Positions 1 to 59,664 of a stretch of DNA of 59,664 nucleotides are shown one piece after another. The translations under genes and the position numbers were made by a program. The stretch is taken from assembly GCF_002802985.1 (NCBI RefSeq), contig NZ_NVPT01000007.1, positions 1-59,664 of the forward strand. Reading direction: 5' to 3'. This DNA is from Geodermatophilus chilensis (GTDB lineage: Bacteria; Actinomycetota; Actinomycetes; Mycobacteriales; Geodermatophilaceae). The notes beneath the pieces were generated by a model. The model was not told the DNA's origin. It did not search any database and worked only from the letters and a program-made list of their open reading frames with translations. Each line of letters starts with the position of its first letter. Position 1 is the first letter of the stretch.

Positions 1-50
1 GGGTCGGGCCGGGGACCGACGGAGCCGGTGCCCGGGTCGGTGGAGGTCAT
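1..50 (-). CDS. 5' end of an unknown minus-strand gene (runs off the window)
   Basis: An ATG read on the minus strand at 50 is preceded by GGGAG about six bases upstream, and the frame stays open to the window edge. The 16 visible residues (MTSTDPGTGSVGPRPD) are a low-complexity Thr/Gly/Pro leader with no recognisable family. The start is called only from the ribosome binding site and open frame; the function cannot be given from this fragment. Confidence 0.4.
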   Translation of the reverse strand, partial: MTSTDPGTGSVGPRPD

Positions 51-246
51 GGTCGCTCCCGTGGGTGCGGCTGTCAGGGGTCCCGCAGAGACTCGCCACG
101 CTCCCCGGCCGCACCCCGGCGGACGCGCGACCGGCGTGCACCGATCCGGGCACGGACCGTCCCGGCCGCGCCTCCCGTCCCAGCCGCCCCACTCCCCTCC
201 CCCGGCCCACGGAGCGGGGGAGCTCTCGAGGCGGACCCCGTACCGC

Positions 247-753
247 TCAGCCGCCCACGCGCGCGGCCGCGTCGGCCAGGACCGCCCTCAGCAGGTCGCC
301 GTTGCGGCGGCCGGTCGACCGGTCGGTCTGGTGGATCGCCTGGGGCGAGGGGTGCGGCGCCCGCAACACCTCCCGGTCGCCGGGGCGCAGGCCGACGGCG
401 TCCCAGGCGCGCTGGGCATGCCGGCCGAGCAGGACCACGACCCGTGCCTGCGGCAGCAGGTCCAGCAGGGCGCCGAGGTGCGGCCGGGCGCGGTGCGCGG
501 CCGCGGTCAGCCCCAGCCGCTCCACCGCGGGGACGGCCGGGTCCGCGACCCACCACGGGACGACGTTCCAGTGCACGGTCGCGGCGTACGGCAGCCCGAC
601 GTCGGTAGAGGTGCGGTGCGTGTGGAACGCGGTCAGGTCGTCGTCGTGCCGGCTGATCAGCCGGGAGCCGTGTGCGGCGACCTCGGAGGGGTCCTGCGGG
701 AGCACCAGCACCCGGGCGCCGGTCCCTCCGGACTCCGGGTCGAAGGACGGCAC
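247..753 (-). CDS. uracil-DNA glycosylase superfamily protein
   Basis: The protein resembles the uracil-DNA glycosylase fold family that removes uracil from DNA. It has an N-terminal VPSFDPESGGTGARVLVL segment (VPxFDPxxGG is typical), a central NVVPWW stretch matching the family's substrate-pocket region, a hydrophobic VVVLLGRHA strand, and a C-terminal HPSPQA motif corresponding to the catalytic-loop HPS. Coordinates use the first GTG. The frame remains open upstream, and the residues there (LDEPHVADLNRWARD then VATAERRR) look like genuine family N-terminus, so the true protein is probably about 23 residues longer (to about 822). No ATG, GTG or TTG lies there, only CTG. It is last in a minus-strand series after the enoyl-CoA hydratase. 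Confidence 0.7.
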   Translation of the reverse strand: MPSFDPESGGTGARVLVLPQDPSEVAAHGSRLISRHDDDLTAFHTHRTSTDVGLPYAATVHWNVVPWWVADPAVPAVERLGLTAAAHRARPHLGALLDLLPQARVVVLLGRHAQRAWDAVGLRPGDREVLRAPHPSPQAIHQTDRSTGRRNGDLLRAVLADAAARVGG

Positions 754-928
754 CCGGCGCCGCTCGGCCGTCGCGACGTCGCGGGCCCACCGGTTCAGGT
801 CGGCGACGTGCGGCTCGTCCAGCCGGGCGTGCGCGCGGTGACCGACCCGGGGACGATCCGCTCGTCGAGCAGCAGGCCCTCCGCGTACGCCAGCGGGTTG
901 CGCACGCCGGGGACGCGGAGGGCGGTGC

Positions 929-1723
929 TCACCGCCCGGTCCAGCGGGGCGCGCGCTTCTCGCGCTGCGCGGCGATGCCCTCCTTGTGGTCCTCGGACAG
1001 GTACGGGTTCGGGCCGACGTCCAGCCGCAGCGCCTGCCACAGCGGCAGCTCCAGGCCCTTGACCGCGGTCGCCTTCATCCGGCGCACCGACAGCGGGGCG
1101 TTGGCGGCGATCGCGTCGGCCAGCCCGAGCGCGGTCGGCAGGACGTCGTCCGCCGGGACGAGGCGGTTGACCAGCCCCCACCGCTCGGCGACCTCGCTGG
1201 TCACGTACTCGCCGGTGTAGAGCAGTTCCAGGGCGATGCCCATCGGGATGCGCTTGGGGAGGACGACGGAGCCGAAGTTGGCGCCCATGCCGATCTTGGC
1301 CTCGGGCAGCCCCATGCGGACGCCCGGCGCGACGACCCGCAGGTCGCAGGCCAGCGCCAGCTCGAACCCGCCCGCCACCGCGGCCCCGGCGATCGCCGCG
1401 ACGACCGGTACCGGCACCTCGGTCACCACCTCGAACAGGGCACGGGTGGGCCGGTCCATGGGCGGGCGGAAGCGCTCGCCGCGGCGGTCGAGCTCGCGGA
1501 TCTCGTCGAGGTCGAAGCCGGCGCAGAAGGCCGGCCCGTTGGCGGCGAGGACGACCGCGCGGACGTCGCCGTCCTCCCCGCAGCGCAGCAGCTCCTCGAC
1601 CAGGTCGGCCTGCAGCGCGCTGGACAGCGCGTTGCGGCGCTCGGGCCGGTCCAGGGTCAGCACGCGGACGTGCCCCCGCTCCTCGACGACCAGTCCCGAC
1701 TCCCGGCGCTGCGCGTTCCCCAT
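929..1723 (-). CDS. enoyl-CoA hydratase/isomerase family protein
   Basis: 264 residues, the usual crotonase length. The family hydrates or isomerises acyl-CoA thioesters, for example in fatty-acid beta-oxidation. Visible features are the LDRPERRNALS start of the fold, the AFCAGFDLDE oxyanion-hole segment, AGGFELALACD carrying the first catalytic-type glutamate, and LPEAKIGMGANFG carrying the second. Because both glutamates are kept, hydratase chemistry is plausible, but the substrate cannot be assigned. The ATG is preceded by GAGAGG, which lies in the 12-base gap after the stop codon of the upstream thiamine-diphosphate enzyme, so co-transcription is likely. Confidence 0.88.
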   Translation of the reverse strand: MGNAQRRESGLVVEERGHVRVLTLDRPERRNALSSALQADLVEELLRCGEDGDVRAVVLAANGPAFCAGFDLDEIRELDRRGERFRPPMDRPTRALFEVVTEVPVPVVAAIAGAAVAGGFELALACDLRVVAPGVRMGLPEAKIGMGANFGSVVLPKRIPMGIALELLYTGEYVTSEVAERWGLVNRLVPADDVLPTALGLADAIAANAPLSVRRMKATAVKGLELPLWQALRLDVGPNPYLSEDHKEGIAAQREKRAPRWTGR

Positions 1724-1735
1724 GCCGCAAGCCTC

Positions 1736-4060
1736 TCAGTCGACCAGGTCCAGGGCGGCACCGACGATCGAGTCGGCGTCGAGGCCGTGGTGCCGATGGA
1801 CGCTCTCGAGGTCACCGCTCTGCCCGAAGACCGTGACGCCCAGGTGGGTGGCCGGCACGCCGCGGACGCCGGCCAGGAACGCCAGCGTGTGGGGGTGCCC
1901 GTCGAGGACGGTCACCACCGGCGCCGCCCGCTCGGCCGGGAAGACGCTGTCGAGCACCCAGCCGGGGGCCTCGTCGAGGCCGCGGCGGCCCTGCAGCGCC
2001 CGGAACAGCAGGCCGGGGCTGGTCACGCACACCACGTCGGCCCCCAGCCCGAGCGCGTCCAGGCGCTCGGCGGCCGCGAGCGCCTCGGGCACCACGGCGC
2101 CCATGGCCACGAGGGTCACCACCGGCCGGGCGGACCGGCGCAGCGGGTAGGCCCCGGCGACGACCTGCCGGCGCCGCCGCTCGCGGGCGGCCGGGTCGGC
2201 CGGGACGGCGGCCAGGGCCTGGTCCACCGGGCGGGTGGACAGCCGCAGGTAGGCCGAGGAGCCACCGGGCCGGCCCAGCCGGGAGAGCGCGGCGAGCAGG
2301 CACCACTCGGTGTCCAGCGCGAACGCCGGCTCGAAGCTCACGCAGCCGGGCTGCTCCAGCCCGAGGGACGGCGTGGTGATCGACTGGTGGGCGCCGCCCT
2401 CCGGGGCCAGCGTCACGCCGGACGGCGTCCCGACCAGGATCGACTGGCCGCCCGCGTAGATGCCGAACGACCAGGGCTCCAGCGCCCGCTCGACGAACGG
2501 GTCGTAGAGCACCCCGATGGGCAGCAGCGGCTGCCCCCAGCGGCTCCAGGTCGCCCCGAGCTCGCCGATCGCACCGACCAGGTTGGTCTCGGCGATGCCC
2601 AGCTCGATGTGCTGGCCGGAGGGGCGCTCGCGCCAGTGCAGGATCGTCTCGGCGTCGTCGGCGAACCAGTTGCGCCGGTCCTCGTGCGACCACACGCCCA
2701 CCTTGTTGACCCAGCCGCCGAGGTTGGTCGAGGAGCTGACGTCGGGGCTGACGGTGACCACCCGCCGGCCCACCTCGGGGGCGGCCCGGTTGAGGTCGAG
2801 CAGCGTGCGGCCCAGCGCCGCCTGCGTGGTCGCCGTCCCCGACGGCGTGCGGCCCAGGTCCGTGGGCACCGGCGGGGCGGCCTGCGCCTCGTACGTGCGG
2901 CGGCGCAGCCGCTGCGCCGCGTCGGCCAGCAGGCGGGCCGCCTCGCCGTCGGCGGGCAGGCCGGCCCAGGGGTCGGCGGGGTCGGCGCCCACCCGGGCGG
3001 CGAGCTCGTGCAGCTGGGCCTCGGTGAGCAGCGCGGAGTGGTTCTGCGGGTGGCCCTCGGTGGCCAGCCCGTACCCCTTGAGCGTGTAGGCGAGGACGAC
3101 GGTCGGGCGGGTGTCGTCGATCTGCGCGAAGGCGGCCCGGAGCGCGGCGAGGTCGTGCCCGCCCAGGTTGCGCACCGCGGCGCGCAGGTCGGCGTCGGGC
3201 AGGTCGGCGATCAGCGCGGCGATCCCGGCCGCCCCCGGCTCCTCCCCCGGCAGCAGCCGGCGCATCTCGGCGGGGTCGTGGCGCAGCAGCCGCTGGTACT
3301 CGGGGTTGGACATCGCGTCGATCCGGTCGCGCAGCGCCGCGCCGCCGGGCCGGGCGAACAGCTCCTCGAGCAGCCGGCCGTACTTGACGGTGAGCACCTG
3401 CCAGCCGGCCGCGGCGAACATGCCCTGCAGCCGGGTGGCGCCCATCATCGGGACGACGCGGTCCAGCGACTGCCGGTTGAGGTCGACGACCCAGACCACC
3501 TCGCCGAGCTCGGCGACCATCGGGTCGAGCACGGCCTCCCAGACCGCCCCCTCGTCGAGTTCGGCGTCCCCGACCAGCGACCACTGCCGGCCGGTGCCGC
3601 CGGCGCCGAGCTGGGTGTTGACGTAGCGGCGGGCGATCGCGCCCCAGATCGGCGCGGTCGCGCCGATGCCGACGCTGCCGGTCGAGTAGTCGGCCGGGAC
3701 CGGGTCCTTGAGCCGGCTGGGGTAGCTCTGCAGGCCGCCGAACTCGCGCAGCGTCGTCAGGTACTGCCCGTCGAGCTGGCCGAGCAGGTACTCCAGCGCG
3801 TGCAGCACCGGCGAGGCGTGCGGCTTGACCGACACCCGGTCCTCCGCCTGCAGCTGCTCCAGCCACAGCGAGGTCATGATCGTCACCATCGAGGCGCTGG
3901 ACGCCTGGTGCCCGCCGACCTTGAGGCCGCCCGGGTTGGGCCGCACCCGGTTGGCGTGGTCGACGATCGCGGTGGCCAGCCAGAGGACGCGGTCCTCGAT
4001 CTCGCGCAGGGCCCGGTCGCGGCCGGTGTCGCTGTCCGCGGGGGTGGCCGTGAGGCTCAT
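1736..4060 (-). CDS. transketolase/AceE-like thiamine-diphosphate enzyme
   Basis: 774 residues. The sequence looks like the single-chain 2-oxoacid dehydrogenase E1/transketolase group: YSTGSVGIGATAPIWGA (about 125-141), a thiamine-diphosphate signature GDAELDEGAVWEA near 164-176, and in the second half HIELGIAETN and HQSITTPSLG, typical of the pyrimidine-binding domain. A C-terminal transketolase-like domain ends the chain. No lipoyl or E2/E3 subunit gene is adjacent, so the reaction (2-oxoacid decarboxylation or ketol transfer) is uncertain. The ATG at 4060 was chosen because AGGAG precedes it; a start 23 codons upstream gives an unlikely Cys/Arg/Pro leader. Probable operon with the enoyl-CoA hydratase downstream. 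Confidence 0.8.
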   Translation of the reverse strand: MSLTATPADSDTGRDRALREIEDRVLWLATAIVDHANRVRPNPGGLKVGGHQASSASMVTIMTSLWLEQLQAEDRVSVKPHASPVLHALEYLLGQLDGQYLTTLREFGGLQSYPSRLKDPVPADYSTGSVGIGATAPIWGAIARRYVNTQLGAGGTGRQWSLVGDAELDEGAVWEAVLDPMVAELGEVVWVVDLNRQSLDRVVPMMGATRLQGMFAAAGWQVLTVKYGRLLEELFARPGGAALRDRIDAMSNPEYQRLLRHDPAEMRRLLPGEEPGAAGIAALIADLPDADLRAAVRNLGGHDLAALRAAFAQIDDTRPTVVLAYTLKGYGLATEGHPQNHSALLTEAQLHELAARVGADPADPWAGLPADGEAARLLADAAQRLRRRTYEAQAAPPVPTDLGRTPSGTATTQAALGRTLLDLNRAAPEVGRRVVTVSPDVSSSTNLGGWVNKVGVWSHEDRRNWFADDAETILHWRERPSGQHIELGIAETNLVGAIGELGATWSRWGQPLLPIGVLYDPFVERALEPWSFGIYAGGQSILVGTPSGVTLAPEGGAHQSITTPSLGLEQPGCVSFEPAFALDTEWCLLAALSRLGRPGGSSAYLRLSTRPVDQALAAVPADPAARERRRRQVVAGAYPLRRSARPVVTLVAMGAVVPEALAAAERLDALGLGADVVCVTSPGLLFRALQGRRGLDEAPGWVLDSVFPAERAAPVVTVLDGHPHTLAFLAGVRGVPATHLGVTVFGQSGDLESVHRHHGLDADSIVGAALDLVD

Positions 4061-4183
4061 GCCTTCGTCGCTCCTGGTGTCACACGCAGGTCCGCCGGGC
4101 CCTCGCACCGGCCGCCGACAGCCGACCACGGACGGCCCACGGACACCACCTCCAGATTGCGATCCCCGGGCACGGCCTGGCCG

Positions 4184-4240
4184 GTGATGTGCGGCTGGGG
4201 GCGCATCTCAACCAGGAGACGCGCTCCAGCCGCACATCAC
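4184..4240 (-). terminator. long hairpin, probable terminator of the PASTA-like gene
   Basis: Arms 4184-4198 and 4226-4240 are perfect 15-base complements. Inside them 4201-4209 and 4216-4224 pair over nine positions with one A/C mismatch, giving roughly 24 paired bases and a six-base loop. It lies 10 bases past the stop of the gene at 4251. No T-run follows, as is common for actinobacterial hairpin terminators. Confidence 0.6.
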
Positions 4241-4250
4241 TGCAGCTGGC

Positions 4251-4802
4251 TCAGGGGCACGACTCCTCGCGCTGCACGACGCCGAGGTCGATCAGCCCCT
4301 CGGCGTCCCCGGTCACCTGCTGACCGACCGGGATGTTCTGCGTGCAGACCACCCAGTTGGAGTCGAGGACCTGGTTGCGCATCCCCAGGAGGTCGTGGGA
4401 GCGGCTCAAGAAGACACCGTCGGCCTGGATGGTGTTCTGCGCGGTCTGCAGATCGAGCCCCACCAGATCCGGCATGGCGAAATCGACGACGGGGGCGGTC
4501 GCCGTGGCCGGAGGCGGAGCCGATGACGTGACCGGGGCTGGCGTCTCGGTGACCGTCACCGTCACAGGAGCAGGGATGGGAGTGCCGTCGGCCGGGCTCG
4601 GCGCGGACGAGGAGGAGGCTGCCGCCGCACTCGACGACGCCTCCTCGGTCTCGCCCCCGGCGTTGCCGATGCCCACGCCGACCACCAGCGCAGCGGCCAC
4701 CGCCCACACAACCGGACGCTTGTGGAAGGGCCTCTTGCCCGGAGTCGGAGGTAGCGGCGCGGTAGGGAATTGGCCCGATGTGTCGTACGAGGGCTGAGAC
4801 AC
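4251..4802 (-). CDS. membrane-anchored protein with C-terminal PASTA-like domain
   Basis: 183 residues. A proline-rich cytoplasmic head (FPTAPLPPTPGKRPFHKRP) precedes one membrane helix (about VVWAVAAALVVGVGIG), a Ser/Ala/Thr/Pro-rich linker, and a C-terminal segment MPDLVGLDLQTAQNTIQADG that fits the start of a PASTA domain (binds peptidoglycan fragments or beta-lactams in characterised members). An extracellular sensor or wall-associated role is inferred. The GTG at 4802 was chosen because GGAGG sits six bases before it. The layout (KxPFxKR, single helix, acidic secreted domain) resembles the DUF4352-like protein at 29.6 kb. Confidence 0.65.
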   Translation of the reverse strand: MSQPSYDTSGQFPTAPLPPTPGKRPFHKRPVVWAVAAALVVGVGIGNAGGETEEASSSAAAASSSSAPSPADGTPIPAPVTVTVTETPAPVTSSAPPPATATAPVVDFAMPDLVGLDLQTAQNTIQADGVFLSRSHDLLGMRNQVLDSNWVVCTQNIPVGQQVTGDAEGLIDLGVVQREESCP

Positions 4803-4850
4803 GTGGTTCCTCCAGAGTCGAGGGAGACGAGCCACACGGCCCGCACCAGC

Positions 4851-4876
4851 AATCCGGTACTGATTGGACCCGGATT
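4851..4876. promoter_or_regulatory. inverted repeat in the divergent promoter region
   Basis: AATCCGG at 4851-4857 and CCGGATT at 4870-4876 form perfect seven-base arms around 12 bases. The site lies about 50 bases upstream of the GTG at 4802 and between two divergent genes, so it could be an operator for the minus-strand gene. No regulator can be named. Confidence 0.3.
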
Positions 4877-5001
4877 ACCAGCGGCCGTCATCGGCGTGCG
4901 GGCGCGGCGTCGTGACCCTCCGCAGGTGCCCGCGGCCGGATCCGGAGTCAGTCCCGCCCCACCGGTCACAGCCGCCCCAGACGCCTCGGCGGCCTGAGGG
5001 G

Positions 5002-5026
5002 ACCGGTCCGTCCGGACCGGTAGACA
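5002..5026 (+). promoter_or_regulatory. palindrome and -10-like element before the helicase gene
   Basis: ACCGGTCCG at 5002-5010 and CGGACCGGT at 5013-5021 are nine-base perfect arms separated by two bases. They run into TAGACA (5021-5026), a -10-like hexamer seven bases before the ATG at 5034. This could be an operator overlapping a leaderless promoter. A weak AGGAC ribosome binding site (5026-5030) is also present, so both interpretations stand. Confidence 0.35.
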
Positions 5027-5033
5027 GGACGCC

Positions 5034-8000
5034 ATGAGCACCACGGACGTCCGGCCCTCCGACCCCAGCACCCGGCCGGCCGTCGCGATCCAGGCGACCT
5101 CCACGCCGGTGCTCAGCTACGCGCTGGCGCACAACCGCGTCCCGGTCGTCTCCCGCCTCGCGTTCACCAACCACGGCGCCGCGGTGCACGGGGCCACCGT
5201 GCGGCTCGGCGTGCGCGACGCCGAGGGCCCGATCGGCAGCCCGGTGGAGCTGCTCGTCGACCTCGACGCCGGCCAGACCACCGTGCTCAGCGACGTCGGC
5301 CTGGTCATGGACCCCGCCGCGATGCTGCAGATCGAGGAGCAGCGGCCCGGCTCGATCGAGATCGACCTGCTGGTGGACGGCGAGGACGTCGGCGGCACCG
5401 CCGTCCCGGTGCAGGTGCTGGCCGCCAACCAGTGGCTGGCCGCTCCCGTGCCGCTGGCGCTGGAGATGCTCGCCGCGCACGTGCTGCCCAACCACCCGAG
5501 CGTCACCACGCTCATCGGGGAGGCCGCCGACCTGCTCGAGGCGCGCACCGGCAGCGGGTCGGTGCAGGGCTACCAGTCCGGCCCCGAGCGGGTGGACGAG
5601 ATCGTCGCCGCGCTCACCGAGGCGATGCAGCGCCGCGCCATCCGCTACACCGAGCCCCCGGCCGGCTGGGCCGACGTCGGGCAGAAGGTGCGCACCCCCG
5701 GCGACGTCCTCGACGGGCGGGTCGGCACCTGCCTGGACACCGTCGTCACCCTGGCCGCCGCGCTGGAGCAGGCCGGCATCCGGCCGTTGCTGTGGGTGGC
5801 CGAGGGCCACGCCTTCCTCGGCTACTGGCGCGAGGAGCGCAGCGCCGAGAGCGTCGCCACCACCGACGTCGCGCCGCTGGTCAACCTCGTCGACCTCGGC
5901 CTCGTCCGGCTGGTCGAGACCACGCTGCTCACCAGCCGCGGCTCGGCCGGCGCCGACCTGCACGCCCCCGCCTACAGCGCCTGGCTGGCCGGCGCCGGCG
6001 ACCTCGACCGGGTCCTCGGCGTCACCGACGTCCACCGGGCCCGGCGCGACGGCATCGTGCCGCTGCCGGCCCGCACCCGCGGCCGGGACGGCGCGGTGCA
6101 GGTCGTCGAGTACCGCCCGACGGTGCACAGCGTCGCGGCCCGGCCGGTCGAGCGGACGCCGGTCGCGTCGGCACAGTCGGGCCGCCCGGAGATCCCGGCC
6201 CGCGTGCAGCAGTGGAAGAACAGCCTGCTGGACCTCTCGCTGCGCAACCGGCTGATCAACTACAGCGAGCGGGCCGGCCTGCCGCTGACCGTGCCGACCT
6301 CGCACCTGGCCGTGCTCGAGGACCTGCTGCACGAGGGCACCGCCGTGCAGCTGCTGCCCGACGACCGGATCGCCGCCGTGCACCGCGAGCGCGGCCTGGC
6401 CACCGCGCGCGACCTGCCCGACGCCCAGCTGGCCGAGGTGCTGGTGGAGCGCCGCGCGGTGCACGCCGCGGTCAGCGAGGGCGGGTACCTGCCGCGGCTG
6501 CGCCACCTGGCCTACAAGGCCAAGACGGTGCGCGAGGAGACCGGCGCCAACAACCTCTACCTGGCCCTGGGCAGCCTGGTGTGGGAGCTCGACGGGCGGC
6601 CGCTGCGCTCCCCGCTGGTGCTGGTGCCGGTCACGCTCACCCCGACCAGCCGCAACGGCGTCTACCGGCTCGCGCTCGACGACACCGGGTCGAGCACTCC
6701 GAACTACTGCCTGCTGGAGAAGCTGCGGCAGGTGCACGGCCTCGCCGTCCCCGGGCTCACCGAGCCGAGCGAGGACGGCGCGGGCATCGACCTGGACCGG
6801 GCGCTGCAGGCGATGCGCCAGGCGCTGGCCGACGCCGGGCTGCCGCACCGGGTCGAGGCGACCGCCGACCTCGCCGTCCTCCAGTTCGCCAAGTACCGGC
6901 TCTGGAAGGACCTCGACGAGCACTGGGCCGATCTCACCGCCAACCCGCTGGTGCACCACCTCGTGCACCGGCCCACGGAGGCCTTCGTCGACCCGGTCGC
7001 GGACACCGCGGGCGCCACCGACCTCGACGAGCTGGCCGCCCGCTGCCCGGTGCCCGCCGACGCCACGCAGCTGCGCGCGGTCGCCGAGGCCGGCGCCGGG
7101 CGCACCTTCGTGCTCGAGGGCCCGCCCGGCACCGGCAAGTCCCAGACCATCACCAACCTGCTCACCCGCGCGGTCGCCGACGGCAAGCGGGTGCTGTTCG
7201 TCGCCGAGAAGCGCGCGGCCCTGGACGTCGTCGCGCGGCGGCTCGAGGCCGTCGGCATGGGCCCGTTCGCGCTCGACCTGCACGACAAGGGCGCCAAGGC
7301 CTCGGTGGTGCGCGCCCAGGTGCAGGCCGCGCTGGAGCACGCGGTCGCCGTCGACGACGAGGGCATGACCGCCGACGCCGAGGACCTCCGCTCGGCCCGC
7401 CGCACCCTGGCCCGCTACGCCGAGCGGCTGCACGCCGAGAACGCCGCCGGGCTGTCGTACTACACGGCACGGACGGCGACCCTGGCCCGGCGGGACGGCG
7501 TCCCGACCCTGCCGGTCTCCCCCGCGTTCGTGGCCGCCGCGTCGACCGAGACGCTCACCGCGGTGCGTCACGCGCTCGCGCTCTTCCCGGACATCGCCGA
7601 CCTGGTGCGACCCTCGCCGCGGCACGCCTGGGCGTTCGTGGACACCGCGCAGGTCGACCTGCTCGCCGCCCAGCAGACTGCGGCCGCCGTCGACCGGGCC
7701 GTCCGTGACCTGCCTCCCGAGCCGCACCTGGCCCGGGTGCTGCGCGAGGTCCGCACGCCGGCGGACCTCGACGCGCTGGCCCACCTGCTCGGCGGCCCGG
7801 CGACGACGCTCGACGTCCTCGACGAGGTGCCGACCGAGCGCTGGAACGTGGCGACGACGACCGTGCTCGGCGAGGTCGCCGCGTTCTCCGGCGCCGTCCA
7901 CCCGGGGATGGAGCGGGCCACGCCGGCCGCCCTGGAGCTGCCGCTGGCCGACCTCTACGTCGCCGCGCAGACCGCGCAGGCCGGCCGGTTCATGGCCCGC

Positions 8001-11000
8001 CGGGCCGGGCTGCGCGCCGTCCGCGACCGGCTGGCGCCGGTGCTGCGGCCGGACGTGAAGGTCAGCCTCGGCGACGTCCCCGAGCTCGTCGCCCAGCTGT
8101 GGCGGCTGCAGACCGCCGCGCAGGGCATCGTGGCCCGCGCCTCGGTGATCCCCGGCCTCGTCGTGCCGCCCACCTGGAACCCGCTGGCCGAGCCCGAGCT
8201 GCTCGTCGGCCAGGTCGAGTGGCTGGAGCGGGCCGGCGCCGCCACCGACAGCGCCAGCGAGTTCGCCGTCGCGCTGCGCCGCTGGGTCGTGCAGGGCGAG
8301 GGGCCCGACCCGGCCGCCGGCACCGCCGTCGCCCAGCTGCGCGACGCGGTCACCGCGCTGCTGCGGGTGTGCCGCAGCAACCCGCGGCGGCTGGCCGAGT
8401 GGGCCGGGGACGACGGCCTGGTGCTGCGCTGGCAGATGACCCGGCCCGAGCGCGGCGTCGAGCACACCGGGCTGATGTCGCTGCGCCGCTGGGCCGACCT
8501 CGTCGACACCCTGGAGCCGCTACGCGTCGCCGGCCTGCACGAGGCGCGGGCGCTGCTGGTCACCGGCGAGCTGCCCGCCGAGGACGCCGTCCGGGCCTTC
8601 GAGCGCGGTCTGGCGCGGGCCTCGGTCGCCGAGCGCCGCGACGCCGCCGGCCTCGACGACTTCGACGCCGACGCGCACGAGCGGGCGATCAGCCGGTTCA
8701 CCGACGCCTCGCGCGCGGTGCGCGCGCACCTGCGCTCGGCGCTGCCCGCCTCGGTGCTCGCCGCCCGGCCGTTCGACGCCGCCGGCGGCGACGGCGAGGT
8801 CGGCGCGCTGCGGCGGGAGCTGGCCAAGGCCCGCCGCGGGCTGGGCGTGCGCGCGCTGCTGGCCCGCCACGGCCGGCTGGTCACCACCGTGATGCCGTGC
8901 GTGCTGGTCAGCCCGGACTCCGTGGCGCGGTTCTTCCCCGCCGAGGCCGGCCTGTTCGACCTCGTGGTCTTCGACGAGGCCTCGCAGATCCGGGTGGCCG
9001 ACGCGGTCGGCGCGCTGGGCCGGGCGAAGGCGGCGGTCGTCGTGGGCGACAGCCGGCAGATGCCGCCGACGTCGTTCGCCGAGCCGACCTACGGGGCCGC
9101 GGAGGACGACGCGGTCGAGCTGCTGGGCACCTCGGTCGAGGACGAGGAGTCGATCCTCTCCGAGTGCGTGCAGGCGCGGGTGCCGCGGCAGTGGCTGTCC
9201 TGGCACTACCGCAGCCAGGACGAGTCGCTCATCGCGTTCAGCAACGCCAACTACTACGACAACCGGCTCTCCTCGTTCCCGGCGCCGACGCACGGCCGGC
9301 CGTCGGCGGACGTCGACGGCCGCGGCATCTCGCTGGTCCGGGTCAACGGCACCTTCCACCGCACCGGCGCCGGCCGGCTGCTGCGCACCAACCCGATGGA
9401 GGCCAAGGCGGTCGTCGCCGAGGTGCTCCGCCGCTTCGACGCCGTGCCTCTCGGTGCAGGTCCGTCCGCGCTGCCCTCGATCGGCGTGGTCACCTTCAAC
9501 GCCCAGCAGCGGTCCTACATCGAGGGCCTGCTGCGCGACGCCGGCGACGAGCGGCTGGTCGAGGCGCTGGACCGCACCGACGGCGAGGGGCTGTTCGTCA
9601 AGAACCTGGAGAACGTGCAGGGCGACGAGCGCGACATCATCCTCTTCTCCACCGGCTTCAGCGTCGACGACCGCGGCGTGCTGCCGTTGAACTTCGGCCC
9701 GCTCAACCGGGTCGGCGGCGAGCGGCGGCTCAACGTGGCGGTCACCCGCGCCCGCCGGCAGGTCGTCGTCCTCTCCTCGTTCGACCCCGCGCAGCTGCGC
9801 GCCGAGCAGACCTCCTCGGTCGGCGTGAAGCACCTGCGCGCCTACCTGGACCTGGCCGCACTCGGCACCGACGCGCTGCCGCGGGACGCCCGGCCGGTCG
9901 CCGTCCCGGACCGGCACCGCGAGGAGATCGCGGCGGCGCTGCGCGACCGGGGGCTGAGCGTGCGCACCGACGTCGGCCTCTCGGAGTTCCGCGTCGACCT
10001 CTCGGTCGCGCGCACCGAGACGCCGGACGAGCCGGGAATGGCCGTGCTGCTCGACGGCCCAGCGTGGGCCCGGCGGCGGACCGTCGGCGACCGCGACGGC
10101 CTGCCGGTCGAGGTGCTGTCGGGGATGCTCGGCTGGCCCGCCGTCGAGCGGGTCTGGCTGCCGACCTGGCTGCGCGACCGCGAGGCCGTGCTCGACCGGC
10201 TGGTCGCCGCCGTCGAGGCGGTGCCCGCGGCCACTCCGCCGGCGCCCGTCGTCGAGAGTCCGGCGTTTTCCGCGGAAACCGCCGTCCCGGGACCCCCGGT
10301 GCCCGCGCCCGCCGAGCCGCCGGCGCCCGAGGTGCGCGCGATCGTGCCCCTGCGGTCCGCGCCGCCCGCCGTCGTGGAGCCCGTGGTGGCCATTTCCGCG
10401 GAAAACGCCGAGCAGGCCCCGGCCGTCCCCGCGGGGACCGCCGTCGAGACGGTGGCCATTTCCGCGGAAAACGCCGTCGTGGAGCCGGAGCCGACGCCCG
10501 CACCGGCGTCCCGGCCGGCCCGGCGGACGCCGCGCAGGGCCGCCGCCCCGCTGCTGGACGGCGAGACGGCGTTCACGCCCTGGAACCCGAAGGGCGGCCT
10601 GGAGCGCAAGGCGCTGGACTCGCTGGACGACCCGCGGGCCGCCCGCACGGTCCGGCGCGTGCTGGCCGCCGGGCTGAAGGCCGAGGGTCCGGTGCACCGC
10701 GACCGGCTGGTGCGGATCGCCGCGGGCGCCTTCGGGCTGTCCCGGGTCAGCGAGGCCCGCCGCGACGCGCTGCTGCGGCTGCTGCCCGACGGCGTCGTCG
10801 ACGGCGAGTTCGCCTGGCCCGAGTCGCTGGACCGCGCCGGCTGGACCGGCTTCCGCCGGCAGACCGCCGGCGCCGACCGGCCGCTGGAGCACGTCGCGCC
10901 GGAGGAGGTCGGCAACGCCATGGCGGCGCTGTGCCGGGCCGCCGGCGAGCTGGCCGAGGACGACCTGCTGGTGCGCACCGCCGAGGTCTTCGGCTACCGC

Positions 11001-11120
11001 CGCCGGACGCCGTCCCTGGCCCCGCTGTTGCAGGCCGCGCTCACCGGGGCGCTGGAGGCCGGCCGGCTGGTCCGCCGGGAGTCGGGACTGCTCGCCGCGG
11101 GCGGTCAGCCGATCGCGTAG
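5034..11120 (+). CDS. giant DUF4011/SF1 helicase/Vsr-like nuclease/DUF3320 protein (Hhe-like)
   Basis: 2028 residues. In order: a beta-rich N-terminal region; a transglutaminase-like domain (GTCLDT near 233, EGHAFLGYW near 257); DUF4011 (WKNSLLDLSLRNRLINY near 393); an SF1 helicase with Walker A EGPPGTGKS near 695, FDEASQ near 1312 and helicase motifs GDERDII and LNVAVTRAR; a Vsr/PD-(D/E)XK-like segment (LRDRGLSVRTDVGLSEFRVDL); a Pro/Ala-rich linker with three SAENA-type repeats; and a DUF3320-like C-terminus. DUF4011-helicase-Vsr-DUF3320 is the order of the antiphage protein Hhe, so nucleic-acid processing in defence is plausible. The transglutaminase-like cysteine and histidine could add proteolytic or transferase activity, which is unproven. 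Its last 16 bases overlap the convergent chitosanase gene. Confidence 0.85.
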   Translation: MSTTDVRPSDPSTRPAVAIQATSTPVLSYALAHNRVPVVSRLAFTNHGAAVHGATVRLGVRDAEGPIGSPVELLVDLDAGQTTVLSDVGLVMDPAAMLQIEEQRPGSIEIDLLVDGEDVGGTAVPVQVLAANQWLAAPVPLALEMLAAHVLPNHPSVTTLIGEAADLLEARTGSGSVQGYQSGPERVDEIVAALTEAMQRRAIRYTEPPAGWADVGQKVRTPGDVLDGRVGTCLDTVVTLAAALEQAGIRPLLWVAEGHAFLGYWREERSAESVATTDVAPLVNLVDLGLVRLVETTLLTSRGSAGADLHAPAYSAWLAGAGDLDRVLGVTDVHRARRDGIVPLPARTRGRDGAVQVVEYRPTVHSVAARPVERTPVASAQSGRPEIPARVQQWKNSLLDLSLRNRLINYSERAGLPLTVPTSHLAVLEDLLHEGTAVQLLPDDRIAAVHRERGLATARDLPDAQLAEVLVERRAVHAAVSEGGYLPRLRHLAYKAKTVREETGANNLYLALGSLVWELDGRPLRSPLVLVPVTLTPTSRNGVYRLALDDTGSSTPNYCLLEKLRQVHGLAVPGLTEPSEDGAGIDLDRALQAMRQALADAGLPHRVEATADLAVLQFAKYRLWKDLDEHWADLTANPLVHHLVHRPTEAFVDPVADTAGATDLDELAARCPVPADATQLRAVAEAGAGRTFVLEGPPGTGKSQTITNLLTRAVADGKRVLFVAEKRAALDVVARRLEAVGMGPFALDLHDKGAKASVVRAQVQAALEHAVAVDDEGMTADAEDLRSARRTLARYAERLHAENAAGLSYYTARTATLARRDGVPTLPVSPAFVAAASTETLTAVRHALALFPDIADLVRPSPRHAWAFVDTAQVDLLAAQQTAAAVDRAVRDLPPEPHLARVLREVRTPADLDALAHLLGGPATTLDVLDEVPTERWNVATTTVLGEVAAFSGAVHPGMERATPAALELPLADLYVAAQTAQAGRFMARRAGLRAVRDRLAPVLRPDVKVSLGDVPELVAQLWRLQTAAQGIVARASVIPGLVVPPTWNPLAEPELLVGQVEWLERAGAATDSASEFAVALRRWVVQGEGPDPAAGTAVAQLRDAVTALLRVCRSNPRRLAEWAGDDGLVLRWQMTRPERGVEHTGLMSLRRWADLVDTLEPLRVAGLHEARALLVTGELPAEDAVRAFERGLARASVAERRDAAGLDDFDADAHERAISRFTDASRAVRAHLRSALPASVLAARPFDAAGGDGEVGALRRELAKARRGLGVRALLARHGRLVTTVMPCVLVSPDSVARFFPAEAGLFDLVVFDEASQIRVADAVGALGRAKAAVVVGDSRQMPPTSFAEPTYGAAEDDAVELLGTSVEDEESILSECVQARVPRQWLSWHYRSQDESLIAFSNANYYDNRLSSFPAPTHGRPSADVDGRGISLVRVNGTFHRTGAGRLLRTNPMEAKAVVAEVLRRFDAVPLGAGPSALPSIGVVTFNAQQRSYIEGLLRDAGDERLVEALDRTDGEGLFVKNLENVQGDERDIILFSTGFSVDDRGVLPLNFGPLNRVGGERRLNVAVTRARRQVVVLSSFDPAQLRAEQTSSVGVKHLRAYLDLAALGTDALPRDARPVAVPDRHREEIAAALRDRGLSVRTDVGLSEFRVDLSVARTETPDEPGMAVLLDGPAWARRRTVGDRDGLPVEVLSGMLGWPAVERVWLPTWLRDREAVLDRLVAAVEAVPAATPPAPVVESPAFSAETAVPGPPVPAPAEPPAPEVRAIVPLRSAPPAVVEPVVAISAENAEQAPAVPAGTAVETVAISAENAVVEPEPTPAPASRPARRTPRRAAAPLLDGETAFTPWNPKGGLERKALDSLDDPRAARTVRRVLAAGLKAEGPVHRDRLVRIAAGAFGLSRVSEARRDALLRLLPDGVVDGEFAWPESLDRAGWTGFRRQTAGADRPLEHVAPEEVGNAMAALCRAAGELAEDDLLVRTAEVFGYRRRTPSLAPLLQAALTGALEAGRLVRRESGLLAAGGQPIA
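10267..10470 (+). repeat. three copies of the palindrome TTTCCGCGGAAA inside the helicase gene
   Basis: The 12-base palindrome occurs at 10267-10278, 10393-10404 and 10459-10470, spaced 126 and 66 bases, both multiples of three. Each copy encodes a SAE peptide (SAETA, SAENA, SAENA). The last two copies sit in a 26-base identical repeat (10385-10410 and 10451-10476). I did not see the palindrome elsewhere in the window. It occupies the low-complexity linker before the DUF3320-like end. Confidence 0.8.
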
Positions 11121-12040
11121 GGGTCGCCGTAGACCGACCAGCGCAGCGGCGGGACCAGGTGCAGGTTGCCGGCCTCGAGGAAGGACCGCTGCGCGGTGTC
11201 GACCCGGCTGGTGTCCTGGTGCGCCTGCTCGGTGCGCATGGCCGCCACCCGGGCGTCGAGGAAGGCGTGCAGCCACGCCGTCTCGTCGCCGCCCCGGGAC
11301 GGCGGGGCGGCCTCCTCCAGCGCGTCCGCCCGGATCCCGCCGAACGCGCCGGCCTGCTCGCCGGGGCCGTGCATCACCAGGGCGTCGTAGTAGACGAACT
11401 GGCCGAGCGCCGAGACGCCGTCCTCGAGCCCCTGCGCCACCGCCGGGTCGAAGTACTGCGCCGCGAGGACGTCGTCCTGCGCCTGGCGGAACAGCCGGTC
11501 CCCGGCAGCGGCCCGCCAGTCGTCGACGAAGGGCTCGCCCAGGCCCTCCTGCGTCACGTCGCCGATACCGAGCTCGGCCTGCCGCTGGATCGCGGGCAGG
11601 TACTGCTGCAGGTCGTTGCCGGGTGCCAGCTCGGCGTAGCGCTCGACCACCCGGGTCATGTCGCCGCAGCCGCTGCAGAAGCCGACCAGGCCGGCGGTGT
11701 AGCCGCGGTTCTCCGCCGGGACGCCCTCGACGTCCCACTCGATGTAGCCGTACTGGCCGCGCCAGTCCAGCGTGGGGTTCTCCGCGCTGGCGATCAGCTG
11801 CATGGCCACGTCGCGCTTGGCCGGAGCGGTGAGGTCACCGGTGTCCACCGGTGCCGCGGACGGCCCGGAGGCGGGCCCACCGCCCAGCCGGGGGACGACG
11901 ACCGCCGCCACCAGCACCAGCAGCGCCACCGCACCGGCCAGCAGCACCCACCGGCCGGTCCGCCGCGGGGGACGGCGGTGGCGGCCGGGGTGCCCGGGCA
12001 CCGGGGACCCGGGTCGCACCCCGGTACGCGCGCCGCCCAT
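11105..12040 (-). CDS. csn: chitosanase, glycoside hydrolase family 46
   Basis: 311 residues. GH46 enzymes hydrolyse beta-1,4 links in chitosan with inversion. The catalytic domain begins KRDVAMQLIASAENPTLDW, where E87 matches the family's acid glutamate, followed by YGYIEWDVEG with the likely nucleophile-activating aspartate near 103. GYTAGLVGFCSGCGDM, FRQAQDDVLAAQYFDPAV and GQFVYYDALVMHG are further family segments. The N-terminus is basic with one hydrophobic helix (WVLLAGAVALLVLVAAVVV), so the enzyme is secreted or membrane-anchored. The ATG at 12040 has a GGGGGAGAGG site before it. It converges on the helicase gene, with a 16-base overlap. Confidence 0.92.
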   Translation of the reverse strand: MGGARTGVRPGSPVPGHPGRHRRPPRRTGRWVLLAGAVALLVLVAAVVVPRLGGGPASGPSAAPVDTGDLTAPAKRDVAMQLIASAENPTLDWRGQYGYIEWDVEGVPAENRGYTAGLVGFCSGCGDMTRVVERYAELAPGNDLQQYLPAIQRQAELGIGDVTQEGLGEPFVDDWRAAAGDRLFRQAQDDVLAAQYFDPAVAQGLEDGVSALGQFVYYDALVMHGPGEQAGAFGGIRADALEEAAPPSRGGDETAWLHAFLDARVAAMRTEQAHQDTSRVDTAQRSFLEAGNLHLVPPLRWSVYGDPYAIG

Positions 12041-12196
12041 GACACCTCTCCCCCGTCGACTCCCTCTGGCCTCCCGGGGCGAACGCGCCGGCCCCGGCCC
12101 GGTGTTCCGCAGCCGCGCGCGACTCCCAGCCGGTGCACAGGGAGGTCCTCTACGGTCGGGTCTCCACCTGCCGCCGACAGGGAGGGACGCAGCACC

Positions 12197-13300
12197 GTGG
12201 ACGAGGCGCTGAACCCCGCCGGAGCGGTCGCCGACCTGGCCGGCACCCGCCGGATCGGCCTGCTGGAGCCCGGCGACCCGGACCGCATCGGTCCCTACGA
12301 CCTGCTGTGCCGGCTGCCGCGCGGCGGCCAGGGCGCCGACGTCTTCGTCGGGTCGGCCGGGGCGGACGGCGCGCTGGTCGTCATCAAGCGGCTGCCCGAG
12401 GGGGCGCCGGAGCTGGCCCGCAAGCGGCTGGCCCGGGAGGTGGAGAACGCCGCCCGGGTGAAGAGCTCCCGGGTCGCCAGCATCGTCGACCAGGACCTCG
12501 AGGCCGAGGCGCCCTACTACGTGCAGCAGTACGTCTCCGGGACGCCGCTGGACGAGTTCATGGCGCACCGCTCCGGCGGGCTGAACGCCGAGGAGCTGCG
12601 CCGCGTCGCCATCGGGCTGCTGCGCGCGCTGCGCGACGTGCACGCCGCGGGCGTCGTCCACCGGGACGTCAAGCCGGGGAACATCATCATCTCCGGGGAC
12701 GACGTGTGGCTGGTCGACTTCGGCATCAGCCGCTACATCGGCCCCGAGCCGCCGTCGGGCACCGCGACCACCGGGATGGCGGCGCTCGGCACGAAGCTGT
12801 TCGCCAGCCCCGAGCAGCTGGCCGGGGCGGTGCTCACCGAGGCCAGCGACGTCTACAGCTGGGGCATGGTGATCGCCTACGCGGCCGGCGCGGTGCACCC
12901 GGTCGACCCCGACGACACGATGCCGGACTCCGACTACTACCTGGCGCTGCGGGCCGGCCGGCTGGACCTGACCGGGGTGCCGGCCAACCTGCTCGACAGC
13001 GTGGAGAAGGCGCTGCGGTTCAACCCCGAGCGCCGCCCGACCGTGGCCCAGCTGGCCCGCCAGGTGGAGCAGCGCACCCGCTGGCTGGGCGAGACCTCGC
13101 AGATCCCCGACCCGCGGACGACGATGCGCGACCTGCGCTCCCTCGGCGCGGTCACCGAGGCGGCCCGCTACGAGCTGGCCCGGCTGGAACGGGCGGTCGC
13201 CGACACCTGGACCGGCTTCGCCGTGGCCGCCGTGGCGATGGTGCTGCTCGGCGTCGTCGCCGGGCTGCTGCTCGCCGTCCTGTACCACGTCGTCTTCTGA
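12197..13300 (+). CDS. membrane-anchored Ser/Thr protein kinase
   Basis: 367 residues. The kinase domain has a glycine-loop variant RLPRGGQGADV (40-49), VIKR lysine near 64, HRDVKPGN (155-162) and DFG (174-176), so it should be active. The activation region has ALGTKLFASPEQLAG. A C-terminal helix (AVAAVAMVLLGVVAGLLLAVL) would anchor it in the membrane with the kinase inside; there is no extracellular sensor domain. The GTG is preceded by GGAGGGA. It heads a compact operon with a 45-residue membrane protein, a GTPase and a GAP1-like protein, which suggests that kinase and GTPase belong to one signalling or defence pathway. Confidence 0.88.
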   Translation: MDEALNPAGAVADLAGTRRIGLLEPGDPDRIGPYDLLCRLPRGGQGADVFVGSAGADGALVVIKRLPEGAPELARKRLAREVENAARVKSSRVASIVDQDLEAEAPYYVQQYVSGTPLDEFMAHRSGGLNAEELRRVAIGLLRALRDVHAAGVVHRDVKPGNIIISGDDVWLVDFGISRYIGPEPPSGTATTGMAALGTKLFASPEQLAGAVLTEASDVYSWGMVIAYAAGAVHPVDPDDTMPDSDYYLALRAGRLDLTGVPANLLDSVEKALRFNPERRPTVAQLARQVEQRTRWLGETSQIPDPRTTMRDLRSLGAVTEAARYELARLERAVADTWTGFAVAAVAMVLLGVVAGLLLAVLYHVVF

Positions 13301-13343
13301 GATCCGTCGTCTCCTGAGCCCCCACCCCTCGAGGAGGAGCACC

Positions 13344-13481
13344 GTGTCCGGCTTGTACGAGCGCGCACTGGCCCAGCAGCGGCTCGACGCGCGCCGCCAG
13401 CGGTTCCGGGAGCGCCAGCGGGTGCTGCTGGCCGTCCTGGCCGTCACCACCGTCGTCTTCTTCGCGCTGTTCGTCCGCTGA
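13344..13481 (+). CDS. small single-pass membrane protein in the kinase/GTPase operon
   Basis: 45 residues starting at a GTG with a GAGGAGGAG site before it. The N-terminal half is amphipathic and strongly basic (QQRLDARRQRFRERQRV). The C-terminal half is one membrane helix (about VLLAVLAVTTVVFFALFV). The stop lies two bases before the GTPase start and 43 bases separate the kinase stop from this start, so translational coupling is likely. No family is recognised; a membrane tether or small regulator for the kinase or GTPase is inferred from position alone. Confidence 0.7.
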   Translation: MSGLYERALAQQRLDARRQRFRERQRVLLAVLAVTTVVFFALFVR

Positions 13482-13483
13482 CG

Positions 13484-14668
13484 ATGCGCCGCCGCGTCTG
13501 CCCCCGCTGCCTGGAGTCCCTGACCGCGCCCGTGTGGCGCGACGCCACCGGTGCGCCCACCCGGCCGCCGGTCGAGCGCCGCACCCGCTGGCAGCGGCTG
13601 CTCGACCCGCTGCGCACCGACCCGCTGCCGGTGCCCACCGCCCGGGACGCCGCCGGCGCGGCCGCGGCCAACGTGGTGCCCACCTGCCCGCGCGGGCACC
13701 GGCTGCCGCCGGAGTACCTCGACCGGCCGACGGTCGTGGTCGGCCTGGTGGGGCTGACCGGCGCGTCCAAGAGCACCTACCTGACGGTGCTCATCGACCT
13801 GCTGCACGAGGGCGCGCTGGCCTCGCTCGGCGTCTCCGTCGAGATGGACGAGGAGTCCGCCGCCCGCTTCGACGACCACCGCTACCGGCTGCTGGTGCAG
13901 CGCCAGCAGCTGCCGCTGACCCTGCCACTGCTGGGCGAGGGCAGCTCCCCGGACCCGTTCATGCTGGTGCTGCGCGGCACCGGCCGGAACGGCGCCGAGC
14001 GCGCGGTCAACCTGGTGTTCTTCGACGCCTCCGGCGAGCAGCTGTACCGCAGCGAGGACATGGGGCTCTACGGCCGGTTCCTCTACGCGGCGACGTCCCT
14101 GCTCGTCGTCCTCTCCCCCGGTGTCTTCCCGCGGCTGCGCGCGGTGGCCGACCCCGGCGAGGACTCGATGGGCCTGGCCCGGCACACCCAGATGGTGGTC
14201 AACCTGGCCAACGTGCTGCGCGCCGCCCGCAGCCTGCCGCTCGACGCGCACGTGGACGACGTGGCCACCGCGGTCGTGCTGAGCAAGGCCGACAAGCTGC
14301 GCGGCGTGCCGGACTTCCCGGTCGAGACGCTGCGCGACCCCGACCTGCGCGCGATGCCCCTGGCGCACTGGTTCGCCGACGTGCGCACGAACAGTTCCCG
14401 GCTGGTCGACTTCCTCGAGGTCAGCGGCGGGTCCAACCTGCTGACGGCGGTGCTGCACCGGCTGCCGCAGCCGACCGTGCACGCGGTCTCGGCCACCGGC
14501 GCCGACGCCCGGGACGGCGGTTACCCGCGGATCGCCCCGGTCGGCGTGCTCGACCCGCTGCTGGTGCTGCTGGCCCGCTCTGGCTTCCTCTCCGCGGAGG
14601 GCCTGAACCCCGAGGACAGCGCCCCCGAGGAGTACGGCGCCGGCCCGCGCGGCCAGTGGTCGCGGTGA
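13484..14668 (+). CDS. zinc-ribbon P-loop GTPase (double-GTPase-2-like)
   Basis: 394 residues. An N-terminal CPRC knuckle (C6, C9) and a CPRGH knuckle (C68, H72) probably bind one zinc. The GTPase part has P-loop GLTGASKST (90-98), a switch-like FFDASGEQ near 180 and SKADKL (267-272) in place of NKxD. This matches the uncharacterised prokaryotic GTPases found with GAP1-type partners in predicted conflict systems. It overlaps the next gene by the four bases GTGA and follows the small membrane protein by two bases. Nucleotide hydrolysis is expected; the target is unknown. Confidence 0.75.
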   Translation: MRRRVCPRCLESLTAPVWRDATGAPTRPPVERRTRWQRLLDPLRTDPLPVPTARDAAGAAAANVVPTCPRGHRLPPEYLDRPTVVVGLVGLTGASKSTYLTVLIDLLHEGALASLGVSVEMDEESAARFDDHRYRLLVQRQQLPLTLPLLGEGSSPDPFMLVLRGTGRNGAERAVNLVFFDASGEQLYRSEDMGLYGRFLYAATSLLVVLSPGVFPRLRAVADPGEDSMGLARHTQMVVNLANVLRAARSLPLDAHVDDVATAVVLSKADKLRGVPDFPVETLRDPDLRAMPLAHWFADVRTNSSRLVDFLEVSGGSNLLTAVLHRLPQPTVHAVSATGADARDGGYPRIAPVGVLDPLLVLLARSGFLSAEGLNPEDSAPEEYGAGPRGQWSR

Positions 14669-16329
14669 GCGGCCGGGCCTGCCCGCAGGCGCTCTACACC
14701 TCGGCCAGCCGCACGCTGGAGGGGCCGGGGTTCGGCGTCTACGCGCACTCGGCGGACTGGCCGGCCGAGGTCGGCCGCACCCGCAAGGCGCTCGGCGCGC
14801 TGGTGGGCTCCCGCCCCGAGGACGGCGAGGCCTACGGCGTGCTCTCCCGCGGCGCGGGGCGGGTGCTGCACCGCGCGGTGGCCGCCCGCGCCGACGGCTT
14901 CGGCCGCCCGGGCAACTACCTGGTGCACCTGCTGTGGGACGAGAGCGGCCGGCTCGGCGTGCGTGAGCTGCTGGCGCTGCGCCGGGCCGGGCGGTTCCTC
15001 GACGACCTCCCCGAGGACGCCGCCCCCACCGCCGACCTGCCACCGCTGCGGGTGGCGTTCGCCGACCGGGCTGCGCCGGCACTGACCCCCGACGAGGTGG
15101 ACGCACTCACCCCGCCGCTGGCCGGGCTGCTGGCCACCCTCGCCGCGGGCTCGGGCAGCTGCGCGCTGCCGGTGCGGACGGCGTCGGGCCGCGAGGTGGC
15201 CGATGTGCTCTTCGCCGTCCTGCCGCGCGCGCTGACCGCCGGCGTCTCGCTGTCCGCCGGCACCCGGGAGGACGACGGCGACACCGCGCCGGTCGCCGTG
15301 CGGCTCACCGACGCGCCCGCATCGACGGCGGCCGGGGCGCACGACACCGAGCGCGCCCGCACGCTGCTGGAGGCGGCGAGCAAGGGCGAGCTCGCGCCCG
15401 ACGAGCTGGCCGACGTCCGCCGCCTGGACGCGTGGCTGTTCGCCGACGCCTGGGCCGAGCAGGACGCCGCCGCGCTGTCGGGCGACCAGGTGGCCAGCGT
15501 GCTCGAGTCGTCGGCCGCACCGCGCTGGCTGGCGCGCCGGGGCAACGCGGCCGGCGCCCTCGACCTCGCCGCGGACAGCCCGCCCGTCGAGACGGCGCTG
15601 CGGGCGGCGGTCGACCGGTGGCCGGCGGTCGCCGAGCTGGTGCGCGGCCGGGTGCTGGCGGCGCTGCTGGACGAGGTGTTCGAGGGCGCCGCGGGCCCGG
15701 CCGAGCACGCCGTCGAGGTGGCCGGGGTGGGTCAGGCGGACCTGTGCGCGGCCGTGGCCGGCGAGGTGCGCCGCGGGCGCCGCATCGCCCGGCTCGACCG
15801 CACCGCCGGCCTGCTGGTCGAGCAGGCGCTGGCCCTCGGCGTCGACCTGCCGCTGTTCGGGCTCACCGGACAGACCTGGGAGCTGGCGCTGCTGGCCACC
15901 CGCCGCGAGGTCGTCGGCGACGCGCTGGTCGCGCAGTGGCGGTCCTCCGGTGGGTGGACGGCGGCGCACGGCGAGCTGCTCGGCCACCTGCTCGTCGCCG
16001 ATCCCGGGTGGCTGGCCCGGCTGGGCGACGCCGTCCCCGTCTCGGCGCTGCCTCCGGTGCTGCGGTGGGCGGCGCTGCGCATGGACGTGGCCGGGGTCGA
16101 GGAGCTGGCCGTCGCCGTCGCGAGCGGGGCCGGCGCCGGCCGCGGCTGGGCGCTGCGCGAGGTGGTGTTCGGCTCGGAACTGCCGGCCGGCGACGTGGAC
16201 CAGGTGCTCGGCCGGCGGCTGGAGCTGCTGCTGGTGGACGACGGCTGGCCGCCGGAGCTGGCCCGCTCCTTCGCCCGCAGCCGCGGCGCCGACGACGCCC
16301 CGTCCCGCCGGCGCCGCCGCCGCGAGTGA
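14665..16329 (+). CDS. GTPase-associated protein 1 (GAP1-N2-like)
   Basis: 554 residues. The N-terminus ALYTSASRTLEGPGFGVYAHS fits the GAP1-N2 domain that accompanies double-GTPase proteins; an alpha-helical, Ala/Leu/Arg-rich middle and end (about 230-554) resemble GAP1-M/C regions. GAP1 proteins have no known biochemical activity and are predicted partners or effectors of the neighbouring GTPase. The start is the GTG inside the GTPase stop (GTGA overlap), which enforces coupled translation and probably equal stoichiometry. A hairpin follows immediately after the stop. Confidence 0.65.
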   Translation: MSGRACPQALYTSASRTLEGPGFGVYAHSADWPAEVGRTRKALGALVGSRPEDGEAYGVLSRGAGRVLHRAVAARADGFGRPGNYLVHLLWDESGRLGVRELLALRRAGRFLDDLPEDAAPTADLPPLRVAFADRAAPALTPDEVDALTPPLAGLLATLAAGSGSCALPVRTASGREVADVLFAVLPRALTAGVSLSAGTREDDGDTAPVAVRLTDAPASTAAGAHDTERARTLLEAASKGELAPDELADVRRLDAWLFADAWAEQDAAALSGDQVASVLESSAAPRWLARRGNAAGALDLAADSPPVETALRAAVDRWPAVAELVRGRVLAALLDEVFEGAAGPAEHAVEVAGVGQADLCAAVAGEVRRGRRIARLDRTAGLLVEQALALGVDLPLFGLTGQTWELALLATRREVVGDALVAQWRSSGGWTAAHGELLGHLLVADPGWLARLGDAVPVSALPPVLRWAALRMDVAGVEELAVAVASGAGAGRGWALREVVFGSELPAGDVDQVLGRRLELLLVDDGWPPELARSFARSRGADDAPSRRRRRRE

Positions 16330-16330
16330 C

Positions 16331-16347
16331 GGCGGACCCCGTCCGCC
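16331..16347 (+). terminator. hairpin closing the kinase/GTPase operon
   Basis: GGCGGAC (16331-16337) and GTCCGCC (16341-16347) are perfect seven-base arms with a three-base loop, starting one base after the GAP1 stop codon. No T-run follows. Confidence 0.5.
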
Positions 16348-16445
16348 CCACGAGTCCCACCCGACGCGGCCCTCCCCGCCTGCCCCAGACGCCGCCGGCC
16401 GGGCTCCTAACCTCGGTGTCGACCACGCACGGAAGGACGCTCATC

Positions 16446-16616
16446 GTGGCCAAGCACCTGCTGGACGAGACCGCCGAGTTCACCCTGCCCACCGCCGGGC
16501 GGCACGCCGCGGACGGTGAGGAGGACACCGCCGACCGGACGCAGCGGTTCGACGCGGGTGCGCGTCGCCAGCCGCCGGTCCCGGGCTGCGCGGAGGGCAA
16601 CGGCCGCACCCGGTAG
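16446..16616 (+). CDS. small hydrophilic hypothetical protein
   Basis: 56 residues from a GTG preceded by GGAAGGA at 16431-16437. The sequence MAKHLLDETAEFTLPTAGRH continues into an acidic and then basic, Pro/Gly-rich tail and is probably disordered. No family is recognised. It stands alone between the operon hairpin and the UvrA-like gene. Third positions are GC-rich throughout, which favours a real gene. Confidence 0.5.
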   Translation: MAKHLLDETAEFTLPTAGRHAADGEEDTADRTQRFDAGARRQPPVPGCAEGNGRTR

Positions 16617-16810
16617 GCAGCGCCGGGCGCCACCCGGCCGGCGTCAGCCGAACGGGCGTCGCGCCACCCCGGCTGTCACCCCGATCCGGTAGACACCGGA
16701 CCGTCGCCGCGACCGCGCCGGTGCAGGAGGACCCTGCCCGGGGCGGTCGGCTCGTGCCAGGCGACGCCACGGGGTCGCGGGGCGGCCCCGCCCGGAGAGG
16801 TGGAGACCCG

Positions 16811-19194
<2,384 letters not shown>

Positions 19195-19201
<7 letters not shown>

Positions 19202-19229
19202 GCCGCGCAGGTCCGCGCCGGCTCAGGTG
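19195..19229. terminator. bidirectional hairpin spanning both convergent stop codons
   Basis: CACCTGAGCCG (19195-19205) and CGGCTCAGGTG (19219-19229) are perfect 11-base arms around a 13-base loop. One arm contains the TGA of the UvrA-like gene and the other the TGA of the convergent phytochrome-phosphatase gene, so the two 3' ends are mirror images. Confidence 0.65.
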
Positions 19230-21460
19230 CGGCCGAGGGCGACCAGCGTGACGTCGTCGGTGTCGGCCGGGTCCAGGGCGGCGAGCGCCTCGTCGAGCAG
19301 CGCCTCCGGCTCCTCGCCGGCGGCGACGGCGGCGCACAGCGCGTCCAGCCGGTCGGGCAGCGGGACGTCGCGGCGCTCCACCAGCCCGTCGCTGTAGAGC
19401 AGCAGCCGGTCCGGTGCGGCCAGCCGGACCCGGGTCTCGGCGTAGTGGACCTCGTCGAGCAGGCCCAGCGCCGGCCCCCGCCCCTCGGACAGCAGCCGCA
19501 CCCCGTCGGCCGTGGCGTGCAGCACCGGCAGGTGGCCGGCGCTGGCGACCGCGACCTCCCCCGTCTCCGGGTCCAGCTCGGCGACGACCGCGGTGGCCAG
19601 CTCCCCCGGCAGCAGCGCGGCGATCACCTCGCCCAGGCCCTGCAGTGCGGCGCCCGGGCCGCGGTCGCGCAGCAGGTGGGCGCGCAGCGCGTGCCGCAGC
19701 TGCGCGGTGACCGAGGCGGCGGCCAGCCCGTGCCCGGCGACGTCGCCCAGCACGATCGCCAGCCGGCCGCTGGGCAGCGGCACCAGGTCGTACCAGTCGC
19801 CGCCGACGACGTCCGCGGCGCTGGGCCGGTAGCGGGCGGCCAGCGCGACCCCGGGCACCTTCGGCAGCTCCTCGAGCAGCAGGGTGCGCTGCAGCGCCGC
19901 GGCCAGCCGGTTGTCCTCGCCGGCCCGCTGCAGCGCCGACTCGGTCAGGTGCGCGGCCAGCGCCTGGGCGGCCTCGACCTCGTGCTCGCGCCACGGCGTC
20001 GCCGTCCCCCGCACCGTCTCGCGCCAGGCGGCGAACGAGCGGCGCGGGGACAGCCGCGGCCCGGCCTCGGTCTCGACGGTCTTGGGCGTGTGCGGGTTGC
20101 CGCCCCAGGTGACCTCGCGCAGGGTCTCCGGCCGGAACCAGGCGAGGAAGTCGCCGCGCCCGCCGCCGAGCTCGACGGCGAGCAGGCCGCTGGCGGTGTC
20201 GGCGACGTCCGCGGCCCCGGGCACGACGCTGCCGAGCACGTCGGTGGCGGTGCGCCCCCGGGCGAGCAGCCCGGCGACCAGCCCGGGCACCCGCTCCGCC
20301 GGCGGGGTGCTGCCGAGCAGGTGCAGCCGGCCGTCGAGGCGGACGGCGGCGCCGGCGGCGGGCAGCAGGTCCAGCACGGTCGGCGTCCCCTCGGTGAGCG
20401 CCTGCGCCGGCCTGCGTGGGGTGCGGCCGAGCGCGGCCACCAGCTCGGCCTGCCGCTGGGCGACGGCGACCACCTGCCCCTGCTCGCCGGCCTCGACCGT
20501 GGTGTGCAGCAGCAGCGAGGCGGTGCGGCCGAGGAACTCCGCGGCCACCCGGTCGGCGTAGGAGGGGCGGTGCGGGCCGCTGGAGGAGTGGCAGGAGATG
20601 AGCCCCCACAGCCGGCCGCGGTCGATGAGCGACACCGACATCGAGGCGACCACGCCCATGTTGCCCAGGTACTCCAGGTGGACCGGGGAGACGCTGCGCA
20701 GCATCGCGCCGGAGAGGTCCAGCGGGCGCCCGGTGACCGGGTTCGCGGCCGGCTCGAGCGGCACCCGCCGGTAGGTCGCGTCGGGGATCAGCCGCAGCCA
20801 GTTGGTCGCGTAGAGGGCGCGGGCCTGGGCCGGGATGTCGCTGGCCGGGTAACGCAGGCCGAGGAAGGGCTCGAGGTCCGCGCGGCGGTCCTCGGCGACC
20901 ACCTCGCCGTTCCACTCGGGGTCGAAGCAGTAGACCATGACCCGGTCGAAGCCGGTGAGCGCCCGGACGTCGCGGGCCAGCGAGGCGGTGAGCTCCTCGA
21001 GGGTGCGGCTGGCCGACAGCCGCTGCAGCACCAGCGCCAGGCGGGAGTGCCAGACCGCGTCCGCCTGCTCGGCGCCGGCGAGCGGCTCCCACTCGGTGAC
21101 CAGCAGCCCGTCGGCGCGGTGGACGACGAGGTCGATCTCGGCGCCCCCGATGGTCACCCGCAGCGGGTTGACCTCAGCGAGGTCGCCGGCGAGGCCGGCG
21201 CGCAGCCGGTCGAGGTCGGCCGCGGGGAGCACGTCGGCGAGGGACGCCGGGGTTCCGCCGAGGACGTCGGCGGCGTTGGCCGAGGCGACGACGACGGCGA
21301 GGTCGGGCTCGGTGACGGCCAGCAGCGCGCCGTGCGGCTGGATCGCGCCCGGGACGGCGATCGGCTCGTCGGCGCAGCGCTGCAGGGCCTCGTCGGAGCC
21401 GGGGGGCTGTGCGCTCTGGCCCGACTCCGCGCCGCGGTGCGCTCCTCGCTCGTTCCTCAC
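19223..21460 (-). CDS. bacteriophytochrome photoreceptor fused to PP2C (SpoIIE-type) phosphatase
   Basis: 745 residues. The N-terminal PAS-like part has RCADEPIAVPGAIQPHGAL, with C29 placed like the biliverdin-binding cysteine of bacteriophytochromes. The GAF part has RYPASDIP (203-210) and histidines at 261 and 290, matching chromophore-pocket residues. A PHY-like region follows. The last 200 residues are a PP2C domain with GGDWYD (553-558), DVAGHG (573-578), YSDGLVE (about 689-695) and a late DDVT, all metal-ligand segments. The architecture implies red/far-red light controlling dephosphorylation of a STAS antagonist. The GTG at 21460 has GGGAG before it. A STAS gene lies directly upstream, with 62 bases between. 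Confidence 0.9.
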   Translation of the reverse strand: MRNERGAHRGAESGQSAQPPGSDEALQRCADEPIAVPGAIQPHGALLAVTEPDLAVVVASANAADVLGGTPASLADVLPAADLDRLRAGLAGDLAEVNPLRVTIGGAEIDLVVHRADGLLVTEWEPLAGAEQADAVWHSRLALVLQRLSASRTLEELTASLARDVRALTGFDRVMVYCFDPEWNGEVVAEDRRADLEPFLGLRYPASDIPAQARALYATNWLRLIPDATYRRVPLEPAANPVTGRPLDLSGAMLRSVSPVHLEYLGNMGVVASMSVSLIDRGRLWGLISCHSSSGPHRPSYADRVAAEFLGRTASLLLHTTVEAGEQGQVVAVAQRQAELVAALGRTPRRPAQALTEGTPTVLDLLPAAGAAVRLDGRLHLLGSTPPAERVPGLVAGLLARGRTATDVLGSVVPGAADVADTASGLLAVELGGGRGDFLAWFRPETLREVTWGGNPHTPKTVETEAGPRLSPRRSFAAWRETVRGTATPWREHEVEAAQALAAHLTESALQRAGEDNRLAAALQRTLLLEELPKVPGVALAARYRPSAADVVGGDWYDLVPLPSGRLAIVLGDVAGHGLAAASVTAQLRHALRAHLLRDRGPGAALQGLGEVIAALLPGELATAVVAELDPETGEVAVASAGHLPVLHATADGVRLLSEGRGPALGLLDEVHYAETRVRLAAPDRLLLYSDGLVERRDVPLPDRLDALCAAVAAGEEPEALLDEALAALDPADTDDVTLVALGRT

Positions 21461-21522
21461 TGCGATGCTCCCGCGGCTGTCGTCGGGCGTGTGCTCGCGG
21501 TCAGCGTCATCGCCGGCCGACC

Positions 21523-21873
21523 CTACGGACCGACCTCGTTCTCCATCAGGCTGGGCGACTCGACGATCGGCACCACCGCCCGCAGCTCCAGCAGGTCGAC
21601 CACCAGCCGCACCGGCCGGTTGGCGCGCGGGCAGACCACCTCGAGGGCGACCCCCTGGTCGGCGGCGCTGCGGGCGATGCGCGCCAGCTGCCGGGCGCCC
21701 GAGCTGTCGAGGAACGTCGTGTCGGTCAGGTCGACGACCAGCGACTGCGGCTGCTGGGACAGCTGTGACGCGAAGGCCTCCGCGAGGCGCGGGGCCGTCG
21801 CCAGGTCCAGCTCTCCGCGTACGCTCAGCGCCGGCCTCCCGAGGACCGTCGTCCGTTCGACCTCGAACTGCAC
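21523..21873 (-). CDS. STAS-domain anti-sigma factor antagonist
   Basis: 116 residues. The core DLATAPRLAEAFASQL and LVVDLTDTTFLDSSGARQL is a STAS domain; the serine in DSSG is the usual phosphorylation site in RsbV/SpoIIAA proteins. Unphosphorylated antagonists bind the anti-sigma kinase and free a sigma factor. The GTG at 21873 was chosen because GGGGGGA precedes it; an upstream start would add eight residues. The phytochrome-phosphatase follows in the same direction, and an RsbW-like kinase starts divergently 74 bases away, completing a partner-switch set. Confidence 0.88.
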   Translation of the reverse strand: MQFEVERTTVLGRPALSVRGELDLATAPRLAEAFASQLSQQPQSLVVDLTDTTFLDSSGARQLARIARSAADQGVALEVVCPRANRPVRLVVDLLELRAVVPIVESPSLMENEVGP

Positions 21874-21947
21874 GGATCGGTCCCCCCATCGACGCACACA
21901 GAACCTGACCAGCCTAGATGCCTGCGGGCGGGAGGGGGGTACCCGGC

Positions 21948-22379
21948 GTGGACATCGCCTTCACGGTCCACCTCCCGGTGGACACCGGGAGCATCCCGTT
22001 CATCCGCGGGCTGTGCCGCCAGGCCCTGGTGCACCTGCGCATCGAGCGGGCGGTGATCGACGAGATCGCGCTGGCGCTCACCGAGGCCTGCGCCAACGTC
22101 GTCCAGCACGGCGGGGACCAGGCCCAGTACGAGGTCGAGGTGGCCATCGACGACCGGCTGTGCCGGATCAGCGTGGTCGACAACGGCGAGGGCTTCGACC
22201 CCGCCACGCTGCCGCAGCAGGACGAGCGCTCGCCGCTGGACGGGGGCCGCGGACTGCTGCTCATGCAGGCGCTGGTCGACCGGCTGGACTTCCGGCACGA
22301 GCCCGACGGGCGGCACCTGGTCACGCTGGAGAAGCGCCTGGGGCCGCACCCGCCGCTGCGCCTGGTCGACCCCGTCTGA
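21948..22379 (+). CDS. RsbW-like anti-sigma factor kinase (HATPase_c)
   Basis: 143 residues. It shows GHKL-ATPase motifs: EIALALTEACANVVQHG (N box) and VVDNGEGFDP (G1 box), then GGRGLLLMQAL (G2 region). Such proteins sequester a sigma factor and phosphorylate a STAS antagonist. The GTG at 21948 was chosen for its GGAGGGGGG site; an ATG ten codons upstream gives a Gly/Arg leader. The kinase gene that follows starts two bases after this stop, so the two are translationally linked. No sigma factor gene is present in the window. Confidence 0.85.
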   Translation: MDIAFTVHLPVDTGSIPFIRGLCRQALVHLRIERAVIDEIALALTEACANVVQHGGDQAQYEVEVAIDDRLCRISVVDNGEGFDPATLPQQDERSPLDGGRGLLLMQALVDRLDFRHEPDGRHLVTLEKRLGPHPPLRLVDPV

Positions 22380-22381
22380 GC

Positions 22382-23881
22382 ATGGCGGCAACGGGAGACG
22401 TCCTCCAGGACCGTTACGAGCTCCGGTCGCTGATCGCGACCGGGGGCATGGGCGAGGTCTGGCGCGCGCAGGACCGGGTGCTCGGCCGCGAGGTCGCGGT
22501 CAAGGTACTCAAGCCCGAGTTCACCGGCGACCCGGTGTTCCTGACCCGGTTCCGCACCGAGGCGCGGCTGTCGGCCGGGCTCACCCACCCGAACATCGCC
22601 GTCCTGCACGACTACGGCGAGGCCGAGCCGGCCGCCCCCGGCGGCGACCGGCTGGTCTACCTGGTCATGGAGCTGGTGGACGGCGAACCGCTGTCGGCGG
22701 TGCTGGCGCGCGAGGGCCGGCTGACCCCGGCGCGGACGCTGGACCTGCTGGGGCAGGTCGCCGCTGGGCTGGCCGCCGCGCACGCCGGCGGGGTCGTGCA
22801 CCGCGACGTCAAGCCGGCCAACCTGCTGGTCCGCCCGGACGGCACCGTGAAGATGACCGACTTCGGCATCGCCTGGTCGGCCGCGAACGCCACCGTCACC
22901 CGCACCGGCCACGTCGTCGGGACCCCGCAGTACCTCGCGCCCGAGCTGGTGCAGGGGCAGAAGGCCACCCCCGCCGTCGACGTCTACGCGTGGGGCACGG
23001 TCGCCTACGAGTGCCTGGCCGGGCGCCGTCCCTTCGACGGCCCCGACCCGGTCGAGGTCGCGATGCGGCGGACCTCGGAGTCGCCCACCCCGCTGCCGGC
23101 CGACGTCCCCGCGCCGGTGCGCGAGCTGGTCGAGCGGACCCTGGTGATCGACCCGGCCGCGCGGATCCCGGACGGCCGGGCGCTGGTCACGGCCGTGGCC
23201 GACGCCGCGGCCGGCCGCGCGCCGGAGCCGGACGACGAGCGGACGGCGACCCGCGTGCTGCCCGCCGTCCCCGTGGCCCAGCCGACCACCGCCCCGCTGC
23301 CGGTCAGCCCGGTCGCGGCCGCCACCGTCCCCCCGGTGTTCCCCGCGCTCGAGGACGAGGACGACGAGCCCGACGACCGCGGCCGGGTGCGCCGGCTGGT
23401 GGTGCCGGTGCTGGTCGGACTGGTGGCCACGGCGTTCGTGGTCACCGGGCTGGTGCTGGGCAGCCGCGACGTCCCCACCGCGGCGCCGGCCGCGCCCGCG
23501 CCCACCACCTCCGCGCCGCCGACGACCGTCGCGCTGCCGCCGACCGGCACCTTCGTGCGGGTGGACCCCGCCGACCACGTCGGGCAGCAGGTGGCCGCGG
23601 TGCAGGCGTGGCTGACCGGGCTGGACCTGCGGGTCAGCCTCGTCGCGGTCGAGCGGGCCGACGTCCCCGCCGGTCAGGTGCTCGCGCTGGCGCCGACCGG
23701 CGAGCTCCCGGTCGGGACGACGGTGACGGTCACCCACGCCGTGGCCCCGCCGCCGCCTCCTCCCCCGCCGACGACCGCCGCGCCGTCCCCCACGCCGACC
23801 CCGCAGGCGTCGACCGCGGAGAAGGAGCGCGGCCGGGACGGCGAGCGCGGGCGCGGCCGCGACAAGAAGGACGACGACTGA
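22382..23881 (+). CDS. PknB-like transmembrane Ser/Thr kinase with extracellular domain
   Basis: 499 residues. Kinase motifs are complete: GGMGEV (21-26), AVKV with K41, HRDVKPANLL (140-149), DFG (160-162) and GTPQYLAPE. A Pro/Ala linker leads to one membrane helix (about 335-358). Outside is a single domain that looks PASTA-like (VGQQVAAVQAWLTGLDL and VPAGQVLALAPTGELPVG), then a Pro/Thr stretch and a highly charged Arg/Lys/Glu/Asp tail. It starts two bases after the RsbW-like gene, so an extracellular cue could feed into the same partner switch as light. That link is inferred from gene order. Confidence 0.88.
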   Translation: MAATGDVLQDRYELRSLIATGGMGEVWRAQDRVLGREVAVKVLKPEFTGDPVFLTRFRTEARLSAGLTHPNIAVLHDYGEAEPAAPGGDRLVYLVMELVDGEPLSAVLAREGRLTPARTLDLLGQVAAGLAAAHAGGVVHRDVKPANLLVRPDGTVKMTDFGIAWSAANATVTRTGHVVGTPQYLAPELVQGQKATPAVDVYAWGTVAYECLAGRRPFDGPDPVEVAMRRTSESPTPLPADVPAPVRELVERTLVIDPAARIPDGRALVTAVADAAAGRAPEPDDERTATRVLPAVPVAQPTTAPLPVSPVAAATVPPVFPALEDEDDEPDDRGRVRRLVVPVLVGLVATAFVVTGLVLGSRDVPTAAPAAPAPTTSAPPTTVALPPTGTFVRVDPADHVGQQVAAVQAWLTGLDLRVSLVAVERADVPAGQVLALAPTGELPVGTTVTVTHAVAPPPPPPPPTTAAPSPTPTPQASTAEKERGRDGERGRGRDKKDDD

Positions 23882-23914
23882 CCTCCTCCCGCGGGTAATC
23901 CGGGTGCGGACGGC

Positions 23915-23930
23915 GGAGCAGCCCTGCTCC
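23915..23930 (+). promoter_or_regulatory. inverted repeat upstream of rtcB
   Basis: GGAGCAG (23915-23921) and CTGCTCC (23924-23930) are perfect seven-base arms with a two-base centre, 33 bases before the rtcB ATG and 33 bases after the kinase stop. It could be an operator or a short hairpin in the rtcB leader. Confidence 0.3.
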
Positions 23931-23963
23931 ACTGTCGCGCCACCCGCCCGGAACGAGAGGGAT

Positions 23964-25136
23964 ATGGAGAAGATCAGCGACCGCCTGCTCAACTGGGCGT
24001 CGATCCTCGAGCCGACCACGCGCCTGCAGGCCGAGCGCACCGCCTCGATGCCGTTCATCCACCCGCACGTCGCCCTGATGCCCGACGCGCACCTGGGCCT
24101 CGGCGCGACCGTCGGCTCGGTGATCCCGACCGACCGGGCGATCATCCCGGCAGCGGTCGGCGTCGACATCGGCTGCGGGATGATGGCCGTGCGCACCCAG
24201 TTCACCGGCGACGACGTCCGGGGCCGGAACCTGGCGACGCTGCACGAGCAGGTCTCGCGGGCGATCCCGCTGTCGGCCGGCCGCTACAACAAGAAGCTGC
24301 GCGAGACCGCGGCGGCGCGCGTCGCGGAGCTGCGCGACCTGCCGGGCGTCGCGCAGGCCGACGGCGTCGCACACAACTGGCCGCTGCAGCTGGGCTCCCT
24401 GGGCTCGGGCAACCACTTCATCGAGGTCTGCCTCGACGAGGCCGACCGGGTGTGGCTGTTCCTGCACTCCGGCTCGCGCGGCGTGGGCAACCGGCTGGCG
24501 TCCAAGCACATCCGGGTGGCCCAGGACCGGTGCCGCGACATGGACCTGCCCGACCGCGACCTGGCCTACCTCGAGGAGGGGACGGCGGAGTTCGACGCCT
24601 ACGTCGAGGCGCTGCACTGGGCGCAGCGGTTCGCCGCGCTCAACCGCGAGGAGATGATGGACCGCCTCGCCGAGCAGGTGTCGCAGTTTCTGAGTGGGCG
24701 TGGCCTGACCGAGGAGGTGCACCGCGCGCAGGTCGTGCAGTGCCACCACAACTACACCGAGCGGGAGACGCACTACGGCACCGAGGTGTGGCTGTCGCGC
24801 AAGGGGGCGATCTCCGCGCGGGCCGGCCAGTGGGGGCTGATCCCCGGCTCGATGGGCGCGGCGTCCTACGTCGTCGTCGGCAGGGGGAACGTCGAGTCGC
24901 TGACGTCGGCGCCGCACGGGGCCGGGCGCAACCACTCGCGGGGTGCCGCGCGGCGGATGTTCACCCGGGCTGACCTCGACCGGCGGATGAAGGGCATCGC
25001 CTGGGGCCGCTCGGACGCCTTCCTCGACGAGCACCCCGACGTGTACAAGCCGATCGACCAGGTCATGGCCGACGCCGCCGACCTCGTGGAGGTGCGGCAC
25101 ACGCTGCGCCAGGTGGTCAACGTCAAGGGCGACTGA
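23964..25136 (+). CDS. rtcB: RtcB family RNA ligase
   Basis: 390 residues. RtcB joins 2',3'-cyclic phosphate and 5'-OH RNA ends using GTP and manganese. Visible hallmarks: MPDAHLG, VDIGCGMMAV (C71 in the metal site), LGSLGSGNHFIE, FLHSGSRGVGN, CHHNYTE, IPGSMGAASY and HGAGRNHSRGAARR, which contains the guanylylated-histidine region. The ATG at 23964 follows a GAGAGG site; an earlier in-frame start would add 20 residues without family resemblance. Neither archease nor the AAA regulator RtcR is adjacent. The gene stands alone between the kinase gene and a hairpin-rich spacer. Confidence 0.93.
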   Translation: MEKISDRLLNWASILEPTTRLQAERTASMPFIHPHVALMPDAHLGLGATVGSVIPTDRAIIPAAVGVDIGCGMMAVRTQFTGDDVRGRNLATLHEQVSRAIPLSAGRYNKKLRETAAARVAELRDLPGVAQADGVAHNWPLQLGSLGSGNHFIEVCLDEADRVWLFLHSGSRGVGNRLASKHIRVAQDRCRDMDLPDRDLAYLEEGTAEFDAYVEALHWAQRFAALNREEMMDRLAEQVSQFLSGRGLTEEVHRAQVVQCHHNYTERETHYGTEVWLSRKGAISARAGQWGLIPGSMGAASYVVVGRGNVESLTSAPHGAGRNHSRGAARRMFTRADLDRRMKGIAWGRSDAFLDEHPDVYKPIDQVMADAADLVEVRHTLRQVVNVKGD

Positions 25137-25140
25137 GAAG

Positions 25141-25196
25141 GACCCCTTGCCCCCCACCGCTCGCAGGCTCGCGGCGGGACCCTGCCGGGGGCCGGG
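25141..25196 (+). terminator. C/G-rich hairpin region after rtcB
   Basis: Just past the rtcB stop, CCGC and GCGG arms around a CTCGCAGGCTC-like core are nested between a C-run (25150-25155) and a G-run (25187-25191), giving a stepped hairpin. It resembles repeated intergenic C/G hairpins in related actinobacteria, as I remember them. A terminator role is likely but unproven. Confidence 0.35.
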
Positions 25197-25200
25197 GCCG

Positions 25201-25621
25201 GGTGCGTGAGCACGTGGGCGCCGGCGCGCCGGACCGGCCCGGCACCGACCGGGCCTGACCCGCACCACACCGGCCGCTGTCCCGCACCCGCGGACGCCGG
25301 CCGTCACATCCGAGGGGACCGACCGTCCTCGTGGGAGCTCTACCCCTGCCCCGCATGGTGGGCAAGGTAGGAGCCCCCGCGCAGCAGCACCGCCGGCGTC
25401 CCCGCACGAGCTGCCGGCAGCCGGCACCCGCGGACCCGCCGACACCCCGCCGGACGCGTCGACACGATCCGGCGGCGGGCCATCTCACCGTGCCCGAGCC
25501 GAAACCGGTCGGTCCTGTTAACGTTGCAAACCGGGTCGAAGAGCTGGCCCGGACCTACCTGTCCGTGGGGACGCCGTCCGGCGGCTCAGCTGTCGCCCGG
25601 CGCCCCGCAAGGGGGATCACC
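25201..25621. other. intergenic spacer before the STAS gene
   Basis: No convincing gene is seen in this stretch: open frames here have Arg/Pro/Thr-rich translations without family resemblance. It contains one hairpin at 25340-25370 (CTACC, two unpaired bases, TGCCC; then GGGCA, one unpaired base, GGTAG) whose core resembles a hairpin at 38526-38551. A GGGGGAT ribosome binding site ends the spacer. A promoter for the STAS gene must lie here but is not obvious. Confidence 0.4.
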
Positions 25622-25987
25622 ATGCCCGCACGAGTTCTCGCACAGCGGCCGCCGGAGCGCCCGCTGCTGCTGTCCATCGACCTCCGGAGCGGCCGCATCA
25701 CCGCCGTCGGCGAGCTCGACCGCCTGGTCGCCCACCGGCTCTCCGACGCGCTGCACGCGCTCAGCGTGACCGGCCACCGCAGCTGGACCATCGACGCCGC
25801 GGGCATCACCTTCTGCGACGCCGAGGGACTGCGGGCGCTCGCCGGGGCCACGACGTTGGCCGAGGAGCGCGGCTGCACGCTGCGGCTCGTCGCCGCCTCG
25901 CCGTTCACCGTCCGGCTGCTGCGGCTGACCGGCCTGTCCCACCTGGTCGACCGCGCGGCCGACCGCTCCCCTCTCGACGCCGCCTGA
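25622..25987 (+). CDS. STAS-domain protein (second antagonist-type)
   Basis: 121 residues. LSIDLRSGRITAVGELDRL is the first STAS strand-helix, and IDAAGITFCDAEGLRAL corresponds to the DSSG region, but the usual serine pair is replaced by C-D-A-E-G, so the standard phosphorylatable serine is missing. It therefore may not be regulated by an RsbW-type kinase, or may act as a constitutive or decoy antagonist. The ATG is six bases after GGGGGAT. It is about 3.6 kb from the partner-switch cluster and could feed into it. Confidence 0.75.
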   Translation: MPARVLAQRPPERPLLLSIDLRSGRITAVGELDRLVAHRLSDALHALSVTGHRSWTIDAAGITFCDAEGLRALAGATTLAEERGCTLRLVAASPFTVRLLRLTGLSHLVDRAADRSPLDAA

Positions 25988-26016
25988 GGCGGACGGGGCC
26001 GGGCACCCGCGCGGGC

Positions 26017-26040
26017 GCCGTCACGCGAGGCCGTGACGGC
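26017..26040. promoter_or_regulatory. eight-base inverted repeat upstream of the SMP-30-like gene
   Basis: GCCGTCAC (26017-26024) and GTGACGGC (26033-26040) are perfect arms around eight bases, and CGTCAC recurs directly after (26041-26046). It lies 20 bases before the ATG at 26061, next to a TAGTGT -10-like hexamer (26048-26053) seven bases before that ATG. It may be an operator, or the terminator of the STAS gene. Confidence 0.35.
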
Positions 26041-26060
26041 CGTCACCTAGTGTGCGGGCC

Positions 26061-26959
26061 ATGGCATCTCGGCAGCTCAGGACGGTTCTGGAGGGTGGCG
26101 GGTTCTTCGAGGGCCCGCGCTGGCACGAGGGCACCTGGTGGGTGTCGGACTTCTACCGGCACACGGTCAGCCGGGTGACCTCCGACGGCGCGGAGACCGT
26201 CGTCGTCGAGGTGGAGGGCCAGCCCTCGGGGCTGGGCTGGCTGCCCGACGGGTCGCTGGTGGTCGTGTCGATGAAGGACCACCGCGTGCTGCGGTACGCC
26301 GACGGGACGCTGTCCACCCACGCCGACCTCACCGAGCACTGCGGCGGGCACCTCAACGACCTGGTGGTCACCGAGGCCGGGCAGGTGTTCGTCGGCGACT
26401 TCGGCTTCGACCTCATGGGCGGCGGCGACGCGGGAACCGCGTCGCTGAAGCGCATCGACCCCGACGGCACGGTGTCGGTCGCCGCGGAGGGGCTGCAGTT
26501 CCCCAACGGCATGGTGATCACCCCGGACGGCGGCACGCTCCTCGTCGGGAGACCCTCGGCAACCGCTACACCGCCTTCGACCTGGGCGCCGACGGCGCGC
26601 TGACCCACCGTCGGGTGTGGGCGCCGCTGGGCCCGGAGGTCACCGGCCGGACCACCGAGGAGGTGCTCGGCCAGCTCACGGTGGCGCCGGACGGGTGCGC
26701 GCTGGACGCCCAGGGGCACGTGTGGGCGGCCGACGCCGTCGGCGGCCGGGTGGTGCGGGTCGCCGAGGGCGGCGCGATCGTCGACGAGGTCGCCGCGCCC
26801 GAGGGGCTCGGCGTCTTCGCCTGCATGCTCGGCGGGGACGACGGCCGCACGCTGCTGATGTGCTGCGCGCCGGACTTCTACGAGCACAACCGGGCGCCGG
26901 CGCGCGAGGCGGTGCTGGTGGCGACCGAGGTCGACGTCCCGCACGCCGGACGGCCGTAG
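26061..26959 (+). pseudogene. SMP-30/gluconolactonase-like gene with a single-base frameshift
   Basis: The first part (to about 26550) encodes a beta-propeller start: FFEGPRWHEGTWWVSDFY, HLNDLVV and LQFPNGMVITPDGGTLLV. The match then continues in another frame as ETLGNRYTAFDLGADGAL, GHVWAADAVGGRVVRV and a plausible C-terminus ending at 26959. One base is missing within about 26544-26550, where GTCGGGAGACC should read GTCGGnGAGACC. Intact members are lactonase-type hydrolases for sugar lactones or related substrates. Because the reading is otherwise undamaged, this is either a recent mutation or a sequencing error. A TAGTGT -10 element seven bases before the ATG suggests leaderless transcription. 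Confidence 0.8.
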
Positions 26960-26970
26960 CCCGCGCGGGG

Positions 26971-27195
26971 TCAGCCGCTGTTCCGGCCGCCGAGCGGGTG
27001 GTCGGTGTCCGGGACCCCGCTGCCGGCCTCACCCGGGTTGGTCGACATCTCGCCGTCCCGCGCGGCCCGCGGCTCCTCCTGCTGGGAGGGTGGCCCGACC
27101 TCAGCGGGCTCGGGGCGTTCGCCGGGCAGGACGTCGTCGTCGGGTCGCTCGTTGGCGCCGCCGTAGGGACGGCCGGTCATGTTGCCCTCGGTCAT
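26971..27195 (-). CDS. small hydrophilic hypothetical protein
   Basis: 74 residues from an ATG with a GAGGAGG site. The sequence is rich in Gly, Pro, Glu and Asp (MTEGNMTGRPYGGANERPDD and onward) and is predicted to be disordered and soluble. No family is recognised. It follows the dehydrogenase gene on the same strand after 50 bases, and its 3' end faces the frameshifted SMP-30 gene. The strong ribosome binding site and codon bias support it as real. Confidence 0.6.
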   Translation of the reverse strand: MTEGNMTGRPYGGANERPDDDVLPGERPEPAEVGPPSQQEEPRAARDGEMSTNPGEAGSGVPDTDHPLGGRNSG

Positions 27196-27245
27196 CGCAG
27201 GCCTCCTCGTGCCGGGGCCGGAGGGGTACCCGCCTCCGGCGCGCG

Positions 27246-28214
27246 TCACGCGGGCGCGATGACCCGCACCGGCTCCCCGCGGAGGAAGGCGGCGACGTCC
27301 TCGACGGCGTCGCCGTAGAAGACGCGGTAGGTGTCGCGGGTGACGTAGCCGAGGTGCGGGGTGAGCACGGTGCGCGGCGCGGTGCGCAGGGGCGAGTCGG
27401 CCGGCAGCGGCTCGCGGTCGTACACGTCGAGGCCGGCGCCGCCGAGGCGGCCCGCGGACAGCGCTTCCAGCAGCGCGGCCTCGTCGACGATCGGGCCGCG
27501 CGAGGTGTTGACCAGGATCGCGCCGGGCTTCATGCGGGCGAGCTCGTCGCGGCCGACCAGTCCGCGGGTGCGGTCGGAGAGCACCAGGTGGACGGTGACG
27601 ACGTCGGCGCCGGCGAACAGCTCGTCGCGGTCGACGCGGCGGACGCCGGCCTCGGCGGCGCGCTCGGCGGTGAGGTTCTGGCTCCAGGCGACGACGTCCA
27701 TGCCGAAGGCCTGGCCGATGCGGGCGACGCGGGTGCCGAGCCGGCCGAGGCCGACGACGCCGAGGCGGGCGCCGGCGAGGTCGGTGCCGACGGTGCGCTG
27801 CCAGCCGCCGGCGCGCAGCCCGGCGTCCTCCTCGGGGACGTGCCGGGCCACGGCCAGGATCAGCGCCCAGGTGAGCTCGGCGGTGCCGGTCGGGTGCGCG
27901 CCGGTGCCGCAGACCGTGATGCCGCGCTCGGCGGCCGCGGCGACGTCGATGGCGGCGTTGCGGGCGCCGGTGGTGACCAGCAGCCGCAGCCGCGGGAGCC
28001 GTTCGAGGAGGCTGCGCGGGAACGGGGTGCGCTCGCGCATGGCGACGACGACGTCGAACCCGGCCAGCCGCTCAGCCACGGCGTCCTCGTCGTCGAGGTG
28101 GTCGGCGAAGGCGACCACCTCGGCCTCCTCGGGGAGGCGGGACCAGTCGGCGAACTCAGCGGACACGGACTGGAAGTCGTCGAGGACGGCGATGCGCAGC
28201 ACGGTCCCGAGCAT
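27246..28214 (-). CDS. D-2-hydroxyacid dehydrogenase (NAD-dependent)
   Basis: 322 residues. The family oxidises or reduces 2-hydroxy/2-oxo acids. The Rossmann fingerprint is GVVGLGRLGTRVARI; downstream are LVLSDRTRGLVG, NTSRGPIVDE (with the active-site arginine), the glutamate in DREPLP and the histidine in LTPHLGY, giving the usual Arg-Glu-His set. The N-terminal domain (FDVVVAMRERTPF) resembles phosphoglycerate-dehydrogenase-like members of unknown substrate. The ATG at 28214 is used; a GTG four codons later is equally possible. It is not clearly in a pathway operon. Confidence 0.85.
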   Translation of the reverse strand: MLGTVLRIAVLDDFQSVSAEFADWSRLPEEAEVVAFADHLDDEDAVAERLAGFDVVVAMRERTPFPRSLLERLPRLRLLVTTGARNAAIDVAAAAERGITVCGTGAHPTGTAELTWALILAVARHVPEEDAGLRAGGWQRTVGTDLAGARLGVVGLGRLGTRVARIGQAFGMDVVAWSQNLTAERAAEAGVRRVDRDELFAGADVVTVHLVLSDRTRGLVGRDELARMKPGAILVNTSRGPIVDEAALLEALSAGRLGGAGLDVYDREPLPADSPLRTAPRTVLTPHLGYVTRDTYRVFYGDAVEDVAAFLRGEPVRVIAPA

Positions 28215-28222
28215 GACGGCGG

Positions 28223-28245
28223 CCCCCGCCCGGTGCGAGCGGGGG
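28223..28245 (-). terminator. hairpin after the 56-residue gene
   Basis: CCCCCGC (28223-28229) and GCGGGGG (28239-28245) are perfect arms around nine bases, between the stop of the small gene at 28273 and the dehydrogenase start. Confidence 0.5.
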
Positions 28246-28272
28246 TCGCCGGAGCGCGTCAGCGCGAGGTGC

Positions 28273-28443
28273 TCAGCGCACCGGACCGCGGCCGTAGCCC
28301 CGGCCGCCGCCCTGCTTCTTGTTCTGCTCGCCCATCTTGGCGATGAACTCCTTGATCTTGGCCTGGTTGTGCGGCTTGCGGGCCTCCTGGATGACCTTCG
28401 CCGCGATCCCCGACGCCAGGACCTTCCTCAACATGCCGGCCAT
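28273..28443 (-). CDS. small basic hypothetical protein
   Basis: 56 residues from an ATG with a GAGGAGG site. An amphipathic helical part (MLRKVLASGIAAKVIQEARK) is followed by a second helix (AKIKEFIAKMGEQNKK) and a Gly/Arg-rich tail (GGGRGYGRGPVR) suggesting nucleic-acid contact. No family is recognised with confidence. A hairpin follows it. The gene is isolated from its neighbours, so it probably has its own promoter in the spacer to the right. Confidence 0.6.
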   Translation of the reverse strand: MAGMLRKVLASGIAAKVIQEARKPHNQAKIKEFIAKMGEQNKKQGGGRGYGRGPVR

Positions 28444-28777
28444 GGTGCGTTCCTCCTCGGTTCGGTTGAGCTGTGTCCTGCCCGGGCAGGAGTGGCCCCA
28501 ACCACCTCGCTGGGAGCAGCCGTGTGCTGTCGTCCCGCCACTTTCCGTGCAGGCACTCCGGGGCTCGGTCAAACTCATGGTGAAGCGCCGACCTGCGGGT
28601 TCGGGTTGCCGAGGATCGGGCCGTCTCGGCGTCTGCGGTGGTCAGCGCGGCGTGTCGTGGTGCGGTCGGGGCGGGTCGGGCAACGCCCCGTTCCTGCCTT
28701 GCACCTCCTCCAGGGCCGCCTAACGTCGGTCGCCGTCCGGCAAGGGCCCTTCGTCACGAATCGTGTGACACCCGCCG
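28444..28777. other. intergenic spacer upstream of the riboswitch
   Basis: No gene is supported here. The left end holds the promoter side of the 56-residue gene. Near the right end GTCAC (28753-28757) and GTGAC (28765-28769) form an inverted repeat around seven bases, placed upstream of the riboswitch where a promoter or operator would be expected. Confidence 0.4.
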
Positions 28778-28912
28778 GACGCCGCCGAACCGCGCACCGG
28801 TCGATGACCGGTGCGCAGGCCGGGGACCCACCGCAGCACTGGGGTGAAGCGCGATCCGTCGCGCCGGGCGACTCCCCCGTCCGAACCCGTCAGCTAACCC
28901 GGTAGGCGGTCG
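28778..28912 (+). ncRNA. c-di-AMP riboswitch (ydaO/yuaA type)
   Basis: The region before the NlpC/P60 gene has the conserved blocks of the ydaO riboswitch: GGGGACCCA (28822-28830), GGGGTGAAGC (28841-28850), then CCGAACCCGTCAGCTAACCC (28871-28890) and GGTAGGCGG (28891-28899). A perfect ten-base hairpin (28792-28801 with 28807-28816) forms one arm. In actinobacteria this riboswitch commonly precedes wall hydrolase and resuscitation-factor genes and shuts them down when c-di-AMP is high. The 5' boundary is approximate. The GTGGAGAACAGGAGA leader after it holds the ribosome binding site. Confidence 0.8.
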
Positions 28913-28936
28913 TGGAGAACAGGAGAACCGTCGTCG

Positions 28937-29434
28937 ATGACGACTGCCCGCACGTCCTTCGCTCGTCGCTCGTTCCGTGGTGTCGCCGTCGCCGCCATCG
29001 CCGGCGCCGGGATCGCTCTCTCCCCCCTACCGGCCTCGGCGCACACCGTCGCAGCCCCTGCCGCTTCGGCCGCCGCGTCCAGCAGCGCCGTGCAGACCGC
29101 CGTCGACACCGCACTCGCCCAGGTGGGTGACCGGTACGTGTACGGCGCCACCGGCCCCAACTCCTTCGACTGCTCGGGGCTGACCACCTTCGCCTACAAG
29201 GCGGCCGGCGTCTCGCTCCCGCGTACCTCGAAGGCCCAGGCGACGTTCGGCACGCCGGTGTCGAAGGCCGACCTGCGGCCCGGTGACCTCGTGTTCTTCT
29301 ACAGCCCGGTCTCCCACGTGGCCATGTACATCGGCAACGGCCAGATCGTGCACGCCCTGAACGCCAGCAAGCCGGTCCAGGTCACGTCGCTGGACTACAT
29401 GCCGAGCTTCTCGGGCGCCCGCCGGGTCATCTGA
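28937..29434 (+). CDS. secreted NlpC/P60 peptidoglycan endopeptidase
   Basis: 165 residues. A basic N-terminus, a hydrophobic core (VAVAAIAGAGIALS) and PASA before H36 make a signal peptide. The NlpC/P60 domain has GDRYVYGATGPNSFDCSGL with catalytic C79, RPGDLVFF, SHVAMYIG with H127, and VHA with the third residue near H139. Such enzymes cut stem peptides of peptidoglycan during growth and division. No separate binding domain is present. The gene is under an apparent c-di-AMP riboswitch, which fits control of wall remodelling by this second messenger. A very strong hairpin follows the stop. Confidence 0.93.
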   Translation: MTTARTSFARRSFRGVAVAAIAGAGIALSPLPASAHTVAAPAASAAASSSAVQTAVDTALAQVGDRYVYGATGPNSFDCSGLTTFAYKAAGVSLPRTSKAQATFGTPVSKADLRPGDLVFFYSPVSHVAMYIGNGQIVHALNASKPVQVTSLDYMPSFSGARRVI

Positions 29435-29444
29435 CCCCCTTCTG

Positions 29445-29508
29445 CGGCGAGATCGCCGGTCTCACACGGCTACGACGCTGTAGGCGTGCGAGATCGGCGA
29501 TCTCGCCG
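29445..29508 (+). terminator. strong hairpin after the NlpC/P60 gene
   Basis: Bases 29446-29467 pair with 29486-29507 over 22 positions with two mismatches, extended by the 29445/29508 pair. The loop contains its own CTAC/GTAG mini-stem. The arms are built on GGCGAGATCGCCG and CGGCGATCTCGCC, themselves near-palindromic. It starts 10 bases after the stop codon. Confidence 0.7.
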
Positions 29509-29570
29509 GGCGGTCAGCCGCAGGCGAGGACGCCCTCGGCCGGGTTGAGCGATTCGTAGAAGGCGCTGAA

Positions 29571-29597
29571 GGCCTCCCGCCATGTCAGCGGGAGGCC
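29571..29597 (-). terminator. hairpin after the DUF4352-like gene
   Basis: GGCCTCCCGC (29571-29580) and GCGGGAGGCC (29588-29597) are perfect ten-base arms around seven bases, 16 bases past the stop of the minus-strand gene at 29614. Between the two hairpins the minus strand reads AFSAFYESLNPAEGVLACG and then a stop, possibly the 3' end of a lost gene. Confidence 0.6.
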
Positions 29598-29613
29598 CTC
29601 AGTCGGGCGGTGC

Positions 29614-30258
29614 TTACTGCAGGGAGACGGTGACGCCCCCGGAGAAAGCGGAGTCGTGGAGCTCGATCGAGGTCGGCACCGTGCCGGCGGGGACGTCGAA
29701 GACGACCTTGCTGGCCAGGGTGTTTCCGGGGTTGATCTCCTCGTACAGCGAGGACGAGTTCTCCAGGTAGATCGCAGCCTCGCCGTCGGCCGAGAACTGC
29801 TGGCCCTGCGCGTTGAACAGGGTGGCGTTGTCGCCGAAGAAGCTCTGCGCCTGGTCGCCGATGTTGGTGATGGTCAGGTCGACGATGCAGAACTGGCCCT
29901 GGGCCTTCTGGCTCAGGAACTCGTTGCCGATCTCGGTGCCACTGCAGTCGACACCGTTCACGACGAAGTTGAAGTCACCGTCCGCGGCGGGCTCGCCGAT
30001 GCCAGGCGCCTCGGGAGCCGGCGCCTCGGCCGCGGGTGTGTCCACGGCCGGAGCAGCGGCCGCGTCACCGGGCGACGCGTCACCGGTCGCGGTCGTCGAC
30101 TCGCCATCGCCGCCGCCGCCCTGGGTGGCGATGGCGATCACGACGAGCACCGCAAGGACGATGAACCAGGCGCGCTTGTAGAAGGGCTTCTTGGCCGGGG
30201 CCGGCGGCTGAGGGGCGTACCCCTGCGGGTCGGCCGGCACGTGAGTCGACTGCGACAT
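29614..30258 (-). CDS. membrane-anchored DUF4352-like protein
   Basis: 214 residues. A short cytoplasmic Pro-rich head (YAPQPPAPAKKPFYKRA), one membrane helix (WFIVLAVLVVIAIA), a Ser/Ala/Pro/Glu linker, then an immunoglobulin-like beta-domain typical of DUF4352: DFNFVVNGVDCSGTEIG, FCIVDLTITNIGDQAQSF, QGQQFSADGEAAIYL and the closing VFDVPAGTVPTSIELHD. Two cysteines (VDCS and FCIV) probably form a disulfide. Such domains occur in actinobacterial surface proteins of unknown role. The ATG at 30258 has a GGGGGA site. It sits alone downstream of the OmpA-lipoprotein gene on the same strand. Confidence 0.8.
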   Translation of the reverse strand: MSQSTHVPADPQGYAPQPPAPAKKPFYKRAWFIVLAVLVVIAIATQGGGGDGESTTATGDASPGDAAAAPAVDTPAAEAPAPEAPGIGEPAADGDFNFVVNGVDCSGTEIGNEFLSQKAQGQFCIVDLTITNIGDQAQSFFGDNATLFNAQGQQFSADGEAAIYLENSSSLYEEINPGNTLASKVVFDVPAGTVPTSIELHDSAFSGGVTVSLQ

Positions 30259-30459
30259 GTGTTCCCCCATGGGGCGGTGATGATCGAGGCCCGCGAGTGC
30301 GACAACAGTCGTCCGTCATCGCGCAACCCCGGGTTGGACGCGAGGACAGTGGCACGTACGAGTCCTGGAACCCGGCAGGACTGGTGTGGCGCCGCCTCTT
30401 GCGTGACCTCCCGCCACTCCGGTCGCCGACGCATCAGGCCGCTGGTCGGGACGTGCCTG

Positions 30460-31653
30460 TCACTCGCAGAGAGTCCAGGTGGCCCCGTTGTCGAGCGTGA
30501 TGATCACCTTGCGGTTCTCAGCAGCCGGGCCGGGCAGCAGGTTGCCGTCCGCGTCGTGGTCGGGGACGTACTCGGAGTACTCACTGCCGAGACCGAAGGC
30601 GGTCAGGGACTCCCTCGGGACACCCAGCTCCACGAGCTCGTCGAGCACCGCCTGCGCTCGGCTCAGGCCCCGCGCTCGCTGTCCCTCGATCGGTCCGACG
30701 TCGGCCGTCGTCCCGGTCAGCGTGGCGGTGGCGCCGGTCTCGACCAGTTGCTTGGCGATCGGCTCCAGGATGGCGCGCGCCGCGGCCGGGTTCGCGAACT
30801 CCGCAGAATCCGGGAGGAAGGCGACGTCGCTGCCCGTGAGTTCGACAGTGGGCCCGGAGCATGCCGGCCCGTCGGGGATGGGGACGATGCGGACCTCAGG
30901 GAGCGCCGCCCTCCCGCCATCCGAGGGCGAATCGCCTTCGAGAGGTGCGTGCTCCACCTCCATCTCGCCACCGGCAGCCTCGATGACTGCTTCCCAGATG
31001 GCTGCAAGGTTGTCGCGCTGCGCAATGCCCAGCGGCTCCTGCGGCGCCGCGGTGTCCCCCAGCCCCTGGAAGGTCACGTCCATCCCCTCCAGGTCGGGGA
31101 GCGCGCCGATCCTCTGCAGGGTGTCCGCGACCTCCTGCGGATCGGCCTCCAGCAGGCCGGGCTGCGTGAAGTCGAGCGGCGCCACCGTCGACAGACCCGA
31201 GTCGATGACGGCGATCTCGTGCGGCAGCGTCTCCACCGACCGGATGCTGCGCGCGGCGAGGTCGAGCCCCGTCAGCACGTCCGCCTCCGGGTCGTCCGCC
31301 CGCGCCGCAGCGATCCCGTCGAGCACCGCCCGCCGGTTGTCGTTGCGGCTCGCGTCGCGGCCCTGACTGGTCCCTCCCTCTACGACGAGCGACATCGTGC
31401 CGAGGACCGACGGCTCCCCGTCCGCGACGACGATGGCAGCCAAGGACTGGTTCGCGACTGCGCGGTCGAGCACCCCCATCGCCCGGCCGCCGAGCTGCGG
31501 CGCCGGCATGTTGCTGCGGGCGCCGACCACGAAGGCCGCGGCACCGGTGGGGTCCGCCGCCGCCTCGCCCCCACCGCAGCCCGCGAGCCCGACGGCGAGG
31601 CCGAGCGATGCGGTCGCGGCCAGCAGGCGGCCGGGGACAGAGGAAGTGCGCAA
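30460..31653 (-). CDS. lipoprotein with C-terminal OmpA/MotB-like domain
   Basis: 397 residues. The signal peptide ends in a lipobox LAGC at about 23-26, so the mature chain is lipid-anchored outside. The middle (about 35-230) alternates hydrophobic strands and helices (AAFVVGARS, LAAIVVADGEP, HEIAVIDSGLS, MDVTFQGLGD) in a von-Willebrand-A-like pattern but without an obvious metal site. The C-terminal part (FLPDSAEF, ATLTGTTADVG, RGLSRAQAVLDELVELGV, ENRKVIITL) follows the OmpA-like peptidoglycan-binding pattern. It lies 50 bases downstream of the membrane-protein gene and probably shares its operon. Function unknown; a wall-linked sensor is inferred. Confidence 0.75.
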   Translation of the reverse strand: MRTSSVPGRLLAATASLGLAVGLAGCGGGEAAADPTGAAAFVVGARSNMPAPQLGGRAMGVLDRAVANQSLAAIVVADGEPSVLGTMSLVVEGGTSQGRDASRNDNRRAVLDGIAAARADDPEADVLTGLDLAARSIRSVETLPHEIAVIDSGLSTVAPLDFTQPGLLEADPQEVADTLQRIGALPDLEGMDVTFQGLGDTAAPQEPLGIAQRDNLAAIWEAVIEAAGGEMEVEHAPLEGDSPSDGGRAALPEVRIVPIPDGPACSGPTVELTGSDVAFLPDSAEFANPAAARAILEPIAKQLVETGATATLTGTTADVGPIEGQRARGLSRAQAVLDELVELGVPRESLTAFGLGSEYSEYVPDHDADGNLLPGPAAENRKVIITLDNGATWTLCE

Positions 31654-31703
31654 GGACGTGCCTCTCGATCGAGCGGGTGCGGACGCGCGGGGCGTCGGTC
31701 GGG

Positions 31704-33050
31704 TCAGTAGACGCCGTTGGGCGTGCCGTGGCCGTTGGGGGTGCCGTGGCCGTTGGCTGACCTCGGCGCGAGGAGGGGGAACGCGTCGCGGGGGATCCGG
31801 ATCAGCGCTCCGAGGTCGCGCGGCGTCGGGCGCGACGGACTACCGCCGTCCCCCACACGGGGCCCCGGGACGCCCGGCTGCGGCGGCTCCTCCGGGCCAC
31901 CGACCCGCCGTCCCGTCGTGAGGCCGTTGGTCGCCTCGGGCAGACCGAGGTGGCCGGCGACCTCGACGCGGACGAGCTCCTTGAGCTCGGCGATCTCCGC
32001 GTCCGTGGTGGCGAGGGCGTCCTCGGCCGACCGGTCCGCCTGGTCGATCGCATCCCGGGCCTGTGCCAACCGATGCCGGATGTTGCTGACGACCTCGGTC
32101 CGCCGCGCCACGACCTCGTGCTGCTTGAGCAGCTTCTTGCGCAGCGCCGCGTAGGTGCTCATCCGCGGCGTGTGCTCCGAGAAGCCGGTGTAGAAGGCGA
32201 ACACCCCGGAGGCGAAGTACAGGCCGGCGAGGAGGAGTGCGGAGAGCAGTGCGTGCTGCGAGTCCGCAGCGGGGTCGGTGACACCGAAGGCCGACGTCAC
32301 GTCGGCGGCACTCGACTCGGAGACCAGCCGGAAGTAGAACGCGACGCTCCCCAGCACCAGCCAGCCCACGATCATGAGCAGGAGAGCCGGTCGGCCGAGG
32401 CCGCCGCGTGCTTCCCGGAGATCCTTGAGGGTCCGGCCGACACCGTGCATGAGCCCCACCGAGATGACGGCGAAGGCAGCCGTGAGGGCGAGAACCACCG
32501 GCTCGCCGGCCTCGCGGAACGACGTGGCCAGGACGACGTAGAACGTCGCGACGTCACCGGCTGCCGCCACCGCGAGCATCAGGTAGAGACCGATCCGCTT
32601 GTACCAGGGGCGATCGAGGCCCTCGAGCGGGTCCAGGGTCGGCCGGGGACGGCTGCGCCGCTCCCGTCGCTCACCGGGCTCCGCCTCGGCGGGCTCGACG
32701 ATGCGCTTCTCGAGGACGGCGATCAGGCGCTCGGTGTGCTGCAGTTCCGCGGCAGCCGACTCGGCACGCTGCTCTGCCACCACCTCGGCCGCTTCCAGCC
32801 GGCTGACTTCCGCCTGGGCGGCGGCGATCCGCTCGGTGCGCTCGGCGAGGACGTGCGCGCGCCGCTTGGTGCGCAGCCCCTCCAGCCAGCCGTCGAGGAC
32901 GTCACCGTTGCCGGCGTCCAACGACCCGGCCTGGGCCAGCGCGGCGATCTGCGCGACGACGTCGTCCCGGTTGTTGCGCGGCGCGAGGAAGGGGAGGCGG
33001 ACGTCGACCGGCGCTCCCTGCTTGCGGCGGCGCGACCAGGTCCAGCTCAT
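31704..33050 (-). CDS. four-helix membrane protein with flanking coiled coils
   Basis: 448 residues. A basic head (MSWTWSRRRKQ) precedes a long coiled coil (about 65-115). Four hydrophobic segments follow: GLYLMLAVAAAGDVATFYVV, VVLALTAAFAVISVGLM, ALLLMIVGWLVLGSVAFYF and ALLSALLLAGLYFASGVFAFY. A second coiled coil (about 310-375) and a disordered tail ending in a repeated HGTPNG motif close the chain. No family is recognised. Its ATG overlaps the stop of the upstream coiled-coil gene in ATGA, and GGAG precedes it. Two long cytoplasmic coiled coils suggest assembly with the neighbour's product. Confidence 0.7.
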   Translation of the reverse strand: MSWTWSRRRKQGAPVDVRLPFLAPRNNRDDVVAQIAALAQAGSLDAGNGDVLDGWLEGLRTKRRAHVLAERTERIAAAQAEVSRLEAAEVVAEQRAESAAAELQHTERLIAVLEKRIVEPAEAEPGERRERRSRPRPTLDPLEGLDRPWYKRIGLYLMLAVAAAGDVATFYVVLATSFREAGEPVVLALTAAFAVISVGLMHGVGRTLKDLREARGGLGRPALLLMIVGWLVLGSVAFYFRLVSESSAADVTSAFGVTDPAADSQHALLSALLLAGLYFASGVFAFYTGFSEHTPRMSTYAALRKKLLKQHEVVARRTEVVSNIRHRLAQARDAIDQADRSAEDALATTDAEIAELKELVRVEVAGHLGLPEATNGLTTGRRVGGPEEPPQPGVPGPRVGDGGSPSRPTPRDLGALIRIPRDAFPLLAPRSANGHGTPNGHGTPNGVY

Positions 33051-33784
33051 GCGGAGGCTCCAGACGGTGCGGGGGCGGGCAGCGGAATGCCGGGCGCGAC
33101 CCAGGTCGGCAGATCGCACAGCTCGGTGTCCCAGAGGCGGACGAGCTCCTCGCGCTGCGGGTGGCGGCGGAGCAGGGCGCGTCGGTAGACGGCGGCCTTG
33201 CGGTGGGTCAGCTCCCGGGCGCGGACGACGTGCGAGCGGGCCACGTCGGCGCGGGCCTGGACGGCAGCGCGCAGATGGGCCTGTTCGGCGAGGACGTCGT
33301 CCAGCCGGCGCTGGGTCTCGGCCTGCGCGGCGCGGGTGGCGGCCACGGAGTGCTGATGGGTGATGGCGCGGCGCTCGCGGGTCGCGGAATCCGGCAGGTT
33401 CTCCTCGCCGGGATAGCGGCGGGCGAGCCACGCGGGCGCGGGCGGCTGCGCCATCCGTTCGACGTCCTCGGCCTGGCGCTCGAGGGTGGCGCGCAGGGTG
33501 CACAGCTCGGCGTCGATCTGCCCGAGCCGGACGTCGGCGGAGCCGGTGTCGATGAGGCAGGCCGTGCGCTCGCGCTCGCAGGCCTCGCCGTACTCGGCGA
33601 CGAGCTCGGCCAGGACCGGCGTCGAGGCGACGCTGACCCCGACCGGCAGGCCGGCCCGGCGGTCGGCGCGGGCGTACCAGCGCAGGCGCAGCCGGGTGCT
33701 CCACGGGATGCGGAGGGTCCGGTATCGACGGTCGATGCGCTGGGCACCCGTCAGGGCCACGCTCCACTCCCCCGTGTCGTCCAT
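33047..33784 (-). CDS. coiled-coil hypothetical protein
   Basis: 245 residues, no membrane segment. The N-terminal 50 residues are Arg/Trp-rich (RIPWSTRLRLRWYARADRR); most of the rest (about 55-220) is heptad-like helix with many Ala, Arg, Glu and Leu (QIDAELCTLRATLERQAED, QAETQRRLDDVLAEQAHLR). It ends in a Pro/Ala tail. No family is recognised. The ATGA overlap with the membrane-protein gene indicates coupled translation, and the two proteins probably interact through their coiled coils. First gene of a probable three-gene operon with the membrane protein and the OmpA-type lipoprotein. Confidence 0.65.
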   Translation of the reverse strand: MDDTGEWSVALTGAQRIDRRYRTLRIPWSTRLRLRWYARADRRAGLPVGVSVASTPVLAELVAEYGEACERERTACLIDTGSADVRLGQIDAELCTLRATLERQAEDVERMAQPPAPAWLARRYPGEENLPDSATRERRAITHQHSVAATRAAQAETQRRLDDVLAEQAHLRAAVQARADVARSHVVRARELTHRKAAVYRRALLRRHPQREELVRLWDTELCDLPTWVAPGIPLPAPAPSGASA

Positions 33785-33935
33785 ACGTGGGGACGGGCTG
33801 TGGTGCGGCGTCCCCCACCTCCCGGGGTGGACGTCGACCGGTCGACGGTCACGCCCGGTGACGGGAGGCGATCGGACGCTAATGGGGGGTTGCTCGTCCG
33901 GAACTGTCGTGGCGGGGCTGCCTCACCCCATGGGG

Positions 33936-34309
33936 TCAGCCGCGGCGGCAGGGGTGCGGCGGCTCGTCGGCCGGCTGCAGGGAGAAGACCGAGGCGGCGT
34001 CCTGCGGCCAGGTGCGCAGGAAGAGCAGTCCGTACCGCTCGTTGAGCAGCGCGTCGGGTCCGGTGGTGCCGGCCAGGTCCAGCAGGCGAACGGTGTCGTG
34101 GTTGCGGTAGCGCCGGAGTTCCGTGCCACAGGCGACGGTGAGCACGTCCCCGACGGCGCCCATGACGACGACCGGGGACCACGCGTCGTCCGGGCTGTTG
34201 TCGCAGAGCAGTACGCGGTGGGGTGCACGGCGTGCCCGGTGGCATGGCTGGTGCAACGGGCCGTCCGGCTGGTGCTCGCGGCGGTCGGCTCGAGCTCCGG
34301 ATCGGTCAC
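33936..34309 (-). CDS. hypothetical protein, start region apparently frameshifted
   Basis: The 3' part reads NSPDDAWSPVVVMGAVGDVL, ELRRYRNHDTVRLLDLAGT and YGLLFLRTWPQDAASVFSLQ with strong GC bias at third positions, so it is coding. A good start (GTG at 34309 with AGGAG before it) is in a different frame, which carries the bias down to about 34220. Either one base was lost near 34210-34230 or the true start lies elsewhere (a GTG at 34370 is in frame but poorly biased). No family is recognised. Gene limits should be treated as provisional. Confidence 0.4.
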
Positions 34310-34438
34310 GAGGTGCTCCTGTCCTGCGGTGCCTCCGGTCGCTGACGACCGGCTGGGGACAGCACAGCACCAGAGCGGCGCGGTGCGCGCGCTCGAGACG
34401 CCGTCGTCCCCCGCTCGCGTGGGTGACGACCGACCCCG

Positions 34439-35137
34439 GTGACGCAGCGTCAGGCCCCGCCGTGTGTGCAGCGTCAGGTCACCGGTGGGTACGGGGCCGA
34501 CGTGGACAGGCGCACGCTGCTGCTGGGGGACTGGACGCCGGTGATCAGGGACGGCATCGACATCCTGCGACTGATCATCTTCGTCGGAGCCGGGGTGTAC
34601 GCGGCCGACGGCAGGTGGGGCTCGGCGGCTCTCCTGGCCGTGCTGGGGAGCGTCACGCTCGTCGCACGGTTGGTGAACCTGCCGCGGCTCTACGACCTGG
34701 CCCTGACCCTGGGCATGGCCCTGCAGGGGTTCGGCGAGACGCTCGGCCTGTACGACCAGTTCCTCCGCTTCGACGACCTGGTGCACTTCACGCTGCCGAT
34801 GCTCACGGCCCCGGTGGTCTACATCGCCCTGGCCCGGTTGGACGTCGTCCCGGACCCCCGCGACGAGACACACCTCCAGCACTACGTGGGCATCGGCGTC
34901 GTGACCGCGGCGCTGGGCATCGCCATCGGGGCGCTCTGGGAACTGTTCGAGTGGCGGTCCGACGCCTGGTTCGGGACGGCCCTGTCGGAGGACAACGACG
35001 ACACCAACGGCGACCTGTTCCGCGACACCCTCGGGTCGCTCGTCGGCGCTGCGTTGCTGGTCGTGTGGGCCCGTTTCGGCTGGGGATCGGTGCGCCGCAT
35101 CCCCGGGGTGAACACGCATGAGGAGGTCAGCGCCTGA
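34439..35137 (+). CDS. DUF2238/YjdF-like membrane protein
   Basis: 232 residues with about six hydrophobic helices. The segments LRFDDLVHFTLPMLTAPVVY, GALWELFEW and DTNGDLFRDTLGSLVGA carry the conserved Asp, Glu, Asn and Gly residues of the DUF2238 (YjdF) family, whose function is unknown. The first GTG (34439) is used, but a GTG at 34502 (VDRRTLLLGDW) removes a Gln/Arg-rich leader and is a good alternative. The ADP-ribosylglycohydrolase remnant begins 33 bases downstream on the same strand. Confidence 0.75.
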   Translation: MTQRQAPPCVQRQVTGGYGADVDRRTLLLGDWTPVIRDGIDILRLIIFVGAGVYAADGRWGSAALLAVLGSVTLVARLVNLPRLYDLALTLGMALQGFGETLGLYDQFLRFDDLVHFTLPMLTAPVVYIALARLDVVPDPRDETHLQHYVGIGVVTAALGIAIGALWELFEWRSDAWFGTALSEDNDDTNGDLFRDTLGSLVGAALLVVWARFGWGSVRRIPGVNTHEEVSA

Positions 35138-35169
35138 CGCGCGTGTGGACGGCGCAGCAGGATGCTCGG

Positions 35170-35880
35170 GTGACCCCGCGCATGCACCGTTCGCACCGCG
35201 CCGCCGGCGCACTGGTCGGGTCGGCCGTCGGCGACGCGCTCGGCGCGCCGTTCGAGTTCGGCCCGCCCGGCCGGTTCTCCGCCCGCTTCTCCACCCCGGC
35301 CCGCGGCGCGCACACCGAGATGTGCGGCGGCGGGGCGCTCGGCTGGGAGCCGGGTGAGTTCACCGACGACACCCAGATGGCGCTGCTCGTCGCGACGTCC
35401 CTGGTCGAGCGCGGCGGGCTCGACCAGGCCGACCTGTTCGACCGCTTCCTGCGCTGGGCGGCCGCGGACCCGCCGGACGTCGGCAACCAGACCCGCGCCG
35501 TCCTCGGCTCCGGCCTGCCGTGGGACACCGCGGCGGCCGAGCACTTCCGCCGCACCGGACGGGCCGCCGGCAACGGCTCGCTGATGCGCACCACGCCCGC
35601 CGCGATCCGGTTCGCCCGCGAGGGGCGCGCGGCCACCACGGACGCCGCCCGCCGCATCTCGGCGCTCACCCACGGCGACCCGGCCGCCGGCGAGGGCTGC
35701 GCGGTCTTCCACGAACTCCTGCGCGTGGCGCTCGACGGCGGGAACCCGCTGGCCGCCGTCCCCATGGCACTCGAGGCGGTGGCCGACGAGCACCGCGAGC
35801 GGTACGCGGAGGTGCTGGCGCCGGACTGGACGCCGGAGCCGGGCACGCCCAACGGGGCCGTGTGGCCGACGCTCGCCAGG
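35170..35880 (+). pseudogene. truncated ADP-ribosylglycohydrolase (DraG-like)
   Basis: The N-terminal two thirds match ADP-ribosylglycohydrolases, which remove ADP-ribose from proteins using two metal ions: AAGALVGSAVGDALGAPFEF, GEFTDDTQMALLV (first metal-binding TDD), NGSLMRTTP and ISALTHGDPAAGEGCAVF. The match stops at AVWPTLA (about 35875). The C-terminal segment that normally carries GGDTDTVAA, the second half of the metal site, is absent, and the frame runs into unrelated Arg/Ser-rich sequence. The enzyme should therefore be inactive. The break is a sharp junction with another gene fragment, pointing to a deletion or recombination. Confidence 0.75.
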
Positions 35881-36008
35881 GGTCGGAGAAGCAGGCCCGC
35901 ACGCCGCCGGGCTGGCTCACCATCGATCGAGCGGGGCCCTTGCTCGACTTCTGCGTCCGGGTCGCAGGCGAGTACACCGCAGCCATGTCGACGGCCTCGG
36001 ACGTCTAG
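35878..36008 (+). pseudogene. 3' fragment of an unidentified gene at the junction
   Basis: Directly after the break in the ADP-ribosylglycohydrolase gene, another frame reads GSEKQARTPPGWLTIDRAG and LLDFCVRVAGEYTAAMSTAS up to a stop at 36008, with normal coding bias. It has no start of its own and no recognised family. It looks like the tail of a second gene joined to the truncated one by deletion of the DNA between. Confidence 0.4.
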
Positions 36009-36056
36009 AGCACCTCCGTCGGCAGTCCACCCCGACACCCGGGGCACTCTGTCCCC

Positions 36057-36965
36057 GTGTCCGAGTTCCACGGTCCGCAGTGGGATCGCCCTACCGGGCG
36101 GGGACCGGTGGTGGCGGTGGGCAAGCTGGTGGCCGACCAGCTGCTCGAGCTGTCCGCGCCGCTGGTGGTCGGGAGCCAGCAGCGGGTGGGGCGGACGACG
36201 ACGGCGGGCGGCGCCCCGGCCAACGTGACGGCCGGTGTGGCCCGCCTCGGCGCGCCGGCCCGGTTCGCGGGCTGGGCGGGTGCGGACCCGCTCGCGGACG
36301 GGCTGTTGACCGGGCTCGCCGACCGCGGCGTCGAGGTGGCGGTCGTGCGCCGCGGCCGGGCGCCGCTGTCGACGGTGCTGGTGCACCCGGACGGCGAGCG
36401 GACGCTGCTCACCGACCGCGGGGAGGGCGGGCTGGAGCCGGCCGACGTCCGCGCCGCGTGGCTCACCGATGCCGCCGTCGTCCACCTGGACGGCTACGAC
36501 CTGCTGCGCTTTCCCGAGGCGGTGCTCGCCGCGGCGTCGATGGCGCACGGCACCGGCGTGCCGGTCAGCGTGGACGTCGCCGCCGCGACCCGGATCGGGC
36601 GTCACGGTGCGGAGGCGTACGTGGAACTGCTCGCCGGCCTGCGATCCAACGTTCTGTTCTGCAACGCCGCCGAGGCCGCGGTGCTCGGACTGGACGGCGA
36701 CCTGCCGCAGTGGGCGCCGGGATTGGCGCTGGTGCACGCCGGCGTCCGGCCGACCCGCGTGCTGACGCGGGCAGGCGCGTGGGAGGTGTCGGTCGAGCCG
36801 CTGCCGCAGGGCGCGCTGCGGGACACGACCGGCTGCGGGGACGCCTTCGTGGCCGGCGTGCTGGCCGGCTGGCGCGCCGGGGTCCCCGTGCTGGACGCCG
36901 TCCGGACAGGTCACGCGGCGGCCGCGGTCGTCGCCGGTGTGGTCGGTGGCCAGCCGCCGGACTGA
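36057..36965 (+). CDS. PfkB-family carbohydrate kinase
   Basis: 302 residues. PfkB kinases phosphorylate sugars or nucleosides. The N-terminal substrate region has TTTAGGAPANVTAGVARLGA (PfkB signature 1), and the C-terminal signature 2 is RDTTGCGDAFVAGVLAGW, with the catalytic aspartate in the GCGD motif. The lid region (PLSTVLVHPDGERTLLTDRG) is typical of ribokinase-like members. The substrate cannot be assigned. The GTG at 36057 begins 48 bases after the gene fragment at 36008, and no sugar transporter or catabolic gene is next to it. Confidence 0.85.
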   Translation: MSEFHGPQWDRPTGRGPVVAVGKLVADQLLELSAPLVVGSQQRVGRTTTAGGAPANVTAGVARLGAPARFAGWAGADPLADGLLTGLADRGVEVAVVRRGRAPLSTVLVHPDGERTLLTDRGEGGLEPADVRAAWLTDAAVVHLDGYDLLRFPEAVLAAASMAHGTGVPVSVDVAAATRIGRHGAEAYVELLAGLRSNVLFCNAAEAAVLGLDGDLPQWAPGLALVHAGVRPTRVLTRAGAWEVSVEPLPQGALRDTTGCGDAFVAGVLAGWRAGVPVLDAVRTGHAAAAVVAGVVGGQPPD

Positions 36966-37050
36966 AGACCGGGCCGAAGCAGCAGGCAGGACTCCGCCGG
37001 TGCTCCTGACCGGCTGAGGTCGACTGTGCTCGACGCGGACACTTCGCGCT

Positions 37051-37422
37051 TCAGCGCGACACCGCGCGCAACCGTTCGGCGATCTCCTCGACGTCCATCG
37101 CTCCGGCGGCGACGTCCATGACGAGCTGGAAGGCATCGTCGTCGTCCAGGTCCGGTTCATGGGCGTTGATGTCCAGGAACACGAGGGTGGCCAGCCACCC
37201 CAGTCGCTTGTTGCCGTCGACGAGTGGGTGGTTGTTGACCAGCGAGTGGAGCAGCGCCGCGGCCTTCAGGGCGAGGGTCGGGTAGGCCTCCTGCCCGAAG
37301 ACGTGCGATCGGTGACGTGCGACGGCAGAGTCCAGCAAGCCGACATCCCGCACCGGGCCCGTCCCGAGGTCCCGTATCAGGCGGAGCAGGTCATCGAGGT
37401 CGAGGTACTCGACCTCGCTCAC
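37051..37422 (-). CDS. doc: Doc-type Fic-domain toxin
   Basis: 123 residues. The core motif HPLVDGNKRLGW matches the HxFx(D/E)GNKR loop of Fic/Doc proteins; Doc phosphorylates elongation factor Tu and stops translation. The N-terminal YLDLDDLLRLI and the GLLDSAVARHRSHVFGQEAYP segment are typical Doc features. The GTG at 37422 lies inside the stop region of the upstream antitoxin gene (four-base overlap), a hallmark of toxin-antitoxin operons. All key residues are present, so the toxin should be active and held by the partner antitoxin. Confidence 0.9.
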   Translation of the reverse strand: MSEVEYLDLDDLLRLIRDLGTGPVRDVGLLDSAVARHRSHVFGQEAYPTLALKAAALLHSLVNNHPLVDGNKRLGWLATLVFLDINAHEPDLDDDDAFQLVMDVAAGAMDVEEIAERLRAVSR

Positions 37423-37625
37423 ACGGTGCCCAGGCGGTGCAGCACATCGCCCCACTTGTCGATGAGCCGCGTCGAGCTCTCCCGGACCCGGGCGGCGTGA
37501 CCCTCCCGCTCGTAGCGCTCGAGAACGGCGCGGCGAACGACCTCCTGGCGAGAGATGCCTTCGGCAGCGGCCAGTGCCGTGAGCGCCCGCTCCAGCTCGT
37601 CATCGGTGCGCAGAGTCATCGCCAT
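37419..37625 (-). CDS. ribbon-helix-helix antitoxin for Doc
   Basis: 68 residues from the ATG at 37625 (a second ATG two codons later is possible). MTLRTDDELERALTALAAAE then GISRQEVVRRAVLERYE is a CopG-like ribbon-helix-helix DNA-binding unit; the rest (STRLIDKWGDVLHRLGTV) would wrap the toxin. It overlaps the Doc gene by four bases. Autoregulation is suggested by repeated TGGTA sites just upstream. Doc is more often paired with a Phd antitoxin, so this RHH pairing is a variant. Confidence 0.82.
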   Translation of the reverse strand: MAMTLRTDDELERALTALAAAEGISRQEVVRRAVLERYEREGHAARVRESSTRLIDKWGDVLHRLGTV

Positions 37626-37632
37626 GTCGCCA

Positions 37633-37652
37633 TGGTATCGATGTGGTACCAC
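37633..37652 (-). promoter_or_regulatory. putative operator of the Doc antitoxin operon
   Basis: TGGTA occurs at 37633-37637 and 37644-37648, 11 bases apart (one helical turn), and the second copy is part of the ten-base palindrome GTGGTACCAC (37643-37652). Position directly upstream of the antitoxin start and the spacing fit a ribbon-helix-helix operator. Confidence 0.5.
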
Positions 37653-37810
37653 GTCGGGTTCTCATGGCACGGGACTCGGTCAGAGGCGAGCGGTGGAACG
37701 TCTCGTCGCGCGACGGCGCCGGCCGGACCCAGCGGTGGGTGCGTCCGCGGGCGCGGCTCCTCCGCGGGCGACGGGGTCCGAGGGACCGGGCACGGGTGTA
37801 GAGAGGGCGC

Positions 37811-38329
37811 ATGGCCTCGACCGGCGACGTCCCGATCCTGCTGCTGGACGTGGACGGCGTGCTGAACACGGCGCGCGCGGACCTGCCCGACGGCTGGGAG
37901 CGGGGCACGTTCAACGGCTACGTGCTGACCTGGGACCCAACGGTGACGGCGCGGCTGCGGGAGCTGCACGAGTCCGGCCGGGTGGAGATCCAGTGGCTAA
38001 CCACCTGGACGACGGACGCCGACCGGCTGCTCGCCGAGCCGATGGGACTGCCCCGCGGCCTGGTGACCCACGCCCGCGCCGACTCGGCGCCGACCGGGTT
38101 CGCCGGTGTGTTCGGCGGCCGGTCGGGGTGGTGGAAGCTGACCGCCGCGCAGGCGGTCGCCGAGGCCGAGCCCGACCGGCGGATCGTGTGGGTCGACGAC
38201 GACCTGGCGGTGCAGGCCGCCGACACCGGCGACTGGCTGGCCGCGAACCCGCACGTGCTGGTGGTCGCGCCGGACCTGTTCGTCGGGCTGACGCACGAGC
38301 AGCTGGACGCGATCGAGGCCTGGCTCTGA
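37811..38329 (+). CDS. HAD-like hydrolase domain protein
   Basis: 172 residues. The opening ILLLDVDGVLNTARADLP has the DxDxxxN/T motif of HAD phosphatases. QWLTTWTTDADRLL carries motif II (threonine), and RRIVWVDDDLAVQ carries the acidic motif IV. It matches small actinobacterial HAD proteins of unknown substrate; phosphoester hydrolysis is likely. The ATG lies ten bases after a GTGTAGAG sequence, and no clear ribosome binding site is seen. It is divergent from the Doc pair. A decayed second copy lies beside another toxin-antitoxin pair at 56.4 kb. Confidence 0.82.
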   Translation: MASTGDVPILLLDVDGVLNTARADLPDGWERGTFNGYVLTWDPTVTARLRELHESGRVEIQWLTTWTTDADRLLAEPMGLPRGLVTHARADSAPTGFAGVFGGRSGWWKLTAAQAVAEAEPDRRIVWVDDDLAVQAADTGDWLAANPHVLVVAPDLFVGLTHEQLDAIEAWL

Positions 38330-38635
38330 GCTGACGGTGCCCATCGTCGCGGACACTGCATCCTCGTCCAGCAGCCAGCGACACCCCCGGCGATCCGGAC
38401 GATCCGGACGACGACGAGAGCCGTGCCCCGCCACCCGAGGTCCTACGGGCGACCTCAGCCCCTGCCCACAGGTGTGAGCAGGGGCTGAGGTCCGGCCGGG
38501 AGGGTGTCGGCCTCCGCACGGTCAACCCCTGCCCCGCACTGTGGGCAGGGGACGAGCGTCCGTACCGCGGGTGCGGCTACGCGGGAGTGCAGTGGGACGG
38601 CGTCTCGCGGCCTCGACGAGAGTGCATCACTCGGC
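38330..38635. terminator. two strong hairpins between convergent genes
   Basis: The first has perfect 15-base arms (38451-38465 and 38478-38492) around a 12-base loop. The second has perfect nine-base arms CCCCTGCCC (38526-38534) and GGGCAGGGG (38543-38551) around eight bases. They separate the convergent HAD-like and nuclease-helicase genes and probably terminate from both sides. No gene is seen in the rest of this 306-base spacer. Confidence 0.6.
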
Positions 38636-41600
38636 TCAGCCGACGACGGTCGCCATCTCGACGAGCCGGCAGAGTGCGTTCACCTGACGCAACTGCTCCG
38701 GCGTCCGGACGGCGGCGTCGAGCAGCTCCTCGCTCATCACCACGACGGCCAGCGCCTTGGCCCGCGACACCGCCACGTTGAGCCGGTGCAGGTCGTAGAG
38801 GAACGAGACCCCGCGGGGCGCGTCCTCGGCCGAGGTCGACGTCATCGAGTAGACGACGACCGGCGCCTCCTGCCCCTGGAACTTGTCGACGGTGCCGACC
38901 CGCGCGCCGTCCGGCAGCGCCCGCCGGATCAGCGCCACCTGGTTGTTGTACGGCGCGACCACCAGGACGTCGTCCGGCCCGACCGTGAACCGCTCCCCCG
39001 CGGCGTCGGCCCAGCCGACGCCCTGCAGCGAGTGCCACAGCTCGGCCACCGCGGAAGCCTCGTCCGGGGACGCCGCCATCGACGGCTGCACGTGCTCGAC
39101 GAACCGGACGGCGAGCCCGCTGGCCCAGCCGTCCACGGCGATCCGGTCGCGGCCGGCCGCCGACTCCAGCCGGCCCTCGTACGCCAGGTCGGAGACGAAC
39201 GCGGTCAGCGCCGGGTGCATCCGGTAGGTGCGGTCGAGGAAGACACCGCGGTCCTCGGGCACGGTCGGGTGCCCGTCGAGCAGGTGCTCCAGCGCCGAGA
39301 GCCCCGACTCCCCCGGGTGCACGGCCTGCGTCGGCTGCGCCAGCTGCTGCGGGTCGCCGAGCAGCACGAGCGAGCGAGCCGACCGCGCCACCGCCACCGC
39401 GTTGGCCAGCGAGAACTGCCCCGCCTCGTCGATCACCAGGACGTCGACCGCCTCGGCCAGGTCCTCCCGGCACCAGAACCACGACGTCCCCCCGACGAGC
39501 GACGCGGAACCGTCCAGCAGTCGCGAGGCCACATCACCGGCATCGCGAGACCACTCCACGCCCGGCGCCCCGCACGCCTGGGACTCCTCGCACTTCTGCA
39601 GCGCCGGCCGGCCCACGGCGCTCAGCACGTTGCCGATCACCGCGTGGGACTGCGCCGTGACGCCGACCTTCTTGCCGGCGTCCAGCAGCGCGCGGATCAG
39701 CCGGGACGCCGCCCGCGTCTTGCCGCTGCCGGGCGGCCCCTGCACGGCCAGCACCTCACCGTCCAGCGCCAGGCCGAGCCGGACGACGGCGTCGCCGGCC
39801 TGCTCCCCCGGCAGCCGGCGGGTGTCCGCGGGGACGACGCGGTCGAGCAGCCGCTGCCCGAGACAGGACTGCCCGGCCAGGACGGCGTCCGCGGTGGCCG
39901 CGATCGCCGCGCGCATCTGCTTGTCGTCGAGCGGTCCCTCCGGGCCGAGCCCGCGCGGACCCGCCGGCGCCTTGGTGCTCTTCACGACCACTCGCCCGGC
40001 GACCGCGTCCAGCGCCCGCACCTCGCCGACCCGCGCCCGGCTGTCGACGTCGAAGGCAGGCTTGCCGACCGAGAGCTTGGCGTCCTGGGGCGGGAAGGTG
40101 AACTCGTAGAGCTTGCTGCGCTTCTCGGTGCCGATCTCGACCGCGGCGGACAGCCCGCCGAGCGCCGTCCGGTCCTCGACGAGCTGGTCGTCGTCCAGGT
40201 CGCCGCGGCTGAAGAACTCCCACCAGCCGGGCCGGGCCTCGCGGCGGTGCCACTGCACGAGGTCGCCGAGGAGGCCGTGCCCGCGGTCCTGCAGCTGCTC
40301 GACCAGCGCCAGCTCGGCGACCTCGGCGTCCGACCGCGGCGCGGGGACGGCGATCTCGGCCACCGCCGGGCGCGGCTGCGGACCGTGCAGCGCCTCCAGC
40401 TCGGCCCGCTGGGTCTCCAGCCAGTCGTGCAGCTCGCGGGTGGAGTCGACGTCGTCCTTGTTGTAGTCCTCGATCGACTGCAGGCGGGCCGGGTCGCGGT
40501 CGATCAGCCACTTCTCGTACTCGACGACGCTGCTCATCGCGTCGGCGACGTCGCCGGTGTGCGCACGCCCGTAGAAGGCCTCGACCTTCTTGATCGAGTA
40601 GGACTCCTTGCTGATCCGCATCGACTGGCGGACGACGGGATAGAGGTCGACGAACCGCTCGGCGCGCAGCAGCTGGTCGAGCTCGGCCTCGCGGACGCCG
40701 TACCGCCCGGTGAGCCGCTTGAGCGCGCTGACCTCGTAGGCGGCGTAGTGGTAGACGTGCATGCCGGGGTCTTCCCGCCACGCGTCGACGATGCGGTCGA
40801 CGAGGTCCTCGACCATGTGGCGTTCCTCGGCGGCGTCGTGCGCCCAGAGGGCGGTGAAGGAGCCTTCGCGGTTGCCCAGGCCGGCGAGGTACTCGAGCCC
40901 CTCGCCGTCGCCGGCGAGCGGGTCGCCCTCGAAGTCGAGGTAGAGGTCGCCGGGGCTGGGCTCGGGCAGGCGCAGCAGTCCCTGGGCGGTCTGCGGGGGA
41001 AGCAGCGTGCGGGTGGGGAGGCCGGCCGCGCGGCCGCGGAGCTGCTCGCGGGCCTGGTCGCGCAGCCGCTCACGGGTCCCCCGGCTGATGCCGGTGGCCT
41101 TGAGGACGTCGTCGGGTGCGTCGGCGAGCTGCTCGAGGGTGGCGATGCCGACGCCGTTGAGGGCGGCGCGCTGGTCGCGGCGCATGCCGGCGACGAGGCT
41201 GAGGTCGTCGCTCTCGCGCAGCTCGGTGGAGCAGCGGGAGGCCCAGGTGCACTGGTCGCAGTGGCTGACCGGGATCGGGGCGGTGGGCGTCGGGGTCTCG
41301 ATGAAGCCCTCGAGCCGGGCGCGGGCGCGGCGGGCGTAGGCGGCGACGTCGACCAGCCGCCACGGGCGGGTCTCGCCGTCGCCGGTGACGACACAGATGC
41401 GCTCGGGCGCGCGGCCCTGCAGGGTGGCGAGCCGGTCGGCGTAGGTGGCCATCTGCAGCAGCGCCGGCACCTTGATCCGGCGGGCGAGCTTGGCGTCGGC
41501 GACCTCGTAGGACCAGTCGCCGAGGTCCGACGGCGTGGCCGTCTTCAGGAGGAAGTCGGCCTGGCCGCCCCAGGTGCCGTCGAAGAGCGTCGCCTGGTGC

Positions 41601-41881
41601 ACGACGTCGACGCCGGCGCGCATCGCCTCGAGCGTGGCGGCCTCGCGGCGGTCTGCCAGCCGCGCCACGGTGCGCCCCTGCTCCTCCAGCGATTCCAGGT
41701 AGCGCAGCTCGTGCGCGATGCCGAGGTCGGCGACGAGCACGGTCTGGTCGCCGGCGCCCTCGGCCGGCGGGTCGAGCCGGCGCTCGGCGACCTGCAGGTT
41801 GAGCGCAGTGAGGTGGTGGCACTCCTGGTGCCGGGTCAGGTCACTGGGGCTGAGGACCAGCCGCCCGTCGACGCGGTACAC
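38636..41881 (-). CDS. TM0106-type RecB-like nuclease fused to SF1 helicase
   Basis: 1081 residues. The N-terminal third resembles RecB/Cas4-like nucleases (LVLSPSDLTRHQECHH; YEVADAKLARRIKVPALLQM), with cysteines at about 20 and in CDQCTWASRC that could hold an iron-sulfur cluster. A helix-hairpin-helix stretch (LNGVGIATLEQLADA) and an RNase-H-like exonuclease segment (YLDFEGDPLAG) follow. The C-terminal half is an SF1 helicase: QGPPGSGKT, VLVIDEAGQFSL, GDPQQLAQ, VGTVDKFQGQEAPVV and LNVAVSRAK. It probably unwinds and cuts DNA in repair or defence. The GTG start at 41881 has no strong ribosome binding site. It stands alone. Confidence 0.85.
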   Translation of the reverse strand: MYRVDGRLVLSPSDLTRHQECHHLTALNLQVAERRLDPPAEGAGDQTVLVADLGIAHELRYLESLEEQGRTVARLADRREAATLEAMRAGVDVVHQATLFDGTWGGQADFLLKTATPSDLGDWSYEVADAKLARRIKVPALLQMATYADRLATLQGRAPERICVVTGDGETRPWRLVDVAAYARRARARLEGFIETPTPTAPIPVSHCDQCTWASRCSTELRESDDLSLVAGMRRDQRAALNGVGIATLEQLADAPDDVLKATGISRGTRERLRDQAREQLRGRAAGLPTRTLLPPQTAQGLLRLPEPSPGDLYLDFEGDPLAGDGEGLEYLAGLGNREGSFTALWAHDAAEERHMVEDLVDRIVDAWREDPGMHVYHYAAYEVSALKRLTGRYGVREAELDQLLRAERFVDLYPVVRQSMRISKESYSIKKVEAFYGRAHTGDVADAMSSVVEYEKWLIDRDPARLQSIEDYNKDDVDSTRELHDWLETQRAELEALHGPQPRPAVAEIAVPAPRSDAEVAELALVEQLQDRGHGLLGDLVQWHRREARPGWWEFFSRGDLDDDQLVEDRTALGGLSAAVEIGTEKRSKLYEFTFPPQDAKLSVGKPAFDVDSRARVGEVRALDAVAGRVVVKSTKAPAGPRGLGPEGPLDDKQMRAAIAATADAVLAGQSCLGQRLLDRVVPADTRRLPGEQAGDAVVRLGLALDGEVLAVQGPPGSGKTRAASRLIRALLDAGKKVGVTAQSHAVIGNVLSAVGRPALQKCEESQACGAPGVEWSRDAGDVASRLLDGSASLVGGTSWFWCREDLAEAVDVLVIDEAGQFSLANAVAVARSARSLVLLGDPQQLAQPTQAVHPGESGLSALEHLLDGHPTVPEDRGVFLDRTYRMHPALTAFVSDLAYEGRLESAAGRDRIAVDGWASGLAVRFVEHVQPSMAASPDEASAVAELWHSLQGVGWADAAGERFTVGPDDVLVVAPYNNQVALIRRALPDGARVGTVDKFQGQEAPVVVYSMTSTSAEDAPRGVSFLYDLHRLNVAVSRAKALAVVVMSEELLDAAVRTPEQLRQVNALCRLVEMATVVG

Positions 41882-42062
41882 GGCGTCAGCCCGCGGTCGG
41901 GTGGATGGCGGGCGTGGAGAGGTGGAGCAACGTTCCCCCGTGGTGCGTGGTGCAGAGCCGGAGCGACCCTGCCACCTGCGCCGGCCTCAGCGAAGCTCCC
42001 GCGCCGACCGCACACTCGCCGACCTCTGACACGGGGCGCCCGCACGTCAGCCGGAGAGGGGA

Positions 42063-42548
42063 TCAGCTCGCCTCGGCCCACTCGGACTCGACGAACTCCT
42101 GCGCGCGCCGGATGCCCTCGAAGTCCGCGCGGGCCGCCCGCGACCGGGCTCGCACCTGCCGTCGTTGGCGCCATTCGAGCGAGGGGAGCTCGACCTCACG
42201 GGAGTCCGGCTTGGGTCCGAGCCCCGCGCGCAGGAGAGCCACCTGCACCGGGACGACCCAGAAGTGCCGTTCGGCCAGCCAGCGCTCGTCGGCCTCGGTC
42301 AGGTGCGTCATCAGTGCCCAGCGGGCGAGTTCCAGTTGGCCGTCCGCCGCACGCAGGCGGGCGTCCGCGGCACGCCGTCGTACCGTGCTACGCCGCCACC
42401 AGAGCACTGCGCCCACCGCTGTCAGAACGATCCCGGAGACGAGCAGAGCGACGAAGAGCTCGAAGAAGACGTACGGCGAGACGATGAGCCAGCAGACCAG
42501 TGGGATGCAAAGGCCCGCGTACATCCAGAAGTCATCGTCCGACGTCAC
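42063..42548 (-). CDS. two-helix membrane protein of unknown function
   Basis: 161 residues from a GTG with a GGAGG site about nine bases upstream. Two adjacent hydrophobic segments (YAGLCIPLVCWLIVSPYVFF and LFVALLVSGIVLTAVGAVLWW) form a membrane hairpin. The remaining 95 residues are a charged, Arg/Ala/Glu-rich cytoplasmic helix region (RRRAADARLRAADGQLELAR). No family is recognised. It is followed by the nuclease-helicase gene after 181 bases and is probably separate from it. Confidence 0.55.
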   Translation of the reverse strand: MTSDDDFWMYAGLCIPLVCWLIVSPYVFFELFVALLVSGIVLTAVGAVLWWRRSTVRRRAADARLRAADGQLELARWALMTHLTEADERWLAERHFWVVPVQVALLRAGLGPKPDSREVELPSLEWRQRRQVRARSRAARADFEGIRRAQEFVESEWAEAS

Positions 42549-42782
42549 CGTCTTCGACCTCCATCTCGGGTCCGTCCACCGATGTCGCCGGCCTGGTTCG
42601 CCCCATTGCCGCATTTGAGGCTCCCGGCACCGCCGAATCCTCACACCCGCGCCCGGCGCTGGCCAGGGGGCACAGAGTCGTGACCGCGCTGCACAGGGAT
42701 CGCCATGCGTCTGCTCGGAGTCGGCCACCGGGGTACCGAGGACGTCGTCCTACCGACCCCCACGGACGGAGGACCCGCATGG

Positions 42783-42867
42783 ATGCGTGCGATGCGGTAC
42801 CGGCCATCGGCGGCCAGCCCGAGGTGGTGCAGATCCCGCCCCCGGAACCGGGCCCAGGCAGAACCGG
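42783..42867 (+). pseudogene. decayed copy of an alcohol dehydrogenase 5' end
   Basis: Aligned with 43878-43962, this stretch keeps most bases of the start of the zinc alcohol dehydrogenase gene (CCATCGGCGGC, GAGGTGGTG, CCCCGGAACCGGG) but has lost one base after TACCGG and carries several substitutions, so the frame is broken. The similarity also extends upstream (42726-42782 against about 43819-43877), showing that promoter and start were duplicated together. Nothing downstream of about 42870 resembles the enzyme. Confidence 0.65.
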
Positions 42868-42872
42868 CCTGT

Positions 42873-43742
42873 TCACTGGCCTGGGCACGGACGAAGGTCG
42901 AGGGTCCCCTGCCCCACCGCTACGGGTGTGATCAGCACCTGCAGGCGTGCGGTCTCGTCGGCCGGGAACCCGTCGGCCTGCCAGGCGGGGAGCTGGTCGA
43001 TGATCTGACGCGCGTATCCCTGCACCACCGGGGGTGGCGTCTCCTGCCGGATCTCGAGGCACGACGGGGCTCCGGCCGGCGCTGAGGGCGCCGGTGCCCG
43101 GCCGGTCATCGTGCGGAACAAGGCCAGCCGGCTGGCGGTGGCGTACCGGGGGTCGAGCGCCTCACCACTGATCACGACCGACAGCACCTGCAGGGCCGAT
43201 CGCTGGCGCACGCCCTCGTCCCCCGACACGAGACCCTGCAGCCCGTCCCGCAGCAGCGGGCCGGCCGGCCCGGCAGCGTCCGGTCGCGCCGTCAGGTCCG
43301 CGATGAGGCCGGCCACCGTCTGCGGCGGGGCCGGCGCCGACTCTTCGACGGGGGATGGAACTGACCGCGACGCCTGCGTCGAGGTCGCACTGCTGGTCGT
43401 CGCCGCAGTGGTCGGAGCCGCGCTCGTCGGGCGCTCGCCGTCGGCTGTTGCCAGGGCCACCAGGCTGCTCACTCCCAGGGCCGCGGCGGTGGTTGCTATG
43501 GCCATCTCCCATCGGCGTCGCCGGCGCCGTGAGGCAGTGGCCGCGCGATCGGGTTGCCGCACCCACGCGAGGATAGGGGACGGAGGGTGCGTCCAGGCGT
43601 CCTCAGCAGCGGTCCGGTCGCGAACCCTCTGCCCGGCTGTTCGCCTGCCCGGCTGTTCGCCGCATCCTGCACCGTCACCGGTCACAACCGGCTCGCCACG
43701 TGACACAGGCTCCAGCACTGCAACGGCACTCGTGTGGGGCAT
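42873..43742 (-). CDS. membrane-anchored hypothetical protein
   Basis: 289 residues from the first in-frame start; the true start may be later (for example M80). After a polar N-terminal part and an Arg-rich patch (ASRRRRRRWEM) comes one hydrophobic helix (AIATTAAALGVSSLVALA), a Ser/Thr/Ala linker and an outer region of about 150 residues with VAGLIADLTARPDAAGPAG and YARQIIDQLPAWQADGFPAD. No family is recognised. Its 3' end overlaps the edge of the alcohol dehydrogenase remnant. Codon bias is good from about residue 50 onward. Confidence 0.55.
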   Translation of the reverse strand: MPHTSAVAVLEPVSRGEPVVTGDGAGCGEQPGRRTAGQRVRDRTAAEDAWTHPPSPILAWVRQPDRAATASRRRRRRWEMAIATTAAALGVSSLVALATADGERPTSAAPTTAATTSSATSTQASRSVPSPVEESAPAPPQTVAGLIADLTARPDAAGPAGPLLRDGLQGLVSGDEGVRQRSALQVLSVVISGEALDPRYATASRLALFRTMTGRAPAPSAPAGAPSCLEIRQETPPPVVQGYARQIIDQLPAWQADGFPADETARLQVLITPVAVGQGTLDLRPCPGQ

Positions 43743-43877
43743 GGCCGAGCTCGGCGGACGGCCGATAGCAGCGTGTGCGGATGCGCCGGGATGGCCGGAT
43801 GTCCGAGGTGCGCGCCCGAGCGGCTACCGGGGTAGGGGCACGTCGACCTGCCGACGCCCGTGACGAGAGGGAAGCCC

Positions 43878-44180
43878 ATGCGCGCAGTGCAGTACCGGAC
43901 CATCGGCGGCGGGCCGGAGGTGGTGGAGGTCCCGACCCCGGAACCGGGACCGGGGCAGATCCGGCTGCGGGTGACCGCCGCCGGGCTGTGCCACTCGGAC
44001 TGGTTGGTCATGGACCTGCTCGCCGACGAGTGCGCCTACGGGCTGCCGCTGACGCTCGGGCACGAGGGCGCCGGGGTCGTCGACGCGCTCGGGGACGGCG
44101 TCACCGGCGCGCCCGAGGTCTACCGCCGGCTGCACGAGGGGGCGGTCCGCGGCCGCGCCGTCGTCGTCCCCGGGGACTGA
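43878..44180 (+). pseudogene. zinc alcohol dehydrogenase with a large internal deletion
   Basis: The frame encodes 100 residues against about 340 for the family. The first 80 are a normal GroES-like start (IGGGPEVVEVPTPEPGPGQI, LCHSDW with the first zinc ligand, GHEGAGVV with the second). Residues 81-100 (APEVYRRLHEGAVRGRAVVV) are the normal C-terminus. The NAD-binding domain and the third zinc ligand are missing. The deletion is in frame and leaves good GAGAGGG and start signals, so a short protein may still be made, but it cannot be a working dehydrogenase. Confidence 0.75.
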
Positions 44181-44233
44181 CCGGCCGACCGGATCCGCGG
44201 CACCCTGCCCACCGTGGGACGGCGGGAGTGCGG

Positions 44234-44563
44234 TCACAGTCCGAGATGGACCCGCAACTGTCCTTCGATCCGGGTCATCTCGCTCGGCGCCAGCAGCCCG
44301 CGGCGCCGCCGGCATCGGCCACGAGCCACCGCCTGGACGCCGGTGATGTCGACGTACGACTCGTCGTATCGGGTGAGACCGGCGTCGGCGCCCAGCGGGA
44401 TGTGCGTGAGCGATGGCCCACTGGTCCCCGTGACCGGTAGGACGACGACGTGGCCGAGCCTGCTGTTCAGGGCGTTGACGCTGAGAACGACGGCCGGGTG
44501 CGCGCCGAAACCGGGGAATGCGACGTCCCACACCTCACCGCGCAGCGGTTCCGGCAGGACCAC
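44234..44563 (-). CDS. MazF/PemK-family toxin
   Basis: 109 residues. LRGEVWDVAFPGFGAHPAVV and VNALNSRLGHVVVLPVTGTS match the MazF/PemK fold (RG-EVW start, PAVV strand, V-P-T loop). These toxins are usually ribosome-independent mRNA endonucleases. A basic stretch (GRCRRRRGLL) near residue 85 is unusual. The C-terminal helix has the family's SEMTRIEGQLRVHLGL. It lies three bases after the antitoxin stop codon and is therefore co-translated with it. Confidence 0.85.
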   Translation of the reverse strand: MVLPEPLRGEVWDVAFPGFGAHPAVVLSVNALNSRLGHVVVLPVTGTSGPSLTHIPLGADAGLTRYDESYVDITGVQAVARGRCRRRRGLLAPSEMTRIEGQLRVHLGL

Positions 44564-44566
44564 GGG

Positions 44567-44824
44567 TCAGGACGCGTCCGCGTCGTCCGGCTCTTCCGCC
44601 ACCACGCCGATGGGCAGGGGCGGTTCCTCGTCGCCGTAGAACTCGGCCACGCTGCGCGCCATGCGCTCCTCAGCGGCCCGCTGGTGCAGCAACTGCAACG
44701 CCGCCTTGACGATCTCCGTGCGACCGGAGAGCCCGAGGACCTCGGAATCCGCCTGCAGTTGGGCTGCCAGGTCCCGACTGATGCGCGCCTGCCAGACCTC
44801 GGTGCCACCCGGGATCACTGCCAT
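44567..44824 (-). CDS. antitoxin partner of the MazF-like toxin
   Basis: 85 residues from the ATG at 44824. VWQARISRDLAAQLQADSEV then LGLSGRTEIVKAALQLLHQRAA fits a ribbon-helix-helix DNA-binding unit; the acidic C-terminus (GDEEPPLPIGVVAEEPDDAD) is suited to binding a basic toxin. It sits three bases before the toxin gene. An inverted repeat directly adjacent to the start codon suggests self-repression. Confidence 0.75.
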   Translation of the reverse strand: MAVIPGGTEVWQARISRDLAAQLQADSEVLGLSGRTEIVKAALQLLHQRAAEERMARSVAEFYGDEEPPLPIGVVAEEPDDADAS

Positions 44825-44825
44825 G

Positions 44826-44846
44826 TGTACGACTATCCGTCGTACA
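44826..44846 (-). promoter_or_regulatory. putative operator of the MazF-like operon
   Basis: TGTACGAC (44826-44833) and GTCGTACA (44839-44846) are perfect eight-base arms around five bases, one base from the antitoxin ATG. A protein bound here would block transcription or the ribosome; the antitoxin is the obvious candidate. Confidence 0.6.
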
Positions 44847-45010
44847 GATAGGTCGGTCAAGCCACCTACCTCAGCGCTCGGGGCAGGCCGCTCGGGGTGG
44901 GTGGCGGGCGGCGCGAGCGGGCGGCCGCGACGTCGATGTGGCCGGCGCCTCCGTGGTGCCGACGTCTCGGCGGACTGCGTGCATCCGGCGGCGGGAGGGA
45001 GCGGCTCCGA

Positions 45011-45724
45011 CTACCCCGGCATGCCGATCATGTAGTGGAAGTTGCCGACACCCACCGAACGCTCGAGTTGCCGGACGACCCGAGCGGCGTCGTCGTGCGG
45101 GCCGGCGACGAAGAAGGGCTTGCCGTCCCGACCGAAGCCGATCGCGCCGGGCCCCTCCCACGGGCCCAGATGCCCCCGCGTGTCGGCGAAGTCAGCCTCC
45201 GCTGCGGGCTCGAAGCCCAGGCTGTGGGCGTACTCCACGGCGCCGAGCACCAGGTGTTGCGCCAGTTCCAGCGGCGCCGCCACCGGTCGCTGCCCAAACA
45301 CGGTGAAGAAGTCGTGCACGATCCTCGGCAACTCGGACCGGTACACGACGTCCGGGCCCAGGTCGTTCTTGACCCCGAGGCAGTAGACGTCGACCAGCCA
45401 GGCACACACGCTCACCCGGTCCCGCCCTGCCTCGCGGGCCAGGAGAACGCCGACCAGCCCGGTCGACCCTGCGTCGTCGGCCGGCTCCACCGGCCACTCG
45501 GGGTGGCCGGTGACGGTCAGCCCGGCACTCCAGCCGGGGCTCACCCAGCACTCCACGACCGGCCGCTGGGTGGGATCGACGGACTCCGCCGCGGCGATCT
45601 TCCGCACCAGGTGCGTGACCCGCGACGGCGGCAGCCCGACCGCACGGGCGATCTGCTTCGGCGTCAGCCCGCGCTGCCGCAGCTCACGGATCCGCTCGAG
45701 CTCGTCTCCGGCTCCCCCACCCAT
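45011..45724 (-). CDS. helix-turn-helix protein of unknown function
   Basis: 237 residues. The N-terminus (ELRQRGLTPKQIARAVGLPP then SRVTHLVRKIA) is a helix-turn-helix that would bind DNA. The remaining 180 residues contain VSVCAWLVDVYCLGVKNDLG, VHDFFTVFGQRPVAAPLELA and DTRGHLGPWEGPGAIGFGRD, seen in actinobacterial proteins of unknown role. No ligand site is recognised. The ATG at 45724 lacks a clear ribosome binding site. It follows the 436-residue gene on the same strand after 79 bases. Confidence 0.65.
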   Translation of the reverse strand: MGGGAGDELERIRELRQRGLTPKQIARAVGLPPSRVTHLVRKIAAAESVDPTQRPVVECWVSPGWSAGLTVTGHPEWPVEPADDAGSTGLVGVLLAREAGRDRVSVCAWLVDVYCLGVKNDLGPDVVYRSELPRIVHDFFTVFGQRPVAAPLELAQHLVLGAVEYAHSLGFEPAAEADFADTRGHLGPWEGPGAIGFGRDGKPFFVAGPHDDAARVVRQLERSVGVGNFHYMIGMPG

Positions 45725-45803
45725 GGTCCGAGTCAAGCAGCCCCGGTCCCGGACCGTCACCGGGTCGCTCTGCCGACCCGACCACCCGGGACGGTGGGCG
45801 CGG

Positions 45804-47114
45804 TCAGCCGAGCGGGTAGCCGAGTGCGCGCAGCGCGGCCCGGGCCTTCGGCTCGGCGGTCGGGTCCACCAGCAGGTGGCGCTCGCCGACCCTGGTGACC
45901 AGCCGGCGCAGCGACCGGTCCCGCTCCAGCAGCGTGGCCACGCTGGCATCGGCGCACTCCAGAACGCGGCGCACGCCGAGGTCGCGGACCTGCTCCGCGC
46001 GGGCCTCGACGTCGGCGAAGAGCGTGCGGGCGGCCGCCGGTACCGGGTGCACCGACCGCGCGGCGAGGAAGGCCGCAAACTCGCCGGGCGTGCGGCCGGC
46101 GTCGACGGCGGCCAGCAGGCTGGCCGCCGAGAAGGTCCACACCCGATCGGAGCTGCGGACGGCGAAGGTGTCCAGGACCATCCGGTCGGCGGGGGCGAGG
46201 TCGGCGACGGCGACCACGTCGTGGTTCGACAGCACCTGCAGCACCCGGTCGGGCACCGCCGGTGGTGGCGGCTCGTAGCCGGTTGTCCTCCCGGCGGCGT
46301 AGGCGCCGAGCGCGGTCAGTCGCACCGCTCGCAGGCCGTCGTAGCGGCTCAGGGCGTCGAGGTCGTCGGCGCCCCACTGGTGCCGGAAGTCGTCGCGGGC
46401 GCCGGCCGGCGGCACGTACTCGACGTCGAGCAACCCGAGCGTCGCGGCGTACTCGAACAGCACGGCGAGCGTGTAGCGGCCTTCCAGGACCGGCCAGCTG
46501 TGATAGCCGTCATATCCGAGGCTGCCGTACTGCGGATCGACAAGGTAGAGCTTCCACAGTCCGCGCTCCGACCGGGCCACGGTCGGATGCAGACCCGCCC
46601 GGGGCATCTGCCGGAAGAGGTCGTCCACCCCGATCCACTCCCCTGGTGGGCAGAGCTCGAGTGCCGACGCCACGGCCTGCCGGCGGGGCCCGGCCGCGCT
46701 CAGCGCCGCAGCTGCCTTCTGCCCCTTGACCTGTTCGATCCGGCTGAACTCGTCGATCGGCGCCTTGCGCGGCCAGCGGTGCCAGAGCTCGCGGATCACC
46801 TCGTGCGCCGGCCGGCGGAGCGCCGCCCGGCCTCTCGTGGTCAGCGCGAGCCGGGACCCCTCCAGCTGCGCGAGCCCGCCGGCCTGCAGGAGCAGCGGCC
46901 AGGCGAAGGCGGCGATCGCCTCGTCCGGGTAGAAGTCACCGGCCACGAGGATCTCGCCAACGGCCTGCACCGTGGCGGCCGACGGACGGCGGGTCGTCGC
47001 ACTGCACCGGAGCTGTCCGGTGGCGCAGAGGTGCAGGACGGCGGCGACGTTGCTCAGCGCCTCCGGCTCGGTGCACCGGATGGTGGGCGGCATGTCATCC
47101 GCGGAACCCATCAC
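45804..47114 (-). CDS. protein with XPB/Ssl2 N-terminal-like domain
   Basis: 436 residues, no membrane segment and no helicase motor motifs. The C-terminal half (VLQVLSNHDVVAVADLAPAD, FAVRSSDRVWTFSAASLLAA, RTPGEFAAFLAARS, RTLFADVEARAEQVRDLGVR) follows the pattern of the helicase-associated XPB/Ssl2 N-terminal domain. The N-terminal half has winged-helix-like segments (LRRPAHEVIRELWHRWP). It may be a stand-alone accessory to a helicase; that is inferred. A GTG (47114) directly precedes an ATG (47111), and either may be the start. Confidence 0.55.
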   Translation of the reverse strand: MMGSADDMPPTIRCTEPEALSNVAAVLHLCATGQLRCSATTRRPSAATVQAVGEILVAGDFYPDEAIAAFAWPLLLQAGGLAQLEGSRLALTTRGRAALRRPAHEVIRELWHRWPRKAPIDEFSRIEQVKGQKAAAALSAAGPRRQAVASALELCPPGEWIGVDDLFRQMPRAGLHPTVARSERGLWKLYLVDPQYGSLGYDGYHSWPVLEGRYTLAVLFEYAATLGLLDVEYVPPAGARDDFRHQWGADDLDALSRYDGLRAVRLTALGAYAAGRTTGYEPPPPAVPDRVLQVLSNHDVVAVADLAPADRMVLDTFAVRSSDRVWTFSAASLLAAVDAGRTPGEFAAFLAARSVHPVPAAARTLFADVEARAEQVRDLGVRRVLECADASVATLLERDRSLRRLVTRVGERHLLVDPTAEPKARAALRALGYPLG

Positions 47115-47280
47115 CGCACGGTAGCGAGGGACCGCGGGCCGGGACCACGCCGTCCCACCGACCTACGCGACGTCCCCGTCGAGCAGGCGGTCGGCCACGT
47201 CGGCGGCGCCCACGTCCCCGATGACCATGTGCGTGGTCGCCGTCCCACCATCAGCCGAGTGCGCGGCACACTCGTCGGGC

Positions 47281-47757
47281 GTGGGACGACGCAAGCCCGG
47301 GAAGTACCCGTACGACTACACCCCTGGTGACGACCGGCGGTTCGCCGAGAGCGGGGTCGGCGGCACGCTGCGGGTGCTGCACGGCCCCGGGCAGGGCATG
47401 GGGATCACCGAGGGCGTCGCCTGTCGCGTCCAGGTCCTCGGCGCGGACGGCGCCCTGCTGGACGAGGCGGCGGCGGGCAAGCTCGGCAAGGAGCACCGTC
47501 TGCGCGGGACCGTGCCCGGGGACCGGATCGACGTCACCGTGTCGGCGCACCACGAAGCCGATGAGGACGGAGAGCTCACCGTCACGCGGGCGGTCGTGCT
47601 CACCGGGGACCTCGAGGACGTGGTCCGCTTCGGGGTCGGTCCGGGCTGGGGCGAGGTCGCTGCTGTGGACGCGGGCGAGCTGCCCTGGCAGGCGACCGCT
47701 CCGACACGGGTCCGCTGGGGGGCGGGGGTGCGGCTCCGTGGGGCCCGGCCGGGATGA
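47281..47757 (+). CDS. hypothetical protein beginning MGRRKPGKYPYD
   Basis: 158 residues. A basic start (GRRKPGKYPYDY) precedes a mainly beta chain (TLRVLHGPGQGMGITEGVAC, GDRIDVTVSAHHEADEDGEL, DVVRFGVGPGWGEVA). No membrane segment or family is recognised. The GTG at 47281 was preferred over an earlier start because its neighbourhood is duplicated at 51.75 kb, where the same first codons begin at a GTG. No ribosome binding site is visible, so it may be leaderless. Confidence 0.55.
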   Translation: MGRRKPGKYPYDYTPGDDRRFAESGVGGTLRVLHGPGQGMGITEGVACRVQVLGADGALLDEAAAGKLGKEHRLRGTVPGDRIDVTVSAHHEADEDGELTVTRAVVLTGDLEDVVRFGVGPGWGEVAAVDAGELPWQATAPTRVRWGAGVRLRGARPG

Positions 47758-47770
47758 ACGCAGGACAGTC

Positions 47771-47800
47771 CTGACGATGGCGGCAGGCGACAACTAGCGT
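47771..47800 (+). promoter_or_regulatory. leaderless promoter of the 588-residue gene
   Basis: CTGACG (47771-47776) and TAGCGT (47795-47800) are separated by 18 bases and fit -35 and -10 elements. The GTG start at 47808 is seven bases after the -10, and no ribosome binding site exists. Confidence 0.5.
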
Positions 47801-47807
47801 CGCCCCC

Positions 47808-49574
47808 GTGTCGAAGCGCCACCACCGCAGGAAGCCTCCGAAGGGACCGCGGCGCCGGCCCGCCGCCCGGCGTGCCACCGGTCGCCAGGAACGACGCAGC
47901 CCGGACCTGATCGACGAGGTCGCCGGGGCACTCGCCACCGGGCAGCCCCTCGACCTGCTTGCGCTGACGAGCGCCTTCCTGACCGCCACCGATCCGCGGG
48001 AACGCCGGCTCTTCGGCCTCCCGGACGAACCCTCGCTGCCCCCGCGCGAGGAGATCGTCGAGACGTTCTTCGAGATCCCGGTGCCGGAGACCTCGGCACT
48101 GCTGACCGCGATCGCCGGGCTGAGCGGGGACGACGTGCTGCGCGCCCGGGTCCGGCGGGAGGTCGCCGCCCGGGCGCACGTGCTCCCCCGCTGGCTCGCC
48201 GAGCTGGGCCGGGCGCGACCGCACGACCGCGTCGTCGAGATGGCGCACGTGCTGAGGGACGGCGAGAACCTCGTGCTGGGCGTGACGCTGCCCGGCGGCC
48301 CCGAGCTGTCGGTCGCGGTCTACGTCGACCACAACCTCGGCACGGTGGCCAAGGACGGCTTCGTGGTCCCCGGTGCGCTGCCGGACCTGGTCGAGCTGCT
48401 GCAAAGCGAGGCCGACGACCCCGACGTCACGCTTACCGAGCTCGATCCGGCCGACGTCCGGGCCCGGATCACCGAGGCGGTCGAGCACGGCGCGATGGTG
48501 TTCCCGCCGCTGGAGAGCGAGACGTGGCCCGCCTGCCGGCCGCTGGTGGAGTGGGCCGTCGGCCTGCTGCCGGCCGGCGGCCGCGGGTACGTGCGGCCGC
48601 AGTGGAGCGACACGGACCGGCAGGCCCTCGCCGAGCGATTCCTCGCCTCCCCGCATGCCGACGGGCTGGACGACCCCGACTCCCGGGACCTGCTGGACAC
48701 GCTGCTGTGGTTCGGCACCGACTACGGGCCCGGTGATCCGCTGCGCTGGAGCCCGGTGGCCGTGGAAATCCTGCTGGCCGACTGGATCCCCCGGAAGATC
48801 GTCGCCGACGTCGCGTACCTGGCGAAGGCGCCGGCGGTCCTGCGCGGGTTGATCCGGTTCAGCCACGCGGAGCGCGGCATCCGCCCGGGGCTGACCGAGG
48901 AGACGCTGGCCGCCGTCGACGAGCTGGAGCCCGAGTATCAAGAGACGATTCGCACGCCGCGGCCCCAGGGGCCGGAGGCACTACTGGCCGCGGTCGGCGC
49001 CCTCGACCCGGAGGGCCCATGGCCGTTGCCGGGGGACCCCAGGGCGGAGTTCGCCGCCCTCATGCGGGAGGAGTTGGGCCGGGCCGTCGGAGGCGGGGCT
49101 GCGCTGGACCGGCTCGACGACACGCCGCTGCCGGACGAACGGTTCCGCTGGGACGGCGTGCCGGACCAGGCGCGGGAGCGGGTGGCGGAGGTCTTGGAGC
49201 TCGTCGACCGCTTCAGCGATGAGCTCCTCGGTGTCGAGTTGCGGACGGCGGCCCGCCGACTGCTGGCCGCGGTCGCGGCGGCCGATCCCGCGCTGGTGCG
49301 CCGCGGCAAGGCCGAGAGCGTGGCCTCGGCCATCTGCTGGATCGTGGTGAAGGCCAACGACGCCTTCTCGGACACCGGACTCGCCGTCAAGGACCTGGCG
49401 AGGTGGTTCGGCGTCGGGCCCACCACTCCCGCGCAGCGCGCCAAGCCGATCCTGTTGGCGCTCGGCGTCGATCCGTCCGGCTTCGCCTACGGGTTCTCAC
49501 CCCTCGGCTCCCCCGACTACCTCACGGCCGCCACCCGGGCCGAGGTCATCGCGGCGCGGGACCGCCTGGGCTGA
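47808..49574 (+). CDS. large cytoplasmic protein, DUF6398-like C-terminus
   Basis: 588 residues. A very basic head (KRHHRRKPPKGPRRRPAARR) is followed by a helical globular region with LVLGVTLPGGPELSVAVYVD and WPACRPLVEWAVGLLPAGGR. The C-terminal 130 residues (VAEVLELVDRFSDELLGVEL, ESVASAICWIVVKANDAFS, LAVKDLARWFGVGPTTPAQR) resemble the DUF6398 domain found in proteins of unknown function, as I recall it. The last part has a helix-turn-helix look. No enzymatic motif is seen. It is transcribed from what looks like a leaderless promoter. Confidence 0.6.
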   Translation: MSKRHHRRKPPKGPRRRPAARRATGRQERRSPDLIDEVAGALATGQPLDLLALTSAFLTATDPRERRLFGLPDEPSLPPREEIVETFFEIPVPETSALLTAIAGLSGDDVLRARVRREVAARAHVLPRWLAELGRARPHDRVVEMAHVLRDGENLVLGVTLPGGPELSVAVYVDHNLGTVAKDGFVVPGALPDLVELLQSEADDPDVTLTELDPADVRARITEAVEHGAMVFPPLESETWPACRPLVEWAVGLLPAGGRGYVRPQWSDTDRQALAERFLASPHADGLDDPDSRDLLDTLLWFGTDYGPGDPLRWSPVAVEILLADWIPRKIVADVAYLAKAPAVLRGLIRFSHAERGIRPGLTEETLAAVDELEPEYQETIRTPRPQGPEALLAAVGALDPEGPWPLPGDPRAEFAALMREELGRAVGGGAALDRLDDTPLPDERFRWDGVPDQARERVAEVLELVDRFSDELLGVELRTAARRLLAAVAAADPALVRRGKAESVASAICWIVVKANDAFSDTGLAVKDLARWFGVGPTTPAQRAKPILLALGVDPSGFAYGFSPLGSPDYLTAATRAEVIAARDRLG

Positions 49575-49625
49575 GCCGCCCCCACGGTCGGCCGGGGCCT
49601 CGGGACCTCGGCCGGCGGGCCGACC

Positions 49626-49654
49626 TTGATGTACCTAGGTCGGGTAGGTACATT
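49626..49654 (+). promoter_or_regulatory. promoter and operator of the VapC operon
   Basis: TTGATG (49626-49631) and TACATT (49649-49654) are 17 bases apart, an ideal -35/-10 pair. Between and overlapping them TGTACCTA (49630-49637) and TAGGTACA (49645-49652) form perfect eight-base arms around seven bases. The GTG start is six bases past the -10, so the transcript is leaderless and directly repressible by the antitoxin. Confidence 0.7.
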
Positions 49655-49660
49655 TCCGCT

Positions 49661-49942
49661 GTGGAGACGATCGGGCTGCGAGAGCTGAACCAGAACCCGT
49701 CGAGAGCGGTGGCGCGGGTCCGTGCCGGCGTGACCGTCGTCGTGACCGACCGGGGTCGCCCGATCCTGCGCATGGTGCCCGAGGTCGAACGGCCGGGCGC
49801 GTTGCACGAGCTCGTGGCCTCCGGCGAGGCGACCGCACCGATCGACCAGGACATGCCGGAGCTGATCCCCGACCTGGCTCCCGAGGTCGAGAGCCTGGCG
49901 GAGCTGCTGGTCGCCGACCGGCGCCGCGAGCGCGACCGTTGA
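49661..49942 (+). CDS. Phd/YefM-family antitoxin
   Basis: 93 residues. METIGLRELNQNPSRAVARV then VVVTDRGRPILRMVPE is the Phd/YefM DNA-binding and dimerisation fold; the C-terminal 40 residues (ELIPDLAPEVESLAELLVAD) would neutralise the toxin. It begins at a leaderless GTG directly after an operator-promoter and overlaps the toxin start by four bases. The partner is a PIN-domain toxin, a common combination in actinobacteria. Confidence 0.85.
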   Translation: METIGLRELNQNPSRAVARVRAGVTVVVTDRGRPILRMVPEVERPGALHELVASGEATAPIDQDMPELIPDLAPEVESLAELLVADRRRERDR

Positions 49943-50343
49943 TCTACTTCGACGCCAGCGCACTGGTGAAGTTCGTCAAGCGGGAGGCGGAGTCGGAGGT
50001 GTTGCGGAGCTGGCGTCGCCAGCTCCCCCCGGGTATCGAACTGGCGACGAGCGAGCTGGCCGCTCTGGAGATCAGCCGCACGCTGCTGCGCGCCGGGGTG
50101 GATCACCAGCGGGTTCCCTATGTGACGGGGCAGGCGGTGCGCGGCCTCTACCTCGTGGACCTCAGCAGCGCCGTCCTGGCCCGCGCGAAGGCATACCGGG
50201 TTCGCGAGCTGGGCTCGCTGGACGCCGTGCACCTGGCCACGGCCGAACCCTTCCGGCCTGAACTGACCGACTTCGTCACCTACGACCATGAGCTGGCCGC
50301 CGCAGCGACCGAGCTGGGTCTTCCTGTGCGGTCGCCGTCCTGA
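49939..50343 (+). CDS. vapC: VapC-type PIN-domain toxin
   Basis: 134 residues. PIN ribonucleases cut tRNA or rRNA with a magnesium site of acidic residues. MIYFDASALVKFVKREAESE gives the first Asp (D5) and the Lys-Phe-Val helix; SELAALEISRTLLRAG gives the middle Glu; LGSLDAVHLATAE gives the third Asp; and VTYDHELAAAATELGL the last. It starts at a TTG inside the antitoxin stop (TTGA overlap). All expected acidic residues are present. Confidence 0.9.
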   Translation: MIYFDASALVKFVKREAESEVLRSWRRQLPPGIELATSELAALEISRTLLRAGVDHQRVPYVTGQAVRGLYLVDLSSAVLARAKAYRVRELGSLDAVHLATAEPFRPELTDFVTYDHELAAAATELGLPVRSPS

Positions 50344-50368
50344 CCGGCCCCACCGGCAGCCGTCCCGG

Positions 50369-51699
50369 TCAGCGACGGCGGCGCTGGCGGGTGTGCCGGT
50401 CGTACAGCTCGAGCAGCTCGTCGATCCCGGTTGCGTCGAAGGCGTCGGGGTCGTAGTCGCCCAGCCACTCGAGCAGCTCGGCGTCCTCGTCCTCGGCGCC
50501 CGCGGGGTCGGCGAGGAGCTCGAGCAGGTGCTGGTAGCCGGGGACGCCGCCGCAGTCCTCCGGTGGGCAGGCGCGGGCACCGCCCAGGCAGCGCGGCCGG
50601 TCCGGACCGGCCGGGACCGGCCGGCGCCCGATGCGGAGGTCGTGCTCCCAGCCGTCACCGAAGTCGTACTCGTAACGGAACCGGGAGGCCCGGGCCGCCA
50701 CGTCGCCCACCGTGGTGGTCTCCTCGTCGCCCAGCTCACCGGGGAAGTCCTCGACGTCGCCGTAGAAGACGCCGTCGATCTCGAACAGGTGCAGGTGGTA
50801 GTCCTCCCAGCCCATCGCCGTCTGCAGCACCGCGTGCAGCTCGCGCAGCGTCAGGGACGGGGGGACGGCGAGCCGCCGCCACACCCGCGGCCGGGTGTGC
50901 CGCAGGGTGACGTTCAGCTCCACGGCCGGCCCGTCCACCCCCTGCGTCGTCGGCGGGCGAGGGACGGCGGCCGGCGCAGGCTGCTCGTCGGGCGGGGCGA
51001 GCAGCGCGGCGCGGGCCAGCGCGACCGCCTCGGGCGTCGGCGGCGGGACGGGATCGGGCCAGCGCCGGCGCCCGAGCAGCCCGAGGCGGTCGAGCACCGT
51101 CTGGTCGGCTGGGCCAGCTCGAGCGCGTGGCCCGCCGTCGGTGGCTGCCCGGTACCGCCCTCGCTCCAGCCCAGCACCGACAGGCCCGCGGCCACCAGCT
51201 CGCCCGGCTCGGGCCGGGCCGCGGCGACGGTGAGCAGGTAGAGCAGCCCGGCGTCGCGTTCGGGATCGTTGCGGGCGACCGGCAGCCGGGCGGCCAGGTG
51301 CTGCCAGAGGCCGGCCGGGTCGTCGGCGACCCGGCGCCCGGCGACGGTGGGCAGCAGCGTGCCGCGGTGCTTGCGGAGCAGGCCCAGCCGTTGCGCCGAG
51401 TCGCGCAGGTCGAGCACCGGGAGCGTCTGGTCCTCCCGGTTGGGCTTGCCGATCCAGTCGTCGGCCCAGCCCAGGTGCTGCAGCGTCTCGGCGACCAGGG
51501 CCGGCGGCAGGTGACCGGCCTGGGTCAACCGGACGCCGTCGCCGACGCGCGCCAGCAGCCAGCGGTAGGACTCGACGACGCCGGCCTCTGGCAGCCCCGG
51601 CGGCGCGCCCTCGAGCGCCGCGTCGTCGATCAACCGGAGCATCGGCAGCGACCGCGTGGAACGCAGGCGCTCGACCAGGTCTGCGACGGAGGAACGCAC
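50369..51699 (-). pseudogene. PRiA4-ORF3-like gene split by a single-base frameshift
   Basis: The first half runs from a GTG at 51699 (SSVADLVERLRSTRSLPMLR, RRVADDPAGLWQHLAARLPV, ELVAAGLSVLGWSEGG) to about 51120. The second half continues in another frame (DQTVLDRLGLLGRR) into the plasmid pRiA4b ORF-3 domain: VELNVTLRHTRPRVWRRLAV, MGWEDYHLHLFEIDG and YDFGDGWEHDLRIG. One base appears to be missing near 51108-51125, where GAGCTGGCCCAGCC should have one more base. Both halves keep good coding bias, so the damage is recent or a sequencing error. The family has no established function. Confidence 0.75.
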
Positions 51700-51751
51700 C
51701 CACCGATCATCGCAGCGCGGGTCCGGCGGGACGGCGTTTCGGTTGCCGCCG

Positions 51752-51797
51752 CACACGCGCCCGACGTGGGACGACGGAAGCCCGGCTCGTACCCGTA
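51752..51797 (+). repeat. second copy of the 47.27 kb gene start
   Basis: The stretch matches 47264-47312 closely: GCACAC, then CGTGGGACGACG, AAGCCCGG and GTACCCGTACGA are shared, with differences between. At 47281 these bases form promoter-proximal DNA and the start of a real gene (GRRKPGKYPYD); here they read GRRKPGSYPYESM and then continue into unrelated sequence. It is either a duplicated start fragment or a mobile 5' cassette. Confidence 0.6.
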
Positions 51798-51966
51798 CGA
51801 GTCCATGACCTCGTCGTTGCCTCGTCGACGACCTCGGGTCGTGGTCGTGCCGGTCTGCGGCTCCTCGCACGGCCGCGACTCCGTGAGGTGGGCGGTCGGT
51901 CGCTGTCCGGGGTCCTCGGCCGGCGCCGGTTCCGTGGCGCGCCGGCCCGGTCGTACGGTGCTCCTC

Positions 51967-52563
51967 GTGCGCAGACCGCTCACCCCCGACGACGTCGAGG
52001 AGCTGTTCACCCGAGCCAGGACGCCGGAGCAGCACCGTGCCGCGGCGGAACGGCTCGCGGCCTGGGCGGAGGAACCCCATCCGGGCGACCGGGACGTCTC
52101 CCCCGCGTCCCTGCTGGTGAGTGCCGGCGAGCACCTCACCGAGGCCGGGGACGTCGAGGCCGCAGTGGCCGTGTTCCGCCGGGCCGTCGCGGCCGGGCAG
52201 CACGTGCCGCCCGACGTCCGCTGTTACCTGCACGGCGGGCTGCTGAAGCTGGGCGACGTCGACGCCGCACGCCGGATCGCCGAGGAGATGCGCCGTGAGC
52301 GCCCGGTCGACGGGGACGTCTACCTGTTCCTCGGCGAGAACCACGAGCTGGCGGGCGACCTCCGCGAGGCACACCGCTGGCTGACCATGGGGGCACGGCG
52401 GGCGTTCAACGAGATCGAGGACGGGGACGACCGCGCGGCAGAGGACGCCGCCGGTCTGCTGATGGCCCGGCTGCGCGTGCGCCGCGCGCTCGGCCTCCCG
52501 CTCGACGAGTACGACGCACTCGTCGCCTCCGCGCTGCTGAACGAGCGCGCCACCACCGACTGA
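51967..52563 (+). CDS. tetratricopeptide-like repeat protein
   Basis: 198 residues, helical throughout. Repeating helix pairs such as SAGEHLTEAGDVEAAVAVFR, LHGGLLKLGDVDAARRIAEE and FLGENHELAGDLREAHRWLT have the G-D-x-x-x-A spacing of TPR units, so it is probably a protein-binding scaffold. The GTG at 51967 is seven bases after TACGGT (51954-51959), a leaderless arrangement. An upstream open stretch carrying the MGRRKPG-type repeat is in frame but has an Arg/Val leader of low quality. Partner unknown. Confidence 0.65.
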   Translation: MRRPLTPDDVEELFTRARTPEQHRAAAERLAAWAEEPHPGDRDVSPASLLVSAGEHLTEAGDVEAAVAVFRRAVAAGQHVPPDVRCYLHGGLLKLGDVDAARRIAEEMRRERPVDGDVYLFLGENHELAGDLREAHRWLTMGARRAFNEIEDGDDRAAEDAAGLLMARLRVRRALGLPLDEYDALVASALLNERATTD

Positions 52564-52598
52564 CCGCGGCGGGGTGGCGACCGGCACGCAGCCGGGAC

Positions 52599-53687
52599 TC
52601 AGCCGCTCAGGGCGCTGACCATGTTCATCACGGTGGCCATCTGCGGGCCGCGCTTGGTCGCGTAGTCGACGTCCCCGGGGCCGAGGTAGCCCCACCAGTC
52701 CCAGCACCCCTTGGGGTTGCCGAGCGTGGCGTCCGGGCGGGCCTGCGGGTAGAGGACGACGAAGCGGTTGGTGTCGGCGTAGGCGTTGAGGTTGGACCGG
52801 TCGACGAAGGTGCGGCCGATCTGCTCGGCGGTCTGCTGGCAGCCATGCAGTGCCACCACGACCGTGCAGCCGGCGTTCGGCCGGGCGCAGTCACGCGGCG
52901 TGTACAGGTAGCCGGTGGAGCCCATGCCGATCGCGGCGGCACCGGTGCGGGTGACGTCGCCGACGCCCGGGGAGGCCGGGACCGCGTAGGGGTCCTGGGA
53001 GAACTCGGTGACCGTGCCGCGGGGCTTGCCGGTGTTCGGGGCGTTGACCGAGCCGAACATGACCCACAGCGACTCGGCCTGCGCGTCATAGGGCGAGCAG
53101 TCGTTGATGTAGGGCGCTGCGGTGGCGTCGCACGCGACCGGTCCGCGCGGGCTGATCCAGCCGTGGCCGGCCGCGATGGCCGACTGGTAGGTCAGCGGCG
53201 TCCCGTAGTGGCGGTAGTAGGCGGCCAGGTCGTCGGCGACCGGGCGCTTGACCGTCGGGTCCTGGCTGCCGTGGAAGAGCCAGGTCGGCATGGTGGCCAG
53301 GTTCGCCGTGGGGTCGATCTTCCCGTCGCGCTCGTACTCGGCGGTCTTGGCGTACTGCAGCGACAGGTCACGCGGCAGCGTCGAGTCGGCGCAGGCGTAG
53401 AGCGCGACGGCGACGTCCCCCATGGCGCACCAGTAGGGGCCGGCAGCGACGACGGCCGCGCCGTCGAACCGGCTGGAGTACGCCACCTGGAGCTGGGTGG
53501 CCATGTACCCGCCGGAGGAGATGCCGGTGACGTAGGTGCCGCTGACCGCGAGACGCGGTAGTTGGCCACCCGCGGGTGCCGGGACCCCCCGCGCGGCCTG
53601 CCCGGCGGTCAGGCCGGCGACGGCGAGGACGAAGGCGGTCGCCAGGACGGTGACGCGCCGCCGCAGCCCGGTTCGCGGATGGGTCAC
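52599..53687 (-). CDS. secreted PHB-depolymerase-type esterase
   Basis: 362 residues. A signal peptide (RRRVTVLATAFVLAVAGLTA then GQAARGVPA) leads to an alpha/beta-hydrolase: TYVTGISSGGYMATQLQVAY with the nucleophile serine in GISSGG, FHGSQDPTV with the probable acid residue, and IAAGHGW with the histidine. The C-terminal part (VVVALHGCQQTAEQIG, NPKGCWDWWGY) is typical of poly(3-hydroxybutyrate) depolymerases. It may degrade polyhydroxyalkanoates or other esters outside the cell. The GTG at 53687 has a GGAGGAG site just before it. Confidence 0.87.
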   Translation of the reverse strand: MTHPRTGLRRRVTVLATAFVLAVAGLTAGQAARGVPAPAGGQLPRLAVSGTYVTGISSGGYMATQLQVAYSSRFDGAAVVAAGPYWCAMGDVAVALYACADSTLPRDLSLQYAKTAEYERDGKIDPTANLATMPTWLFHGSQDPTVKRPVADDLAAYYRHYGTPLTYQSAIAAGHGWISPRGPVACDATAAPYINDCSPYDAQAESLWVMFGSVNAPNTGKPRGTVTEFSQDPYAVPASPGVGDVTRTGAAAIGMGSTGYLYTPRDCARPNAGCTVVVALHGCQQTAEQIGRTFVDRSNLNAYADTNRFVVLYPQARPDATLGNPKGCWDWWGYLGPGDVDYATKRGPQMATVMNMVSALSG

Positions 53688-53936
53688 GGCTCCTCCAACT
53701 GGGCTCACTGTGGCGGAACGGTGCTCACTGTGCGTCGGGTCCAAACACGCACGGGAGTCCGCGACGTTCTCGGTGACGACGCCGCCGTCCTCGCGGGCCC
53801 GAGGAGTGGCTCCGGCAGCGCCGCCTCCTGCCCGTCGGCGGTGGACGACCGGCCCGCCGGGGTGGGGGTCGTCGTCCTGCGCTGTCCGCCCTCATCCGGC
53901 GCCGAGCGGCGACCGCCGGGGGTCCTCGCCGCTCGT

Positions 53937-54230
53937 GGACGTCTCTCCGATGGCCGACCTCGACGACGAGTGCGATCGGCTCCTCCTTCGGGATGGCGTA
54001 GATGATGCGGAGCTCGCCGGTCCGCATCCGCCACTCCCGGGCGCCGCCGACCGGTTGCCGCGCCCCGGGAGACGAGGTTCCTCGGCGAGGGCCTGCAGGC
54101 GCTCCAGGTCGTCTGCGGCGATGACGGCCACCACCCGCCGGCCGCGGCGGCCCAGGTAGACCGGCTGATGCATCGAGCGGACCTGGTCGAGGACCGCGGC
54201 GAAGTCCCTCCGCGCCTCGGAGACACGACG
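53937..54230 (-). pseudogene. collapsed Phd-RelE toxin-antitoxin remnant
   Basis: Reading leftwards, the frame first gives SEARRDFAAVLDQVRSMHQP and VYLGRRGRRVVAVIAADDLE, the start and core of a Phd/YefM antitoxin, but no start codon precedes it. After about 54070 the match ends, and a second frame gives LVGGAREWRMRTGELRIIYA and LVVEVGHRRDVHE, the C-terminal part of a RelE toxin. The antitoxin C-terminus and the first about 45 toxin residues are missing, as expected from one deletion. Neither product can be functional. Confidence 0.7.
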
Positions 54231-54255
54231 ACGCGGAGCGAGCCCGGGACCGGAC

Positions 54256-55005
54256 TCAGCCCAGGAGCAGCCGCCACGTGGCGTGGCCGTCGTCGGCAGC
54301 CTCCCCGAGGCGGCGCCACTCGGCGGCGTCCGGGTCGTCGAGCACCTGGTTCAGCCGCAGGAGCCGCTTGCGGTCGCTACCGGCGAACCGGTTCCGCTCG
54401 GCGAGTGGATCGGCGACCAGGCTGACCAGGAACGCGGCGTCGCCGCTGTGCCGCTCGCGGTCGCGGGAGTCGCTGGCCCAAGCCGCGGCCTTGAGCACCA
54501 GGGCGCCGAGCAGGTCCGGCACCGGCACCAGCCCCGCCCGGTCGCCCTTGACCACCCGCACCGTCGTCGCCCGCCGCAGGGCCTGGGTGCCGCCCTCGAT
54601 CCGGATGGTGTCCCCGCCGACGGTACGCAACCGTCGCCGCGGCGGCGTGTGGTCAGGGGCCAGGACGTCGGCGCGGGCGTTGTCGCGGACCCGGACGAAG
54701 CGGTACACCTTGCCGGAGTTGTCCGGCTGCGCTTCCAGGTCCAGCTCCCGCATCGCACGAACGCAGCGGGCTAGCCCGGCGTCGTCGGTCAGGAGGTCGG
54801 CGAGGACGTCGACGTCCTGACTGGCCCGAGTGGCGACGCGGCCGGCCACCAGCCCGTGCAGCATCACCATCTGCCCGCCGACGACCACCCAGCCGGTCGG
54901 CGGCAGCTGCCCGGCGAGGTCGACGATCAGGTCCCACAGTGTGTCCAGCGGACCGGCCAGCGCCGGCAACTCGACGCGCGGCTCGAAGGAGCCCGCCGCG
55001 GTCAC
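54256..55005 (-). CDS. nucleotidyltransferase-fold protein, candidate toxin
   Basis: 249 residues. WVVVGGQMVMLHGLVAGR then ATRASQDVDVLADLL has the GG...DxD signature of the nucleotidyltransferase (MNT/AbiEii) fold, with both aspartates kept. GALVLKAAAWASDSRDRERH resembles the Lys/Asp-His region of AbiEii-like proteins. Such enzymes modify tRNAs in type IV or related toxin-antitoxin systems. The ATG overlaps the stop of the upstream HTH gene in ATGA, so the two are made together. The pairing suggests a toxin with its HTH partner upstream. Confidence 0.75.
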   Translation of the reverse strand: MTAAGSFEPRVELPALAGPLDTLWDLIVDLAGQLPPTGWVVVGGQMVMLHGLVAGRVATRASQDVDVLADLLTDDAGLARCVRAMRELDLEAQPDNSGKVYRFVRVRDNARADVLAPDHTPPRRRLRTVGGDTIRIEGGTQALRRATTVRVVKGDRAGLVPVPDLLGALVLKAAAWASDSRDRERHSGDAAFLVSLVADPLAERNRFAGSDRKRLLRLNQVLDDPDAAEWRRLGEAADDGHATWRLLLG

Positions 55006-55682
55006 CGGGTCAGGCCGCCCAGCGCGGCGGCGAGCATGTCGAGCCCGGCTCGCCGGGTGCGGACCTCGGCCGACTCGGCCAGGTCGACCGCGACGACTGC
55101 GGGCGGCATGTGCGCGCGGTGGCTCAGGTTCAGCGGGTCGTACCGGGGCACCCGCACGACAAGGTTCGCCTGACCGCGCTCGGAGAGGCCGAACTCGCTG
55201 CTCAGGGCGGCCAGTGTGCCGGCCGCGCAGTACACCTCGTCGGCGGACTCAGTGGCGACGATGTCGGCGCCGACCGCGGCGGCCGCCGTCAGCCCGGAGG
55301 AGACGACGCCGTCGGCGGCGAGCACGTGTTGCCGGTAGGCCGGCAGGACGCGCAGTTCGTACCGCTCGGCCCGGTCTCGGCACGCGGCGACCAGTCGGTC
55401 GGCGTCGTAGCCGCGCAGCCGCGCCACCAGGTGGGAACGGTCCGCCGGTGCTAACCAGTCGACGTCCTCCCCGGACAGCTGCCACAGCGCGGCCCACGCC
55501 GTTCGCGGGGCCAGCGCGCGACCGGCCGTGATAGGCAGACGGGCCCGGCCGTCGACGGCGTCCTCATCGAGCACGAGCGTCCGGCCGACCCTGCGAGCCG
55601 CGAGCTTCCCCGCGCGGATCAGCCGACGCACCTGCTCCGGCTCGACGCCGAGACGCTCGGCGGCTTGGGCAACAGTGAGCAC
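55002..55682 (-). CDS. excisionase-type HTH protein, candidate antitoxin
   Basis: 226 residues. VLTVAQAAERLGVEPEQVRR then LIRAGKLAARRVGRTLVLD is a MerR/excisionase-like helix-turn-helix (DNA binding). A helical middle and a C-terminal domain with VVSSGLTAAAAVGADIVATE and FGLSERGQANLVVRVPRYDP follow and would contact the partner. The GTG at 55682 has an AAGGGG site. It is coupled to the nucleotidyltransferase gene by a four-base overlap, which argues for a toxin-antitoxin-like or defence pair. Confidence 0.7.
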   Translation of the reverse strand: MLTVAQAAERLGVEPEQVRRLIRAGKLAARRVGRTLVLDEDAVDGRARLPITAGRALAPRTAWAALWQLSGEDVDWLAPADRSHLVARLRGYDADRLVAACRDRAERYELRVLPAYRQHVLAADGVVSSGLTAAAAVGADIVATESADEVYCAAGTLAALSSEFGLSERGQANLVVRVPRYDPLNLSHRAHMPPAVVAVDLAESAEVRTRRAGLDMLAAALGGLTR

Positions 55683-55790
55683 GGCACCCCTTCTGTTGGA
55701 ACAAACGGCAGTGTGGTGCGCCCCATTGTGCCAACGGCCGGGTGGGCGGCATCCGCGGCGCGCCGGCGTCCGCCGTCGGAGCCCCCCACT

Positions 55791-55821
55791 GCGGTACCAC
55801 CTCTGATCCCAAGGCGGTACC
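55791..55821 (+). promoter_or_regulatory. putative operator of the right MazF operon
   Basis: GCGGTACC occurs at 55791-55798 and again at 55814-55821, 23 bases apart (about two helical turns), just before the antitoxin GTG at 55831. The GGTACC core also appears in the Doc operator at 37643-37652. Confidence 0.55.
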
Positions 55822-55830
55822 GTCGGCGCG

Positions 55831-56064
55831 GTGAGCACGCAGATCGCTGTTCGGCTTCCCGAGGAGCTCGTCGAGTTCATCGACCGACTGGTGACCGACG
55901 GCCGAGCTCCGTCTCGCGCCGCGGTCGTCAGTCAGGCACTGCAGCGGGAGCGGCGTCGTGAGCTTGCGGCTCGCGACGCGGCCATCCTGGCCGCCGCCGA
56001 GGACGACGACCTGGACGCACTCGCCGAGCACGCCGCCCGGACGCCGCTCGACGACCTCGACTGA
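55831..56064 (+). CDS. ribbon-helix-helix antitoxin (MazE-like)
   Basis: 77 residues. MSTQIAVRLPEELVEFIDRL then VTDGRAPSRAAVVSQALQRE is a clear ribbon-helix-helix fold; the acidic C-terminus (AEDDDLDALAEHAARTPLDD) would occupy the toxin. The stop TGA shares its A with the ATG of the MazF gene. Tandem GCGGTACC sites upstream suggest autoregulation. Confidence 0.88.
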   Translation: MSTQIAVRLPEELVEFIDRLVTDGRAPSRAAVVSQALQRERRRELAARDAAILAAAEDDDLDALAEHAARTPLDDLD

Positions 56065-56381
56065 TGCGTCCGATCCATCTCGCTCACCTGGACAAGACTC
56101 GACCCGTTCTGGTGCTGACCCGCGAACTGGTGCGCCCGCACCTCTCGCGGGTCACCATCGCTCCGATCACCAGCACGATTCGCGGACTGTCGACAGAGGT
56201 GCCTGTCGGGCCGGACAACGGCCTCGACCATCCGAGCGCCGTCAGCTGCGACAACGTCGTCACCGTGCCGAAGTCAGCGCTCGGTCGGCAGATCGGCTCG
56301 CTGCGCCCGGAGCAGGAAGTGGCCCTCACCGCGGCTCTGCATGCCGCCTTCGACCTCGAGGACCTGCCCGCTCCTCGCTGA
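56064..56381 (+). CDS. mazF: MazF-family mRNA endonuclease toxin
   Basis: 105 residues. IHLAHLDKTRPVLVLTRELV, VTIAPITSTIRGLSTEVPVG and SCDNVVTVPKSALGRQIGSL match MazF: the R-P-V-L strand, the T-S/T-I-R loop and the CDNV strand that carries catalytic-loop residues. The C-terminal helix follows. It starts within the antitoxin stop (TGATG). It is the second intact MazF-type module in the window and is not closely similar to the one at 44.2 kb. Confidence 0.9.
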   Translation: MRPIHLAHLDKTRPVLVLTRELVRPHLSRVTIAPITSTIRGLSTEVPVGPDNGLDHPSAVSCDNVVTVPKSALGRQIGSLRPEQEVALTAALHAAFDLEDLPAPR

Positions 56382-56391
56382 GCCGCTGCTC

Positions 56392-56693
56392 GTCGACTCC
56401 CGCAGGCACGGGACTGCCGCGCGGGCTGGAGATGCACGCCTCGGAGGAAGCCGCACCAACCAGGTTGGTCAGGTCGCTGGGCGGCCGGTCGGAGTGGTGG
56501 AAGCTAAACCTCGCCCGCGAGATCGCCGACGCGGAGCCGGACCGGCGCATCGTGTGGATTGACGGCGACCTGGCAGAGCAGGTTGCCGACACCCAGGAAG
56601 TGACTCGTCGCCGATCGCACGTGCTGGTGGTCGCGCCTGACCTTCGTCGACCTCACCCATGCGCAGCCGGACGGGATCGAGGCGTGGCTGTGA
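56392..56693 (+). pseudogene. decayed copy of the HAD-like gene
   Basis: The stretch aligns with residues about 80-172 of the HAD protein at 37.8 kb: GLPRGLEMHA, LGGRSEWWKLNLAREIADAE, PDRRIVWIDGDLAEQVADTQ and HVLVVAPDL are shared. After APDL one base is missing and the normal end (FVDLTHAQPDGIEAWL, stop at 56693) is in another frame. The first half with the catalytic DxD is absent. It abuts the MazF gene, as the intact copy abuts the Doc pair. Confidence 0.75.
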
Positions 56694-56796
56694 GCGCGCC
56701 GCAAGGTGCGGAGCCGCAGGGATGCTGCCCGGCCGACGACTGTCGTGCCGCGTCCCTGCCAGGCGGCCACTACCGCCTCGGGAACAGTGGGTTCCC

Positions 56797-57699
56797 GTGT
56801 CGCCCAGCGCCCCTGATGCTCAGGTCCTCGAGCGCCTGTCCGCTCTCCGGCAGCACCAGCAGGACGGACGGCGTTCGCCGCACAAACCACTGCTGGTGCT
56901 CCTGGCCCTGGGGCGGCTGGCCGAGACCGGATCGAGCAGCCTCCCGTGGTCCGTGGCCGAGGACAAGCTCGCCGACCTCATCCAGGAGTTTGGGCCGACG
57001 TCGAAGACGCCGCGGGCGCAGAGCGCCGCGTATCCGTTCACCCGGCTGCGCGCCGATGGCGTGTGGACGCTCGACCGCAACGTGCCGATGGACAACCTCA
57101 AGCCGCTGCGGGAGGGCGTGACCGGTCGGCTGGAGGCGTCCCTAGAGAAGGCCCTGAAGGACCGTCCGGAGCTACTCGACGCGGTCGCTCGGGGCCTTGT
57201 CGAGAGCCACTTCCCCGGGACGGTCGCACCGGACGTCCTGGCCTCGGTCGGTTTGGACCCGGACCTGCTGGAAGGGCGCTCGGTCAGCGGCGGAAGCAGG
57301 GAGCGACGGCGCAGCAGCTCCTGGCCTACCGCCGTCATCGCGGCCTGGGACCGGCAGTGCGCCTTCTGCGGGTTCGACGGCGCTGCGGGTGGAGGCGTCG
57401 TCGGCATCGAGGCGGCGCACGTCCGCTGGTTCAAGCTCGGCGGCCCGGACGACCTCGACAACGGGCTGGCTCTCTGCTCGCTGCACCACAAGTTGTTCGA
57501 TCGCGGCATCCTCGGCCTGGACGACGACTTCGCCGTCGTCGTGTCCCAGCGCTTCTCCGCCCGCACCTCGCAGGGACGAGCTGTCTACGACCTGCACGGT
57601 CAGCGGCTGCGGCCGCGTCCGGGCACTCCCCTACCGGCGGAGCGGCACGTCCTGTGGCACCGCGAGCAGGTGTTCCAGGGGACGGCCCTGGCCGGCTGA
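56797..57699 (+). CDS. sulfur-binding-domain HNH restriction endonuclease (ScoMcrA-like)
   Basis: 300 residues. The N-terminal half (RRSPHKPLLVLLALGRLAET, AYPFTRLRADGVWTL) matches the sulfur-binding domain that recognises phosphorothioate-modified DNA. The C-terminal half is HNH: CAFCGFDG, VVGIEAAHVRWFKLGGPDDL, DNGLALCSLHHKLFDRGIL, with zinc cysteines and catalytic histidines in place. Such type IV enzymes cut foreign modified DNA. No dnd or ssp modification genes are seen. The GTG at 56797 is preceded by a GGGAAC/GTTCCC repeat (56781-56796) rather than a strong ribosome binding site. It converges on the next HNH gene. Confidence 0.88.
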   Translation: MSPSAPDAQVLERLSALRQHQQDGRRSPHKPLLVLLALGRLAETGSSSLPWSVAEDKLADLIQEFGPTSKTPRAQSAAYPFTRLRADGVWTLDRNVPMDNLKPLREGVTGRLEASLEKALKDRPELLDAVARGLVESHFPGTVAPDVLASVGLDPDLLEGRSVSGGSRERRRSSSWPTAVIAAWDRQCAFCGFDGAAGGGVVGIEAAHVRWFKLGGPDDLDNGLALCSLHHKLFDRGILGLDDDFAVVVSQRFSARTSQGRAVYDLHGQRLRPRPGTPLPAERHVLWHREQVFQGTALAG

Positions 57700-57700
57700 G

Positions 57701-58219
57701 TCAGACCTCGACGGGATCAGGGACCGGCGGGCCGTACCGCAGCACCGCGGTGGGCGTCCCGGGAGGGAAGTAGCTCTCCCGGCGCCGGGCCAGCCGATTG
57801 AGCTCCCACCGCCAGGGCGGGCGGTCGGACTTCTGCTTGTTGTGCCGCCGGCACAGGGCCTGCCCGTTCAGGACGTCGGTCGCCCCGCCACGGCTGTGCG
57901 GGTGGACGTGGTCGGCCTGGAGTGCTTCGGTTCCCCGGCACCGACCGAGCAGCCAGGAGTGGTGCTCACACCGGTGACCCGCCCGCTCGAGGAATTCGGC
58001 CTTCTCGGCCCGGGAGAAGGTGCGGCGAGGGTCCCGCCCATGCCCTCCGTGGACCATCGCAGGGCCGAGTTGAACCAGCTTGCCGAGCGTGATCACCGCC
58101 AGAAGGCCGGCCAGCCACGGGGTCGAGAGGACCTCTGCCAGAGCGCTCCGGAGCACCTCACCGACGATGTCGCCGGGGCTGGACCCAGCCATTTCCGGTT
58201 CCGCGACGAGTCCGCCCAT
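57701..58219 (-). CDS. HNH endonuclease with an N-terminal membrane-like helix
   Basis: 172 residues from the ATG at 58219 (an ATG nine codons later is an alternative). A hydrophobic stretch (TPWLAGLLAVITLGKLVQLG) precedes a basic linker and the HNH core: GHRCEHHSWLLGRCRGTEAL, ADHVHPHSRGGATDVLNGQA and LCRRHNKQKSDR, with zinc-type Cys/His pairs. This is the general HNH fold used in restriction, homing and CRISPR nucleases. Its stop lies one base past the stop of the convergent sulfur-binding-domain gene. A membrane-bound nuclease would be unusual, so the helix may instead be a buried core helix. Confidence 0.75.
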   Translation of the reverse strand: MGGLVAEPEMAGSSPGDIVGEVLRSALAEVLSTPWLAGLLAVITLGKLVQLGPAMVHGGHGRDPRRTFSRAEKAEFLERAGHRCEHHSWLLGRCRGTEALQADHVHPHSRGGATDVLNGQALCRRHNKQKSDRPPWRWELNRLARRRESYFPPGTPTAVLRYGPPVPDPVEV

Positions 58220-58277
58220 GCCCGCATCAACGGGCCCAGCGAGGAAGGACTTGAGCCTCGTCGCACGTTCGAGCGAA

Positions 58278-59198
58278 TCAGCCGCCGACGTATCGCTGCC
58301 GCAAGTCGCGACTCCAGTCGGCGAGCTCGGGCACCCGCTCAGCCGCCGACGCGAGCTCGCCGTGGCCGACGAAGCGGACTGTGATCGGCATCGCGCCGCG
58401 GTCGGCGTCCAGCGCGTCGACGGCGTCGCGCGCCGAGGTGTCGTCGTCCCGCGCCAGGACGACCGTGACGGCCTCGTCGAACACCGGCGCGCCGGTCGAG
58501 CCACCACGGCGGACGCTCTCGGTCAGCAGCACGTTGCGCAGCAGCTGCCGGGTCGCGTGTCCCCGGAGCCGGTCGTAGGCGCCGTCCGCCATGCCGAACT
58601 CCTCGCAACGCGCGCGGTACTTGGCATCTGTCCGCTCGCGGTGCGGGTCCCGGCTGAAGCTGTCGACGTACTTCGTCTCCACCGCGACGAGCAGGCTGCG
58701 GCCGTCCGCCAGCCGGGCGGAGACGACGGCGTCGAAGGCGGAGCGGTCGTCGAGGTGCTCCCGCCGCTCCGGCGCCCACTCGCACTCGATGCCGTCGATG
58801 GCCCGTGTCCCGACCCTCACGGGCACCAGCTCGGCAACGTCGAGGTCGAGCAGGTCGTTCAGGACCCGGACGGCGGCGTCCCGGTGGGCTCTCAGGTGGC
58901 CGAAGACGCTGAAGCACAGCGGCATCGAGCTGAGCATGTTGGTGAACAGGCGGGTCGTCTCGAGTTGACCGCCTTCGCGCTGTACCTCGTCCGCTCGCTT
59001 CGCGGCGTAGTCGGCGGCTTCCTCGCTGAGGAAGTTGCGGCGCCAGTGCTGGGGCTGGAGGTAGTTGCCGAGGACGCGGTCGTCGCGCCGCCCGGCCGGC
59101 AACCGCAGGACGTGCTCGCGGTACTCGGACTGCCGCTGGCGCTCGCGCCGGGTGACCGCACTGTCGGAGTCGACGCGGGCGATATCCGGAGCGCTCAT
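58278..59198 (-). CDS. PD-(D/E)XK nuclease (PGN_0703-like restriction enzyme)
   Basis: 306 residues. RSAFDAVVSARLADGRSLLV then AVETKYVDSF gives the D...ExK core of a PD-(D/E)XK nuclease; the N-terminal part (VLGNYLQPQHWRRNFLSEEA, TNMLSSMPLCFSVFGHL) and the ARCEEFGM segment resemble the PGN_0703 family of putative restriction endonucleases. No methylase is adjacent, so a type IV-like or stand-alone action is inferred. The ATG overlaps the stop of the upstream OGG-fold gene (ATGA), suggesting one operon of two DNA-acting proteins. Confidence 0.78.
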   Translation of the reverse strand: MSAPDIARVDSDSAVTRRERQRQSEYREHVLRLPAGRRDDRVLGNYLQPQHWRRNFLSEEAADYAAKRADEVQREGGQLETTRLFTNMLSSMPLCFSVFGHLRAHRDAAVRVLNDLLDLDVAELVPVRVGTRAIDGIECEWAPERREHLDDRSAFDAVVSARLADGRSLLVAVETKYVDSFSRDPHRERTDAKYRARCEEFGMADGAYDRLRGHATRQLLRNVLLTESVRRGGSTGAPVFDEAVTVVLARDDDTSARDAVDALDADRGAMPITVRFVGHGELASAAERVPELADWSRDLRQRYVGG

Positions 59199-59545
59199 GC
59201 GGCCCTCCCCCTCCGGAAGAAGGCGTACTCGATGCGGTCTGGGGTGACGAGTTCTCCTGCGGTCGAGTCGGACAGCTGCGCCGACCAGCCGGCCAGCAGG
59301 TCGCAGTAGGCGACGTAGTCACCGGAGGACCAGGCGTATCGGCCGGTCAGGGACGCCCACCCGCAGTGCCGACGCAGACTCCTGGCGACCATCGAGTCGA
59401 GGATCAGACAGCGATGAGAGGGGCTGCCGCCGCCGGCGAAGTACAGGAACTTGGTGAAGAACGGCGGACCGAGGAAGAGCCGGCATTGGCCTGCGGACGC
59501 AACCCCCGGTAGGCCCCTTCGGGATCGGTTCGTCCTAAAGATCAT
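59195..59545 (-). pseudogene. OGG-fold DNA-glycosylase-like protein, N-terminus missing
   Basis: The readable 116 residues contain LFLGPPFFTKFLYFAGGG and RCLILDSMVARSLRRHCG, the helix-hairpin-helix and aspartate region of 8-oxoguanine-glycosylase-fold proteins. Other members of this prokaryotic group are about twice as long; the whole first domain is absent, and the present N-terminus (MIFRTNRSRRGLPG) is Arg/Gly-rich filler. The truncation lies next to an IS630-type transposase start, so an insertion probably cut the gene. The remaining ATGA overlap with the nuclease gene shows the original operon. Confidence 0.6.
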
Positions 59546-59625
59546 TAACGGCAGGAGTTACGGGCTCGGTTGGCCGCCGGCCGGACCCTGCTGACAGTCG
59601 GCGCGGCCTGCGCTATGCCCACACC

Positions 59626-59664
59626 ATGAGGTATCCCCAGGGTGGCGGGCTGACCGCGGACGAG
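59626..59664 (+). mobile_element. start of an IS630-family-like transposase gene (runs off the window)
   Basis: An ATG at 59626 opens MRYPQGGGLTADE up to the window edge. This beginning is typical of the winged-helix N-terminus of IS630-type transposases as I remember them. The left terminal repeat would lie within about 59546-59625, where candidate TA target dinucleotides occur (59544-59556). Only 13 residues are visible, so the family call is tentative. Confidence 0.45.

What the first reader, a model, noticed from the sequence alone, without database searches (positions are those of the whole stretch)
56797..59664. Nuclease island: sulfur-binding HNH, HNH, PD-(D/E)XK and OGG-fold proteins
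Three different nuclease folds and a base-recognising glycosylase fold occur side by side at the end of an accessory region, ending in a transposase. The PD-(D/E)XK and OGG-fold genes are translationally coupled. A nuclease paired with a base-scanning OGG-fold partner may be an undescribed modified-DNA restriction system.
Basis: partly seen in the sequence, partly recalled or inferred. Interest (0 to 1): 0.6.

Follow-up and report, generated by a model that had tools for sequence, protein, structure and literature searches.

The report
IS-broken glycosylase–nuclease defence operon
At the end of this soil-bacterium contig lies a broken copy of a small operon that pairs a base-excising DNA-repair-like enzyme with a restriction-like nuclease; intact copies in two relatives suggest a way of attacking foreign, chemically modified DNA, but no test of it was found.

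Summary
The genes are real, but the OGG gene is broken. Window 56797-59664 holds a phosphorothioate-DNA-type SBD-HNH nuclease, a small HNH, a PD-(D/E)XK nuclease (PF20796, 252 bits) and, overlapping it by ATGA, only the C-terminal 40% of an OGG-like glycosylase (PF21790). An IS with terminal repeats and a TA duplication cuts the gene. The other half lies at the start of contig C27, beside a NERD-UvrD helicase.

Intact OGG→nuclease pairs, again overlapping, occur in 2 of 111 other family genomes, in an operon DEDDh-BRCT exonuclease / NERD-UvrD helicase / OGG / PD-(D/E)XK. The exonuclease scores to PADLOC's PDC-S48. Exonuclease and OGG also adjoin on an Arthrobacter plasmid. So the pair is genuine, but each gene mostly occurs without the other.

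Best reading: optional cargo of a variable defence operon, with OGG excising modified bases and nucleases and helicase finishing the DNA. This is inferred. The putative catalytic Lys/Asp pair is conserved (31/32, 32/32), but OGG structure prediction failed (pLDDT 44.5) and no activity is known. SBD-HNH is a known type IV kind, on the opposite strand.

The parts
56797..57699 (+). SBD-HNH nuclease, phosphorothioate-DNA type (type IV-like), neighbour on the opposite strand
   Evidence: NF045808 252.7 bits against cut-off 180; PF13391 HNH_2; phmmer to 5zmo and 7cc9 chains
57701..58219 (-). small HNH protein downstream of the PD-(D/E)XK gene, same strand
   Evidence: PF01844; homologue directly downstream of the same nuclease in G430
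58278..59198 (-). PD-(D/E)XK nuclease, PDDEXK_13 / REase-ARP family, intact; D156, E174, K176
   Evidence: PF20796 252.3 bits; D, E, K invariant in 9 aligned relatives; AlphaFold2 pLDDT 90.4; structural matches with Z at most 7.2, many of them nucleases
59195..59545 (-). C-terminal part of OGG-like glycosylase gene (broken), with the conserved Lys and Asp; the gene's own sequence ends near 59536
   Evidence: PF21790 positions 121-201 of 201, 94.1 bits; N-terminal part at G000:C27:97-387
59536..59537 (.). TA dinucleotide at the IS junction (target duplication)
   Evidence: sequence
59538..59664 (+). end of an IS630-like element (type name recalled): terminal repeat and first codons of the transposase (start 59626); runs off the contig
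   Evidence: inverted repeat shared with the start of C27; first 117 bp repeated in the genome; HTH_33 and DDE_3 in a related copy

Best explanation
This is an IS-inactivated copy of a base-excision-type defence operon. Shown: in G411 and G419 an OGG-like glycosylase gene overlaps a PD-(D/E)XK nuclease gene and follows a NERD-UvrD helicase gene, which overlaps a DEDDh-BRCT exonuclease gene before it; in the window's genome the helicase gene precedes the OGG N-half on C27. Inferred mechanism: OGG scans DNA, flips out and excises a modified or damaged base in invading DNA through its Lys/Asp pair, leaving an abasic site or nick. The PD-(D/E)XK nuclease (and, where present, the DUF6884-GIY-YIG protein) cuts there, and the helicase and 3'-5' exonuclease unwind and degrade. 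The OGG-PD cassette is one of several alternative neighbours of the helicase. In the window's genome the OGG gene is split, so only the other parts can still be made.
For: OGG-nuclease pair with stop/start overlap in own, G411 and G419. G411's OGG is 63% and the own halves 57 and 59% identical to G419's, while the other 14 rows of that alignment are at most 39% and plasmid hits at most 46% to G411's, so the association is not one recent event. Both genes look under purifying selection between G411 and G419, dN/dS about 0.28 and 0.25 (dS near 1, so rough). Helicase in the same cluster for 7 of the 8 members of the close nuclease group, own by inference across the IS. Exonuclease 452.7 bits to PADLOC PDC-S48, helicase 110.8 to RTasNERD-Hel, a DUF6884 protein of G409 75.5 to PDC-M57A. 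Other lineage: on Arthrobacter plasmid pZXY22 the same exonuclease architecture lies directly upstream of OGG. With G419's exonuclease as query 32 of 72,556 plasmid records match, mostly its nuclease domain alone; pZXY22 ranks first and is the only one of the 30 listed whose match reaches the C-terminal part. Of those 30, two also hold OGG (pZXY22, pMYC1), within about 1.2 kb of it. Lys 31/32 and Asp 32/32 in OGGs under 95% identical. A DUF6884 member is reported as an abasic-site interactor (PMC11701544, passage). Precedents: Brig1 and Brig3, and R.PabI, whose restriction is promoted by AP endonucleases (PMC11078745, PMC13160076, PMC10273834; passages and one section).
Against: Pairing is rare: 3 of 112 family genomes; in a 396-genome phylum sample only the own genome has both genes. 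Only 2 of 94 OGG-centred stretches hold the nuclease. The nuclease lacks OGG in 5 of 8 close group members. Exonuclease: none in the own genome at 1e-20; of 28 OGG-positive genomes only G411 and G419 have it beside OGG, and G404 and G415 have it elsewhere; on plasmids one full architecture among the 8 OGG regions opened. It precedes only 12 of 30 readable helicase loci. OGG and PD match no PADLOC family. The OGG fold was not reproduced and shows no profile similarity to HhH-GPD proteins. No substrate, activity or phage phenotype is known. C342-C27 continuity is inferred through a repeated IS.
Confidence: 0.4

Rival explanations
1. Independent cargo: OGG and the PD-(D/E)XK nuclease are separate genes that landed next to one another in a turnover hotspot beside the NERD-UvrD helicase; their products do not work together.
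For: The surroundings of the helicase vary between genomes: exonuclease, DUF6884-GIY-YIG, PD, OGG-PD or other genes. Both genes usually occur without the other. Nuclease tree: a supported group holds two OGG-bearing and two OGG-less members and leaves out the own one.
Against: Three genomes keep the same order and overlap, with OGGs of one subfamily. Exonuclease-OGG proximity recurs on two plasmids of other families.
Confidence: 0.3
2. DNA repair, not defence: an accessory base-excision pathway for oxidised DNA in a stress-tolerant family (tolerance recalled, not from a call), with glycosylase, AP-site protein, helicase and exonuclease.
For: OGG-like Lys/Asp pair; DUF6884 related to YaaA, tied to oxidative stress, and to abasic sites (PMC11701544, passage); a DEDDh exonuclease and, in some loci, an EEP nuclease nearby.
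Against: Patchy, on plasmids (34 records) and IS-broken in this strain; the exonuclease scores to a PADLOC candidate and neighbours include type IV-like enzymes; ordinary HhH-GPD genes are present in the own genome.
Confidence: 0.18
3. OGG is a non-cutting reader: it flips out and recognises a modified base and only recruits or licenses the PD-(D/E)XK nuclease, as the SRA or SBD domain does in type IV enzymes.
For: Reader plus nuclease is the usual type IV plan (recalled); the overlap suggests coupled expression.
Against: The putative catalytic Lys/Asp pair is kept in 31 and 32 of 32 sequences, unlikely if catalysis were lost.
Confidence: 0.12

Closest known systems
Brig1 / Brig3 phage-defence DNA glycosylases (PMC11078745: passages; PMC13160076: abstract, passages and the discussion section)
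   Same: A DNA glycosylase acting by base excision on modified phage DNA, found in soil metagenomic DNA near other defence genes; Brig3 overlaps a helper gene in its operon
   Different: Brigs belong to the uracil-DNA glycosylase superfamily; OGG here matches only PF21790 well. The Brig3 partner is a glucosyl hydrolase, here a PD-(D/E)XK nuclease. No activity is shown here
R.PabI / R.CcoLI restriction glycosylases (PMC10273834: abstract and passages)
   Same: Restriction by base excision; with R.PabI promoted by AP endonucleases
   Different: HALFPIPE fold, sequence-specific, blocked by methylation; here an OGG-like family with nuclease and helicase genes, and no methyltransferase seen among the annotated operon genes
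OGG1 / HhH-GPD 8-oxoguanine glycosylases
   Same: Lys...Asp pair at nearly the same spacing (18 here; K249-D268 in human OGG1, PMC13160076)
   Different: No sequence or profile match to HhH-GPD proteins found; accessory distribution
PADLOC PDC-S48 and RTasNERD-Hel / GajB-type UvrD helicases
   Same: The operon's exonuclease and helicase score to these models (PDC as 'phage defence candidate' is recalled)
   Different: OGG and PDDEXK_13 score to no PADLOC model
ScoMcrA / SprMcrA-type phosphorothioate-dependent HNH enzymes (names recalled)
   Same: The window's 56797-57699 gene is of this kind
   Different: Nothing new; it is a neighbour on the other strand

Membership tests
OGG-like family PF21790 | profile score over the curated cut-off | tested here: met
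   Own C-half 94.1 bits, intact G419 201.5 bits, cut-off 27
OGG-like family PF21790 | complete open gene in the window's genome | tested here: not met
   Positions 121-201 in the window, 2-99 on C27, IS between, second frame break
HhH-GPD / OGG1 glycosylases | catalytic Lys and Asp | tested here: met
   Lys 31/32 and Asp 32/32 in the 32 sequences kept, all under 95% identical; K150 and D168 invariant in 14. That these are the catalytic residues is inferred
HhH-GPD / OGG1 glycosylases | helix-hairpin-helix fold | tested here: inconclusive
   AlphaFold2 without alignment pLDDT 44.5; hhalign to shallow alignments of 11 HhH-GPD proteins gave 0.16 and 0.47%, controls 0.11-0.25%; no credible PDB sequence match
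HhH-GPD / OGG1 glycosylases | excision of 8-oxoguanine or another base | not testable with these tools
   needs protein
PD-(D/E)XK nucleases, PDDEXK_13 | profile score and D...ExK motif | tested here: met
   252.3 bits, cut-off 27; D156, E174, K176
PD-(D/E)XK nucleases, PDDEXK_13 | fold | tested here: inconclusive
   Model pLDDT 90.4; many leading rows are nucleases that I recall as PD-(D/E)XK, but Z is at most 7.2 and the best Foldseek E-value is 0.027
Brig glycosylases (UDG superfamily) | UDG-superfamily sequence | tested here: not met
   0 of 14 OGG proteins match the Pfam UDG model; the same library finds UDG in a neighbour on pMYC1. Sequence level only
PabI restriction glycosylases | HALFPIPE family sequence | tested here: inconclusive
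   14 of 14 match PF21790 and no PabI-type model is listed, but whether the library holds one was not checked
Phosphorothioate-dependent type IV enzymes (SBD-HNH gene) | SBD plus HNH, NCBIfam cut-off | tested here: met
   252.7 bits, cut-off 180
Phosphorothioate-dependent type IV enzymes (SBD-HNH gene) | absence of dnd modification genes in the host | not tested
   searches spent elsewhere
   G411 and G419
   needs phage or DNA assays

The most novel reading that the evidence does not exclude
A new class of immunity in which an OGG-type glycosylase, not of the UDG or HALFPIPE kind, works in one operon with a dedicated PD-(D/E)XK nuclease, a NERD-UvrD helicase and a DEDDh-BRCT exonuclease: a self-contained base-excision-and-destroy machine against phages or plasmids with modified bases, in which exonuclease plus glycosylase may be the oldest partnership (shared with a conjugative Arthrobacter plasmid).
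Probability: 0.27. Interest if true: 0.78.

Novelty: new variant of a known kind. Interest (0 to 1): 0.5.

Why it matters
Base excision as immunity is described for two glycosylase groups, the UDG-type Brigs and the HALFPIPE PabI family. A third family (PF21790, in 72 of 397 genomes sampled from the order) with an operon-borne nuclease would suggest that repair glycosylases have repeatedly been turned into weapons and could give new base-specific DNA-cutting tools. It also gives a function to test for a sizeable family named only by resemblance.

Tried and rejected
OGG structure: one AlphaFold2 job on the intact protein alone, pLDDT 44.5, useless. Sequence and profile searches of the PDB with OGG and with the nuclease found nothing credible. 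hhalign of 32 OGG sequences against 11 HhH-GPD proteins in two groups gave probabilities of 0.16 and 0.47%, four unrelated controls 0.11-0.25%. Only 11 of the 30 HhH loci entered, because my gene caller looked at one strand; the alignments were shallow, so homology is not excluded.

Co-presence alone is no argument: 5 of 112 family genomes have both genes, about 2 expected by chance from 13 and 18; only adjacency is informative. Chance adjacency or one recent transfer: rejected because of 57-63% identity to G419's OGG with the same junction. The nuclease tree does not group the OGG-bearing members, so gain or loss of OGG must be repeated; this counts against a fixed pair.

Exonuclease-OGG link: it was found by opening 8 OGG regions on plasmids, one of which shows it in full. 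The first check used that plasmid's own protein, so its single full-length hit is the query itself; one search repeats it with G419's exonuclease. Neither output lists BRCT content, so 'only one full architecture' rests on match extents.

DUF6884-GIY-YIG as a general partner of the nuclease: rejected beyond the close group. It lies in the cluster for 4 of 8 close members; among the other nuclease loci in the scan only two hold a DUF6884 match, about 7 kb (L122) and 5 kb (L140) away. The own-genome gene in that position (C27:2157-2936) matches only my own profile and no Pfam model at E 0.01.

The meaning of 'ARP' in the Pfam name REase-ARP was not found. No paper with the family names, PGN_0703 or an OGG-nuclease pair turned up in the held library (listings only, except the papers named as read in part); it holds open-licence PMC papers only. 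No close solved structure for the nuclease.
Full report
WHAT IS IN THE WINDOW. On the + strand, 56797-57699 is an SBD-HNH protein over the NCBIfam cut-off for phosphorothioated-DNA-binding restriction endonucleases (252.7 bits against 180; PDB chains 5zmo and 7cc9 match). On the - strand lie an HNH protein (57701-58219), a PD-(D/E)XK nuclease (58278-59198; PF20796 252.3 bits, PF22558 81.2 bits) and an OGG-like fragment (59195-59545; PF21790 94.1 bits). The OGG stop and the nuclease start share ATGA. HNH occurs twice, so there are two nuclease folds, not three.

THE OGG GENE IS BROKEN. The fragment covers profile positions 121-201 of 201. The only other OGG match in the genome covers positions 2-99 and lies at the very start of another contig, C27. 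Both halves stop at the same terminal repeat, AAAGATCATTAA, beside a TA. The first 117 bp of that element were found at five further places with 99-100% identity and at five more with 81-83% (40 of 112 candidates scored), which probably explains the contig break; a related copy encodes HTH_33 and DDE_3 domains, as in IS630-type transposases (type name recalled). After the IS a few codons continue in the frame of the N-half, then the homology moves to another frame. Joining C342 to C27 is therefore an inference, a strong one. Immediately upstream of the N-half on C27 is a NERD-UvrD helicase gene, 81% identical to G419's.

INTACT COPIES ELSEWHERE. In the family sample of 112 genomes, own included, OGG occurs in 13, the nuclease in 18, both in 5, and side by side in 3: own, G411 and G419, three genera. 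In G411 and G419 the order is DEDDh-BRCT exonuclease, NERD-UvrD helicase, OGG (233 aa), nuclease (312 aa), with overlaps at the exonuclease-helicase and OGG-nuclease junctions. In G411 a DUF7669-DUF6884-GIY-YIG gene follows, in two pieces. In a phylum sample of 396 genomes OGG occurs in 16 and the nuclease in 23; only the own genome has both.

HOW FIXED IS THE PAIR? Not very. The close nuclease group has eight members, own included (61-77% identical in the comparisons). Three have OGG; the other five genomes have no OGG at all. Seven of eight have the helicase in the same cluster, own by inference. A pattern scan of 84,980 named genomes with this group returned six loci, all Blastococcus or Geodermatophilus (it rests on two short peptide patterns and missed G419). 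Of 94 OGG-centred stretches from other genomes and plasmids (OGG re-found in 93), only those of G411 and G419 hold the nuclease. G411's OGG is 63% and the own halves 57 and 59% identical to G419's, against at most 39% for the other 14 rows and at most 46% for plasmid hits of G411's, so the paired OGGs form one subfamily. OGG-bearing nucleases are not a clade. dN/dS is about 0.28 for OGG and 0.25 for the nuclease between G411 and G419.

THE WIDER OPERON. The helicase occurs in 49 of 112 family genomes at E up to 1e-60. In the 30 best helicase loci, read with 1.5-kb flanks, the exonuclease lies directly upstream in 12 (three of these only as a piece), a DUF6884 gene downstream in 7, the nuclease in 6 (one on the other strand, one upstream) and OGG in 3. 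So the helicase's neighbours vary. PADLOC's models score the exonuclease as PDC-S48 (452.7 bits), the helicase as RTasNERD-Hel (110.8 bits) and the DUF6884 protein as PDC-M57A (75.5 bits), and nothing for OGG or the nuclease. The own genome has no such exonuclease at 1e-20. C27 also carries a PLD-helicase (PADLOC mREase_IV, 998 bits), an HNH_2 protein and a Schlafen-type helicase.

A SECOND LINK. OGG is on 34 plasmid records, all of genera I know as actinobacteria. I opened 8 of these regions. On the conjugative Arthrobacter plasmid pZXY22 the gene directly upstream of OGG has the same DEDDh-TerB-BRCT architecture as the Geodermatophilaceae exonuclease (the TerB scores are below the Pfam cut-off). 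On pMYC1 an exonuclease-domain gene and an HNH gene precede OGG and a UDG-family gene follows. With G419's exonuclease as query 32 of 72,556 plasmid records match; pZXY22 is first and the only one of the 30 listed whose match reaches the C-terminal part. Two of those 30, pZXY22 and pMYC1, are also OGG records. An earlier search used the plasmid's own protein. Against this, of 28 OGG-positive genomes only G411 and G419 have the exonuclease beside OGG. This is few cases, but other families and other replicons.

WHAT OGG MAY DO. In 32 OGG sequences, all under 95% identical, Lys is present in 31 and Asp in 32, 18 residues apart; the human OGG1 pair is K249-D268 (PMC13160076, discussion section). 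Against this, no fold evidence could be obtained: AlphaFold2 without an alignment gave pLDDT 44.5 and hhalign to HhH-GPD proteins of related genomes gave nothing useful. The name OGG therefore rests on Pfam and on the Lys/Asp pair. The nuclease model is good (pLDDT 90.4); its structural neighbours include FokI, Can2, EndoMS, McrBC and MspJI, with Z at most 7.2, a level that the tool calls common, so no specific relative can be named.

MECHANISM. Most likely (0.4): excision of a modified base by OGG, then cutting and degradation by nuclease, helicase and exonuclease. Shown are gene order, overlaps, rough selection and conserved residues; inferred are substrate, excision, order of steps and defence. 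R.PabI shows that AP endonucleases can promote restriction by excision, which was not seen with R.CcoLI (PMC10273834, passages); Brig1 and Brig3 show that excision of phage bases protects cells; a DUF6884 protein has been reported among abasic-site interactors (PMC11701544, passage). Rivals: independent cargo (0.3), repair (0.18), non-cutting reader (0.12).

VERDICT. The finding is worth keeping as a lead to an apparently undescribed operon family, but this copy is dead, the SBD-HNH neighbour is an ordinary known kind, and the glycosylase claim lacks structural and any functional proof. No description of the pair was found in the held papers.

Noticed in passing
L150 4709-5644, L151 7884-8819, L152 7929-8861: Relatives of the PD-(D/E)XK nuclease sit as single genes on the strand opposite to their neighbours in viral contigs, next to a long gene that looks by eye like a tape measure (no Pfam match for the one scanned): possible phage-borne exclusion genes.
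   Followed up: partly
L157 (plasmid pMYC1) 3280-7094: Exonuclease-domain, HNH, OGG and a UDG-superfamily gene lie within 4 kb on one plasmid: two glycosylase families close together.
   Followed up: partly
G000:C27 (L082) 8645-16234: PLD-SF2-DUF3427 enzyme (PADLOC mREase_IV, 998 bits), a 573-aa HNH_2 protein, a MazG-like gene (by eye) and a Schlafen-type helicase: a defence-like island continuing the window if C27 joins its end.
   Followed up: partly
G404:C1:454150-454515, G415:C159:68364-68887: OGG copies elsewhere in the family also look broken (an internal stop; two frames).
   Followed up: no
window 55831-56381: RHH protein and PemK/MazF toxin gene side by side: a toxin-antitoxin pair.
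   Followed up: no
window 54256-55682: HTH_17 protein overlapping a 249-aa protein with a nucleotidyltransferase-like motif by eye (no Pfam match over cut-off, no PDB match): possibly an AbiE-like pair.
   Followed up: partly
window 49661-50343 and 44234-44824: Two further toxin-antitoxin-like pairs by eye (Phd-PIN and MazF-like); not tested.
   Followed up: no
L099 3856-5247 and other family loci: ADP-ribosylglycohydrolase fused to a DSP-type phosphatase recurs in these stretches; an ADP-ribosyl glycohydrolase also lies beside a Brig1-type gene (PMC11078745).
   Followed up: no
L175 3819-4628, L187 2-817: SBD-HNH-like genes (by eye) lie within about 700 bp of the NERD-UvrD helicase in two other genomes of the own genus, as if the same hotspot collects them.
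   Followed up: no
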